A stretch of DNA of 64,000 nt from Zygnema cylindricum (taxonomy: Eukaryota; Streptophyta; Zygnematophyceae; Zygnematales; Zygnemataceae): NCBI GenBank assembly GCA_037447655.1, contig JBBHKE010001645.1, positions 53,452-117,451 on the forward strand, given 5' to 3'. Below are positions 1-64,000 of this stretch, in pieces. The notes under the pieces were generated by a model. The model had not been told where the DNA came from. It made no database searches and was given only the letters and a program-made list of their open reading frames with translations. A program made the translations under genes and the position numbers. Each line of letters begins with the position of its first letter. The first letter of the stretch is position 1.

Positions 1-97
1 TGGAATTCAAGCAAAAATTAGAAAGAAGGGATTGAAATTTAGACATTATAGTGTGTGAGAGTCTAGAGTCAAAGGAGGAGGAGTTTATGGCGTCAAA

Positions 98-717
98 ACC
101 GTATAGATACGTAGTTGGAAGTCTTATATATTTTATAAACTGTACGAGACTTGATATCGCGGCAATAGTGGGGGTCTTGAGTAGAAGTCAATCCTAAAAA
201 GGCAGACTGGGAAGCAGCAAAAAAGGTGTACAGATATCTTGCAGGTACTTGAGATCTTAAGCTTGTAATTGGAGGAGAAGAAGTGAAAATAAAGACGTGG
301 AGCGACGCTAGTTATAGGGACATGCTAAGCCAAAAATCTACAACCGGTTTTGTTTTTAAGATTGGAGATGGAACTAAACTACAAAAGGTTACAGCTCAGT
401 CCACAATGGAGTCAAAATACATGGCAACAGCTTCTACCCTCAAAGAGCTCTTATGGGCTAAGTCTATTTTACAAGAACTTGGTTATATGGAACTAGGTCC
501 TCAGTCTAATTGGTGTGACAACCATGCAACCATTGCCATTGCCACTAACCCCAGTCATCATTTTCAAAGCAAACACATGGATATTATACTTCACTTTGTC
601 AGAGAAAAAGTGCTTAATTAAATTGTGTTATTTACCGGATGACGAGATGGTGGCTGACATGTTAACTAAAGCTCTTCCTGCTCCTAAGTTGCAGTTTTGC
701 AGAGAAGCTATTTGACT
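98..717 (+). pseudogene. copia reverse transcriptase end and RNase H (broken)
   Basis: The RT tail around 98-200 reads VVGSLIYFINCTRLDIAA, a block shared by copia polyproteins (compare 29740-29800 in this window). An RNase H domain follows at 283-621, with TWSDASY, the STMESKY block and WCDNHATIAIATNPSHHF, which carry the conserved D and H positions. A stop lies near 197. A one-base frameshift near 600-620 moves the end into another frame, which finishes DEMVADMLTKALPAPK at 715. RNase H would degrade the RNA strand of the RNA-DNA hybrid during reverse transcription. The copy is a dead fragment of a polyprotein. Confidence is high for the family and moderate for the exact ends. Confidence 0.85.
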
Positions 718-740
718 AAGTGAGTAACTAAGTCTAAAGA

Positions 741-750
741 TTTAGGGGAG
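741..750 (+). promoter_or_regulatory. polypurine tract of copia element
   Basis: TTTAGGGGAG sits just after the pol stop and directly before the LTR start TGTTG. The same AGGGGAG tract precedes the LTRs at 2402, 30568, 44879 and 57943. It is the expected plus-strand primer site. Confidence 0.75.
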
Positions 751-1789
751 TGTTGTAATTTGAAATATTTATATTCAGTAGATAGGGTTGTGAGAGGAGA
801 CCAAAAAGACTTAGAATATTTTCTAAGTAGTTTTATGTAATACTTACCTTTATTAGTATTATAGTAGCAAAAGTACAGTAGAGTGTATTGTACCTTAGCA
901 TGTTTTACAGAGTGGCGCCGACACGGGTCACGCAGTAGACAATTAGAATCTCCACATCAGATATAATGAATCTGGTACGGATACTTCAAATAATATATGG
1001 TACGGTATTTTTGGAATCGTACGGATATTTTGGAAATATATGCTACACGACATTTCTATGATTATTGATTGGAAACGTCCGGATATTTCGGAAATGTTTG
1101 GTATGGTACGTTTTATGATCATTGATTTTGAGTCGTGTCGATGGACGCGATTCACGTGGGGCCAAAAGTGAAGAAGCACTCAGGTGCATCGTACTACACT
1201 ACCACAGTCGGTTGGACTTTAGCGACCACCGTGACTAAGCACCTAGAACATTTATTGTACGGTTCGCCATCTAAAAATATTTGAATAACATTGTTTTATA
1301 GTTTAGTGTAATAAAAATTAGTGTTTCATTAATTAGGTTTTTGGAAAATTAAAATTAGGTTTTTGGAGGTACTCACGATACTGTAAAGTACAGGCTGGAT
1401 TCTTTGTCGTTAGTGATGATAGTACTGTTGTACAGTCACCCGTATTAGTGTGGCCAGTACATACTCAGTGTGAGTATATAGTTTAGGACTTAGACAATTT
1501 TGTATCATCCAATTTTGGGATTATGACATTTTAAGGGCATTTTTTGGGAAACCTCTAGGAGTCATATCTTATGGTTTACTTGGTCATTTGGCCTGCAATT
1601 TTGAGAATTGTCAGTTTACTCTGCCGTGTATCACAGTATGAAATTTGAGGCATATTGGCCCTTTGAGTCATATTTTGTGTAAGCTGAAAGTTGGCTGTTG
1701 AGTAGGTGCTTGATAGTTTGTGTTGTTTTCATGTCTACTTTCACTACTACTGCTGGTTCTCCTCCTACAGATGTGGTTGTAGAACAACA
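751..1789 (+). repeat. copia 3' LTR, family B (copy 1, diverged)
   Basis: The LTR starts TGTTG after the purine tract and ends CAACA at 1789, which gives the usual TG...CA ends with a 5-bp inverted repeat. Its last ~350 bp align by eye with the ends of the LTRs at 2402-3382, 24594-25231 and 30568-31289. They share a cytosine-poor block with a TTGGGA-type motif, GTTGTCAGT and a terminal open frame starting ATGTCTACTT. That frame (1732-1789) codes 19 residues ending VVVEQ, as in the other copies. The middle (about 940-1440) is not recognisable against the other copies. Confidence 0.7.
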
Positions 1790-2269
1790 ACTGCTGCCGC
1801 CATATTTTTGGTGAGGCAATAAGGACTCATGTCTTGCCCCAATTTGACAAAGAAAGTGACTAATACATAGTCACGCTTGTTGCACTCATAACAAATCATT
1901 GCAGTGAAGTTTTTGACTTTTATCTTTACATCTACCACCTGCTTCTTTATAAATATAATCTCCATTACCTTTACATCCTCCACTTCCACCATCCTCTCGA
2001 CCCACGAGATGATTAACATCCGTGACATTAAGTGAAGTTACATTCAATTTTTTTATGCTAATAGGCTCTTTTGACAAACTGCCTTTTTTTTTTGCAGATT
2101 TGAGGTAATTTTTGGTATACTCATAGGTGCAATTATTAATTACAACAAGATTTCTTTAAGGTGAAAGAACTTATCCAGTAATGCATAAGCATTTTTGTCA
2201 CCTTATCTTCATAAATGATCACTCTACTATTGTTAATTTTTACATTGAGATTTAGTGGGACTGGGTAAT
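1790..2269. other. short interval between two LTRs, possible inverted copia gag scrap
   Basis: No clear gene. On the minus strand, about 2077-1860 reads a Lys/Gly-rich stretch followed by ICYECNKRDY. This resembles the CxxC half of a gag zinc knuckle, but the His and last Cys are not in place. It may be a decayed, inverted gag fragment, or chance. Confidence 0.25.
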
Positions 2270-2401
2270 CTGCTAAATTGCTATGTTGCTATGCTGCGAT
2301 ACTATGTTGCTATGCTGTGATACTACGTTGCTATGCTACGATTGTGCGCTAGTTCGTCATCGCAACTGCGCCGGGATAGTGAGTCTAAAGCTTTAGGGGA
2401 G
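2270..2401 (+). other. copia 3' untranslated end with polypurine tract
   Basis: Short repeats of TTGCTATGCTGCGATAC run up to GAGTCTAAAGCTTTAGGGGAG-like sequence at 2381-2401, immediately before an LTR. The same arrangement occurs at 30440-30567 in the nearly complete copia element. This is the surviving 3' leader of a second element whose coding body is gone. Confidence 0.7.
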
Positions 2402-3382
2402 TGTTGGTTTTGGAAAGCTTTCAGTCTCAGCAAATTAGTAGGACGGTGGAAATATAGATCTATAGGGACACACCTCGTCGTTTGAAACACAGTGCAGGTT
2501 TTGGATTGGTACTGACACCAACATGTACATGTCACACATAGAGTGGAACAACGCACTGACACCAACATGTACATGTCACACATAGAGTGGAACAACGCAG
2601 ACGGGACAAGCGCAGCCGCGGTAATCTTTGATACGATCTGTACGAACAACAGAGCTGCGACGCAACAAGACAAAACGTAGCCACGGCTAATTTGATTTAG
2701 GACAACGCAGTTGCAACGAAGCTACGAATATTTGAATGTGATTAAGAATTGAACTGTGCTGCTGCGGTTGATATGAATCAAGTCAAAGGACCAAATTCAT
2801 AAGAGGATTAACAGGTGACTCGCTGACAGGTGCTCTACAACAACCGGATGGACGTATCCAGACAAGTGTCACTAAGCCGACAACAAGTATTTGAACAAAT
2901 CACCTGTATAGGATTCTCAGTAATATTGAGTGCACAGTGATAGATTAGTTTTAGCGTGATTAGGAGCAGTTGACCTTAGTGGAAGTTTAGTTCTTTGGAC
3001 GTATCTCTTAGGGACACTTGTATCGGCGGTAAAACACTATAAAGTAGGACAACTGATTGTGGAGTATAAGACTTAGGATGTAGAACATTTTATATATCCA
3101 GACTTCCAGACTGTGTAATTTGCGGACTGTTTTTAAGAAACTTCTGAGTTGCATATCTTGGTGTATTTTTAATCAATTGGGCTGAAACTTTGGGAGTTGT
3201 CAGTCTTTGTGATATTCCATACTGTGATATAGTTTGAAGCAGTTTGGACCTTTGTGTCAAATTTTGTGAGCTGTAGAAAACAGCTGTTTGGTAAGATTCT
3301 TGATAAGCTTCTATAAGTGAATTATGTCCACTTCTTCTACTACTGTTGCTGCTCCACCTGCTCTAGTGGTCGTAGAACAACT
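2402..3382 (+). repeat. copia 3' LTR, family B (copy 2)
   Basis: The LTR starts TGTTGG after the purine tract. It ends GTAGAACAACT, where the family ends CAACA, so the terminal A is substituted. It is about 980 bp. The 3' portion (3070-3380) is about 90% identical by eye to 57355-57666. It carries the in-frame terminal ORF at 3324-3380, 19 codons starting MSTSSTT and ending VVVEQ. The body of the element to its left is missing, so this is a deletion product. Confidence 0.75.
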
Positions 3383-3677
3383 TTTTTGTAGTATCAAATA
3401 TATGAAAAATCAAATCACAACCTTGACCTATTTTTGACTCTATTATACAAATTCTCAACCTCAAACCTAAAAATTACACAAAATATATAAATATAAATGT
3501 GGTATAAATACTTCGCTTTGGTAATTTGGTAAAAATAAACATTCCGGTTTAAGAAAAAAAAAAGATAAACACTAGAAAAATTGTGAAAATAAAAAAATAA
3601 AAAAAGAAAAAAATATATATGTATAACTAATACTAAAAAAATAACAATAATTAGAAAACAAAACAAAACAAAAAACT
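3383..3677. other. AT-rich interval
   Basis: Very A/T-rich, with A and T runs (for example 3590-3670). No reading frame can be supported. It probably includes the 3' non-coding end of the hAT transposon to its right, but no TIR matching the 6606 end was found here. Confidence 0.4.
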
Positions 3678-5909
3678 ATGCATTTAAAAGATCTCGGTTG
3701 GATCTAACACATAAAATATCACTAACAATTGAAGCCGCTAGTGCGCTCCTCTTATTTGTTATGTCATGTTCCCCGCATCCGAAAAAATGCATTTCGACAT
3801 GGAACTAGAAGCCGGAATAGCTAGAATATATCTAGCAACACCGGCTAGAATAGGAAACCCTCCATCTTTCGCACTTACATTTGATTTATTTTTACACCAT
3901 TGAAGTATGTTAAAGTTCAATCTTTCGTCATTGGTTAATTTTAAATTAAAATAACGTTTCAATTCGTCACTAACGAGCGTTTTTTTGTCGGTGGTAATAA
4001 AAACCTCATTTTCGTCATCGCTCTCACCAAAAAAATTGTGGAAACCGCCCATATATTGCGATATTTTTCGTTTTTTTGTGATGCGTTGAGGACTACCGAA
4101 ATCAACGTCATCACCTAGGTCGTTAGCAAGTTCTCGAAGTTTGACCCTAGCGCTTTCAATTTCGGTTTTCGATACCCCAATTATTTCAAGCTTTTGTTTT
4201 TGTTGGGGATCTAAGAGAGCGCCCCACTTCGGTAACGCAAATTTCATAAAAAGTTCTTTTAATTTTTGCAAGTTTGGGGAATTGGCCGGGCATTCTTTTT
4301 CACCGTCATTGTAAGATGTTTTTCTTATCTTACAATGGTTATACAGAGATGTTAGTTCAAACAAAACCAAATGTAAAGTTGGTTCTTTGAACTTTTCCAA
4401 CTTTAGGGTCGCTTCTTGAAACCTTTCCAAAAATCAAATAAGTTCGGTAAGGTGAGTCTTATCGATACAAGCAAAAAGTAACAATTTATTTTTTGCTTGA
4501 GCGATTGGTCTTATCTCATTGAATGCATCATAAATACTCTTAAGCATTCGGTGCAAAGAATTCCACCGCGTTGCGTTTTCTTGTTTTAAAGTGTTTTTCA
4601 AAAGATTTTGTAAATTACTCTGTTTAAAAAATGTGATCAATGATTTACACGCATCTATTAGATCAAAGAATTCAATAACTTCCACATAGTATTTGTATTT
4701 TTTGGAAGTTCTGCTCTAGTTCAAAATCGTTGTCACAATCGTAGCAATTTTATGGTCCGCGCAAGGTATCCAAGTAAACATACTCGGTAGACCTTTAGTT
4801 GCACACATGTGTTAGAGCCACTGTCGGTCACAACAATGAAACGATTTGCCAAAACATCAAAATTGAACAATTCAAAATTGGTCAAACAATTTTTGAAAGC
4901 CGTTAAAACATTTTCCGCGGTATGTTTTTCTTCCGGAAAATGTTCGTCTTGAAGCGTCCGAGCATGAAGTTTAAATTCTTTGTCAATAAAATGAGCCGTT
5001 ACTGACATGAATGAGGTTCTTTTTATTGTCTCGGTCCAGAGATCGGTCGTAAATGCGACGAAAATATTGTTACCAATATTTTCTTTAAGTTTTGGGATGA
5101 TCAAACTACGAATATCTTTGGCAGAAGATATAATGTAGTTTTTTACGCCATTGGCGGACGGGAGTAGTTGGTCGATGTCAACACTTTTGTTGGACGAAAC
5201 ACCAACATCAAATAATGCTTGACAAAATGCTTGAAAACCTGGGAACAAAAAAAAAAGAATTAGAAAATAGTATACAATTATTAACCATGATCAATAAATA
5301 AGGTTTATATCAAAATAACATCATGACAAACCAAATAATAATAAAAAAATAAAAATAAGCGTACGAATATAATTATAGATAAGAAAATAGTGATGAAGCT
5401 CAATAATATAAATTTATTAACAAAACAAGTTATAAATGACATATACATTAACGCCATCTTAAATGGAATTCAAAATAAATCATACATGAACCGTCGACCA
5501 TCGAAAATGGTTGAAGGTCCTCGCAACACATCAACGCCACCATTTTCGCAATATTTTTTTGGTCACTCGTTTTCGCCTCCGTTTTTGAAAGAAAATTACG
5601 AAGAATTCCTGTAGAACTATCCATGTCGCCCGAAGCTAAACATGTGTGAGTGTTAATTGTTGAAGTACCGTTTGTTGACTTGTATTGATACTCTATGAAA
5701 CATGTATTACAAGCCACTAAACCTCCCCCCTTTACTATGTATTTGTTTGATGTTTTAGTTTCATAGACATGTTCAAATTTTGTCCAACAACTTGAAGTGG
5801 CCTTGCTTTCTTCTTTCACTAGGTAATACTGAGCAGTTTCACCATTTTTTGATTTTTGAAGTTCGTTTTGGATTGTAGTTTTAAGAGAAGCGATAATGCT
5901 TTTGTCCAT
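3678..5909 (-). pseudogene. hAT-family transposase (BED zinc finger, RNase H-like core, dimerisation domain), broken
   Basis: Read on the minus strand. Exon 1 (5909-5492) carries a BED-type zinc finger, with CNTC near 5715 and paired His downstream. A GT-AG intron (5491-5239) joins it in frame to exon 2, giving VDGFQAF across the junction. Exon 2 has the hAT core: TTDLWTE, the SFMSVTAHFID block, VTDSGSN with its acidic residue, and ATRWNS. The C-terminal dimerisation domain follows, with FPILAGVARYILAIPASS and FSDAGN, then ITNKRSALAASIVSDILC before the end. A frameshift near 4805, stops near 4703 and 4431, and a frameshift near 3775 kill it. The intact protein would excise and reinsert the element with 8-bp target duplications. 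The length fits the family. Confidence 0.9.
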
Positions 5910-6606
5910 TTTGGTGTATGACTAGGTTTTGTTTGAATTGTGGTCAAGTTTTTCTAACTTAAATAGCATTCCCATTTATCGATTTATTGTTTGAAACATG
6001 TGAGTAAGCTAATAATTAGGATTTGTCTTGGGAAATTGACGTAATAATTTGATTTCCGCTGATTTATTAACTAATAATGACTACATGTCGCGTGACATTG
6101 ACATAATATTATGATGTATTTGTGGAAACGCGGTATAAATCGCATAATTAGCACTTTGCAATAATGTACGATGTATGAGTAAGCCAATAATTACGATCTG
6201 TCGCGTTATATTGATATAATAATTTGACATATTTTTGGAAACACCGCATAAAGTGCATAATTAACACTTTACAATAGATTACGATTTGCGGCCCTTATCT
6301 TTTTGTAAGATTCGCGAAATGAATAGTGTTAGTACCGTGTCAGATTTGCGACGCTAATCATGATGCCACGTACTTCCACGATACCAAAAGTACAAAGAAC
6401 AATAATGTTGGAAAAAAAAGTACAAAATTTTCATTTTTTTTGGTTTTTTGTTTGACCGACCGTAACCGACCGTTTTTTTTTTCCCTGGTGAGTCAACCGA
6501 CCGTAACCGCCCGACCCCCAAAATTTGGCAACTGAATCCGTTCCGGATCCGCCGCGGGCGGTCGGTTAAGGGTCAGTCACGGTTTCGGTTGACCGTTTGC
6601 GACCTG
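5910..6606 (-). other. 5' subterminal region and terminal inverted repeat of the hAT element
   Basis: This non-coding stretch lies between the transposase start and a terminus at 6606, which reads inward CAGGTCGCAAACGGTC, a typical hAT TIR start. Near 6003-6290 there are two to three diverged direct copies of a roughly 105-bp unit (AGTAAGCCAATAATTACGAT and following). About 250 bp at the end (6357-6606) reappears as an inverted copy at 7181-7440. The opposite terminus of the autonomous element was not found on the left side. Confidence 0.6.
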
Positions 6607-7180
6607 TGACGCTTGTCTTTTCCATGATTGTACAAATGACGTGCGTAACACAATCTCGCCTTTCGCTGCAAACCCGTTCAAGCGTTCAAAATCTTTGGAA
6701 ACTGCAACCTCTTATCGAATTAAACCTTCCACGCTGCGAATTCGAGCCCGAAGATTGTGCCGCGTAACGAAGCAACCTCGGGAGAGCCGCACAAGATCTT
6801 GCTCGATTGCAAAGACGCGGATTTCACGGAGTGTAGTACGGTATTTCGATTCGTTTGTTTCGCCACGTCATGTCATGTTTTCGTTATGAATTTTGTAGTG
6901 TTGTGTATTGGGTAAAAACTTATCGCGATCGAAACAATTCCGATAATTATCGGTCATGGAACGGTGAAGGGTACACGATATAACCGTACACGTAATACGT
7001 TCTTTCCTGTACGGAAATAATGTACAAAATGAATTCGGAGATGTCGCGACAGGGGGTGGGGGGCGCTTTTGAAAAAAAAATCACAATCCATTTCGTACCA
7101 GAATACGGAGTTATCGCCAATATTTATCGAACCGGTGTTATCGCTATTGCAAACGAATATTATCTATTTTTAATAGCGAT

Positions 7181-7869
7181 CAGGGGTCGCAAACGGTCAA
7201 CCAAAACCGTGACCGACCGTTATCTGACCGCCCGCGCCGGATCCGGAACGGATTCGGCTGCCAAATTTTAAGGGCCGGGCGGTCGCGGTAAGTTGACTCA
7301 CCAGAAAAAAAAAGAATGGTCGGTTACGGTGGTTAAGCAAAAAACAAAAAAAAAATGAAAATTTTGTACTGTCTATACAATCCAACATTATTGTACTTCG
7401 TACATTTTGGTATCGTGGAAGTACATGACATCATGATTAGCGTCGCAAATCTGACACGGTAGTTACAGTATTCAATTCGCAAATCTTAGGGAACGCGATA
7501 AAGCGTCGCAAATGTGACACGGTAGTAAAATATTCATTTCACAAATCTTAGGGAACGCGACAAAGCGTCGCAAATCTGACACGGTATTACACTATTAATT
7601 TCGCAAATCTTAAGGAAAGCGACAAATTGTAATTATTGGCTTATTCATACGTCGTACATTAGTTAATTTTGTACTTTTCCGGTTACGAGCAGGCACGGTT
7701 AGTCGCGAGAAATCGAGTTTCGGTTAACTTTTATTTTCGTAAACGCCGGTCGGTTAATGGTTAACAATTTTGGAGCGTGACATAACGCGGTCGGGCGTCG
7801 GTTACTCAGATTTTGAAAAAAAAAACGGTCAGTTTCGGTTATGTGAAATTTTGACTATTGCGATCTCTG
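7181..7869 (+). mobile_element. non-autonomous hAT transposon (689 bp)
   Basis: The left end reads CAGGGGTCGCAAACGGTCAA and the right end, reverse-complemented, CAGAGATCGCAATAGTCAAA: 16 of 20 positions match with CAG termini, as in hAT elements. Its first ~480 bp match (inverted) the 5' end of the transposase-bearing element at 6150-6606, after which the sequences part, so it looks like an internal-deletion derivative. Flanks are ATAGCGAT and ATAGATGA, which at best is a decayed 8-bp target duplication. There is no coding capacity. Confidence 0.65.
7438..7640 (+). repeat. three tandem copies of a ~67-bp subterminal hAT unit
   Basis: GCGTCGCAAATCTGACACGG and its variants recur three times, each followed by a short spacer and CGCAAATCTTAGGGAACGCGA. 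The related autonomous end (6290-6360) has a single copy, so the unit expanded in the derivative. Confidence 0.75.
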
Positions 7870-8269
7870 ATAGATGATAACATCTATATTGATATATCGT
7901 GAAAATATATCGATTCTCGGTAAGCCAAAAACAGGGCATGTTGGATATCAGCACATGGCTATCAATACACAACATTAAAAATTTGGGCCTTCAATCCATT
8001 GGGCGGTCTCAATAAATGTACGAACACGCTTGATGGCAGTGATATCTTTCAAGATCCTTCATTAGATCGTGCAATTTACGTTTAGTTTTTAATGGTACCA
8101 CATAGGCTCCTCTTGCACGTTAAAAATCGTCAAAGTTTATTCTAAGCTTAAAATCTGAATGAAATATCTGTACGGGTGAACTAAATTTAAGACTTGTAAA
8201 AGCGTACAAAAATTTAAGATTTGTAAGTGCGTACTATATCATTGTAATAACTTTGTTTTAAGTGAGCTA

Positions 8270-8485
8270 CACCATGTACCTTTATTAGTGTTAATGTTTT
8301 TTTTGCCACATAAAAACATATTTTCTCCGTACACACTTGTCGGATTGTGGATCTGACGGTTGCGATTAGAAAGCAAGATTTTAGCTTCCGATTGGGGGTT
8401 TTAAATTGATATTGGACAAATATGTACGGAAAAAATATGTTTTATGTGTCTAAAAAATTATTAACACTTTTTGCGATACATGGTG
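8270..8485. repeat. fold-back element with ~60-bp inverted arms
   Basis: The left arm begins CACCATGTACC at 8270 and continues to about 8335. The right arm ends TACATGGTG at 8485 and starts near 8425. The arms share the block ACATAAAACATATTTTCTCCG, with a few mismatches, around a ~90-base loop. It is a MITE-like hairpin and lies directly beside MITE P copy 2. Confidence 0.7.
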
Positions 8486-8487
8486 AA

Positions 8488-8899
8488 TAGTTATGTATCG
8501 GGTAATTATTTTAAACCAAAATCGGATAACCAATATAATTGGTTATAGACCGGTGAGGGGTTTCGATATATAGCTTCGTAACCGACGAAAATTATCGGTT
8601 GCGGGAAATGGTCCATACGAAAAGTACGACAAGGTGGTACGCAAATAAAGTACGAAATGAGTACGTAGATATCGCTAAGCGCGGGGGGGGGGGGGGGGAT
8701 TAGGAAATTTTCCACAATCAATTCCATACCACAGTACAAAGTTATCATTGGCCTAATATTTATAGGTAATATCGCGACATATCGAAAAGTTATTGTAATA
8801 ATTTATATGTTGATATATAGAACCAATTTATATATTATCGTTAGGTAAAAAAAAAAAACTTATCGGTTATCAATAAATGGCTACCCGTAAACAACATTA
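8488..8899. mobile_element. MITE family P, copy 2, with a 16-nt G tract
   Basis: Bounded by TA at 8488 and 8898. The left end is TTATGTATCGGGTAAT and the right end CTACCCGTAAACAACAT. Inside are ATATCG words, several CGTAC/GTACG motifs, an uninterrupted run of 16 G (8683-8698) and CACAATCAATTCCATACC, which matches copy 1. No coding capacity. Confidence 0.6.
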
Positions 8900-9907
8900 G
8901 TTGCATTGTTTTAAAGCCCAAAATTTGTTCCAAGACGGTATGTAGACAACAAAGGGTGCGTAAAAAAATATCGTTAGTCAAAGATTTTCTACAGGCTTTA
9001 GGTGGAATTACCTCCACCTTGTAGGAAGACACATGGATTATACAAAGTGTAAGGTTTTCATCGCACGTTTACCATGGATATTGTATTCATTTTCCAAATG
9101 TACCAACTGTACACTTCGAGTTTGTGAAGACATTAGCGAAAAACTGGATGGTTTGAGTGATTTCGTTGCGGACGTGAAAGAGACAAAATCAGTTGTCAAG
9201 CTTTAAGCCATTACTCTTACAAAATCTTGGTAGATCTCTAGTAAACATGTTTTATGTAATGGTATGAAAATGTATAGTATAACCTCACTTTTTTGCTAAC
9301 GGAAGTCCACCTTTGTGACATTTCTTAGTTCTCACACACGAAAATGGAAGCCACATCAAACGAAACGTATCGGGCCAGTGAAGGCCACGTCGTCATCACA
9401 TCGTGATTCTCTTTCGCTCCTTGTGGTAATCTCAACCGTACACAAGAAAAAAATCGCGGAACCAAAATATTTCTTTGGTAAAAGAATTAAAGGCTACGTC
9501 AAACGTAGCCAATAAAAAAAGTTGGCCTTTGTTCTGCCTTTTTATTTTGGCTATAAAACCTTGTACAAACGTTGAGAAGTGTGCTTCTACCATCCGATGC
9601 TCTCGAGAAAAAGAATCTCACGGTTCAAAATATGCTTCTCGCGAAGCACGATGGCGGTGCAAGATGTGAATATCGTTTTTTTTGTGTCTCTCTTGAGACT
9701 AGCTCGCAACTTAGATAAAGTGAAAAATGAGAGTCGACTTGAACGTATCCTCGAGACGTTTGTATAACTAGAACTTACATATAGCTTGCTTTGTGGCAAA
9801 AATATCCTGTCGAGGTGCGGGCTCGCTAGCGCAACCCTTTAGCCATTACTGCGTAAAGTAAGATAAAGTACAGTAATAAGAGAAAAGGGTATAAAATAGC
9901 ACATTAT
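8900..9907. other. no recognisable feature
   Basis: Low-repeat sequence. The short open frames here (for example around 9315-9800, on both strands) overlap each other, resemble nothing I recognise and show no splice or promoter context. I see no gene. Confidence 0.4.
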
Positions 9908-10230
9908 CTAGAGTGTTCTGTATCGGGTGGTTTTTTATCGCGAAAAAAAAGATAACCGATATATTACTTTTCGTATAGTTGTCACGGTAAGTATATAGCG
10001 TCGAGACCAAAAATAAAATTATTGTGATTTTCTTGTTGGAAGGATCCGTACCGAATTAATGGTGATACGAAAACAGCGTACAAAAAGAATAAAAAGTTAG
10101 GTATTCTAATATGTTGCGAATATGTAGTACATATATCAATTATCAAATAAGTACGAAAATACTCAATGGGCGGGGGCCTTCATTTTTTTTCATAATTTTT
10201 TTCATACCATGGTACAAAACTATTATACAA
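9908..10230 (+). repeat. MITE family P, copy 3 (partial)
   Basis: Begins CTGTATCGGGTGG, then TATCGCGAAAA. It continues with the family's CGTAC-rich middle, a reduced G run (GGGCGGGGG near 10167) and CATACCATGGTACAAAAC. No right-hand terminus was found, so the copy is truncated or diverged. Confidence 0.4.
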
Positions 10231-10731
10231 AAAGAAAGTAGAGAATACGTACCTAATATCGCAAGTTTGAAATCTTTTAAGTTTCGTACTCTTTCACCTA
10301 CACTCACATTCACAAGGTATAGTTCTCCTAACCACAGTAGAGATGGAGTGTTGCACATAGAAAGACCCTCCTAACCAGCTGTGTTGTGTGAAAAACACGC
10401 GAAGCCTTCCTTCTTCCCGTTGTTCAGTACCAGCTTCACAAAAAAAAGTTGGTACCGCTACATGAATGTGGCATATTTTATGCTCAATAAAAACCACGAG
10501 CCAGACTGATTCCTTTTTGGTATATTATATTTTGTAAAATGTAAAGCGCTTGAGTATCTTTATTAGGAACAACCGCCTACAATAACTTGTGTTTAATAGT
10601 ACAATTTAAGCACAATTTACTATAAAGTTGGTGCCATAGAGTCGTGATGTGAAGGTCAAACTATTGAACAACGTTGACTTGCAAAAAATTGTAATGGACG
10701 AGTAAAATGTTTGTCTCGCTTGTGAAGGTCG
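10231..10731. other. no recognisable feature
   Basis: Flanking sequence left of a minus-strand copia element. Short overlapping frames only. I see nothing else. Confidence 0.4.
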
Positions 10732-11673
10732 TGAAATTCTGGGTCTACATAGCCGCCCAGATTGCACACCACAATCTAAGCCTCTAAGATAGCGCGGACC
10801 TACTTTGGTTTGAAAAAGAATAGCAACCATTGAAGCAAGCAATAATTTTGATTGACTTTATTTTAGTGAAAACAAGATTCCCTTGAGTCCGCCGCAAAAA
10901 GAATCACCGAAAACGTCAAATATATATAGAAGCTCTCTAGGAGAGAGGTACTATTAAAATTCCCAAGTTTTAAAGTCCTACTCGCAACCCCTATCTAGTG
11001 ACCAATCCATCAATCTGAATAATATAACGTACAATTTGTACAAAAGAAGTTACACTAGCCGGGGTACGATTTGTACGGCTTCTGTACGACACCAATGAAA
11101 TCGATATAACTTGCATATCCGACGCCATGGATTTGTCGCGTCTCCCTCTCCTAACCTCTAGAGACTTGCCACATGTCAATCTGTCGGCTCTTTAGCATAA
11201 AGCGCCAAAAAAGCCATTCAGGTATGCCAGCGCTCACACGAACCGTCCGCTCGTAATTTTCCAATCGATGTCGTCCGTTTAATTCCGTTGGTGCGCAGAA
11301 TATTTTTTGCAGCCATTTGTACTTTGCAGCTGTCGTACTTTTCCCGTTTCGTGTTCACCATTTAGTAGGATTGACGTTGAATGAATTATCCGCGTGTGAA
11401 CTGTTTATATAATTATTGAACCATGTACGTGTATTGATTTTCTACGATTAAATGGCTAAGGCCGCCGACTATGCTAGAATCTGTAGGACGTACGATCAAA
11501 TCCAGGTCAAGCAAAACATTTTGATAAGTACTCCTTCTCTCTCTCTCTCTTTCTCTTTTTAATCTGTACTTTGTTTGCTAAAGAGGTAGCCATGAAGGCT
11601 CTTTGCCAAACTCTCTCTTTTTTATCTAAAGTTTAGGAAATAAACTAGTGACCTCAGATTTAATTTTTCAACA
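10732..11673 (-). repeat. copia 3' LTR, family C (942 bp)
   Basis: Reads TGTTGAAAAATTAAATC from 11673 and ends AATTTCA at 10732. It shares family C landmarks with the LTRs at 19517, 22613, 26692, 44879, 56309 and 57943: a CTCTCTC tract, a GGATCAAATCC-like box near 11505, repeated GTAC motifs and an AGAGAGG segment. The terminal 20-nt ATG mini-frame seen in the other members is 19 nt here, so one base is lost. Confidence 0.75.
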
Positions 11674-11690
11674 CTCCTTTTAATTCTAAG
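11674..11690 (-). promoter_or_regulatory. polypurine tract of minus-strand copia
   Basis: Read on the minus strand: CTTAGAATTAAAAGGAG directly before the LTR start TGTTG. This is the expected priming site for plus-strand DNA. Confidence 0.7.
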
Positions 11691-11843
11691 TCACTTTTTA
11701 GTGTCAATCCACACTTTTTTGTACAAAATAACATTTTTGGAGAGTCAAAAATTTCGTCATTATATCGGCCACCATTTCCCCATCTGATTTATATTCCAAT
11801 TCAATAGTTTTATTCTCAACTTTCCCCCTCAGAAAGCTTAACC

Positions 11844-14800
11844 TCATACCCATGTGTTTAGCTTTAAAGTGATGCTTAGGATTTGCTGTAATTGTAATGG
11901 CGGCTTATTATCACAAAAAACACTTTGCACACCACTTTTCATAAATCTAAGCTCTTGGAGCAGGGATTTGACCCACGTTAATATTTTTACCGCACTATAA
12001 TAGGCCATGTATTCAACCTCGATATTAGAGTGAGCTACAACCTTTTGTTGCATGCTACTTTAACAGCAAGCTCCAGAACCGACTTGCAAAACATACCCCC
12101 AAGTGCATCTTCTCATCGCCACATCCCCATAGTAGGCATCACTCGAAGTGGTGATGTCAATTATTTCCCCGCCCAAATTTCACCATAGATCTTTCGTTCC
12201 TGTCAAGTATCTCATTACTATTTTTGTTGCCTCCGTGTCTCTCTTCCAAAGATCATTAAGACTCCTACTTAGAACTTCGATAGCTGTTGCTATGTCTTGA
12301 CGGGTACAATTTATAAAGTAAATTAAACTCCTTACAATCTGCCCATAGGGAATGTGTTTCATGAACTCTTTCTCTTCTTCATCCATTTGATCATCTATGA
12401 TAACCATTCCTCTCTCTAAGCTCCCCTCATACGTACAATGGAGTTGAGCAACTATTGTTTTTCTCCATCTGAAACTTTTCCAACATGTTTTGTATAGTTT
12501 ATTTTTGAGCCAGTTTTATCATTCTCTTTTCTCTATCTCATTCCATCTGAATTCCTAAAATATATCTAGCCTCTCCTAGATCCTTCATAACAAACTCACT
12601 CCTCAAATCCTTCTTTAACTTATTGATCTTTTTAATTGACTTACCCTAGACTAATAGATCATTAACATCGATAGCAATTAAAATGACACCATTCTCATCT
12701 TCAAACAAAAAGATAGAATGGGCCGAACTAATTCGGATGTATCCAAGGTTAGTCAAGAACTCATCCAACTTGATGTTCCACTGTCGTGGCGCATGCTTAA
12801 GTCCATACAAAGACTTGATCAATTTGCACACCTTACTCTCTAGTCTATCCTCCACAAATCCTTTTCGATTGCTTCATGCAGATTTTTCCTCCAATTTTCT
12901 GTGAAAAAAGGTTGTTTTGATATCCATTTGGTGAACCTCCATGTTATCCGCTGCTGCCATACTAAAGAGTACTGTGATCGAAGGAAATCTTACTTCTAGA
13001 GCAAAGGTTTCCTCACAATCTATCCCATTTTTGTGTGTGTAACCCTTTGCTACTAACTAAGCTTTATATCTTTCAAATGAATTATCTAGGTTCAGTATTT
13101 ACTTAAAAACCCATTTATATCCGATTGGTTTCTATCCGGAGGGCAATACACTAACTCCCATGTGTTAGCTTCCATTATAGATGCCATTTCCTCCTTGATA
13201 GCTGTCATCCATCTACAACTTTCAAACTATTAATGGCCTCGAAAGAAGTTTGAGGCTCATTCGGGTGTGACAACTTCGTCAATTTGCTGTTAACCTGTTT
13301 TTCTTGGAGTCTTTTACTACTCCTTGTTCCTCCCTCAAATTCAGTTGCTGGTATTGATGGCATCCTTCAATTCTTCTTTGGATGCTCCTCGGATCCCTTA
13401 TCCATGGAGATCGGTTCAGTGGCTTTTTCTTCCCTCTTGTTTAACGTGGAAAAAAACTCCTATTCCACTTCAGATTTTCCTTCTAATGTACCTGTATTGT
13501 CTTGATGAGTTGTCTCCCCCACTACATCATGTGTTTCAAAGTCATGATCAGTTTCAAATCTGATTGTGACAATTTTGTTGTATTTAAAGGGATCTATAGA
13601 TTTTCTTTCATCCATTACCACTAGATGTTTCACTAAAATTATATCTTTCTTGTCAAGATCATAGACTCTATATCCCTTTATATCCTTATCATATCTGAAA
13701 AGGCATCCGGGTTTACTCTTTGCATCCAGCTTCCATCTGGCTCTATCTGTGTTCACACTATAAACCTGACTTCTAAATACTTTTAGATGACATACATGTG
13801 GTTTCATTCCAGTCCATCTTTCAAATGGTTTCTCATCTTTGACAGCTGAGGTGAGGAGCCTATTTTTGAGATAATTAGCACAATTCATTGCTTCAGCCCA
13901 AAACTGTCTTCCTATTTTCTTGTCACTCAACATACTTGTAGCAATACCTCTTAAAGTTTGATTTAATCTTTGAGCTAGCCTATTTTGTTCCGGGTTTCTA
14001 GGGACAATTTTTTGATGTTGTATTTACTCATTTTTCAAAAACTCTTCAAACTGACTAGAAGTGTACTCTCCACTAATTTCACTCCTTATGTTTTTAATAG
14101 GAGTTCAATAGAGCTTTTTACCCCGCTTCATATCCTTTGAAGTAACTTAAGGCTTTAGATTTGGACCTAAGAAATATACCCGGAGTATCTAGACATATCA
14201 TTCGTGATAGTGAGCATATATCTCTTTCCTCTAGCTGATGGGACTTGAGCTGGCCCCCATATGTCAGTGTGAACTAGATCTAACACTTTTTATCCCCTTA
14301 GTGTTACTACTTTGGGGAAAGGCAACCTCTAAGCTTTCTCTTCTGCACACCCACTATGTCATCCAAAATCTCATCATCTTCAAACTCAATCCCTTCTACC
14401 ACTCCCTTCCTTTTCATTTCTTTTAGTCTATCTAAATGCACATGTCCCTACCTCTTATGCCATATATCATCATTTCATTTGCACAAACATACAAAACTCC
14501 TTTCTTTTCATTGCTTAAGACAATCCATAACATGCCTTGACTTCCCTTTTCAGCTATGAAATATACCTCATTTTCAAAGCTAGCGGTGAACACACCTTTT
14601 CTAGTTATTGTCTCAAATTCCTTATCATCTAACACAAATGTAGATATCAGATTTTTTTTTAATGAAGAATATGCAAAACATATGACAAGGTCATTATAGA
14701 TACCTTTCCATCCAGAAGGACCTTAAGGTTTATAGATCCCACTAAACTAGTGGTAAGAATTCTCCCATCCCCAAACTCTATCTCTACCGATATAATCTTT

Positions 14801-16018
14801 TTCAGTTTTGTAAACCATTTTTTATCTGTACACATATGCATAGATGCTCTTGAGTTAATGATCCACCCATCCTCGGGTGTTTCTTTCATACCTCCGAAGG
14901 CACATTTTTGCATTTTTGGAATTTGTGTCTCCATGTCCTTTCTTTCCAATTTTTCATCAAAGAGAAACTCCTCAAAATTTTATCGAGTATCTCCTCCTCG
15001 TCTCCACTCACTTGTGTTGCCACAAGTGCCTTGTTTTTCCCTCCTTGGTTGGATTTCGCTTGTCCATCCTTCATTTGTAGCTCCACCAATTTGGTGCAAT
15101 CTACCATGTAATGCTCGGGTTTCTTTCCAAAATGGCATAGTTATTTTGGGGGACGCTTATTATCCTCCTCTTCCCCCTCCACCGAAAGGTTTGTAAGATT
15201 TCGTTCCATCTCGTTTCTTCCAATTTGTCCCTACACCAAGTGCTTAAATACTAAGATTTCCTTAAAGTATTCTCTCGAACCAGGATCATTCCAACAACTG
15301 AGTTCCAAATCCATCCGTTGTCAGGTAATTCCTAAACCTGGTTTTGAATATTTTCATACTCATCTAGAATTTTCATGATAAGAGTATTGAATTTATGTTT
15401 TTCTATCTCTATATTTCTTGCACTCTCAAGTTCAACATAAAGGCAAACAAGATCATTATAATATTCTAGCATGCTACCACCTTTATAAACATAGGCATGT
15501 AGTTTATGGTCTGCTAGCTATTGTTCCTGGATAGTTCCACTCTTATAGTGGCTCAGTAGAGACTCTCAAACTTTTGTAGTCTTCGTTAGATTGGGAAGGG
15601 GAAGAGCAATTGCTTGAGTGAGATTCCTCAAAATGACATATTTGGCCACCTCATTTTTGTAGTGCTAAACATCCTCGTCATTATCCTCTATTTTTTGTAT
15701 AGCTGGTGTCATTACTGCTCCAGTTATGGGTACTCTAGTTGCCATTGGTATGGCTTTCTATTTCCTTTTCTCTCCATCCATGATGACAGTTTCTCCATCG
15801 TCCTCAGTTTCCTCTAAAGCTTTAAACACTCCTCTACCCAGTCCCCATGCTCTTAGAAATCGCGCTCCACCAAAACCTGGTGGGGCTCGAATTCTCGGTG
15901 GAGTACACCTCACATACCTTGATATATCCCCCAAAGGTTGTTTTCCATTAAGGCACCTCACATCATAATTTCCCAACAAATTAACCGTTTTTCCTCGAAA
16001 ATGGGAACCCTAGACGGT
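11844..16018 (-). pseudogene. copia gag-pol polyprotein, heavily broken
   Basis: Minus-strand pieces in order are as follows. The gag N-terminus from 16026 reads MGPPSRVPIF. The zinc-knuckle remnant CHFGKKPEHYMVDC near 15130 has the second Cys replaced by Gly. Protease near 14870 reads IINSRASMHMC, where the family has DSGAS, so the catalytic Asp is lost. The integrase C-terminal half (13933-13460) includes GRQFWAEAMNCANYLKNR. RT (12855-12646) includes KSLYGLKHAPRQW, with the active site changed to DVNDLLV from YVDDLLV. The RT tail is at 12407-12180 and RNase H at 12053-11844 (VEYMAYYSAVKILTWVKS). Many stops and frame shifts separate the pieces. It would have encoded capsid and all enzymes for copia replication. 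Confidence 0.85.
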
Positions 16019-16030
16019 GGACCCATAACC
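16019..16030 (-). promoter_or_regulatory. primer binding site, half-tRNA initiator Met type
   Basis: Minus-strand GGTTATGGGTCC directly after the 5' LTR end (TTTCA). The consensus GGTTATGGGCCC is complementary to the anticodon stem-loop (GGGCCCATAACC) of eukaryotic initiator tRNA-Met, the half-tRNA primer known from Drosophila copia. There is one mismatch here. Confidence 0.75.
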
Positions 16031-16225
16031 TGAAATTATGGGGGCTCCATAGCCGCCCAGAATGCACAGCTCAACCTAAGCCTGTAGGATAGGCGAAACT
16101 CACTTTGGTTTGAAAAAGAATAGTAGCCACCTAGGCAAGGAATAATTATGACTGACTTCACTCTAGTAAAGGCAAGATAGCGTTCCTTTACTCTGCCATC
16201 CGGATTTATGCACTTCATGCCATCC
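16031..16225 (-). repeat. copia 5' LTR fragment (terminal ~195 bp)
   Basis: Aligns with 10732-10930 of the 3' LTR, sharing TAGCCGCCCAGA and TTTGGTTTGAAAAAGAATAG. The outer part is missing beyond about 16225. The terminal 20 nt (minus strand, from 16050) read ATGGAGCCCCCA then TAATTTCA, in phase with the gag but with a TAA stop. Confidence 0.75.
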
Positions 16226-16869
16226 TCCGTTTAAATCAGCTCATGTTTTTTTGCCGACGATTTTCTACAAGCTTCGGCTGTGGCTTTTCACTAAGGATTT
16301 TTGTCATTTTTTTTGTGTTTTTTGTGTGTCCGGCCTCAAATTTGGGGTGGAGTTACTCAAAAAATATATATATTTTCAGAACCTTTTATAATAGACGGCA
16401 AATCAGATCCATCCGTTCTGCCGTTCTTCCATAATTGGCTCTACAAATTTTAAACGATTTCATTTTTTCCTTCTGTGGCGATCGCCTACCATCTTTGCCG
16501 CCCAATTTTGCGTCATATTAGTGGGCCAATGGGATTTTGAACTTACTGCACACAAGGAAGAGGACACAGAGAAAAGCACCACCTGAGGACCTAGTTTCAA
16601 AATTACGTTGTCGTTCGTGGATGCCCAGACCCTTTCGGGTGAGTGACAAGTGAACACTTTGGTGGCTGTGCTCAACCGTCCACATTGCGGGTGGCACACG
16701 AAATTCGGTGAGCGTTCCACCCTGCAGTAGGTTAGGGTAGCACCAAATCACCTAGTGGGGGATTGGTTAGCAAAAAAAAAAAAAAAAAAAAACCACCCAA
16801 ACATATAGCAAAAAGCGGGTACTGTTTACCGGTGCGGTGATTTCAATTCACGGTTTCAAGTTTTCGCCT
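16226..16869. other. no gene; 22-nt A tract
   Basis: Sequence right of the broken copia LTR. It has an A run at 16770-16791. The minus-strand frames at 16460-16750 overlap each other and show no recognisable domain. Confidence 0.4.
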
Positions 16870-18179
16870 TTACTTGCTCCCCCTTTTGTCTTTCGCAGTT
16901 GGACAAGACCTTTGTGGGCCCCACTTATTTGCGGACCTTCGACAAGTTACTCTTCAGTTCTTATGGCATGTCATAAATGAAAAGCGTCTCGCTCTCCTTC
17001 CCTATCCTCTCCAACGCATCTGCGTGTACGGACCATCTCCTCAAGGTTGTCCCACCCTCTTAAACCGCCTCCTCCACCACCCACCACCACACCCTCACCC
17101 TAACCCTTTAACCCAAACGATGCCCTTGTTCCCGTGCCCTCGCTCGAATCTGGAGAGCACCATACCCTACCTTTCCCTACACCGCGGTATCGCCCTCCTC
17201 ATTGGCGAGAGCAACCTCCTTACTTGTCTTTGACCCTCATTTCCGACCTTCCTCTTCCTCCACCCCCATCGAAGAGCCCTTCTACCCCTTTTCTAACCAA
17301 CCCAACCTTAAGATTCCCCCATGAAAAAATTTTGTCATCCCATCTCCCTCACACAAACATCTCACCTCCCTCTCAAGTCCATATTTCTACAGCCCCTCAT
17401 TCAACCCATTCTTCTCATCATTCCCTTTTGCCTGTCCACCCTTCCTCTAGCACCCGTACATCTCGGGTCCCTTATCCGGGCTCTGGGAAGCCTTACGCTC
17501 AAGTTGCGGGTTTAGGCATGTAACGCAAAGTTGCACGATCGTTCAATCGCTTGAATGCCAAGGCGCCACGAATGCCCCTCCAACGCTTCATCTCACCGGT
17601 GGGATTTTGTCCGTAATCTTAACGTTATTGGATGTTACCATTTGGGTTACCCCAGACACCGACTCTATTCGCGGATTCCACCTCATCTTCGAGAGACCAT
17701 TCAAGCGGCGCTTTGGTTCCCGCTTAGGCTTTTGGCGGATGATATCAATAATTTTGCTACATAGCATCTTTTCCTTTTGTTTCCCTTTTGGGTTTTGATT
17801 CTATCTCCATGTGGAGGTGCTAGTGGGGCACGAGAGACACATTCAAGCTGCTAATGTTTTCTTCGTGGAGATTGGGAATCTCTTCAACAAGAACAGAAAG
17901 ACCGCGTAATTGGCCTTTTTGTGACGCCTCCTCGCCGGCAAGCTCCACTTCTAACTTCTACGGCTTGCATGCGGCGGGCCATGCACCTTGGTTGATGTGG
18001 TGAACTCTCTCAAGCTGCCAATGCACTACGACCTTTCACACCGTCTCCTATAACAACGGCGAGTGTTGAAGCCTTGCAAGACGTTTATCCTGTGGCACCG
18101 GTTGACATTTTATTGTTTATTCATTCATATGAACCTTCATAACCATTTGACCTCGACGAAGATGCCTTTACAAAAGCTC
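16870..18179 (+). pseudogene. probable upstream part of the non-LTR reverse transcriptase relic
   Basis: C-rich plus-strand sequence whose frames (16874-17233, 17134-17523) are rich in Pro, Ser and His and match no domain I recognise. Near 17995-18100 a frame reads GELSQAANALRPF, which fits the segment just before the RT domain in this kind of element. The direct join to the RT at 18180 is the main reason to include it. It could equally be older unrelated DNA. Confidence 0.35.
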
Positions 18180-19516
18180 TAGGCCGGTCCCCTTATCTCT
18201 TAGCTAGGGATTATCGATGTTTTATGAGCTTTTATGCAATCTATTTCCTCCAGAAAATCATCACAAGGTTTTGATTTGTTGTTCCGACTGGCTTCTCAAT
18301 TGGCTCGGGGTCTTGTGCCACCAACTTTAGTCCCACTTCTAGCGGCGACACGTCTTGCCGTTGTTTCAAAGCCTGCTGGTGGTGTTCGACCGATTGCTGT
18401 GGGGGAAGTCTTACATCCTCTTGTAGCAAGATCAATGTGTTTACAGCTTCAAGGTGCTTTCTAAGATCATTTTTCTCCACATCAATTTGGTGTCGCAACA
18501 CGAGGGGGTTGTGAGGTTGTAGTCCACGGTTTACGAGCGATTCTTGACTTGTGGATCATTCTCCAAGTCGACATTGCCAACGCCTTTAACATAGTTGATC
18601 GCAACGCCATTTTCGGTGAGCTTTGACATGCGCCGTCGTTATTAACCAAATTTTCCCTTTTGTCCGTGCGTTTTACTCCACACCCAGCCCTTTACTTTTT
18701 CACATCGGAGGCCCATTGGGGGACGTTACCACTTTGGAACCATCAACTAGTACTCGTCAAGGGAGCCTTTTAGGAGGCCCTCTGTTTGACCTCGTTCACG
18801 TGGAAGCTCTTAGAGCATTGGCTGTGGCTTTTCCAAATTGTTTGTTCCCTTCAGTTGTTGACGAGACTCACATAGTCGACCCGACGTACCAAATTGTTGT
18901 TGCCTTTCACCATTTTGTAGAGCAACTTTCTAAAATTCACCTTTCTCTCAAAATCCCCAAATGTGTCGCATGGAGCTCAGCTAGTCTTCCATCGGAATTC
19001 TCTCTCCCTTCAAGATTTCGTATTTCAACTCCTTAAGAGGGTTCCAAGGCTTTAGGTTCTCCTATAGAAGCCCCTTATTTTGTAAACCTATTTATTAAAG
19101 ATGCTTTCTTAAATGACCTTTCTCATTGTGAGGACCTTCTCAAACTTCCAGATTCACAAGTCGCGTTTGCTATCTTAACAGGTTGTATTGCCTAATGTCT
19201 TTTGTACTTGGCCCGCACTTTACCACCGAACTCTTCTTTCCTTTGTTCTTTCCAAATTTGATGATCGTCTCTTTGGCATTCTACATCAATTGGTCAGCCA
19301 CGGTATCTTTGATCGGCCAGAAGGTCTCCTTGCTCGCAGAGAAGTTGTTTTACCAGTCTCTTGCGGGGGTCTCGGTTTGCATCCTACAACCACCTTGGCA
19401 CCATTCGCTTACTTAGGGAGTTAGGCTTTGGTGGCATTAATTATTATTTTAAGGTTTTTGGTGGACAACACTCATATTCTAGTTCATGCAGTCTCTCACG
19501 TCGAAGAGGGTTTGCT
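18180..19516 (+). pseudogene. non-LTR-type reverse transcriptase (broken)
   Basis: The pieces read as one RT domain in shifting plus-strand frames. They are AVVSKPAGGVRPIAVGEVLH near 18350-18415, FSPHQFGVATR near 18480, the motif A block QVDIANAFNIVDRNAIF at 18563-18613, and GPLGDVTTLEPS with a TRQGSLLGGPLF block near 18700-18790. Motif C near 18850 is SVVDETHIV, where the family has ADDT, so the second catalytic Asp is Glu. The thumb-like LPVSCGGLGLHPTTT follows in altered form near 19360. An intact copy would reverse transcribe its own RNA at a nicked target. At least four frame breaks are visible. A copia element (19517-23829) interrupts it, and the C-terminal tail resumes at 23830. Confidence 0.75.
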
Positions 19517-20730
19517 TGATCCTCAGTGTGCTCCATTGCCCACAGAAATCGCAGATCCAAAAAAAGCTTATCTAGGTAGTGCTGACTCCAAGTTGATACA
19601 CACCCAAATGATTGACCACTTGACAATCAAAACCCCATTACAACTTAACCCCTAAAAAATAAGACTTTCTGTGTGCTCAGTTCCACCATAGAATGCAAAG
19701 TTAGAATATGAGTTTTGGACACATACATCCACTTTGACTTTCCTTTAGAAATTCAACCACACTTGCAGGCAAAATCTCAAACTGATTACACCCCTGTGTA
19801 GCGTAGACTCCCCTAAGTTGGAAGCAAAAAGAATCACTAAAAATGGTCCACTGAGTAAGTTGTTAGTAAATGGCAAAGTTTGCCTATTTATACAGATGCT
19901 CTCTGAAGAGAGGCGACTACCTGGCAAAATTATTCTAAGTCCTAAAACTCCTCTCTAAGCTCCCTAGTACTGAGGTACGGTCCAATCGTAAGATTGTACG
20001 GTTCAAGAAAGTACAGACACCGTCGTACTTTCTGTACAGTCAATGTACGACATCGCCATAATGTGACATTTGTCACATTTGGAATTATCATCTTGCGTTT
20101 CAGAAATCCCGCAATCCTTCGGATCTTGCCACATGTCATTCGGAGTGGCGATGCCCAAAAACGCCAAGTTCCCCACTCCGGAATCCTAGCTCATACTACG
20201 GCTGTTCGATTTAGACCGATATTTGAAATTGGCCCTCTAAATAATTGCGCCATACTTGTTTCATATTTGAAACAAATGCGCGATATTTGTTTCACATTTG
20301 AAACAAATGTGCGATATCTGTTTTGAGATAACTCGTAGTGGGTACAATACAAACTGTTTCTATGTCTTACTACGACGTTAAATGAATTAGTCTAACTATT
20401 TATATTTATATGTTTATTGTACCCCATATATTGTAGCATAGGTTCTAGATTACAGGATAAAGCTACCGGCTATCTGATTCTTGACAGACGACAGGTACGA
20501 GGATCAAATCCTGGGTTCGTCAAGAGAGTTTTGGTAAACCTACCAAAAACTACTGGCTGTCTCTCTCTCTAGGCAGCATGGGTAGCCATCTCTCTCTATC
20601 TCTCAAACCTTCAGTGATTGCGACAAGTGTGGGGGTTTGGAGAGTGGAGCGAGAGGCAGACTGTTTTTGCTGACTTCCTCTTTATTAACTTTCCCTTTAT
20701 TCAGACCTAGAAAATACATAAATTTCAATA
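19517..20730 (-). repeat. copia 3' LTR, family C (C1)
   Basis: Starts TATTGAAATTT (TG changed to TA) at 20730 after a purine tract and ends GAGGATCA at 19517. It is roughly 90% identical by eye to 22613-23829. It contains TATAAATAGGC (minus strand, 19892-19882) and a GGATCAAATCC box at 20501-20511. The terminal 20 nt (minus strand) give M-E-H-T-E-D plus CA, in the conserved phase. Confidence 0.85.
19885..19892 (-). promoter_or_regulatory. LTR TATA box
   Basis: TATAAATA on the minus strand, also present in the partner LTR at 22990-22983, and a related TATAAATA lies at 58720-58727 in another family C LTR. Positional conservation inside the LTR supports a Pol II promoter role. Confidence 0.5.
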
Positions 20731-20827
20731 CTCCCCTTATTTTCTAATCTACTTTCCTTTTAACTCTTACCAATTTTTTTTTTTTCTTCTTTCTTTTCTT
20801 CGAATAAATCTTGAAGTAAACAACCTC

Positions 20828-22600
20828 CTATTTAAATAGGTCTATTAGATGAGCTGAAATAAAAGTTGCATCTTGTTGATCACATACTTTATTTAGCATC
20901 CCACTTTTCATAAATGAGAACAAAGATTTTATCCACCTCATCTCTTTTACATCCACACAAAATCCTATTTTCCTCTTGCAATTCAAACAGTCAACCCCAT
21001 CTCCAATCTGCAACACACACCTAGATGCTAACCCTTTTACAGACACACATTCATAGATGGCATCACTCCTATTAGTGATGTCAAAACCATTACCCCCTAA
21101 ATTTATCGTTAAATCAAGAGTCCCCACTAAGTTCCTCATAAAATCTATATCTTCCGATCTCATATTTTTATCCATGATAATTACCCCATTTTCTGAACTT
21201 TCGTCACTCTCTTCCATGGAATTCTTTCCACTATCACTTTCTTATTTTATTCCCAAAATATATTTCTCTTCCCTTAAACTTTTAATCAAATATTCCTCTT
21301 CTTCCCTATCTTTTAGAGCCCCTTTTAGATTTACTTCTCCCCTTTCCTTTTAATCTGTTGAAGTATCCCTTTCCGACCAGTTTTCTATTTCCAAAATATC
21401 AATGAAACTATCCTCAATAATTTGAACTCCCTCAAGTATCTCCTCTCTCTTTAATTCCCTTATACCTCCAAAAGCACACTGTTGGTTTCGTGGAATTTCT
21501 GTGTGCTTTTCTTTCTTCCCCATATTTCCGATGCGGAGAAGCTCCAAAAAATCTTCATCCTCGTTCTCCTCTTCCCCTTGTTCCTCCTCATCAACATTCC
21601 AACTTCTAATTTCTTCCAAAATAGGACACTCTTCCATATAGTGACCCGGCTCCCTACAAAAGAAGCAAACCCCCTTTTTCAAAGCTCCCCTTTCTTTTCC
21701 TCTCCCTCTCTTTCCACCAAAATTCCGATAAGGTTTACCTTTGTCTTTCTTCCTCTCATTACGCTTTCGCTCGTCACCGTCGTTCACCTCATCAAGCTTC
21801 CGCTAGTCACCACCAGGTGTTAGTGCATTCACCTTAATAGTTCCCCTACGAAGCTCCAAAGTGCTTTCCCTCACAAGAATTACCCCCATGGTAAACCTCC
21901 AAGTCCATGAGGAGCCATACATTGCCTGTATACAACAAATGATGTTTTCGTACTCATCTTCGAGTTACATGAGTAGTGTATTAATCTTCCTCTCCTCAAA
22001 TTCTACATATCCCGCACTAGCAAGCTCAACATATAGTGCAACAATATCATTGCAAAACTCTATCATGCTATCGCCTTTATAAACATAGGCATCTATTTCT
22101 TGTTTTACTAATTGCTGCCTTTGAATAGTCTCACTCTTATAAATCAGACTTAGAGTTTCCCAAATTTCCGAAGACTTGGTTAGATTCTAAAAAGTGATAG
22201 CTATGGACTTAGACACATTTCTAAGTATGAGATGTTTTGCTATAGTGTTTTTATACTCCCATATTCTATTAAAAATTTCTTCAGATCTACTTATAATTCC
22301 TCTTAGTGGAGCTGTGGCGGAGAGCCTAGCCCCTCTCATTATAGGTGTCCCTTTATCCTACTCCCCATTTCCCTTTTCCATGGCAATAAATTTCCCTTCA
22401 CCTTTTGTTGCATGTGAAATACAGTTGGTTTTCTAGGAGGCCCTTGATGAATCTCCGTAGTGAGTTCCACCAAATCCCGATGGCGACACCTCACTTGTCC
22501 CGAAACAATTCTTCACAAGTGCTATTCGAAAAACAAACCTTCCATCGTAAACTCCCAATAACTGAAGTTTGTTCCATCAAACATAAGCACCCTAGATGGT
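20828..22600 (-). pseudogene. shortened copia gag and RNase H remnant
   Basis: The minus-strand gag starts in or before the primer site and reads MGPPSRVLMFDGTNFSYW, the same N-terminal block as the other copia elements here. A zinc knuckle CFFCREPGHYMEEC (Cx2Cx4Hx4C, intact) lies in the frame 21787-21350, followed by an acidic tail. From 21217 to 20828 a fragment with NLGGNGFDITNRSDA, IGDGVDCLNCKR and RWIKSLFSFMKSG matches the RNase H region of copia. Protease, integrase and most RT motifs were not found. It could be packaged or moved in trans only. Confidence 0.75.
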
Positions 22601-22612
22601 GGGCCCATAACC
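22601..22612 (-). promoter_or_regulatory. primer binding site, half-tRNA initiator Met type (perfect)
   Basis: Minus-strand GGTTATGGGCCC immediately after the LTR end. All 12 bases are complementary to the initiator tRNA-Met anticodon stem-loop GGGCCCATAACC. This is the best-preserved copy in the window and it fixes the LTR boundary. Confidence 0.85.
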
Positions 22613-23829
22613 TAAAACTCTGTGTGCTCCATTGCCCACAGAAATTACAGATCCAAAACAACCTTATCTAGCTAGTGTCGACTCCAAGTTGATACAAACC
22701 CCAATGATTGAACCCTTCACAATAAGAACCCCATTACGACTTCACCCCTGTGAAAGAAGACTTTCTGTGTGTGCTCAGTTCCACCACAGAATGCAAAGTT
22801 TGAATATGAGTTTTGGACATATTGACCCACTTTGACTTTCCCTTAGAAATGCAGCCACCCTAGCAGGCAAAAACTCTCACAGACTACACCCTTGTGTAGC
22901 CTAGACACCCACGAGTCTGCATCAAAAAGAATCACTGAAAATGGTCCACTGAGTGAGTTGTTGTCAAATGGCAAAACTTGCCTATTTATACAAATGCTCT
23001 CTGAAAAAACGCGACTACCTGGCAAAATTATTTTAAGTCCTAAATCTCCTCTCTAAGCTCCCTAGTACTGAGGTACGGTCTAATCGTAAGACTATACCGT
23101 AAAAGAAAGTATAGGCACCGTCGTACTTTATGTACGGTCAATGTACGACATCGCCATAATGTGACATTTGTCACATTTGGAATTATCATCTTGCATTTCG
23201 GAAATCCCGCAATTCTCCCAGATCGTGCCACGTGTCATTCAGAGTGGCGATGCCCAAAAACGCCAAGTCGCCCACTTCGAAATCCCAGCTCGCACTACGA
23301 CCGATCGATTTAGCCCGATATTTGAAATTGGCCGTCTAAATAATTGCGCGATATTTGTTTCATATCTGAAAGAAATGCGCGATATACGTTTGACATTTGA
23401 AAAACATGTGCGATATCTGTTGCAAGATAACCCGTAGTCCGTACAATACAAACTGTTTCTATGTCTTACTACGACGTTAAATGAATTAGTCTTACTATTT
23501 TTGTTTACATATTTATTGTACCCTATATATTCTAGCATGGGTCCTAGACTACTGGATAAAGCTACTGGCTATATGATTCTTGACGGACGGCAGTTTCCAA
23601 GATCAAATCTCGGGTCTGTTAAGAGAGTTTTGGTAAACCTTCCAAAAACTACAAAGTGTCTCTCTCTCTAGGCACCATGGACAGCCATGGCTCTAGCTAT
23701 CTCTCCAACCTTCAGTGACTGCGACAAGTGGGGGTTTGGAGAGTGGAGCGAGAGGCAGACTGTTTTTTGTGACTTCCTCTTTATTAATTTCCCCTTTATT
23801 CAGACCTAGAAAATACATACATTTCAACA
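22613..23829 (-). repeat. copia 5' LTR, family C (C2)
   Basis: Starts TGTTGAAATGTATG at 23829 and ends GAGTTTTA at 22613 (CA changed to TA) against the primer site. It has TATAAATA at 22990-22983 and a B-box-like GATCAAATC near 23600. The terminal 20 nt are ATGGAGCACACAGAGTTTTA, in phase with gag. The CA-to-TA change makes a TAG at the junction. Confidence 0.85.
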
Positions 23830-24480
23830 TTACTATCATTCCAACAAGCATTATTGTCCTTTTGAGCTCTTTTACTAGTCGAGGCCCAAGCTCAAGTTTT
23901 TGCGTTGCCTTTATTCGTCACCGGAATTCACTCACGGATGCAACAACACATCGGCAATAAGGTAGCTGCTGCGGAATTCAATGATCTACTCCATGTGCTC
24001 TCTATGGCTGAAGTGCGGAGTCGACTTTAATCGTGCTCGGGGCCTGGTGCTGGAGCTTGGCTTTTTGGAACCTCAATTTTCACTTCGCTCCATTTATCTT
24101 CTCCTCAATTTTTTTGCTGCACTTCGCTAACTACTTGGTTTGCCGCACCCTTCTTTTTTAGGCAAGCCCCATTGCATTTGAGGTTAATTTATACACGAGC
24201 AAGGGGTACATTTGTTACGTTGCTCACACGGTGGGGAGCGAACAACAACACACGAAATGGCAGGGGATGCTATTGTTGGCGTAGGTTCTGAACCAGGTTA
24301 CACAATCAAGCGCAAGGTGTCGTACATAGTACCACCAATGAATATGTTCACAACAAATGACCTGAAGGAGGTCAATTTCAAGAGCCTGAATGCGCTATTA
24401 GGTGTTGGTGGCTACACGTCGTACAAGCTATGTGCCGTCCGCCAGCGTGAGGGAAGGCCGGCGGAAGCCGGAAGAAAGTC
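23830..24480 (+). pseudogene. C-terminal tail of the non-LTR reverse transcriptase relic
   Basis: Continuation of the RT relic beyond the copia insertion. Pieces include FNRARGLVLELGFLEPQ near 24030, LPHPSFLGKPHC near 24140 and LRCSHGGERTTTHE (24215-24256), a Cys/His-rich block typical of the C-terminal end of such RT polyproteins. KRKVSYIVPP follows. Frames shift several times. Its position next to a 5-bp target duplication supports the split of one older element. Confidence 0.6.
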
Positions 24481-24593
24481 TTTTAGGGAAGATATAACAA
24501 AAATCCCCTTACTTTTATACATGAGCATATACCCTAAGTTGTAGAAGTACTTAAGATTAAATGTTTTTTTATTATCAATATTATAATAAAGTT

Positions 24594-25231
24594 TGTTGTT
24601 TTTGGAAAGTTTTAAGTCTCAGTAAATTAGTATGAGGACACTGGTCTTCACCTAAAACATTGTTTCATGTATCTTCGTTTAACACTTACATCCACATCCA
24701 CGTCACACATCAAGGGAAGACAACACAGCTGCGATACACCAACGCAGTTGCGACGAAGTGAGGAAAATGAAATTGCAATTATATTTGATACGATTCGTAC
24801 TAACGCAAAGCTGCGCGGTAGCTTCGTGGTAGCTCAGTGGTAGCTTGATAGATTAGTATTAGCTTGGCGGTTTGACATACCTCTTCGGTTGAATAGTATC
24901 ATCGGTACTGCACAAGTATAAGACTTAGGACTCAACACACAAATTGTATCCAGACTTCCACGTAGTAAACTGTAGACATTTTTTGGGAAACTTCTGAGTA
25001 TTATATCTTGAGTGTTGTCAAGTAAATTTTGCTGAAACTTTGGGGGTTGTCAGTGTTTATGCTACTCTATTTTCAAATAGAGTTTTGTGAGGTTTAGATG
25101 CTTGTATAATATTTGGTGATCACTTTAAAAGAACTGCTTGATGGGATTCTTGGTAGCTTCTGAGAGTATATCATGTCTACTTCTACTACTACTGCTACTC
25201 CTCTACCAGCACCGGTGGTTGTAGAACAATA
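24594..25231 (+). repeat. copia 5' LTR, family B (copy 3)
   Basis: Starts TGTTGTTTTTGG and ends GAACAATA against the primer site (family end CAACA). It lacks about 70 bp found in the 3' LTR, including its TATATAAA. The last 59 nt are an open frame (from ATG at 25173) coding 19 residues ending VVVEQ, in phase with the downstream gag. Confidence 0.85.
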
Positions 25232-26129
25232 GGTTATGGGCCTGTCATCAAGAATTCCTATCTTTTTCGGGGATAAGTATGTTTACTAGGCGGATATGGT
25301 GGAGACACGTTTTGAAAATGTCAATCTTTTAGATATCTTGGATGGTTTGCTGGATGAATCTGATCCGTCATGGTCTAAGAAATATACGCAAGCTCACTCT
25401 ATTTTGAAATTTTGTATATCTGAGGAATTAGCTATGTCTAGGATAAAAATTAAAAATGCAATTGATATATGGAAATCTTTTAAAACTGATTATGAAAAAG
25501 CTAATGTCCATGAAGAACTCCTTTTCGCTGGAAAACTTTGGGACTATAAATACACTGGCGATACAATGGTTAAATATTCTAACAAGTTTCGCATCCTTGT
25601 AGATACACATGCTTGCGCATGTAGGGAGTTTCCTCAGTTTCAAGAGGCAGCATTACTCACGCGCGGTCTCCCTCGTAGTATGAAAGGAGCATGTGATATG
25701 CTCATACAGAATGATAAAGCTAGCTAGACTTTACAGTTAGCTATCAATATTTTGCTAGAGGAGGAAGCTACATCGAAGATTCTCAATGTTGAGCAGGTAG
25801 AGGCTTTTAATTCAGACTTTGAGAGGAAATGACAGGTTAATCAGCAAAAATATCAATTTAATCTACTCAGACAGTTTAATCAAGGCGGGAATAGACAATC
25901 CAACAATGTATGTTTTTATTGTAGTGAGAGGGGTAATGGATACAAATTTTGTCATAAGCTTAAAAAAGCTAACGATACCGGTTTATTAAGGCCGGGTGCC
26001 AACAAAGTTAGTTTTACAAAAACTTCACGGGGCCTCCACCTCGTAGATATGAATTGTTTTCAGGCTCTTCTTCACTTCAAGACGAGACTCTAACATTTCT
26101 TGAGGATGATGACACCGATCTATTTGCTA
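25173..26129 (+). pseudogene. copia gag (capsid and nucleocapsid), broken
   Basis: The frame opens at ATG 25173 inside the LTR and passes through the primer site, reading VMGLSSRIPIFFGDKYVY. It continues as a typical copia gag (NLLDILDGLLDESDPSW, and HSILKFCISEELAMSR near 25396). Stops TAG at 25230 and 25281 lie in this frame, and another near 25725. A zinc knuckle near 25910 reads CFYCSERGNGYKFCHK, with the third and fourth ligands disturbed. Gag would form the virus-like particle. All pieces up to 25727 lie in one frame, which supports the LTR start. Confidence 0.85.
25232..25242 (+). promoter_or_regulatory. primer binding site, half-tRNA initiator Met type
   Basis: GGTTATGGGCC directly after the LTR end, complementary to the initiator tRNA-Met anticodon stem-loop. 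It is read in the gag frame as (Q)-V-M-G. Confidence 0.8.
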
Positions 26130-26691
26130 TGGTGGCAACCATGGAGGGCGCAAAGGACCCTAGATGGATAATAGATACAAGAGCGTCAGCCCACATGTGC
26201 TAGAACAAAGCCATCTTCAAAAATCTGAAAACAACGTCGCAGAAAAACATTTATTATGCCTGTGGAATGAGTGTTCAGACTTGTGCTGTGGGTGATGTGT
26301 CTTTGCTAGTGGAAGTGGAAGGCAAAGCAAATGACAAAACCCTTCACAATGTCTTATTCGTGCTTTAAAATTGTTTTCTACGTCCTTGGTAGAGAGTAAA
26401 GGCTTTGAGGTTAATTTGAAAAATTCTAGGCAGATTGTTAGCAAAAATATCAAAGTCCCAGTTACAGATACAAGAGATAATAGCAAGATGTACCGAATGG
26501 ATATGGCTAATACCAAGGAGAATGATGTTCTATACTCCGGTGGTTTGCATTCAGATGAGTTGTGGCATAAAAGATTAGACCATGTAAACTATGCTAGTTT
26601 GAGAAAAATGGTACTTGCTGGGAAAATATAGGGTGTATCAATAACATATCAGCCGGTCAAAACATGAGAGGGCTGCGCTTTAGACAAAATC
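26130..26691 (+). pseudogene. copia protease and pre-integrase segment, broken
   Basis: Near 26155-26210 a frame reads WIIDTRASAHMC. The family motif is D(S/T)GAS, so the flap-side Gly is Arg. At 26371-26631 the pre-integrase (gag_pre-integrs) region includes SDELWHKRLDHVNYASLRKM, which carries the histidines of the integrase zinc region. The reading is cut at 26691 by the solo LTR. The aspartic protease would cleave the polyprotein. This copy could not. Confidence 0.8.
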
Positions 26692-27745
26692 TGTAACTCT
26701 AAGACCTCCATAAGTTCTCAGAGTGGACAGCTTCCAAGAAGCCTCTAATATAACCCTGACCCCTTTTTGTTTCAGCAAAAAAAACTGCCACCCTGGCAGA
26801 CAATAACTCTGACTACCTAAACCCGTGTAAAGGTAAGACTCCCTTGAGGTGATAGCAAAAAGAATCTCTGAATTTGCTCCCCTGAGTAGTAAGTTATGGA
26901 GGGTCAAAGTTGACCTTTTGTACAGAAGCTCTCTGGGAGAGAGGGTCCTATCTCCTAATTTTTCTAAGTCCTATCTCTCTCACAGACTCTATCTACTGAT
27001 GTACGGAACCAATCAGATAATAGTTCCGTTCATAAAAGTACAGCTGCCATTGTACTTTATAAACGAACACTGTACGACACGGCCTAAATGTCGACACGTG
27101 GTATGTCCGGATTCGCTCCCTTAATCCTCGGAGATGACACGATTCAATGTCATTCCGCCACGTGTCATCAGATGTGGCGATGACCAAAAACCGCCAAAAT
27201 CCTCTTCCGCGATCTCGGCGTTAATTCCGGCCGTCCGATTAAATTCACATTTAATTGTAGCCGTAATAAATATATGCGCGGTATTCGTTTCACTAAATAA
27301 ACAATGCGCGGTATTGGTTTCTTATTTGTACCGTAATCCGTACTTTAACATTACTGGATCAATGTGCCCCGTAAACAATTTTAGTTAAATGAACTATCCT
27401 ACTTATGAATGTTTTAATAATTATCAAACTATATAGTATGTAACACTAGCTATAGACCTAACGGCTAAGGCTACCGGCTACCGGCTGATTGCCGTCCGGC
27501 AGGTGCTACGATCAAATCCTGTGGCTTGCACATACATTTTAGTAAATAAACCACTAACTAATATATATTTCCCGTAAACCTCCAGATAGCCTAGGTAGCC
27601 ATGGCTATAGCTCCCTCTCCAATTTCTCAGTGACTGCGACAAGTTTGAGAGTTGGTGAGAGAAGTTAGAGGTAGACTGCCTTGGCTTCTTTCTATATTTC
27701 TATTTAGACCTAGAAAATACTTTAAATGGACCATTAATTTCTACA
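26692..27745 (-). repeat. solo LTR of copia family C (C3), 1054 bp, with target duplication
   Basis: Minus-strand TGTAGAAATTAATGG at 27745 to GAGTTACA at 26692. The flanking 5-mers are identical: AAATC at 26687-26691 and AAATC at 27746-27750. No internal sequence is present, so it is a recombination product of a full element. It carries the family's terminal 20 nt (ATGGAGGTCTTAGAGTTACA on the minus strand), a GATCAAATCC box near 27510 and many GTAC motifs. It interrupts the coding frame of the host copia element. Confidence 0.92.
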
Positions 27746-27789
27746 AAATCCACATATTGCCATTTCCCAAAGAGTTTGAGCTTTGGTTA

Positions 27790-28548
27790 ACAAAGTGTTT
27801 ACAACAAATTCACTCGAATGTCTTTGGTCTTGCGAAGGTTGCATCTGCCAGGGGGATAAAATATATGGTCACCTTCACAAATGATTTCTCACAGTTTACA
27901 AAAGTTTACTTCATGAAGGAGAAGAGTGAAGTGTTTCGTCACTTCAAACACTATAAATCATATGTTGAAAAACTTCATGATTTACCTGTTTTGCAGCTCA
28001 GATCGGACAATGGTGATTAATATACATCAAAAGAATTTGAAACCTTTTCACTCAAGGAAGGTATTAGTCATTTATTGACTGTTCCATATTCCCCCAAATA
28101 AAATAGGGTATCAGAAAGATTAAATAGAACTCTCACGGAAAGCTCTAGGTCGATGCTTGCAGATAAAAATGTGCATCCGATATTCTGGGTTGAGACACTT
28201 AATTATGCAGTTTATATGAAGAATACGATAGGATCAAGATCTATAGACTTTACTCCTTATAAGATCTAGACAGGTAGCAAACCAGATGTTAGCCATTTCA
28301 AAGTCTTTGGTAGTCAATGTTTTATCTTAGATACGTCTTCAAACAGATGGAAAATGGAACTGAAGGGATTACCAGGTATTTTGTTAGGATATGAAGATCA
28401 CTCTAAAGGTTACAAAGTCTTTATATTTGAGAAACAAAAAATAGTTGTAGCAAGGAATATTGTTGTCAAAGATGAACTAGACTCGATAGATTTATATCAA
28501 ATGACAGAGCAACAAAAGCAGCAAAAAGAACGAAGTATGTCATTTTAG
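27790..28548 (+). pseudogene. copia integrase, broken
   Basis: Resumes after the solo LTR. The core begins NVFGLAKVASARGIKYMV and then FTNDFSQFTKVYFMKEK (first catalytic Asp region altered to TND). It continues with VLQLRSDNGD at 27990-28019 (second Asp) and VSERLNRTL near 28110 (Glu region). The C-terminal block includes KVFGSQCFI and LPGILLGYEDHSKGYKVF. Stops at 28018, 28099 and 28269 interrupt it. Integrase would join element DNA to the genome. Confidence 0.85.
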
Positions 28549-28829
28549 ATTGCACGCAAAAAATTGTCCCACATGTGCAACACTCTGCGGTGGTGACTCT
28601 AGAGTCAACTCTCTCCGAATTCCTCAACAATCTTAGTTCAACCCAAATCAACAACACTCAATACACACGGATAGCAACCAGCACAATCAGCGCAATGGAG
28701 GGCATCCGACGATCTCAACCTCATAACTTCCGGGGGGAAGAATATGCCGTAGCCGCCTGCAAGCAAGCTCTCACTTTGCCTACTCAACAGCCTTAGGGGA
28801 GCCCTTGACCGTCAAAGAGGCCTTCTCAT

Positions 28830-30372
28830 CACCAGAGGGGAATCATTGGATCGAGGCAGCAAACGACGAGATAAAGTCCATCATGGAGGCTCAAACATGG
28901 GAGCTTGTGGAACCTCCTCCGGACAAAAAAGCGATAGGCAGCTAATGGGTATACAAGGTGAAGTTAAATCCCGATAACACCATTGAACGATGTAAGGCGA
29001 GACTTGTGGCGAAGGAATGTAATCAAAAGGAAGGAATCGATTTGGAACAAACATTCTCTCCGGTTGTAAGATTTATGAGTGTTAGGATTTTGTTGTCCCT
29101 AGCTGCTATACAGGATTTGAAATACATCAGATGGATGTAAAGGCAACATTTTTGCATGGAGAACTAAAGAAGACTATTTACATGCAGCAGCCTAAAAAAT
29201 ATGCAGAACAAGTAAAACAACACTTAGTCTGGAAGTTGCTAAAATCTTTGTATGGCCTAAAGCAGGCCCCTATGCTATGGAATCTAAAGCTTGATGGATT
29301 CTTGATTAGCCTAGGATTTCAAAGGATAAGCTATGATCATTCCGTCTACGTCCTAAAAGGTGAAAATGTGATAGTGCATATAGCAGTGTATGTGGTTGAT
29401 TTACTATTAATTAGCAAATCGATGGCTGAAATTTATAAAATCAATACTGCTCTAAACTCACGCTTTGAGATGAAAGATCTTGGTGAGAAAAAAAAAAATT
29501 AGTTATTCAAGTAGAGAGGGACAGAAATAAGAAAATAATAAAATTGACTCAAAAAAAGGCTATTGGAAACATGTTAGATGAGTACAGAATGCGGGGGGCA
29601 AAAGGATGTCTAACACCAATGGAATTTTGCCATAAGCTAGAGGGAGAAGAGACAGAACCAGGTGTCATTGTTAGCGAGTATTTAGAGTCAGGGGAGAATA
29701 ATTCTATGACACAAATACCTTATAGACAGATAGTGAGAAGCTTAATATATTTCATGAACTGTACCCGTCTTGACATTGCTGCAGCAGTCGGGGTACTGAG
29801 CAGGAGTCTAGAGAATCCGAGAAAATCTGATTTTTATGTAGCAAAGAGAGTCTTAAGATATTTGGGAGGAACAAAAGACATCAAACTCACACTAGGCAAA
29901 AGAGAAGTGAAGCTACAAACGTCGAGTGATGCAAGCTTTAGCGACCTGCCAAGCCAAAAATCCACTTCGGGATTCGTTTTGCAAATTTGACAGAACTTGC
30001 TGTTGGGGCAGCAAAGTTCAAAAAGTTACACCGCAGTCGACAATGGAGTCAGAATATATGGCAGCAAGCTCGGCTCTCAAAGAACTCTTATGAATAAAAT
30101 CCATGTTGTAAGAATTATGATACATGCAGGTTGGGCCGCAGGTGATCTTGTGTGATAACTAGACTGCAATTGCCATTGCCTCTAACCCAAGTCATCACTT
30201 CAAGAGTAAGCACATGGATGTACAATTACACTTTGTAAGAGAAAAAATGTTCTCTAGGGCTATCAAATTATGCTATCTGCTAGAAGCAAGAATCGTTGTT
30301 GATATGTTTACCAAAGCTCTTCTTGCTCCCAAGCTGAAGTATTCTAGGGATACAATAGGATTGGATGAATAG
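28830..30372 (+). pseudogene. copia reverse transcriptase and RNase H, broken
   Basis: RT starts WIEAANDEIKSIMEAQTWEL, then [32 protein letters not shown] and LLKSLYGLKQAPMLWNLKLD. The active site reads YVVDLLL instead of YVDDLLL, so the first Asp is lost. The RT tail IPYRQIVRSLIYFMNCTRLD is at 29717-29780. RNase H begins SSDASFSDLPSQKST near 29924 and ends FTKALLAPKLKYS before the stop at 30370. Stops (28943, 29501, 29988 and later) and frame changes are frequent. Confidence 0.88.
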
Positions 30373-30560
30373 ATAAGTCGCTCCACTGCGATATTGCCAT
30401 GATGCCCTAACCCAAATTCAAGATGTAGTGGAACCAGGTGATTAGTTGGCTTGCTGCGTTGCTATGTTGCATTTTGCGTTGCTATGGCTGCTCTGCTATG
30501 CTGCCATGCTGCGCTAAGTGTGATATCATAGCTGTGATGATACATTGAGTCTAAAGCTTT

Positions 30561-30567
30561 AGGGGAG
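30561..30567 (+). promoter_or_regulatory. polypurine tract of copia element
   Basis: AGGGGAG within CTTTAGGGGAG directly before the 3' LTR start TGTTG. It is identical in form to the tract at 2395-2401. Confidence 0.75.
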
Positions 30568-31289
30568 TGTTGTTTTTGAAAAGCTTTAAGTCTCAGTAAA
30601 TAGTTTGAGGACACTGGTCATCACCTAAAGCACTGTTTCATCTATCTTAGTTTAACACTTACATCCATATCCACGTCACACAACAAGGGAAGACAACGTA
30701 GCTACGATACAACAACGCAGCTGCGATACACCAACGGAGTTGCGACGCAGTCACGACAACGCAACTGCGATTACATTTGATAGGATCCGTACAGACGACG
30801 CAGCTGCAGATGTTTTAATATTATTCAGTTTAGTATAGAGCAGCTTCGATATATATAAACCTAGTTAGATCAGCGGTAGCATAGGGGTAGCTCAATAGTA
30901 GCTTGATAGATTAGTAATAGCTTGGCGGTTTGACGTACCTCTGAGGTACACTAGTTTCATCCGTACAACAAAAGTATAAGACTTAGGACTGAGAACACAA
31001 ATTGTATCCAGACTTCCAAGTAGTAAACTGCAGACAATTTTTTGGAAACTTCTGAGTATTATATCTTGAGTGTTATCAAGTAAATTGTGCTAAAACTTCT
31101 GGAGTTGTCAGTTTTTACGCTACTCTATATTTTGATAGAGTTTTGTGATGTTTGGATGCTTGTATAAGATTTGGTGACCATATTAAAACAACTGTTTGAT
31201 AGGATTCTTGATAGCTTCTAAGAGTATATCATGTCTACTTCTACTACTATTGCTGCTCCTCCACCTACACCAGTGGTTGTAGAACAAAA
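30568..31289 (+). repeat. copia 3' LTR, family B (copy 4)
   Basis: TGTTGTTTTTGAAAAGC to GTAGAACAAAA (family end CAACA). About 720 bp, matching the 5' LTR at 24594. It keeps TATATAAA at 30852-30859, a likely TATA box that the 5' LTR lacks. The terminal frame from ATG 31231 codes 19 residues (MSTSTTIAAPP... to VVVEQ). Confidence 0.85.
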
Positions 31290-31756
31290 AATTCACTGTT
31301 GATCATTGCATTTTTAATACTTTTGCATTTGTTTCGTGTGCATTTATCATTATTTTCTTGACATTTTATGTGTGCGTTTAAAAAGCTTGGTGCCTCTATG
31401 TGTGAGTATCACATAAAGAGCGCCAATGGTAAAATGAGTATCTCCGCTTTCAATCCTAGCCGTCAGATCCATAATCCGACTAGCAGTACGAAGAAAATAC
31501 TTTTAAGTGACAAAAAAACATTCTCACTACTAAACTGTATTATAAAAGCGATACACGATGTATTGTACACTTCAATGAGCATACTGTACAATTTTAGCTT
31601 GCTGTAAATCCATAGATGTTCCGTGCGCATAACACGCCTGGTTTAAACTAACGATTACTACGTAAAGTGCGCATCAAAAAATTTTGGAATTTTTAAATTT
31701 TGTACCTTATTTTGACTGACAAATTTCAAAAAAATCAAAAACTCAATACCCAAAAA
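31290..31756. other. no recognisable feature
   Basis: AT-rich flank right of the copia element. Short frames only. I see nothing to annotate. Confidence 0.4.
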
Positions 31757-32135
31757 AAATGAAAAGTTCAACGAACTAGCAGCGAGCTGCGGAATATACG
31801 GCATTTCCAACGGCAACTTTCTTTTGAAGACGAAGTGGAGGACAAAAAAACATACGCGCGTGCAAATGACGCAATACGACTCAAGGAAGCTGCCTTAAAG
31901 ACGCCGTTCGCCGCTAGTTCGTTGCAACGAACTAGCGGCCTCTCTAAAAAGTTCAGCAAACTAGCCGCGAGCGCCGATATTTATTGCGTCTCTAAAACGT
32001 TCAGCGAACTAGCGGCGAGTGGCGGAATTTACGGCGTCTTTAAAAATTTCAGCGAACTAGCGGCGAGCGCCAGAATTTTCCTTCAGAAGACGAAGTGGAG
32101 GACAAATAAAAATACGCGCGCGCAAATGAAGCAGC
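31757..32135 (+). repeat. tandem 46-48-bp repeats with a perfect 30-bp palindrome and flanking direct repeats
   Basis: Four copies of a unit containing TTCAGCGAACTAGCGGCGAG occur at about 31757, 31949, 31996 and 32043. A perfect 30-bp palindrome spans 31910-31939, centred on TTGCAA. Direct copies of GACGAAGTGGAGGACAAA with a following ACGCGCG stretch flank the array (about 31828 and 32090). In the frame 31835-32179 the units give a degenerate peptide repeat (FSELAASA type), but no domain is recognisable and a protein role is unproven. Confidence 0.75.
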
Positions 32136-33150
32136 ATCTCTTTTTTATTAATGTCCATACAATTTTCCGTACAATCTGAGACATATGAAATCTACGAAAT
32201 TTACGAAACTACATCGCGCATCGTTATTAGTGTCAAAGTTTAAATAGTGTGGAAGGAAATATACCGTCATTGATGCTAATTTAGAATTTGAAAATTAGAA
32301 AAATAAAGTTTATTCTAATTTCGGCATTATCGCTAATTTGGGAACAGCAAAAATGGAATTTTCTCCGTACGATTATACACATTAATATATCTAACCGTAC
32401 ACAAACTTAAAAATTGTACGACGGCGACAAATCGAGTATCTGTACCGATCTAACAATTTTATGGTGGTTACATGTCAACGCTATATTGCGTAACGTAAAG
32501 TTTAATTTTAGTTTTTTTTGTTTGACGTTTACGGAAAGGGTTAACACGTCACGCCGTTTCTACGTGTAACTTGGACGTATGGGGGTAGTTCCGTTCGTCC
32601 GTATCTCATGTATTGTAATAAAGTCCCTTTTGGGTAGTTTTATTAGAGTTAAGTTTGCTAATATGTGTCTTAATTCTTATAAGTGTGTTACCTCGTCTGT
32701 CTTTCAAACGTCTCACGTGTATAAACGTCAACGTTGTCCTGTATTAGAGTAAATGATGACACTAAAATGAACCAAAAAGTACACACTGACCAACCAAATA
32801 AAAATTCACATCACGTGATTAGTCGAAGGATATTACACGTGTCCGTTTCTTAATCAAAGCAATTTATATGCCTTTTTTACGATGCATCAAAACACGCTTG
32901 TCATTCCCGCTGCCTTTTCAAGAGAGATCCATACATTCAACGAGGTGCCATGTTTCCCACGCCTGTTTCATGAAAAACGTCCATTGTCAACCACGAGCAA
33001 ACCCCCACGCTGAAAACTAACGCAAATTTTAAAATTTTCCCGCTATCACCATGTCGTTTTTTTAATCCAAATATTTGATTTTAAATTTTGAATGTTCAAA
33101 CTTTGTCGAAAGTTTTCCCTCCTTTTTTTTATAAGAGCTTCCCTTCCCTT
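32136..33150. other. no recognisable gene
   Basis: Mixed sequence without a supported frame. A TATATATA-like element lies at the right end (33152-33160), upstream of the small frame at 33284. Confidence 0.4.
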
Positions 33151-33283
33151 CCTATATATACTCGTCACTAAATCCAACAATGGTACTGTTTTCTCTCTCT
33201 TTGCATCTATCTTTGATGTTGCTTCTTTCTTTTGTTGCTTCATATTTATCTTTAACTAGTTGCTGTGATTATTTTAAGAAAAT

Positions 33284-33721
33284 ATGTGGCCCATTACCAC
33301 CTTTTTTGCGGCGAAAACCAGAGCTCCCACTGTATATTTCCCACGTCCGGTCGAGGAGGAGATGGATTGGGACGAGAAAGAGGGAGAGGGCACCTTCATG
33401 GAAGACGGTGGGTCCGATTTCGGCTCACCCCCAAATTCACCTCTGGACTCACCGCCAAACTCACCGCCTGTGGACCACGGTATCAGCCCGGTGGTGAGAC
33501 GCAAGATCCAACACGTGTCGACAAAGGCTGCAAGCGTTTGTGTAATCAATTGGATGATTGCAGATTGTAATACAAACAGTAAAGAGTGCCTTATACGGAG
33601 GACCGTCAAGAAGTATTCGAAACACTTTACGGGCGAATATAATACAAATAAGCAATATTACCTTTTTATTCTTGCCTTATATGACTTTTTACGGCTGCTT
33701 ACATTGTGTGTCTCAATATAG
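33284..33721 (+). CDS. hypothetical 145-residue protein, unrecognised
   Basis: ATG at 33284 opens a 145-codon frame beginning MWPITTFFAAKTRAPTVYF. It contains an acidic, Pro/Ser-rich stretch with tandem SPPNSP units (about residues 45-65), then a Cys-containing basic part and a hydrophobic C-terminus. A TATATATA-type element lies about 125 bp upstream (33152), which could be a promoter. An overlapping frame from ATG 33180 starts with a hydrophobic segment and is an alternative. I recognise no family. It could be a small host gene, a first exon or an open frame by chance. Confidence 0.3.
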   Translation: MWPITTFFAAKTRAPTVYFPRPVEEEMDWDEKEGEGTFMEDGGSDFGSPPNSPLDSPPNSPPVDHGISPVVRRKIQHVSTKAASVCVINWMIADCNTNSKECLIRRTVKKYSKHFTGEYNTNKQYYLFILALYDFLRLLTLCVSI

Positions 33722-34499
33722 TATTCACTTATAATGTGGCATTTTGTTTATCTCTACCATTATGTGTTCATTAGAATTTATATTTCTTTTTTTCCTCGCC
33801 CCCACCACATTTTCTTAATGTTGTTATGTTGGATCCTCGTGCACCGTCGTGAAACACCGACGTCAACGTGTCGTCGCTTATGGTTTTAATATACCAATAT
33901 TGTTAGCAGGCGGACACATTGAAGAACCGACGTTTGGATGATGAAATGGAACTGGCGACAACGATTCGTCATCGCGACAACGATAAAAGTGACAAACTAG
34001 AATACCGAGTACATTTTATTTTTTTGTCTTTAGTTAGTACAATAAGTATGAACCTTCGTATGGGCGACGAGGCTTTGTCTTTGTCTCATTGTTGGAATCG
34101 CGGAATCATGACACCGCGTGATTTTTTGATTCAGTTTCGTCGTCGCAATGTTGGATTATCCAAAAAAAATAGAGTCACGAGGACTTTCCTTTGTCGCGGA
34201 CCACACAGTCTATAAGTGAATTTTGCACGTCGTTGCCACTCTTGGAATCTTCTAAGCAGTGAACCGCGACATCCCTTTATTTCGTTTCGTCCTTACACTG
34301 TTGGGATGATCAAATTGATTCGATTAGCGACGACTTCGTGCCATCGCGAACAATACATTGTATAATTATATTTTGAACGCATATAATGCGTTAAAACCTC
34401 ATGCGTTATTTTTACGTATGACCTGTCATTTTTAAGACAAACTCTTGTATTCTCTCATCCTTTTGTGTAGCCGCCTCTTTTTCTTCATTTTTTTGTCAC
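33722..34499. other. no recognisable gene
   Basis: Contains CGACGA/TCGTCG-type words and short frames (for example 33919-34215) without recognisable domains. Nothing firm. Confidence 0.4.
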
Positions 34500-35289
34500 G
34501 TGTGGCTAATTTACGTGGAGGGCAGCAGCCGGTCGTATAGGCGAAAACGTAGTGTCTTGCCGTATCGTCGTCGGTACCCACCATTACCTCGGCGCAATCT
34601 ACGACATCGGCCAAGAGTACAAAGGGAAGAGGTACGAAGGGATGGAGTGGGGAGAGAAAACACCACAAGGGAAAGGCAGACACCGAGGGTGGTAGAGAGG
34701 GAAAGAGATGCCCCGGAAACCGTGATAGGAGTAAAGGGTACCGCAGAGGAATTAGCGAGAGAAAAGGAGGCGGCCACTTCGCTACAAATCGGTTCGGTGC
34801 CGCCGGAGGGGAGGGAGCATGAAAGGGAGGTGAGAAAAGAGATAGAGGTGGAAGGATTGACACCGGTTGGGGGAGGAAGGGATGTGACAAATTAGGATGA
34901 GGTAGCAAAGGATGGGGATTTTACCGGAGGAGGGAAGGGAGTCGCCGGAGGGGAGGGAGCATGAAACGGAGGTGAGAGAAGAGGTAGAGATGGAAGGATT
35001 GACACCGGCTGGGGGAGGAAGGGAAGAGAAAAATTTGGATGAGGTAGCAAAGGATGGGGTTTTACCGAAGGATGGAAGGGAGGAAAGGGGTGAATCAATA
35101 GATTTGAGGACGAGGGAGGAGGTAGAAAGTGAGATGAGTAAGGGAGAAAAAATTCCATTAGAGGAGGAGGGTCGAAACACGATAATGGGTGTAGACGGGG
35201 GGGAGAAGGACGTGATGGAGAACGAGGAACGGAGAGGAAGGGCGAGGACGAGGAAAAAGGTGGGGGTTTTAGGGAAGAGAAGTTGTTAA
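34500..35289 (+). CDS. GA-rich, charged low-complexity reading frames (hypothetical, frame-shifted)
   Basis: Two plus-strand frames (34500-34895 and 34912-35289) code Glu/Arg/Lys/Gly-rich protein without a recognisable domain. They are two halves of one repeat-containing frame. A unit of about 142 bp occurs at 34801-34942 and again from 34943, coding PEGREHE...EVEGLTPVGGGR and PEGREHE...EMEGLTPAGGGR. The 142-bp period (141 plus 1) shifts the frame and a TAG ends the first half. The opposite strand also has long Pro/Ser/Leu-rich open frames, because the sequence is purine-rich on one strand. Any coding role is therefore uncertain. Confidence 0.35.
34801..35084 (+). repeat. two tandem copies of a 142-bp purine-rich unit
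   Basis: CGCCGGAGGGGAGGGAGCATG starts both units (34801 and 34943). The copies keep GGAAGGATTGACACCGG and GATGAGGTAGCAAAGGATGG in the same order, with a few substitutions and short indels. Confidence 0.8.
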
Positions 35290-35437
35290 GTGATGAGAGG
35301 GAGGGAAAGACAGAATTGGGAGAGGAAAGAAAGGGAAAGGAGGCGATGGTTGAAGAGGGTGAGTCGAGTGAGGTTAGGGGAATATTAAGTAGAAAAAGAA
35401 GGATAATACAAAAAAAATCATAGGGTTTTGTGAGACC

Positions 35438-36345
35438 GTGGAGGAGGAAGGAGTTGGGGGAGAGGCGACCGTCGAGAAAGGGGTGGGGATTGAAGCACGG
35501 AGAAAGATAGCTAGGAAGAAGGAGATAGCAAAGTGTAAGCGTAAAGTGAAAGATGACAATGACAAATTAAACATCCCCTCGTCTTCGGATAGCGACGAGA
35601 GCATCAAGGATGGTGAAGAAACGCCGGAAGACAAGCCCGAACCCAAAATTTTGGAACCCACCGACATCGTGGTGTGGAAAAACGAGGATGATCCCACCAC
35701 CGAGGACGAACAAACCCCGGATAATGAGGAAAAACAACGTGAGGAGGAATTTGACGATGACGACGACGTGTTCCGAGCGCCTCCCACGCCGAATAGGAAG
35801 AGAGCCATTGTAATGGCTCCTCCGCATACTCAACCTCCATACCCGGTGGAGCATCCCGATTAGTATTTTCCTCCTCCCACGGGAGGGGAGGAAATGGAAA
35901 TTTCGTTTCTCGACCCGAACATTATATTCCGGTTGCCGAATGGCCGGAACATTGGAGGTATGGTGAACCCCGGCCCCTAAACCCGAAAGCGAATCCTTTT
36001 CCGCAATTTCTCGATATCTTTTTTGGTGTCACTGCACATCCAACATGGTTGTTTATCTCGCTTGAGGGTAGTGGCTCGACCTTTGCCCACATAAGGCAAT
36101 TTGATCGGACGGATCCCCGGTTTGCGTGGGTTGTTAGTGCGGAGGACAGTTTTCAGGTGAATGTCTCGGAGTTGCTACGTCATCATCATCCGTGGGATCG
36201 CCAGCTATACAACATCCTTAAATATTGTGGAGTAACTCCCGAGGTACTTACTCTCCGAGATGCTCGTACAACGATATTGCAAAAGTTTCGCAATGTCAAG
36301 TGCCACGCCCGCGTCTATGGGAAATACAAAGGGTTTTGCCACTGA
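35438..36345 (+). CDS. unrecognised acidic protein and following conserved-looking segment (frame change inside)
   Basis: The first frame (35438-35863) codes 141 residues. A basic N-terminal part (RRKIARKKEIAKCKRK) is followed by a strongly acidic region (SDSDES, EEFDDDDDVF) and a Pro-rich end. After a TAG the sequence stays open in another frame. From about 35881 to 36345 it reads EHYIPVAEWPEHWRYGEP, NPFPQFLDIFFGVTAHPTW, FDRTDPRFAWVVSAEDSF and HHHPWDRQLYNILKYCG before a stop. This second part looks like real globular protein by composition, but I do not recognise the family. It may be a diverged gene of the DDE element to its right or a host pseudogene. Confidence 0.35.
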
Positions 36346-36581
36346 TTAGGCCACCGTCACCACCGACAGGAGAGGATTTGCCATTAATAATCGCCGCACT
36401 CACTTGACAAGTAGCGGCTCAACAAAAACAAATAAGAGCAAATCGAGAGCAATTGATGAGGCTCACACGAGCATTGTCGAAAAAAAAAACGGTAATTGGC
36501 ATGTATTTTTTACTAACTCTTACTCCACTCTATCACTTCCCATGTTTCACCCACTCACTTACTTGTTTAATAATTTTTTAG

Positions 36582-37015
36582 GTCACTTGTGGTATGCTTG
36601 ACGCTACGACGTCTTCAACTCGTTGCTGAATCAGCAATGACAATTTGTCCTCGATTAATCTAGAAATGGCTCCAGATACTTGAACCAGCAACGACAAACA
36701 TTGGTCGCTAGATTTAACGACGACTACAGGCGTTGTTGAGCAAAATTTTATTTGTTATAATTCTTTTTTTAATATGAATTAGGACTGACATGTTTTTTTT
36801 TTCACTTATGGTATGTTTGACATTGCGATATCTTCAAGTCGTTGTTGAATCAACGACGACAATCTGTTGTCGCTAAATCTTTAAATGGCTCCAGATACTT
36901 GAACCAGCGACGACCAACATTGATCGCTGAATTTAGCGACGACTGCAGGTCGTCGTTGAACCAAATTATATATGATATTTCAAATTTTTTTTATATGAAT
37001 TATGACTGACATCTT
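36582..37015 (+). repeat. two tandem copies of a ~215-bp unit
   Basis: Both units contain CACTTRTGGTATG (R is A or G), then TTCAACTCGTTG or TTCAAGTCGTTG and AATGGCTCCAGATACTTGAA. They also share CGACGACTRCAGG, with ATGAATTA(G/T)GACTGACATR at the end. They lie just upstream of the DDE transposase relic and may be its subterminal repeats. Confidence 0.75.
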
Positions 37016-37533
37016 TTTTTGTTTTTTTTTTTTTGTTTCCTTTCCTTTCGTTGCCGAATACATAAAAGCAAGTTGGTGGTGGAAGGGCCGGGCTGCAACA
37101 TTGAGAGACATACGAGCGAAGAAACATACTTTGTCGTCTACGGGATTTGGAAAAAGAAGTGTGGTGGTGTAGGCACTACCAAGTAGGGGGAGGAAGGAAT
37201 TTCCATGGGTCACAACAGTGCCCTTAGAGTTGGTGGAGGAGCTTTACCGCTTCAAGAAGGCGGGTATGAAAATGTCGCAAACCATTAAAGGGACCATGGC
37301 AACTCATATCATTAAATGTATGAAGGAGGAGAATAGGAGACTATTCATCGACATAAAGGGTAAGGAGATAAAAATGAAAATGACAAAACGATGGACTCAA
37401 CGATTTTGCGAAAAACAAAGTATTGTGACAAGGTCTCAAAAAGGAAAGTTACAATTAAGCCCGGAGAAGGAGGAATACGTCAAAAAGACAGTAGCATATC
37501 ACATGGGCGAATTAAAAAGAGGAATTTTATCGG

Positions 37534-37716
37534 GTAAGTATTTTGAACATTTGTACAACTCATTGCTATATGTTGTAATATGTATTACATATATTATTTT
37601 AAATTATGTTCTTTAGGGATATAAATGCAAATAAGTGAGTGAAAGTAGTTACCCCTACCATCAAACTTTTCTGTCTTGTGTTTTTCTAACAATTTTATGT
37701 GTTATTGTCATTATAG
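37534..37716 (+). other. intron 1 of the DDE transposase relic
   Basis: Donor GTAAGTA at 37534 and acceptor TTATAG at 37716. Removal restores an uninterrupted GILSGRYNG reading. Confidence 0.8.
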
Positions 37717-37968
37717 GTCGCTACAATGGAGATCTAATCCAAAACATGAACGAGACCCACGTGATTGTAAATATGGATAACAAAAAGACGTTGGGTTTTT
37801 GCAAAGATCAGGTGGTTAAATACGTCGATGTTGCTAGAGGTGGAGAGTCGATGAGTTTGATGGTTCGACTCACGGGCGGAATGAACGCCTAAATTGAATC
37901 TCCTATGTTAATCTTCGCCATCAAGCTCTGTAATTACCCAATCAAGGGCATCCACGATGACATACCAG

Positions 37969-38159
37969 GTGTTTTTTTTCCCTATGTGTATTTTTCCTTA
38001 TAAATATTGACGTTATTGTCTAACATATTCATCCCTTCTACTCCACACCCAAAAAATTATATATGGGAAGATATGTTGTTTATATTGATTTCTCCCCATA
38101 CACTTGTCCCCCTCTCTCTCCCTCCCTCACTCAATATCTTTTCCCACTCTCTTCCGTAG
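37969..38159 (+). other. intron 2 of the DDE transposase relic
   Basis: Donor GTGTTT after CCAG at 37968 and acceptor TTCCGTAG ending at 38159, after a pyrimidine tract. Removal restores DDIPGVCYHTG. Confidence 0.8.
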
Positions 38160-38818
38160 GAGTTTGTTATCATACGGGGCCGCAAGGTTGGAACAACAAG
38201 ACGATCTTCCTGCAATGGATCGCAGAACCGAGGTCATACCAAGGAGATCCGGAAGGGTGTGAAAAGGTTATATTTGTGGAAAATTTTGGCGGTCACAATA
38301 TGTCTGAGGAATTAAACACCGCTTTACGCGCAAAGAGAACAACACTCCAATTTTTTCCTCCGTGTGCAACGCATTTAGTGCAACCTGCCAATTTATTTGT
38401 ATTTCTAAAATCAAAGAGGTGTGGTAAAAAAAAAGGAAGATTGGAAAATGAAGGGGATAGAGAGCCACAAGTGGTCCTTAACTAGGGGCCAAAAATGGTT
38501 TGGTAAGTTAGTTGGACCGGGGAAAGCCTTTTTCTTACAGTTGGCACTCGATTCGATACGAGAGGTGAACGAAATGAAGTACAAAAATGGCAGGGGATAT
38601 GCACAAAGGCGATGATCTAATGTGGATTGTCATTAAAGAATGGCAAATGGGAGGAGAGCATGCTTACCCAAGAGTTGCAAGTCATAATAATGAAATGGTG
38701 AAATCATTTTGATAGCGACGAGGTGCCACCTCCTTTGGTTCCTGCACGGAATCTACTCTAAATGTTTCAAGAGCCCGACATTCAAGAGTATGAAGCCAGT
38801 CATAACAAAGACTTTTTG

Positions 38819-39080
38819 AGCGTGCCAGAGAAACATGAGAGGAGGGCCCACAGCCCTATGTAATCGGCATCGGAGTCCTGCAAACAAACCCTTTGAATGC
38901 GATTGCTTCCCATAATAATGCCCATGCCCACAGTTGCCCGCCTTTCTCCCATGAACATGCATGCAATAATAGGGATGAGTGCATGGGGAGAGCGAAAAGA
39001 TATCTCCTCCCCCTCCTTTCCCCACCTAACAGAGGAAAGGAATGGAATTCTTGGTCATGGAATCGGGTTCCTGATTTAAC
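38819..39080 (+). repeat. direct repeat, left copy (about 260 bp)
   Basis: Begins GAGCGTGCCAGAGAAACATG and recurs at 39311-39576 with roughly 85-90% identity by eye. Both copies contain AATGCCCATGCCCAC, TTTCTCCCATGAA and AGATATCTCCTCCCCCTC. They lie at the 3' side of gypsy element 1 and may belong to its terminal region. Confidence 0.8.
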
Positions 39081-39310
39081 TGGTCGCATGTAATAGAAAT
39101 GGTAATCTTGAAACGTGATAACTCTTTCTTTTGGCCTCCATTAGCCGCGAAAAAAAGTGCATTCCGCTCAGTTTGGAAAATACAAGGATTTCGTCCGACT
39201 ATGATTACTCCTTTTTCTGTACTCTGATGTTTGTACAGGGGAGAAAGGGCCCGGAAATACATTGTGATCTAAAGTAGTGCCGGTAAAGCCAACGAGCTTA
39301 ACAACTGTAG

Positions 39311-39576
39311 AGCGTGCCGGAGAAACATGAGAGGAGGGCCCACTGCCTTGAGTAATCGACATCAGAGTCTTGTAAAAAACCCCTTAGAATGCGACATTCC
39401 CATGATAATGCCCATGCCCACGGTTGCCCCCCTTTCTCCCATGAAAATGCATGCAAAAATAGGGATGAATGCATGGGGAGAGTGAAAAGATATCTCCTCC
39501 CCCTCTTTTCTCCAACTGATAGGGTAAAGGAATGGAATTCTCGGTAATGAGGTCGGATTCCTGATTTCCCCCCCTC
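39311..39576 (+). repeat. direct repeat, right copy (about 265 bp)
   Basis: Second copy of the 38819-39080 repeat, starting GAGCGTGCCGGAGAAACATG. The 230-bp spacer between the copies is not repeated. Confidence 0.8.
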
Positions 39577-39699
39577 TTAGTCAACAGTGACAAAGACATA
39601 ATAATGATTACCCGCCTAATTCGCAGTTCCCGCAAAACCATAGTGCAAAGGGTTTAGGACGAGGGTCCCAAGAGGAGGGGAGGCAAGACTAATGCCAAA

Positions 39700-41123
39700 A
39701 GTGGTCTCATCGGTCATAGACCAGGACATGATTCCGAGAGGAGGACGAGAGGCTGTCGGAGGAACATGATGGTGGATCGAAGAAATAGGTGAGGTGGAAA
39801 GTAGGCTCGTCTTCCAATTCTTGGATGTGATAAGGAGCTACATTGATCTGATTTTCCTTGACTTTCCGACCGTCCTTTCTTTTCAGGGTTAAAACACCCT
39901 TATTGGAAAGCTCAACAACTTTCAAGATCACCCTTCCCACCGAAATATACAGTGTTCTTTTTTTTGTTGCATTCGATACACAAAATCCCCTGGCAGAAAT
40001 TGTTGTTACCGTGGGATAAAATTACCGCTCCCACGTAGCGAATACGAGAGTTGGTCTCGATGCTAAACTGCTTGTAAATTCCCAATGGCTAGAGGCATTT
40101 CTTGGTGAAATACCTTGGCCCTGTCGGCAATTAGTTTCTAAACCATTCCCCTACTATACATCTCCAGAAGGAACACCGCTTAGGCGTAGGCAACCCCGGG
40201 TAGGATTGGATGTCGTCCAAACAAAATGAAATATGGACTGTAGGAGTGAAAGGATGCTTGTCGGCTGATCCTGTACCCTATGCCAATCCAAGGCACCCTT
40301 GTATCTCACTCTCCTAAATCGTATTCCATAACATATTTGCGTAGTGACCGCTTCACTGTCTGTTCCCACCTTTTTGCCAAACCGTCGACTTGTGGGTGGT
40401 CTCGGCTGGTTAGTCGGTGGTCAATGAGGCACAATTCCAACAAGTTGGAGAATTCTCTTGCAAATTCGGAGCCCTTGTCAGTCAGAACTTCAGCTGGGGC
40501 CCCAAATTGGGACAACACTCTCTACAAGAATGCGTCCGCAATCACTTTGGACTCCTTCCACGGTAAGACCACCAATTCAATCCACTTAGAAAAATACTAT
40601 ATCATTACCAATACAAAGCGGTTCCCTCGTCTGCTAGTGGGGAGAGGACCCAGCAGATCTAGAGACCATCGCTAAAACATTCCGCGGATGTGAAGGGAAT
40701 GAAGCTGGGCACCTCCCTTTTTGTTGAAAGCTGCTTTGACACGGTCATTCGAAAAGCTCGTTTGCACAATCCGGTTGACTTCAGTTTGCAACCAGTGACA
40801 CCAATACGATACTGTGACCAAGGAGGTGGTTTGTTTTTACCCAAAATGGCCACATGTTGGTGGAGGCCAAAAATAACAGTCTCCCTATGGGCCGGGGGAG
40901 GAACCACTTTCTTCGTACCGTCTGCCCATTTCCAGATTAAAATGCCTCTCTCCCATTTGTACGCCCCCATTCGAGCTTGAACCTGGGATAATTTTACTCT
41001 ACACAGATGGGAAAGAGGAGACCCTTGTTGGATAGATTGAAGTGCATCGGGGTCATTCCAAATAACTTTCCGCCCAGCTCCTATTGGCGCATGCGCCTCC
41101 ACGTCTACAGAGAAAATTGACAA
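39700..41123 (-). pseudogene. gypsy integrase (copy 1), broken
   Basis: The zinc-binding part (near 40870-40760) is altered: HQHVAILGKNKPPP where the family has an HLGHFG-type block. The core has QFGAPAEVLTDKGSEF (40515-40468; D of the catalytic triad) and CLIDHRLTSRDHPQVDGL, with the Glu region PQVDGLAKRWEQTVKR. The C-terminal block VGRVILKVVELSNKG, then KENQINVAPYH, lies at 39940-39820. Frameshifts separate the parts. Function in the family: joining of element DNA to the host chromosome. Confidence 0.85.
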
Positions 41124-41174
41124 TCTCCCCCCAGATTGAGGAAGACAAATAAAGGCAGAGGAAGCTTGAATGAA

Positions 41175-42605
41175 TCACCAACTGATTACGGGATCCTCAT
41201 CGTGATGGGCCCCGATGGAATCCCTAGTGGAAGGGTCAGGATTTCTGCTAAGTCCGTCGCCATTCCCAAGGATTTCCCCGGCCAAGTGGATTACGTCGGT
41301 TTCATGTTCCTGCAGTATTAATACCCATCTGGCAAGCTTTCCAGATAGCTTCACGTTCTCTTTAAACCACATGAGAGGTTGGTGATCTGTAATCAGAGGG
41401 AAATGAACTCTGTACACATATGGTGTGAAGTGTTGGATGGCCGAAACAGCCACCAGTAATTCCCCGTGGTAGCTGTTGTAATTCCCTTTCGCTCAATTGT
41501 TACTTCTACTGGCGTAAGCTACCACATATTCAACCCATGCATCATCCAGTTGAGCTAAAACATCTCTCAATCCAAACTGGCTCCAATCTTTATAAAGGAG
41601 GAACGACCACTGATGATCTCGCATCCAGAGCAATAGGTGTTACTTAAGGGAATCCTTCAGAAACTGGAAGGAAATCTGTTGCTCCTCCGTCCAATACCAC
41701 TCTTAGTCCTTCCGCAACAACTAGTTCAAAGGCTGAGCGTGACCGCTAAATTCAGGATTAAATCTCCGATAGTAGTTAGCCAAGCCTAAAAACGTGCAGA
41801 GTGCAGAGACGTCTTGAGTAGGGGGAAGGGCATCAAGGGCTGCCACCTTGACCATATGGGGACCCACTATCCCGGGTGTTACTTCATGTCCCACGTAAAT
41901 AATTTTTTGCACCCCAAAAATTCCCTTACCCACGTGATATTTCAAGCCCGGTGCTTGGAGAGCTCGGAGTACAATCTGTAGGTGCTCTAAATGTTCCTCG
42001 AAGGTCTTCGAGAAGATAATAACATCGTCGATGTAGCATCGTGCACAGTCAATTCCCAAGAGAGCTTTGTCCATGGCACGTTGGAATTTGGCTTGTGCAT
42101 TCTTTAGCCCTAATGGCTTGTAGAGCCATTTATACAACCTGGACCATGACCAAAATGCTATCATTTCTTGGTACTTTGGCTCGATTGCGTTCTGGTGGAA
42201 CCCATTGTTCATGTCTAAGGTGGAATAAATGGTGGCCCAAGCGAGCGAGTCGTAAATCTCTTCTGGGGTAGGCATTGGGTATCAGTCAGGTACGGTTGCC
42301 GTGTTAAGCATCTGGTAGTCTCCACACATTCGAAAGTCTACCGTTTTCCCGGACGAGTCCTTCTTTGGAGGGAGAACAGTTGGGGACGCAAACCCATGGA
42401 GTAGAGTACTTTCCTGCACCAATCTTGCTTCCACCATGGTTTGTACTTTTGCCGTGATGAATTCCTTTTCCTTGAAGCTGAGTGGGTACTGCTTTTGCCA
42501 AACATTAGCCGTCTCGTCTATAAAATTGATCCGAAAAGGGGTCCCTTTGTAGATGCCAACGTCGGTGTCTAACAAAGAGAACACCTTTTTGTTCTTCTCC
42601 AACAA
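41175..42605 (-). pseudogene. gypsy reverse transcriptase and RNase H (copy 1), broken
   Basis: RT begins VFSLLDTDVGIYKGTPFRIN (42585-42526). It includes TVLPPKKDSSGKTVDFRMCG near 42370, YSTLDMNNGFHQNAIEPKY near 42210 and an intact active site RCYIDDVIIFSKT near 42025. The connection and RNase H follow, with FLGLANYYRRFNPEFSGHA (41790-41735) and the late block HFPLITDHQPLMWFKENVK (41400-41345). The frame changes near 42290 and between 41720 and 41453. It would copy the element RNA into DNA. Confidence 0.88.
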
Positions 42606-42789
42606 GTTGGAGAGCTGGGCCTTTTGCTGAGGGTCTAATTGTACCCCTAAGGACTAATCCATCTTCCCACTTTTCACCGTTGCCCAAGCCTCTAGGCCTC
42701 AACCCTAGTCGGAGATGTGAAATTCCAACCCTACTTATGGGTCTACTTCCCCTCCTCCTGTTAGAATGTTGCTGCTAACAACTTCGGCT

Positions 42790-43365
42790 AAGTTGTCGCC
42801 TCCCGAGCCTCCGCTCCCCCCCATTGAGGAGTCCTTTGATTTGGGTGAAATGCTGGGACTGGAAAATTTTGATGATAAAATCTGTCTCCTTGCCTCCCTC
42901 CCCCCTCAAGCTGCAAGTTGACTTGTACTTCTAACATCCGTGGAGCTTGAAGGTAGCTAGCCCTTGATTGAAGAGACTGTAAGATAGAAAAGGCAAGATA
43001 ATGTTTTATCACCGAAGTGATTGCATTGAGATCCATGCTCTGTCAAAGTAGGCTGCACCTATTGAGGTCTGAAATACCTAGTGCTGCCGTGGTGTCAGAT
43101 TGTAATCCAATTGCTTCTTCTCCTTCTTCCACCGTTGGTGTTGTCCAAACTCCATTTTTGATATCACACATTAATACGGCCGCTCCATTCCGATACGCAT
43201 GGCAGTTGGGGAAGGAAACCAAGGTTGGTAGAGCTCGTCATGGTGGCCTTTGTTTGTTGCACGGGAACAACGGAGGATGATCAGCCTTGGAAATTGGAAT
43301 GGCCATCCGCCCTGGCCCTAGTATTTGTTGTAGAGTAATCTGGGGAACTGTTTTGTGGTTTTGTA
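42790..43365 (-). pseudogene. C-terminal part of a cytosine-5 DNA methyltransferase in gypsy 1
   Basis: Minus-strand pieces match the better copy at 52450-52930 in order. They are QQILGPGRMAIPISKAD near 43300, then FPNCHAYRNGA, VWTTPTVEEGEEAIGLQS (motif IX region) and RCSLLxQSMDLNAITSVIK (x is a stop; motif X region, near 43070-43010), then LAFSILQSL and YLQAPRMLEVQ. In the family motif X helps bind S-adenosylmethionine. The N-terminal motifs I-VIII are absent because the copia insertion and deletion removed them. Frame changes occur near 43150 and 43240. Confidence 0.7.
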
Positions 43366-44862
43366 AGAGTTGGTTTAGCCATCAATGAAGAGATGGCCTC
43401 AATTATGGCAACTCATACTTAGGAGCTGGTTGACTGTCCACCTAATCAAAAACCAATCGGTTGTAAATGGGTTTTCAAATTTAAACTGAACCCGAATAAC
43501 ACCATTGAGTGCTACAAAGCCCGATTAGTGGCAAAAGGATTTACACAGAAAGAAGGAATTTACTACGAGGAAACCTTTGCCCCGGTCTTCAGATTTCTCT
43601 CTGTCCGCATACTTCTCAGTTTAGCAGCAGCGAAAGACATGGAGGTGCTTTAGATGGACATGAAGATAGCCTTTTTGCATGTAGAATTGGAAGAGGAGAT
43701 TTTCATGCGACAACCCAAAGGATTTGTGGAGGAAGGAGAGGAGAGTAATGTTTGCCGGCTGATTAAATCTCTTTATGGTTTGAAACAGGCGCCTCAACAA
43801 TAGAATAAGAAGCTTGATGAGTTTCTTACCGGTTTGGGATATATCCTTATCAGCTCAGATCACTCAATCTATGTTTTTGAATATGAGGAAGGTGTTATAA
43901 TTTATTGCAATTTATGTTGATGATTTGCTTGTTTTAAGTAAATCAATGGAAAAAATCAATAAACTGAAAACCGATCTTAAGGGGAGATTTGAAATGAAGG
44001 ATATGGGGAAAAAACGATTATAAGATTGATGCAAAAGGAAACAATAGGGAACATGCTTGAAAAATTTCAAATGGATAAAGCTAGTAGTTTTACAACTCCA
44101 ATGGAGTTAAACAAGGGAAGTGAGAGGAGTGAGGAAGAAAGTGTCATATTCTTAGACTAGGAATTAAGTCTTGAACAACAAAAGTTCATACAGACTATTC
44201 CTTAAAGGCAAGTAGTCGAAAGCCTAAACTATTTTATGAATTCTACCCGGCCGGATTTAGCTGCAGCTATAGGAGTGCTGAGTAGAAGTTTAAATGCTCC
44301 CACAAAAAAGGTTTGGGAGGCAACTAAGAGAGTCCTTAGATATTTGATAGGAACTAGGGATCTTTAGTTGCATTTGGGTGGGGAGAATATTGACATCACT
44401 ACTAGGAGTGATGCCTGTTATGGTGATGCTCCAATGAGGAGATGTACTTCGATATACGTATTATATGTGGGTGATGGGGCTTGCTTTTAGAGTAGCAAAC
44501 AGCAAAAGGTTATAGCTTAGTCCACCATGGAGGTTGAGTATATGTCCTCTTGCTCTGCTGTAAATGAATTGATGTGGGTCAAGTCTTTTCTTGGTTAGCT
44601 TGGTCATCTTAAGAGTGGTGTGCAAATATTTTTTTGTGATAATGAAGCAGCGATCGCTATTTCTGCCAATCCTGAACATCATTTTAAAGCCAAACATATG
44701 GACATTAGACTCAGCATTGTTAAAGAGAAAGTAGAAAACAAAATAATCAGTTTAGAGTTCTGACCAGATAGCAAGATGGTAGCTGATATGATGACCAAAC
44801 ATGTACCTTCCCCTAATCTAATTTTATGCAGGAAAAAGTGTGGTTTGAAATTAAAGAGTGAC
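43366..44862 (+). pseudogene. copia reverse transcriptase and RNase H, broken
   Basis: Reads [72 protein letters not shown] and RLIKSLYGLKQAPQQ, with in-frame stops at 43801 and elsewhere. The active-site region is frame-shifted near 43915, where YVDDLLV is still readable in the next frame. RNase H near 44395-44700 includes TRSDACYGDAPMRR, QSKQQKVIAQSTMEVEYMSS-like sequence and FCDNEAAIAISANPEHHF. The copy is about 1.5 kb of a roughly 4 kb polyprotein. Confidence 0.88.
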
Positions 44863-44878
44863 TAGAAAATAAGGGGAG

Positions 44879-45929
44879 TGTAGAAATTGATGGTTCTTTT
44901 AGTATTTTATAGGTTTAAAATAAAGTGCAGAAAAAGGAGTTGAGGCAATTTATCTCTAACTTCTCTCTCCAACTCCCACACTTGTAGCAATCATTGAGAA
45001 GTTGGAGAGGAAGCTAGTGCCATGGTTTCCTATGCTATCCAGAGATTGACGGGGTAGTAAAGTAGTTGATTTACTAATAGGAAAGTTGTCGCATACAGGA
45101 TTTGATCCTAGTACCTACGGATAGGTAATGCTGCTGGTAGCCGGTAGCCTCATCAATTAGTGTAGGATTATTGGTACACGATATAGGGTTTATTAAATAT
45201 ATAAATGTTAACATACAGGCTAATTCATTTAACAAAAACTATATACGCAATACATGGAGTCAGTTATTAAAAGTTACGGATTACGAGTACGAAGAATAAA
45301 TAAGTACCGCGCATTTGTTTCGATAGCGAAACAAATACATCGCAAATATTTATGACGTCAATGATTGAAATCGACATTTAATCGGACGGCCGAAAAGAAT
45401 GCCACGATCGCGGAATAATATTTTAGCGATTTATGGTCGCCGCCACATCGGATGACACGTGACACCACGACATTGGATTTCGGCATCTCTAAGGATTACA
45501 GAAACGAATCCAAAAAAGACACGTGTCTACATTTTGGTCATGTTTTACAATGTTCGTACATAAAGTACACCGGAAGTTGTACCTTTCTCTACTGTACAGT
45601 AACATGATTTGTGCCGTACGTTAGTAGATAGAGTTTTAGAGAGAGATAGGACTTAGAGAAATTTGGTGGATAGGACCCTCTCTCCCAGAAAGCTTTTGTA
45701 CAAAAGGTCAAATTTAACCCTCCATAACTTACTGCTTAGGGGAGCAAATTCAAAGATTCCTTTTGCTATCGACTCACGAGATTCTTCCTTTCACAAGGGT
45801 GAAGGCGGTCAGAGTTTTTATTTTTTAGGGTGGCAATTATTCGTGCTGAAAGACAAAGGGGTTAGGGTTATCCTAGAGGCTTCGTGTGAGCTGCCTACTT
45901 TGAGGTCCTATGGAGATCTCACAGTTACA
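44879..45929 (+). repeat. copia 3' LTR, family C (C4), 1051 bp
   Basis: TGTAGAAATTGATGG after AAGGGGAG, ending CAGTTACA at 45929. It is a close relative of the solo LTR at 26692-27745. It carries a GGATTTGATCC box near 45101. The last 20 nt (45910-45929) are ATGGAGATCTCACAGTTACA, the conserved in-phase gag start. The right flank continues directly into gypsy gag. Confidence 0.88.
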
Positions 45930-48420
45930 TATTGCATCATCTCCTTCAGGACCCCATTCTTTTAGAAATATTACCCTTCGTTGTGACCTATGAAACCACA
46001 AGCCTCAAACTTGGAGCCCTCGGCGGTTTATTTGCCCCTCAATTCATTGGAGATTTGCGCATCATCTTATTTTGGAAGTTTGATTGGTCGCAACTAGGCT
46101 TGTGACATTTTTGCAGTCTAGAACCGGGGAGTCAGATGGTAATTGTCTTTGTTCACTGGTGGTTTGTCTTCCAATTATCCTCTTTGTTTCCTTTCGTGTT
46201 GTTTTTTGGTCCTTTAACCTCTCTCCTTTTCCCAATTCTTTGGCTTGAGAGCCAATTCTAGTTTAAGCTTCCAGGGGCAGCGCTTCTATCCATGACCTGT
46301 TTGTTGAAAGTTAAAATAATTGTCCAGGAAGACACCGTCATCGACCCTTATGGCGGGTAAAGATGCGCTATCCACGACCTGTTTTCCCTTAAGCTTCCTC
46401 AAAGCTATGAGTTATGTCGACTCCTCATTTTCAAGAGGCATTTCTCCGGAAAATCCTGTAAAGCTTCCTCTGGTTTTGCCGTTTAATGTTTCTCTTGGGC
46501 ATCTTTATGAACAAAATAGTCGTAGAGCTTCATTGCGGCCAGCGAGTTTTCTTTAGCCAACTAATTGATGTCCTGGATAGCCTGTCCGGCAATCCAATTA
46601 TTGAGGGAAGTCTGCTCTGTGGGTTTGAACGAGTTTCAGACCGCGATAAAGTATTTGAATGCCATAGCTGGGAGATCAATGGTTGATAGTTTTGTCTTTT
46701 GATAGAGGCTCGAAAATCTGTTGAAAAGAGTCTGGGGAGTTTCACTCTTCTGGTACAAAATTCCGTAAATTTCTTAATAGCCGATTCATTCCTTTCAGTG
46801 TAAAGGAGCCTCCAGGTGTTCAAAAGAGTGGTACAGGGTGTAGGATCTGCAACCATCCTGGTGGCTGCTCTAGTTGCCTGGGTTGCCTAAAGCTTGTTGA
46901 CATAGGTTTGACCTTGCACCTAAAGTTTCATGTTATATGTGAAGGCGGCAATGACATGAGCGGCTGCAACTGCAGCTTAGTCTGTTCTGCTTGCAAGGCT
47001 GCCTCATCAAGGATAGCGTCTGAAATTTTAATGTTAGGAGCCATCACCAGAGGTTATCGCTCTTTATTTTCTCCTAAAGTGCCCCGACGAGATAATTTAC
47101 CATCATTTGGAATAAGGTAGATTTGAAGTCATCTGGAATTGCTCCCCCCCTATACTTTTTTATGTCAGATTCTTTGAAAGATTTCCACAACAATACGAAA
47201 TCTAAAAAAGCAATCCCAAAATTGTCCCCTGTAAAAATCTTTACGTCACCCATTTTCTCCCCCTCGGCAAGGTTGGTGAACTGGGGCAAAGAAGGTCAGG
47301 CGGGACTGACAAATTGAACTAGTGAAATGACCCTTGGATCTGCATCTCCGAGATCCGAACCGCCTTCTCCTCTTCTAGGACAAGCGGGTGTAACTTCTGT
47401 TAACGTTCCCCCCACTGAGGATGGTCTTGTATTTAAAGGAGTTAGATTCCTGGCTCCTTTAAATCTAAGAGCGTATTGTTCCTCCCTTAGAACTATCACC
47501 ACTAATGGGATATGGAGCCGAGGTCTGTCTAAAGTTTGTTGAACTGCGGTGGCGGAGACGGAGACTGCTTAGGGCCCTGTAGGAAAATGCGTATGTCTCC
47601 TTGTTTGCCACCTAGATGCCTTGGGAAGTGGAATTCCTTTTAGACGAAGGAAACGTCCATGAGGTGGATAGTGAGTGCAAGAGGTATTTGTGCGGTGGCG
47701 GCAAATCGAGGACCTGATCGATGGCGCGAGAAGCGGGTGGAGAAAGCGTCGGGGGCACCTGGGTGGATAGGGGGTGAGGAGAGGAGAAGAAAGCAAAGGG
47801 TGTTGAAGATGTGGTGAAGGAGGTGTTGGCAGATCCCGTGCGGTGGTACTCGGCGGGCAACCATCAGCAGAAAGGTAGGCTCCCCACGAGGCATAGAAGC
47901 AGACGGCAATTAAAGACCCAAACCTTTCAGTCCATGGTTTCCTCCCCTTCCCGTTAAAAAGGAGATTCCAGTCTCAATCCCTGTGAAGTCCTTGGAGCCT
48001 GAGTCGCAGAGTTGCCTGACCCCAGGGTGGTCTTCCTGCAGAGGGACCTGTCCTCTGAGGAGGAGCTATCTGTCCACTAAGAATTCCTCCTGCACTCCGT
48101 ATAGGCTCTCGAATGAGAAGCAGTTCCTGTTCAAGTGCCTCCCTCCATTCCCTTTGAAGAGCCTCCCTGTCTATCTTGAAAGTTCTAGCCCCCGCCATAG
48201 CCTCACTCTCCGATTGCAGAATGTCAAAAAGTTTGTGGGTGTAGCTCACCACACCCAAAAGATTCGCAATCCCTAAACCTAGTACCTCGGGGTCGGTGGG
48301 TCTCAAACGCCTTAACATGTCGGAAGGTTGAACAACCGGTGATAGGGGAAGTAGGGAGGTCAGAGAGATTGAGGCTGAAGGGAAGAACGGCTCCTTGTCA
48401 AGCGTGCTAGGAAACCGTTG
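45930..48420 (-). pseudogene. gypsy gag (copy 1), broken
   Basis: Minus-strand pieces in order start with an N-terminal block near 48350-47974 (PTDPEVLGLGIANLLGVVSY and TFKIDREALQREWREALEQE). Next comes a Pro/Ser-rich stretch (47909-47569), then NLAEGEKMGDVKIFTGDNFG with FKESDIKKYRGGAIPDDFKS (47289-47074). The block shared with gypsy 2 (46856-46760) reads TPCTTLLNTWRLLYTERNES, and a zinc-knuckle remnant ACGFIGHNEG near 45985 has lost its first Cys. Gag would form the particle and bind RNA. The start codon is not certain. The Pro-rich part may be spacer. Confidence 0.7.
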
Positions 48421-49378
48421 GGTTTAGGTGAGGTGTCCAAGGAGGGGTGCATGAGAAACGTGCAATTCCCCCAAATGCTGATGCCCCCACAGATCTATGG
48501 CCATGCCCTTTTCTGTCCCTTCCCCTCAGGGGTATGCATAAGTATAATGAGGAATGGAGTAAAGAGGAAAATGTACTCTGTTCCCCCCCTCCAAATTTTG
48601 TGTTTTTTCCACCGCAAACCTAATGAATGCTACTCCCGTGACCACTCTCCAAAGAGTAGAATAGGAAGGATAGTCGTTCGATCCGGCCCACAAGAACTCC
48701 AGACAAAACCTAATGACGACCACAAGAGTACGCAAATAACTCTCATGTAGAAATATAGAAACAATAACAATCGGCTCTTACAGATTAAACAATATCACCT
48801 TGCCCCAAAAAATGGAAATAAGATATAAGTAAATGATAATGGTGAAGCAAGCAAAAATACCCCGGAGTGCAAGGATGACCAAAATCAGAAGAAGGAAACG
48901 TTCCCAATGGCCCCGAAGACAGGTATGCGTCTCCCTCACCCCTCGGTTCCGCCGTATGGATCCGACCGGACTCTTCTAAGTTTCAAACAGCGAAAGTCCA
49001 AACCGCCCAAAGAGAGGATAGTGCTAACCACCCACCCGAGCTACGATTTCCACAAAAGACAATCCAAAACAAAGATGGCAATAGAGTCAACGACATAATG
49101 CAACAGTTCTCCAACAGAAAGATTGATTTAATTCTCTGGGGGTTTTCTCAAGAGACAGTACTGCAAAAGCAACCTGTCTCCTTCGGCCCCAAGTGCCTTA
49201 TACAACCAAGGTTTATCATATTGCAAGTGCCAAAGTCAAAGCAATTTCGAAAGCCAATCAGCCGCCATCAATTGTTATCGCACGGACATAAGACCAAATA
49301 GACTGTACTACACTCAGAGCAAAAAGTTAAGCGACAGGTTCCAGCAGGAATCACAACCACAAGTCCTTCTATGGTACA
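48421..49378 (-). repeat. putative gypsy terminal region (LTR) shared between elements 1 and 2
   Basis: This ~960-bp non-coding stretch lies between the end of gypsy 2 integrase (49379) and the start of gypsy 1 gag, the place where an LTR is expected. Its middle (48480-48610: ATGCATAAGTATAATGAGGAATGG then CCCCCCCTCC, with breaks) is loosely similar to 38890-39020 at the other side of gypsy 1. Exact ends, primer site and purine tract could not be fixed. Confidence 0.35.
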
Positions 49379-50535
49379 CTAGTCAACAACAAAGTTTTGG
49401 GCCAAATTGATCTGATTCTCTTTAATTTTGCGGCCATCCTTCCCTTCCAAAGTAGGAACCCCTTTGTTTGAAACCTCCACTACCTTCAAAATTACTCGTC
49501 CAACCGAAATGTCCAAAGTATCCTTCTTTTGTTGCATGCAATACACAAAATTCGCGGGCACGAATCGTCGTTGGCGAGGGACATAATTGCCGCTCCGACG
49601 TTGGGAATACCAAAGCTGATCCTTATGCTGAGCAGCCTGTAAATTTCCCATAGCCAGAGATAATTCCTGATGAAATACCTTGGCCTTGTCGGCAATCAGA
49701 TTTTCCATAGTCCCCCGGTTGTCCATCTCAAGAAGTACAACCGCTTGAGCCAATGCAACCCCACGTAAGATGGGATGTCGGCCAAAGAGAATGAAATAAG
49801 GGCTGTAGGAGTGGAGAGATGCTTGCCAGCTGAACTTGTATCCCATGGCAATCCAAGGCACCTGTCTGTTCCATTCCCCGAAATCCTCTTCCACTGCATA
49901 TTTACGTAGTGACCGCTTCACTGTCTGTACGCACCTCTTGGCCAAGCTGTTGGCTTGGGGGTGGTCTCGGCTGATCAGCCAGTGGTCTAAAAGGCACTGC
50001 TCTAGTAGGTTAGAGAATTCACCGGCGAACTCGGACCCCTGATTCGTTAGCACCTCAGCTGGTGCTCCGAATTGAGATAACACTCTATGGAAGAATGCAT
50101 CTGCGATTGCTTTGGACTCTTTCTAGGGAAGTACCACCAATTCGATCAATTTAGAGAAGTGCTGAATCATGACCAAGACAAAACGGTTTCCCTTCCGACT
50201 AGTGGGAAGTTGTCCGAGCATATCCAGTGACCATCTGTAAAACATCCCTCGGATGGGGAGGGAGTGAAGTTCCGTACCACCCTTTTTGTCAAAAACAACT
50301 TTAACCTGGTCACAGGAAGGACACGTCTACACCACACGATTGACCTGAGCCCGCAACCCATGCCACGAGATCGACCCTGTGACCAGTGAGGTGGTCGTTT
50401 CTGCCCAAAATGCCCGCATTGCTGGTGAAGACGAAAAATGAGTTTTTCTCCATCTACCGTAGGAGGAACCACTTTCCTCGTCCCATCGGCCCATTTCCGA
50501 AGAAAAATGCCTCTGTCACATTTGTACGCCGCCAT
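49379..50535 (-). pseudogene. gypsy integrase (copy 2)
   Basis: The zinc-binding part at 50460-50330 (IFRLHQQCGHFGQKRPPHW) is frame-shifted afterwards. A long open stretch of 234 codons (50083-49379) holds QFGAPAEVLTNQGSEFAGEF (catalytic Asp region altered to TNQ), SRDHPQANSLAKRCVQTVKR (Glu position changed to Lys), a conserved IAMGYKF region, SPYFILFGRHP and the C-terminal block SVGRVILKVVEVSNKG to KENQINLAQ. Expected catalytic D and E are substituted, so this integrase looks inactive even where open. Confidence 0.88.
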
Positions 50536-50600
50536 TTGGTTCTAAACACAAACAACTGAATTCCGGCAAGGTGAGGAAGAGAAGAATCCTTCTGGATAGA

Positions 50601-52150
50601 CTAGAGGGAATTTGCATCATTCCAAATATCTTTGCGGCCGACTCCAATAGGAGCATGCCCCTCTTCATCTGCAGCAAACGTTGACAGTTCTCCTTCGGCC
50701 CGAGGCTGCCAAATTAAGAAAGAGGAAGCCTGGATAAGTCCTAGGCTGAGTTCCGGGTCTTCGTCGTGCCGCGCCCTGGTAGAGTCTTTGGTGGAAGGGT
50801 CTGGATTCGAGCTGAGTCCGACGACATTCCCACGAATCTCCCTGGCTCGATGGATGATGTTGAAATCATATTCCTGCAAGATGAGATCCCATCTGGCCAG
50901 CTTGCCAGTCAACTTACTGTTCTCCATGATCCATTTGAGGTGCTGGTAATCCGTGATAAGAGTGAAGTGTACTCTATAAAGTGTACCGCGATGAGTAAAT
51001 CCCCATAGTAACTCTTCTGCTAGTAATCCCCTCAAATCTATTATTACTCCCACTTGTGTAGGCCACTACATACTTAGCCCTTGCATCGTCCAATTGCGCC
51101 AAAACTCCTCCCAATCCGAACGTGCAACAATCTGTATAAAGGAGAAAAGGTCGCTGGTGATCGAGCATCCGGAGCACATGATGTTGCTTAAAGGAATCTT
51201 TCAGGATTTAGAAAGCAATCTGCTGTTCTTCCTTCCACTACCATTCCTGGTCCTTTTGCAATAATAGATTCAATGGCTAAGCGTGGCTACTGAATTCAGG
51301 AATAAACCTTCGGTGACAATTTGCAAGGCCTAGGAAAGTACGAAGAGCAGAAATGTCTTGCGGGGGAGGAGAGCGTCAAGGGCCCCTACCTTGACCATGT
51401 GGAGACCCATTGTCTCGGGAGTCACCTCATGACCCAAATATATTATTTTCTGCACCCCAAAGATGCCTTTCCCCATGGTGACACTTCAAGCCTGCTGCTT
51501 GGAGTGCGCGGAGAACAATCTGTATATGCTCCAAGTGTTCTTCGAATGTCTTGGAGAAGATGATCACATCGTTGATGTAGCATCAAGCAAAGTCAATTCC
51601 CCAGATAGCCTCGCCCATGGCACGTTGGAATTTGGCAAGTGCATTTTTGAGGCAAAAGGGCATGTAAAGCCATTCATACAGCCTGGATCCTACCCAAAAA
51701 GCGGTCCTCTTTCGGTGCTTCGGCTCCATTGCAATCTGGTGAAATTCATTCTTCATACCCAACCTGGAGTTGATGCTGGCCCTAGCAAGAGAGTCAAAGA
51801 TCTCTTTCGGGGTAGGCATAGGATAATGGTCAAAGAGAGTTGTCGCGTTGAGCATCCGGTAGTCCCCACACATTCGGAAATCTACAATTTTTCCGGAGGA
51901 GTCTTTCTTTGGCGGGAGCACGGTTGGTGAGGCAAACCCATGATGCCATGTACTCTCCTGCAGCGGCCTTGTGTCCACCAAAATTTGCACCTCTTTGGTT
52001 ATGAACTCCTTCTCCTTGAAACTAAGAGGATACTGTTTCTGCCAAACAGTTGTCGTCTCGTCGATCAGGTATATACGGAAAGGGGTACCCTTAAAGATTC
52101 CTACATCTGTGTCAGACCAAGCGAACACCTAATCGTTCTCTCTAACAGCT
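50601..52150 (-). pseudogene. gypsy reverse transcriptase and RNase H (copy 2), broken
   Basis: A long RT frame at 52128-51583 includes DTDVGIFKGTPFRIYLID, TVLPPKKDSSGKIVDFRMCG and YPMPTPKEIFDSLARASI. After a stop at 51580 the active site reads CYINDVIIFSKT, where the family has YIDDV, so one catalytic Asp is Asn. RNase H begins RPFLLYTDCCTFGLGGVLAQ (51150-51090), followed by FTLITDYQHLKWIMENSKLT near 50950. It corresponds to 41175-42605 in gypsy 1. Confidence 0.88.
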
Positions 52151-52449
52151 TGGAGAGCCGGGCCTTCTGCTTTGGGTCTAGCTTTTCCCCTTGAGTCCAG
52201 TCCATCTTCTTGGGTTCCAGTGCCACACATGCTTCCGGTGGCCGACCCCATAGGGAGATGTCAAATTTCTACTCTACTTGTGGGTCTGTCCCTTTCTCGG
52301 TTGTTAAAACGCTGCTGCTACCAACTTCCCTTGAACTGCCCTGATCTGAGCCTTCACTCCCCCCCACTGAGGAAACTCCAGGGTTTAGTTTGCTATCTGA
52401 ATAAAATTGGGTGAAATTTTCCCTTCTTTCCTCTCTCCCCCCCTCAAGC

Positions 52450-53640
52450 TACACAGTAGCTTGCATGGCCAACAACTGTGGAACTTGAAGGTAAGCTCCC
52501 CGTGACTTTGGAGACAGGAGGCTAGAGAATGCCAAAGAATGTTGCAGCACCCAAGAGATTGCTTTCAAATCTATACTTTGCCCGATTAAACTGCACCTTT
52601 TTGAGGGTGAGACCCCTGGTGCTGCTGTGGTTGCTTGTCCAAATCCCATTGCTTGTTGCCAATCCTCAATGCTTGGTGTTGTCCAAGTATTTGCTATACT
52701 GTCAAATATCATCCCTGGTGTGCCTCATCGATAAGCATGCCTGTAAGAAAAAGATACAAGGCTTGGTAGGGCCTTCCATGGATATCCGAGTTTATTGCAA
52801 CAGAAAAAGGGTGCTCGATCGGCTTTGGTCACTGGAGTGGCCATGCGCCCTGGTCCGAGAATCTGTTGAACTATGATGTTGGTATCCGGAACCTGTGTTT
52901 TCAACAAATTTAGGAGGATTTGAAGAGGAACCAAGTTGGTCCAATAAGCTCGAACTTTGTGGGCTTTTGATCCAACTTAAGCTTCATCAAAAAATATTGG
53001 AGTCCCCAGAACCTTGGTCACTTGGTTCCAGCTGTTGACCATTTGTTTTCTTTTATCATCTGTGGGGTGAACATTTTCCAAGACGTACTCCACTGGAGTG
53101 TCTTGATGTTCTTGTATCTTTGTTATTAGTCGCGTCATCTGGAAGAATGTTAAGTTGTGGACATCTTGGTGTCACCTGCCCTGTCTTGCTAACGAATACC
53201 CCTGGCACGGCCATCCATCGATTACCATAACCACCCTTCCAAGCTTTTCTAAATGTGATTTGGTAATATTATCCACATTTTGGGGAAGCGTGCGGTGAGA
53301 GATAGACATGGTGGACACTGAGAGTTGTTGTGGGTAAAGTTGGTGCAGCTGTTGCAGTCGATACTCACTAACTACACGAGGGTCCGAATCAATCTCGATT
53401 ACTGAGTACTCTTCTACTTGGTATCTTGCTTTTAGGATGGCTTCAGATCGGAGCTAATGCCGGAAAATAGTGATAGAATCCTGAGTCCCGAGGGAGGGAC
53501 CTCTAGTGACACCACCTGTCGATTGAAGTCTTCCCCTTTGTTAGGAGCCGTTGGAAGTTCTGACCAGGGAACCTTTGCTGTTCCGGATAATATTTCAGCA
53601 AAGCTTCTGTCCACTTCCCGCCAAAGTGTGGCCATCTATC
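52450..53640 (-). pseudogene. cytosine-5 DNA methyltransferase domain (DNMT3-like) inside gypsy pol, broken
   Basis: After a ~50-residue linker, minus-strand pieces give the C5-methyltransferase motifs in canonical order. Motif I is LRILSLFSGISSDL (53482-53441), followed by a frameshift. A Rossmann segment YSVIEIDSDPRVVSEYRL comes next. Motif IV is VVMVIDGWPCQGYSLA with the catalytic PCQ cysteine (about 53199-53230). Motif VI is VEYVLENVHPTDDKR (53060-53090) and motif VIII is GSKAHKVRAYWTNL near 52940-52975. Motif IX is WTTPSIEDWQQAMGFGQ and motif X is GQSIDLKAISWVLQH (52540-52590). The order I to X is not the DRM-type rearranged order, and the TKSHLEKLG spacing before PCQ resembles DNMT3 proteins. 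Known role: transfer of methyl from S-adenosylmethionine to cytosine C5. One frameshift and at least four stops are present. Confidence 0.8.
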
Positions 53641-54170
53641 TTAATCAGTTTTGGTACTCCCTTTCCCACTGCTTGGAAATAGGGAAATGCTAGATGGAAT
53701 CGGCGATATCCGTGGAGTAGTCGTACAGCACCGAAGGGGTGGAGGTAGAGTATACGCGATAGCATCCAGACATTGGAATAATTGTTTTTCCTCGGTTCCA
53801 TAAATCCAAGGGGACCACCACTTTTGTGCCCTTCGATCCTCCCGGTCTGAGACTGTAATTTGTTCCTTCCATACGCTCAATTCCATTTTCAATCTTTTCC
53901 ACATTGCTATTCCCAGCAAAATTTCGAATTGTTTACCTTCCACCACTAGGAAGAGGAGATGAATTTGAACGTGCTAGCGTGTGTCATCTTCAAATTCGAT
54001 TTCCATGGCTTTTATGATACCATATAGTGGTTGGCTCCCACTGCTGACCGTGCTCAGGCATATGTCGTTGGGATTGATTTTGGGTCGGATTCCCTCCGGC
54101 ATTTGTTGTAATGTTGAGGTGGTGATGAGATTAGGGAGAGCTTCGGTATCCACCACTGCATCCTGCTACC
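53641..54170 (-). pseudogene. gypsy aspartic protease (copy 2)
   Basis: A frame near 54150 starts VDTEALPNLITTSTLQQM. Family enzymes have DTG at this site, so Gly is Glu here. A second half (53946-53820) reads VEGKQFEILLGIAMWKRLKM and then QITVSDREDRRAQKW, matching the later strand of a retroviral-type protease. Between them a frame change occurs near 53960. It would release the gag and pol products. The methyltransferase follows directly without its own start signal, which suggests one polyprotein. Confidence 0.75.
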
Positions 54171-54899
54171 CGCCTTATCCATTAAGTTTAAAATTTCCCG
54201 TTCTGTTTAGAATAAGAGCAACTGACAGGGCCTTATAATCTCTATCCGCCATAGAAGTTTTTGGTTCCGCCGACATGAAGACTATCTTGGGTGGTTTTGC
54301 CAACACGACCCTTTTCCTCCTGGTGTGAATCTCTTCACTCGATGCCTAAATGAGGGTTTTTTTGGGCAGATTATTGGCGGAAGCTTACGTCTTGACGTGC
54401 GCCAGGGCGTAGGGCATCAAGTGTCGTACTAGCATGAATGCCGGTTTAGAGGAAGGAGGGTGAGTTTTGAGCGATGAAATTGGTAAGCACTCGCCTCCGA
54501 TTTCTCCTGTCTCCCCCCTCCTTCTTCCTCACTTTCTGCGTCAAAATTTGCTGTTGGAGGTGTCACTAGCGGATCCGTGGGTGGTCTCTCGGCCAAGTAT
54601 CTTTCGAACCATTCCTGATCTGTTTCAGCGGTTACTGTATTTTGTTTTAGCTATGATTTCACGTAGTATTCGAAACCGAGAGGAAGTTTCTTGTGAGTTG
54701 GGGGAGGCGGATGAGTCGGTTTCAAGCCCAGCCCAATGTCATTGTTCAGAAAGACTGCTCGCGTTGTAAAGGATAAGGGGCCTTTTTGCAACTGTGGTCC
54801 TTTTGTTCCATCGGTTGTTTGTCCTTTCTCTCGGAGGACGTTGTAGAGCGGAGCTGCCTGCGACAGTCCCCTACAGCAATGTTCTAGGCCTTGGACAAA

Positions 54900-56290
54900 A
54901 ATGTCCGGGCATGATGATCCTTCGGCGGCTCCATATCCCAACCCATCAGTTCATAATCATCTTCACTCACCGTAGTCTGCTGCTCCAGCTGCGCTAGCCT
55001 TTGTTACAATTCTTGTTTTTGTTTTTGCACTTTTTGAGCCAGTGTAAGAGAATGAGGTGTGCGGGCAGGTGATCCCAAGCGAGAGCAGCCAACTTTGCTG
55101 TTAAGGGGGCCAATTGAGTACTCTGTTGCTGAATGAGATGTTTCGGAGTCAGTCTCTTGGGTCCTGATTCATCTGGAGATCTACGTCCCCAGGGATACAA
55201 AAGTTGCAATTGAAGAGGATTAACGGATGTTTCCCCTTCTCCTATGAACATGGCATATTGCATCATCTCCTTTGGGACTCCATTTTTCGGGAAACATTAT
55301 TCTTCTTTATGGCCCATGAACCCACAGGCCTGACATTTTGACCCCTCATTAGTATACTTTCCCCTTAGCTCATTTAAGATCTAAGCATCATCAAATTTAG
55401 AAAGTCTAATTTGTCTCAACTGGGATTGAGACATCTTAGCGGTTTCAAACCGTGGAGTAGGTTTATAGGTGCATTTGTTGATTGGCGTGCGGTCTCCTCC
55501 TCCTCCTACTCCCTGCTTGCGTTGCTGCTGCATTTGGGTACGTTATGCATGTTCTTTCTCAAACTCCTTTTGCTTGATAGCAAGTTATGGGTTGAGCTTC
55601 CTTAGACATCGTTTCCACCCAAGACCGGTTTGGTTCCATTTCAAGCAATTGTAAAATTAAACTCTTTCGTTCGCGCCCATTACAGGTTTGGGTTTGCTGC
55701 CAGATTCTTGTTTCCCTTTAAGGTTTTGCAAAGCTTGAAGTTTGGTCTATTCCTCTTGGCTGATAAATGATCCCCATTAAAAACCTGCAAAGTTGGCTCT
55801 CGATTTCCCGGTAATAGCCTTTTCCTTCGCTTCGCTATGCACAAAATGATCATACAACTTCATGGCGCCCAAAGAGCTTTCCTGAGCATTGGGATTCTGG
55901 TTGTGAATGGCTTGACTGGCACTCCAATTGTTGAGAGCTGCCGGTCCTGATGGCCCGAACAAATTTTGGACAGCGACATAATACTTAGTGGCCATAGGCG
56001 GTGTATCAATAGTGGACAATTTGGTCTTCTGGAAGAGGCTGGAGAGGCGATTAAACAGCGTTTGAGGGGTTTGATTTTTCAAACAGCGGAAGTCTGTAAA
56101 CTCTTTAATTGCAGTTTCTTTCCTTTTTGTGTAAAGGAGTCTCCATGCGTCCAAAAAGAGTGTTGTAGGGATTCGGGTTGGAGACCATCCGGGTGGCTCC
56201 TCAGCGGCCTATACGGCCTGAAGGTGGTTGAGATAGGCCTTGCCTAGGGCCTAGAGTTTCATGTCCATGGTGAAAGTGGGGGGTAAAAGG
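54900..56290 (-). pseudogene. gypsy gag (copy 2), broken
   Basis: The N-terminal segment near 56265-56190 reads GKAYLNHLQAV. A long frame 56154-55777 reads AWRLLYTKRKETAIKEFTDF, TPQTLFNRLSSLFQKTKLST, ATKYYVAVQNLFGPSG and GAMKLYDHFVHSEAKEK. The nucleocapsid knuckle near 55340 is CQACGFMGHKE (first Cys pair and His present). A Gln/Leu-rich tail is at 55266-54994. The same blocks occur in gypsy 1 at 46860-46530. The interval 54899-54171 holds the poorly conserved end of gag and the approach to protease. Confidence 0.8.
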
Positions 56291-56308
56291 AGCTGCGCCA
56301 GCAGCAAC

Positions 56309-57354
56309 TGTAGAAACTAATGGTTTTAAAGTATTTTCTAGGTATGAATAGAAATAAAGAAGCCGAGGCAGTCTACCTCTAACTTCTCTCTCCAACTCTC
56401 AAACTTGTCGCAGTCACTGAGAAATTGGAGAGGAAGCTAGAGCCATGGCTACCTAGGCTATCCTGAGGTTTACGGGAAATTTATACTAGTTAAGGGATTA
56501 TTTACTAAAAGGTATATGCCGGCCACAGGATTTGATCCTGGTACCTGCCGGCCGACAAACGAGAAATAGCCAGTAGCCTTAGCCGTTAAGTCTAGCTGTA
56601 GTGTTACGTATTATATAGTACAATATTTATTTAAACATTAATACGTAGGTTAAATCATTTAACTGTAACTGTTTACGGTATTCAGAGATCTGGTAATGTA
56701 AAAGTATGGAATACGGTACATGCACAAAATCAATACCGCGCATTTATTTCGTAAGTGAAACGAATACCACGCATGTATTTATTACGGCTACGATTAAATT
56801 AGATTCAAATCGGACGACAGAATTAGCGCCGAGATCGCGGAAGAAGATTTCGGCGGTTTGTGGCCATCGCCACATCGGATGACGCGTGGCAAAATTACAT
56901 TAGATCGTGGAATCTCCAAAGATTATGGCACCGAATCCGGATATGACATGTGTCGACATTTGGGACATGTCGTACAATGTTCGTACATAAAGTACACCGG
57001 CAGCTGTACTTTTGCGTACGGAACTGTATTCTGATTGGTTCCGTATATGAGTAGATAGAGTTTGTGAGAGAGATAGGACTTAGAAAAATTAGGAGATAGG
57101 ACCCTCTCTCCCAGAGAGCTTCTGTACAAAATGTCAACTTTGACCCTCCATAACTTACTACTCAGGGGAGCAAATTCAGAGATTCTTTTTGCTATCGACT
57201 CAAGGGAGTCTTGTCTTCATAGGGGTGAAGTTGGTCAGAGTTTTTGTCTGCGAGGGTGGCAGTTATTTTTGCTGAACATAAAGGGGTCAGGATTATCCTA
57301 GAGGCTTCTTGGAAGCTGTCCACTCTGAGGACTTATGGAGGTCTCAGAGTTTCA
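56309..57354 (+). repeat. copia LTR, family C (C5), 1046 bp
   Basis: TGTAGAAACTAATGG to GAGTTTCA. It is close in length and sequence to 44879-45929 and 26692-27745. It has a GGATTTGATCC box at 56528-56538. The last 20 nt (57335-57354) are ATGGAGGTCTCAGAGTTTCA, the conserved gag start. It lies inside gypsy 2 near the gag start. The left flank GCAAC and the right neighbour (another LTR fragment) give no target duplication. Confidence 0.88.
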
Positions 57355-57666
57355 CTTAGGACATAGAACTTTTTATGTATCCAGGCTTCCAGACTGTGTA
57401 ATCTGCAGACTGTTTTTGGGAAACTTCTGAGTTGCATTTCTTAGTGTATTTTGGATCAATTGAGCTGAAACTTTGGGAGTTGTCAGTCTTCATGATATTC
57501 TATACTGTAGTATAGTTTGAAGCAGTTTGGTTCATTGTATCAGATTTGGTGAGCTATATTAAACAGCTGTCTAATAGGATTCTTGATAAGCTTCTGTGAG
57601 TATGATTATGTCTACTTCCACTACTACTGCTGATGCTCCACCTGCTCTAGTGGTTGTAGAACAACA
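57355..57666 (+). repeat. copia LTR, family B (copy 5), 3' part only
   Basis: The ~310-bp terminal piece is about 90% identical by eye to 3070-3382. It includes the ATGTCTACTTCC frame (57609) coding 19 residues ending VVVEQ, then CAACA at 57666. Its left end abuts the end of LTR C5 and its right end abuts RNase H coding sequence of another copia element. Confidence 0.85.
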
Positions 57667-57900
57667 TGAAGAAGGGAGTGCATGAAGTGTTGTGTGATAA
57701 TCAGGCTGCAATTCCAATTGCAGCCAATCCAAAACATCATTTCAAGGCTAAGCATATGGATATAAGATTGAGTTATGTGAGGGAAAAAGTTGAAAACAAA
57801 ATTGTGAATCTGGTGTATAGGGGTGATGGGGAAATGGTGGCAAATATGATGACAAAACTTGTGTTATCTCCTGAGTTAAAATAATGTAGAGGAAAGTGTG
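57664..57900 (+). pseudogene. copia RNase H C-terminal fragment
   Basis: Reads MKKGVHEVLCDNQAAIPIAA, then NPKHHFKAKHMDIRLSYVRE and GEMVANMMTKLVLSPELK before TAA at 57882. This is the end of copia RNase H, with the conserved D (CDNQAA) and the HH block intact over 72 codons. Everything upstream in pol is missing. It leads into a purine tract and an LTR. Confidence 0.88.
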
Positions 57901-57932
57901 GTTTAAAAGAGAAACTAAAGTTAGACTAGAAA

Positions 57933-57942
57933 ATAAGGGGAG
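57933..57942 (+). promoter_or_regulatory. polypurine tract of copia fragment
   Basis: ATAAGGGGAG directly before the LTR start TGTTG at 57943, within AAAATAAGGGGAG. The same tract precedes 44879. Confidence 0.75.
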
Positions 57943-58943
57943 TGTTGAAATCACTAGATTTAGGGAAGGTATTATATAGGTCTTAATTCGGTAAAATAAC
58001 TAAAAGAAAAAGCACAGGCAGCCTGCCTCCACCTTCTCTCTCTAGCCCCCATACTTGTTATAGTCACTGAAGGAGAGAGAGGGCGGTGGAGCCATGGTCG
58101 CGTCACCTCCATAGGAAGGAATAAAGAGTGACCTAAATCACTCTCAACAAAAAGGTTCAGTTCGGCAGGAGTCGAAACCTCCGACCGGCATAGCGAGGCG
58201 TAGCCGTCAGCTCTTACCAGTCTGTCATAGTAGTCTATTAGGAAACATAGGGTTTGATAGCTATTTAAACATTAGCTAGATCATTTATTCGTTCAACGGA
58301 ATAATAAATTAAGAACATAAAAACTAGTTGAGTTTTAGTGTGTACGAAACACATGTACCGGACATTTGTTATTTTGGACGGCGAGCATTAAAAAACAATT
58401 TGGATCTGACCGTTCGCATCATCGCTGGGATCCCGGAATAGCCGCTTTGGTGGTTTTTGGATGTAACATGACCTGTCGACACGTGGCAAGATATCATTGG
58501 GAAGCGGGAATCCGGACAGCATGAGGACAAGTTTGAAGGAGACAGACGTCCCCTCCATGGCCTTGTCGTACACCAACCGTACGGAAAGTACATCGGCCGT
58601 AGTACCTTTCTCTACTATACAGTCTTTTGATTGGTTCCTACATCAGTAGATAGGGGTTATGTGAGGGGTTTAAGACTTAGAGGATTGAGGAGGTAGCCGC
58701 CTCTCTCCCAACAAGCTTGTATAAATATTGGCATCTTTGCCACTTGATGATTAATCGCTTGGTTGGGCGTTTTCAGTGATTCTTTTTGCTGTGGATTCAG
58801 GGGAGTCTAGACTGGATAGGGGTGCAGTCTGATTGTCTATTTGCCTGCTTGAGTAACAGTTGTTCTAGTTGAAAGTGGGTTATTGAAAAACTACCTAGAG
58901 GCTTCCTGAATTTTGCAGTCCAAATGGGGGATACAGAATTGCA
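57943..58943 (+). repeat. copia 3' LTR, family C (C6), 1001 bp, most diverged
   Basis: TGTTGAAATCACTAG to GAATTGCA. The TATA-like TATAAATA is at 58720-58727. It contains a segment (58155-58235) whose reverse complement looks tRNA-like: TGGTAAGAGC, then GGTTTCGACTCC. The last 20 nt (58924-58943) are ATGGGGGATACAGAATTGCA, still in the conserved phase. Confidence 0.85.
58720..58727 (+). promoter_or_regulatory. LTR TATA box
   Basis: TATAAATA about 215 bp before the LTR end, at a position comparable to the TATA of C1 and C2. Confidence 0.45.
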
Positions 58944-58949
58944 CAACTC

Positions 58950-59127
58950 ACTAGATTCTTTTTGCTATTGACTCAAGGGAGTCTTGTTTTCTTAGGGGTG
59001 AGGCTGTCAGGGTCATTTCTTTCGAGGGTGGCAGTTATTCTTTGTGAAATCAAAGGGGGTCAGGGTTATCCTAGAGGCTTTATACGAGCTGCCTAATTTG
59101 AGGACCTATGAGGGTCTCAAAATTGCA
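58950..59127 (+). repeat. copia LTR, family C (C7), last ~178 bp
   Basis: Starts TAGATTCTTTTTGCTATTGACTC and ends CAAAATTGCA, duplicating the terminal part of family C LTRs directly after C6. It ends with the 20-nt gag-start motif (59108-59127), M-R-V-S-K-L. Confidence 0.8.
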
Positions 59128-60209
59128 GTAAACACTACAAATAGACGTCTCCGCATGTTTACTAGGACCGCCTAATGGATTAGAGTTGTGAGTGTGCATC
59201 CTTTTGTAATCGCTACTTTGATAAAGTATTTTGGACTGTAGTAAGATTCTTTGTATTACTTTGAAGAGCGTCCCAATGTGCGAAAATAAAATCGGGACTT
59301 TAACATGTGATAGTTGTAGACGTAGGTTCAATTTTGTGAGGGATAAAGACGGTTACGAAACTTTTAACAATTTGTGACGCTAACAAAAATAGCGATAATT
59401 GTAGACGTTTACATTTTTATAATTTTGTGACATTGAAGATGTTTAGGGTTTTGTGACATTGTGACGCCATGCTCACTTGTGATAATGTCGACGTCACAAA
59501 TTCAAGAACTTTCCGCTATGGCTATCAGATTTTATTATATTGACTTTTCTCACTCGACTTGGCATAAAAATATACATAAAGGAAGCCAAACAAATTATTT
59601 TTCAAATGTCTTTCATTTTATGCCACTATTCTCGTGCCTTATTCTAAAAGGTGAGAGATAAAAGGGATAATGTAAGAGGGAGAGGGGAGAGGCGACGACG
59701 ACGAAAACTTTGCAAATGACCCATTAATGAAAGTGGAGGTTCGAGACCCCTCCAGATTTTTTTTTCATACATGCTCCTCTTTTTTTTACATGCACGTGAC
59801 GGGCTAGGATAAAAATAGCAAGTGCTCTCCCTCGTCCTAAAATTTTCCCAGTCGTGTGGCGCGTGCGTGGGCCGTTTTTTATTTGTTGTTTGGGTGGTTT
59901 TTCCCCGAAATCCGGTTGCGAGGCGATTTCTGATGAAGTTTTTTGACGGGTTAGATTCTCTTGCCCGGAGCTCAAAAAAAAAAAAAAACGCCAAAATGCA
60001 TTCACATGACGACAAACATGACGTACATTCAATTTATCGACTTGACGTTTGCTGTACTTTTAAATAATTTATTTTTTTCTACAGCTAAAGTTTTTCTCGT
60101 ACGGAACTGCGTTTTGGGTGAAAAAGACAGAAAAAAGTCGATACTTTAATACATGAGACATACCCTAAATTGAAATCTTCATCGGTGTACCATGTACTTG
60201 CGTACCAAG
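59128..60209. other. no recognisable gene
   Basis: Low-copy sequence with repeated TTTGTGAC/GTGACATT words near 59330-59480 and A/T runs. The overlapping frames on both strands at 59640-60150 match nothing I recognise. Confidence 0.4.
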
Positions 60210-60436
60210 TCTGAATGTCAAGTATGGGGTAAAATCATATCGCGATAAGCTCGATATTCGATATATCGATTATCGATCGGTCAGAGGCCTCGATATATTG
60301 TACCAAGACCAACATATTATATCCCGATATATTTGGTAAAAAGTGGGTGTCCGTACAGATCCAATACGGAATACCGTACGAGAAATCGTATGGAAAATTG
60401 TACGAAGAATCGTACTGAAAATTGTACGGAAAAATC

Positions 60437-60474
<38 letters not shown>

Positions 60475-60708
60475 CCCTCCCCACCCTATCACTAAGCGCG
60501 TGCAACGAGGGGGGGGGCTCGGAATTTTTTTTTTACCTAGCATCACTTCGATATATCGCGATTGAAAAGTATCGTGATATCAGCCATATGTCGCAGAAAT
60601 ATCGCGATGTTAAGCTCCTCGATATACCGAAGCGATATATCGATTATCGGGTACCCAAATTTTGGTACATATGAAATATCGGCAAGGGGCCCTCGATACC
60701 CAACATTA
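60210..60708. mobile_element. MITE family P, copy 4, with a 34-nt C tract
   Basis: The left end carries AAGTATGGGGTAAAA and TATCGCGA. The right end is CTCGATACCCAACAT before TA at 60707. Diverged tandem ~29-bp units with TCGTACTGAAAATTGTACGG run 60365-60435. An uninterrupted run of 34 C spans 60438-60471, followed by CTCCCC, then a G run (60508-60516). The glycine-rich frame on the opposite strand is an artefact of this tract. Confidence 0.6.
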
Positions 60709-61187
60709 CCAAGTCATCATACGGCACAGCTCCTTCTCTTTTTGAAGACCCTTTGCCTTCTAAACCATCTTATTTTTTTGGGCTACCTGTTTTCAAAAAG
60801 GAAAATTAATTTTTCAAAAGCCCTATCTTTTCTAACGTTTGTTTTATAAAAGTTTCTTTCCCGAAACAAATTCACACGTTCCTTCAAAATATCATTTTGT
60901 TCAGCCTTTTTTCTCCAAAAAGTGTTCAAAAATCCTACCTTCAAGTAGGATATAAAAAAAAAACATTTTCAAAATTTTGTAGGGTTTGGAATATTGTAAC
61001 TTGAGGAGGATTCTGAAAATGATTCCATCGTGGAATTGTTTTTAATCTAATTCGTCTTATTAAGGTTAAGTGGCAGTGCCCAAAATGACGAAGAGTTGAT
61101 TACTCTAACATTAATGATGTATCCATGAAGTTTAAAGGATGTCAAAAAAGGCGGGAAACAATGAAGTTGAAAAGATGGCGGGAACAG
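60709..61187. other. no recognisable feature
   Basis: AT-rich, short frames only. Confidence 0.4.
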
Positions 61188-61325
61188 CGTGACGAAAGAG
61201 CGTTGCCAAAAATAGTGTGAAGAAAGAGCGCGACAAAAAAGCGTTGCCACGGATATATTAATGAAAGAGCGTGACGAAATAGCGTTGCCAAAAATAGCGT
61301 GACAATAGAGCATTACGAAATAATT
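61188..61325 (+). repeat. imperfect tandem repeats of a GCGTGACGAAAGAGCGTTGCC unit
   Basis: About four to five diverged copies of GCGTGACGAAAGAGC and GTTGCCAAAAATAG with irregular spacing. No coding frame is supported. Confidence 0.65.
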
Positions 61326-62684
61326 TTTAGTGTTTTTTAGGGATTTTCGGTTGGTTTTTGGTGGACTCGCGTCCACTTTGTTCAAAGGTACATATCATGT
61401 GCAAATTTTGACAAATTTGATGGTAGTCCATTGTAACATGTATCTTTATCATCCGCATGTCGCGACTCTTCGATTTCTATAATTAACAACCCACCTAAAT
61501 AACCATTTGGAGTGAATGCCTTACGAATGATTATCAACATTCATTGTTACCCCTCGGCCCTGGAGAGTATAAGCAATATTCTTTGTAGTATTATTTTGTT
61601 ATTAAAAACAAAAACAAATGGTACGGTGTAATAGAGAGTGGTCTGGATTTTTTTCAATAAGCTCACTTTTCATGTGATGGAACTTCACCATAATACTTGT
61701 TAGAATAGACACACCAAATGTTAACGATATCAGTTGTATGTTTTGAGCGTCAATATATAAGTCGAAAAAGTTTAATTGGTCAAACTAACACTACGAGTAT
61801 GTTTCCATGTACTTGTAACTTAACAAACTTACTTTGTATTTTAGCGCAGATCCTCCGCACCCGGTTTTCAAGTGTCCTTATGTGTAACAACGAAATTGTT
61901 ACTTAAGGGTGGGACGATTGTATACGTCGACAAAGCCCGTGACGGCTGTTAGCGTCTACAATATATAATAACACACGTTAATTTTGGTAACTGTTTGTGT
62001 TGTCGCATGTCTTTTTCTGACATTGTACACGTACAGCCTTCCAACCTTTGTCATTTCATGGTTGAAGAAGATGTGCTTTACCTTTGCATCTTCTATCCGA
62101 TCGACGTGAAATGGCATTAAAATCTTGAGACCCCTTCAAAGAAAAACCCGTACCGAACCCAAACGGACAAAATAAAACACATTGTGTACTTTTCCTCGTC
62201 GTACTGAACGCAAACTGAAATCGTGTACTTTTCTTGGTCGCTTGAAATCGTATGAATTAAAAAATAAAAAAAAATGGCACGTGCAAATGTGTCCCTATTT
62301 GTTTAGCGATGGTACTTTAATTTAAACACATCGCCCATGTGTTTAAACATAAAGTTTGAAGATGATGTTCCTCTATCTACGCGAACGTGTTTGACATCAA
62401 TTCACGACGACCCTAATCTCTATCCGCCTCCACTAGTATCGAAGGCGAAGGCCCACTTGTCATATTAAGACGACTATGGCCATGGCCTCGCTAAGCTCTC
62501 TAAGTTACCTCAAGGGATACAACGATTTTGTCTTTTCCCTTCCACACAAGTGTTGTTGAAATTCCTCGAGGAACGAGCGCCATTGTTCTTGTGTTTGACT
62601 TTCTAGGCTCACATCTATTTATAAGAGCAACCAAACGCCTCTAAAGTCTTTCGACTGTCTAAGAGGTTACTTGGTGGTCCATTC
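61326..62684. other. no recognisable gene
   Basis: Mixed low-copy sequence. No domain, RNA gene or repeat that I can support. Confidence 0.4.
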
Positions 62685-63065
62685 CTATGGACCCTCCAAA
62701 ACCCCCATCGTAGGCTCCCCGCGGGCATGATACAAAAACTTGTTATAACCCCTCTCTCCAACATACAAGCACTTTGCATAGCCAACCTCCGTAACCTTGC
62801 TAAATTCAAGGGGCATTAAAAGGTCCCACGTAGTGAGTTTCATTTCTTCCTCTCGGTCTCTCCAATCCATTCGCGGTTCATCTTGCAGCACTAAGGTGAC
62901 ACCTCGTATCTCTATGGTCGTTAATGATAGTGACGGTTCTTTAGGAGGGCATGTGAGTGTTGCCCAAGAAGAAAGTGTGTTGTCGAAATATAAAAAGTGG
63001 TTGCGAGTTTGGACGATGAAAATAAATCGAAGATGACCCAAGTCGGTGGACTCAAACTTGTACAT
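62685..63065 (-). CDS. hypothetical protein of 126 residues, possibly part of a kelch/F-box-like host gene
   Basis: An uninterrupted minus-strand frame from ATG at 63065 to TAG at 62685. The sequence looks globular: LRFIFIVQTRNHFLYFDN, WATLTCPPKEPSLSL, then EEMKLTTWDLLMPLEFSKVT and KCLYVGERGYNKFLYHARGE. The pattern (short strands, a WDL block followed by F-KV-EV and a later G-N-FLY block) recalls the beta-propeller part of plant kelch or F-box-associated proteins, but no diagnostic motif is clear. It may be one exon of a longer gene. It has no stop or transposon hallmark. Family assignment is a guess, coding potential moderate. Confidence 0.4.
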   Translation of the reverse strand: MYKFESTDLGHLRFIFIVQTRNHFLYFDNTLSSWATLTCPPKEPSLSLTTIEIRGVTLVLQDEPRMDWRDREEEMKLTTWDLLMPLEFSKVTEVGYAKCLYVGERGYNKFLYHARGEPTMGVLEGP

Positions 63066-63782
63066 TCGTCAATGTACTACCATTTTTGTTGTAAATTGGG
63101 TCGTAAAATGATTCTTTTCTTGGAGCGCCGGAGAATGCCAGTGGAGATGGGAATTTTCCCACATAAAATGGTATAAACGGTGCAGTCTAGATATCCCCTT
63201 TTTTAGAGATAGCGCATAGCATTACATCTTATCGCCTCGCGACACCCTAAAAACCGATATAAATGGTCTTCCGTGTATCGTCTGCTGACGTACCGCCAGG
63301 CGATACGAAGCGATACGCAATCCTAATCTAATAGGCTAATAGCGGTGGCCGGTGGGCGGTTTTTAGATGCGAGCGGCAAAAGATGCGCGCCACGTCACCT
63401 GTACGGTTTGATTAGTCTACCGTACTGTTCTCTGCATGCTGTAACATAAACCAGTACAGTACAAATACCGTAAAAAAAGTACGAATCTTCGACTGCGGTC
63501 GGGTCCATAAGTCACGTCCGTACGAACCGAATATGTACGGTAAAATATGTTCGCACGTGGGAAGACACGAAACTAGTGCCGTCAAAGACCTTGATAAGAA
63601 ATTTTCCCCAACTCGTCACTGTAAACGTAAAAATCTCTCAATTGCCCTAAAAATTAAGAAAAAACAAGGATTTTTTGCCCTATTTTGCTCCAAAATCTTT
63701 GTCGTTTTCTGCAAAAATTGTCGCATCCTCGATAATTTAACGCACTCCTAATTTTTTTTTATTTTTTTTGTCGGTATTCGAT
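63066..63782. other. intergenic sequence between two possible host genes
   Basis: Non-repetitive, with several GTAC/CGTAC words (63400-63540). No frame is supported. It may hold the promoters of the flanking divergent frames, but I see no clear core elements. Confidence 0.35.
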
Positions 63783-63982
63783 ATGTTTAAGCCCCATCTA
63801 CCCCATTTCGTGACGGGTCCGTTCGTACCGCAAAACGTGTTTTTGGCGGACGCGGAGTACGGACGCGCGTTGGACTGTCTGGTCAAGGCCTGTACGGATC
63901 TGGTAATCATTGACTCGCTAGACGACAAAAACTGCAAAATGTTCCTCGGGAAGCGCATAGTCGAGCCGCAGCCGGACTGGTG
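63783..63982 (+). CDS. first exon of a probable Nudix-type hydrolase, cut by the window edge
   Basis: ATG at 63783 opens MFKPHLPHFVTGPFVPQNVF and continues LVKACTDLVIIDSLDD, then CKMFLGKRIVEPQPDW. The last block (strand with LGKR, then EPQPDWW) is the lead-in to the Nudix fold, where an F-x-GGR stretch and the Nudix box normally follow. A good 5' splice site GTAAGG begins at 63983, inside what would otherwise be a TAA stop two codons later, so the exon most likely ends at 63982. Nudix enzymes hydrolyse nucleoside diphosphate derivatives. The box itself is outside the window, so the assignment rests on the N-terminal part only. It has no stops and no transposon context, so this is the best host gene here. 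Confidence 0.55.
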
Positions 63983-64000
63983 GTAAGGTGGAGGGGGGGG

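Follow-up and report, generated by a model that had tools for sequence, protein, structure and literature searches.

A DNMT3-like cytosine methyltransferase within Ty3/gypsy retrotransposons of Zygnema cylindricum

A C5 cytosine DNA methyltransferase is located inside a Ty3/gypsy element in the stretch of Zygnema cylindricum DNA analysed here (64,000 nucleotides, hereafter the window). This copy is decayed, and we think it rather probable that it is the relic of a multi-copy Ty3/gypsy family which carries a DNMT3-type domain and a PHD finger in its Pol region and which would methylate its own new cDNA. A sequence-only reading of the region had listed five C5 methyltransferase motifs (I, IV, VI, VIII and X) in linear order on the minus strand, and all five were recovered at 53476-52557, within the following domain (motifs read from translated frames):

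52431..53476, minus strand: DNMT3-like C5 cytosine methyltransferase domain, broken (from motifs, PF00145 and tblastn, the tblastn part being 52431-53444)
53444..53476, minus strand: motif I, LSLFSGISSDL, frame 2
53193..53216, minus strand: motif IV, GWPCQGYS, with the catalytic Cys
53064..53087, minus strand: motif VI, YVLENVHP
52932..52973, minus strand: motif VIII, GSKAHKVRAYWTNL
52557..52583, minus strand: motif X, GQSIDLKAI

Motifs IV, VI, VIII and X share one frame, which is interrupted by three in-frame stops. A search with the DNA_methylase profile, suggested along with that reading, gave a match of 29.4 bits (PF00145, E 7e-07, cut-off 22) to the one-frame piece that follows motif I, with X at the stops; a shorter piece limited to motifs II-IV scored 13.6 bits, under the cut-off, and neither the motif I piece nor the motif VIII piece matched the profile on its own. 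The window copy is thus inactivated, by a frame change after motif I, the three stops and the truncation of both ends. The coordinates originally given for the domain, 52450..53640, are right to within about 200 bases, with the end at 53640 reaching into the protease linker.

The domains on both sides, placed by tblastn with domains from sister copies elsewhere in the genome, bear out the claim that the methyltransferase lies between a gypsy protease (PR) and a gypsy reverse transcriptase (RT). We refer to this element as copy 1:

49399..56306, minus strand: Ty3/gypsy-DNMT copy 1, family B1, decayed and truncated at both ends, matching loci L011, L012 and L023 at about 81%
55321..56277, minus strand: gag-like region (tblastn, sister gag)
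53839..54258, minus strand: aspartic protease (tblastn, sister domain)
53690..53692, minus strand: in-frame TAG at the protease-methyltransferase junction, conserved in sisters, context TAG CAT TTC (sister alignment)
51436..52032, minus strand: reverse transcriptase (tblastn, sister domain)
51028..51252, minus strand: RNase H (tblastn, sister domain)
49925..50410, minus strand: integrase (tblastn, sister domain)

The Ty3/gypsy domain order of gag, PR, RT, RNase H and integrase (INT) is confirmed in this copy and its sisters, the PR open frame of a sister giving sub-cutoff matches only in Pfam (Asp_protease_2 and gag-asp_proteas). No direct LTRs were seen around copy 1, whose ends are truncated, and no PHD finger was found after its integrase by tblastn with sister domains. 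A second gypsy copy in the window, absent from the sequence-only reading as were the integrase-linked PHD finger and the conserved TAG, is about 71% identical to copy 1 over 39842-43330 and carries the last part of the methyltransferase in the same place:

45995..46486, minus strand: copy 2 gag piece, cut off from the methyltransferase piece by a copia-like insertion (alignment and tblastn)
42899..43378, minus strand: copy 2 methyltransferase, C-terminal part, upstream of RT as in copy 1 (alignment and tblastn)
41859..42488, minus strand: copy 2 reverse transcriptase (tblastn)
41289..41708, minus strand: copy 2 RNase H (tblastn)
40360..40854, minus strand: copy 2 integrase (tblastn)
39611..39727, minus strand: copy 2 PHD finger, downstream of the integrase (tblastn)

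Copy 2 is split by a copia-like piece (43377-44886) and an adjoining 1.05-kb repeat (44879-45929). Related 1.05-kb repeats, 75-85% identical, are found at 56309-57354, where one abuts copy 1, and at 26692-27745, and these repeats match several of the sister loci, inside or beside gypsy-DNMT copies. Other mobile element remains in the window are a hAT transposase C-terminal dimerisation region (3759-4433, minus strand, PF05699, 1.1e-06), a piece of DDE_1 transposase (38024-38485, plus strand, PF03184, 6.3e-07) and a Copia reverse transcriptase (29086-29502, plus strand, PF07727, 5.7e-35). Scans of the window for tRNAs and Rfam families were empty.

That the gypsy-borne domain is DNMT3-like rather than of the DRM type, as had been proposed, is supported by the profile, the sequence, the fold of a relative, the sister copies and the unrearranged motif order. 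By sequence, the top-ranked solved structure is DNMT3A (2e-14), chains named DRM2 reaching only 0.0025, and a DRM-type enzyme was rejected on these weak matches and on the linear motif order. The fold comparison was made on a relative, P0163, rather than on the window copy, and DNMT3A/B/C are the best among the matches listed for its structural model, in a listing without DRM or CMT chains. The likeness to the DNMT3A/DNMT3B catalytic domain consists in this best sequence and fold match and in the linear motif order; on the other hand, P0163 shares just 22-28% identity with DNMT3A/DNMT3B in the structural alignments, and the element enzymes differ from DNMT3A in the wider spacing of motifs I and IV and in reading GWPCQ or GWECQ where DNMT3A reads PCN. 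The GWECQ form, in which the Pro of the catalytic PC pair is changed, occurs in family A and in 19 of 87 surveyed proteins, whereas the family of the window copy keeps the standard PCQ; the catalytic Cys itself is invariant across 27 aligned domains, one of them bacterial. The remaining motifs were surveyed just roughly, with loose patterns and with fragments among the 87 proteins (motif I in 30, IV in 69, VI in 75, VIII in 76 and X in 23).

An enzyme of the CMT/MET1 type was likewise rejected for the element copies, L007 being the only locus of that kind among those read. This locus contains a chromomethylase-like frame of 100 aa (1498-1797) that matches 9mvy, 7ubu and 4fsx best (about 3e-28), three entries which all bear the name DNA (cytosine-5)-methyltransferase 1; the next match trails at 2e-12, and 4fsx is maize ZMET2, a chromomethylase. 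L007 is probably an exon of a host gene, which suggests that the host genome has a plant-type methyltransferase of its own and that the host is a streptophyte. A PPR protein (L049) showed no close relative among the 120 of 878 protein database matches listed; its highest identity there is 34%, to a eukprot protein of Spirogloea, which gives a lead towards Zygnematophyceae.

The domain is abundant in the host assembly (352,776,454 bases in 2689 contigs), where PF00145 gave 782 first-look candidates and all 123 that were scored exceeded the cut-off. We read 48 matching loci (L001-L048), five pairs of which coincide, so that 43 of the 123 places were covered. Besides L007, 42 places belong to family A (16), family B1 (18, in addition to the window copy) or family B2 (8), counts from which duplicates were dropped by hand and in which contig haplotypes may still duplicate places. 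Twenty loci, picked mostly for long open frames and not at random, were read over 9.9 kb; gag and PR are present in all 20, RT and RNase H in 18, integrase in 17 and the PHD finger in 15. The order PR-DNMT-RT is found in 18 of these 20, so other gypsy copies do hold the domain in the same position. A search of the genome for intact copies had also been suggested, and one family A locus does carry all domains, from gag to PHD, in a single frame of 2395 aa, while in two B1 loci the frame stays open for 1520 and 1525 aa, from the methyltransferase through the PHD finger. PF00145 scores these three open sister frames at 44.2-48.9 bits (cut-off 22). Direct repeats at the edges were seen in six of the 20 long loci, all of family A (the loci as cut do not reach whole LTRs); they are 87-100% identical, and the insertions therefore range from recent to old.

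Two further observations were made among these loci. At L014, a 789-base inverted repeat (1-789 and 8145-8934, 97.5% identical) surrounds a family A copy and is perhaps related to the DIRS-like repeats reported for the KnitGypsy-Dnmt3 element of Klebsormidium nitens. Clusters of many PPR motif matches are present on contigs C185, C717 and C2152, with one frame of 2240 aa on C185, and are reminiscent of restorer-type PPR clusters.

The PHD finger after the integrase matches PF00628 above the cut-off in family A (1.5e-09) and below it in B1. The closest sequences to the family A finger are the PHD fingers of PHF12, KDM5/Lid, BAZ2B, WSTF and PHF21A, several of which read histone H3 unmethylated at K4. 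The ADD domain of DNMT3 also reads H3 unmethylated at K4, and in animal DNMT3 it adjoins the catalytic domain. Chromoviruses, which are gypsy elements with an integrase chromodomain, resemble the present elements in having a chromatin-reader module after the integrase, but here the reader is a PHD finger and a methyltransferase is carried as well; no chromodomain was detected at E 0.01 in the open frames of L009, L011 and L012, where the PHD finger is present instead. For one relative, P0032, a chromodomain (PF00385), a PHD finger and a methyltransferase are all listed. In Zygnema cf. cylindricum SAG 698-1a, the PHD gene family is at least nine-fold larger than in sister lineages according to the accessible text of PMC9915684. 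The integrase PHD fingers would explain this enlarged family if the host is the same alga.

In families B1 and B2, the protease and the methyltransferase are in one register with a single stop codon between them. Of 27 family B rows without duplicates, 26 could be aligned at this junction (L029 failed and L034 aligned poorly); the stop is TAG in 24 and TAA in two, and the context TAG CAA TTC is found in 21 of the 26, although close family B copies share the TAG by descent. DNA identity between B1 and B2 representatives is only about 58% over the junction region, yet 11 bases, TAGCAATTCCC, are identical between them, when just 14 of 1203 aligned windows of 11 bases are. No such stop interrupts the 2395-aa frame of family A.

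The conserved TAG is probably a leaky stop. The type I leaky signal of plant viruses is UAG CAR YYA, with readthrough of 32% for TMV in one assay, and resembles the junction in having CAA UU after the UAG and two frames in register (PMC2754532, accessible part, which also mentions readthrough candidates among rice gypsy elements). The hexamer of the element fits CAR YYA at five of six bases and falls short of the full type I signal, its sixth base being C rather than A; the setting also differs, being the PR-DNMT junction of a retrotransposon. Readthrough would yield gag-PR as the main product and methyltransferase-RT-INT as a minor one. Some retroviruses make Gag-Pol in this way, as a minor product of readthrough. 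Alternatively, the TAG could end a gag-PR product with methyltransferase-Pol started independently, or the host could read TAG as sense. The incomplete hexamer would fit either of these possibilities, as would relative P0002, which runs from the protease side into DNMT without a stop, and the finding of no universal RNA structure downstream of the TAG: ten of the 13 intended loci were found by pattern, their alignment fold contains one short shared stem, and, judged by a crude mononucleotide shuffle, L024 and L038 alone have exceptional single folds. We nevertheless consider such an arrangement unlikely, if deserving some weight, as the PR and DNMT frames stay in register across the TAG in both B1 and B2 and TAG CAA TTC is conserved amid unconserved surroundings.

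The methyltransferase looks like a protein that has been in use. Among copies with a frame open over at least 90% of the domain, and for pairs with dS above 0.05, its median dN/dS is 0.254 in family B (19 of 21 pairs, 7 copies) and 0.204 in family A (3 of 21 pairs, 7 copies), against RT medians of 0.108 (3 of 6 pairs, 4 copies) and 0.024 (7 of 36 pairs, 9 copies), respectively. The methyltransferase is thus under weaker constraint than RT in both families, as far as few and non-independent pairs can tell, most of the A pairs having been lost as too close or saturated. CG decay is elevated in the gypsy-DNMT copies: in copy 1 of the window, 35% of CG has turned into TG/CA, compared with 16% for GC to GT/AC. 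As two pairs of unrelated repeats in the window show the same tendency (12% and 20-21%, compared with 7%), this decay is attributed to host methylation generally and suggests that repeats in the host genome are methylated; as proof of self-methylation it was rejected as unspecific.

Related proteins extend well beyond the host. Two word-limited searches returned at least 41 and at least 44 relatives, with Marchantia polymorpha, Closterium sp. NIES-53/54 and K. nitens among the named sources; the second set of 44, from a search aimed at plant host DNMT3s, includes one bacterial enzyme, the others resembling the element enzymes and many being methyltransferase-only fragments. Two architectures were recognized. 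In type 1, the methyltransferase precedes RT (17 proteins with both domains, three of them from the host genome), and in the second it lies between RNase H and integrase (14 proteins). K. nitens P0034, marked as partial, has the order DNMT-RT-RNaseH-INT, and in Marchantia P0003, P0011 and P0015 the methyltransferase is in the last part of a protein without RT.

The two architectures separate in phylogenetic analyses of 24 proteins with both domains, with support of 99/98 in the DNMT tree and 96/91 in the RT tree. Several pairs recur in both trees (family A with P0004; B1 near P0001/P0162 and P0002; K. nitens with P0010), and P0034 falls on the type 1 side in both, its inner position differing. 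The K. nitens pair, however, changes place: the DNMT tree puts it with the B group (96/91), the RT tree outside all the rest of type 1 (97/97). The RT tree also makes sisters of Closterium P0022 and P0021, a pairing absent from the DNMT tree of 24 rows although a 79-row DNMT tree groups them (97/90). The DNMT and RT trees of the relatives therefore agree in the main, with exceptions. In the 79-row tree, the Marchantia proteins fall among element proteins and the RNaseH-INT type forms one group (100/99). Its only outgroup is a human DNMT3A fragment and the bacterial enzyme, and because this outgroup joins the long-branched P0041 the rooting is weak; the tree weakly suggests that the RNaseH-INT placement is nested among the others and that the PR-RT placement is older.

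The capture looks old, given related methyltransferases in proteins of Klebsormidium, Closterium and Marchantia. The simplest reading would be that a single domain was captured long ago, remained in its element and shifted its position in Pol once. Related host DNMT3s could also have been captured independently, and horizontal transfer between algae and plants is possible; the rows compared comprised neither plant host DNMT3s nor gypsy RTs lacking the domain.

Captures of methyltransferases by LTR retrotransposons in dinoflagellates and a charophyte alga had been invoked in the sequence-only reading. The charophyte gypsy element exists, but the carriers reported from dinoflagellates belong to the LINE and DIRS classes (de Mendoza et al. 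2018, PMC5890265, on which the following statements draw through its accessible parts). The authors took KnitGypsy-Dnmt3 to have been acquired independently by the K. nitens lineage and reported it as intronless and under purifying selection. To judge from a Dnmt3 in gypsy Pol, the same order and the type 1 position of P0034 in both trees, the window family is of the KnitGypsy-Dnmt3 type. It resembles that element in combining gypsy Pol with an unrearranged Dnmt3, but the repeats of KnitGypsy-Dnmt3 were reported to be DIRS-like, whereas family A has direct edge repeats where these are visible (the ends of the B copies were not reached). SymbioDIRS-Dnmt3 and SymbioLINE-Dnmt of Symbiodinium are also cytosine methyltransferases captured by retrotransposons, in that case DIRS or LINE rather than LTR gypsy elements and by reportedly independent captures, and when placed in yeast the SymbioDIRS enzymes show de novo methylation activity at CG. 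A 2025 study again notes that certain DNMT3s lie inside retrotransposons (PMC12344493). The words PHD and readthrough do not occur in the main text of PMC5890265, and in the literature searched, outside subscription papers and supplements, we found neither Marchantia nor Closterium described as having such elements, nor any mention of a PHD finger alongside the methyltransferase, the RNaseH-INT placement or the stop codon. Such negatives are weak, but within that literature the PHD finger after the integrase, the conserved TAG, the RNaseH-INT placement and the mainly agreeing DNMT and RT trees appear to be new.

From the presence, place, conservation and low dN/dS of the domain, we infer that the methyltransferase is kept with RT and integrase and methylates cDNA. 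It would come first in the Pol product, and in families B1 and B2 would appear only through low-level readthrough of the leaky UAG; it would stay associated with RT and integrase, and would methylate the new double-stranded cDNA of the element at CG, before or at integration, while the PHD finger would guide integration by reading histone H3. Methylated early, a fresh insertion could then stay silent and be tolerated by the host, or blend in with a neighbourhood that is itself methylated. Several observations count against this explanation: KnitGypsy-Dnmt3 produced no detectable methylation in yeast, a result its authors call inconclusive (PMC5890265, accessible part); the CG decay is shared by unrelated repeats and points to host methylation generally; the methyltransferase is less constrained than RT; the TAG context stops short of the full leaky signal; the two trees conflict over the K. 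nitens pair and over P0022 and P0021; and ECQ replaces PCQ in family A and some of the surveyed proteins.

The last of these observations, the yeast result and the weaker constraint would also suit a domain that is no longer a methyltransferase and instead binds DNA or RNA within Pol, but the invariance of the catalytic Cys and the PCQ of the window family make this quite improbable. An enzyme acting in trans on the host, to silence competing elements or host defence genes, would be unlikely as well. Low dN/dS fits any useful activity, and accidental activity on host genomes was considered by de Mendoza et al., but the enzyme is embedded in Pol, whose RT and integrase handle the cDNA of the element itself, the K. 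nitens methylome was reported to be similar to those of land plants (both statements from PMC5890265, accessible part), and nothing in these sequences shows action in trans. Many copies, that of the window included, read as decayed, as expected of a passenger captured by a master copy and hitchhiking without benefit; this seems very unlikely in view of dN/dS of about 0.2-0.25 among open-frame copies (few, with pairs that are not independent) and of the retention of the domain across relatives in which it differs in about half or more of its residues. Finally, chance nesting, with a pseudogene of a host DNMT or a contaminant beside or inside a gypsy element, found no supporting point and was rejected as having a negligible probability, since copy 2 and 18 of 20 long loci have the domain in the same place and one locus has every domain in one frame.

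A broader reading of these elements can be offered, although it seems doubtful, and slightly more so in view of the different places of the K. nitens pair in the two trees. They may represent an ancient gypsy lineage, predating the split of Klebsormidium from land plants, whose Pol carries the de novo silencing module of the host in split form (a DNMT3 catalytic domain towards one end, an H3-reading PHD finger towards the other), with one branch dosed by a leaky stop and another in which the methyltransferase moved beside the integrase, and that silences itself at birth. If so, a parasite would be silencing itself in advance so that its host tolerates it.

It is paradoxical that silencing enzymes should reside in the targets of host silencing, a situation known previously from one algal gypsy family and from dinoflagellate LINE and DIRS elements, as far as the accessible literature shows. 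The PHD finger and the probable leaky stop provide testable handles on targeting, dosage and timing. A methyltransferase in Pol, with low dN/dS, many copies in the host genome and relatives in Closterium and Marchantia, suggests an old and successful lifestyle rather than a curiosity.
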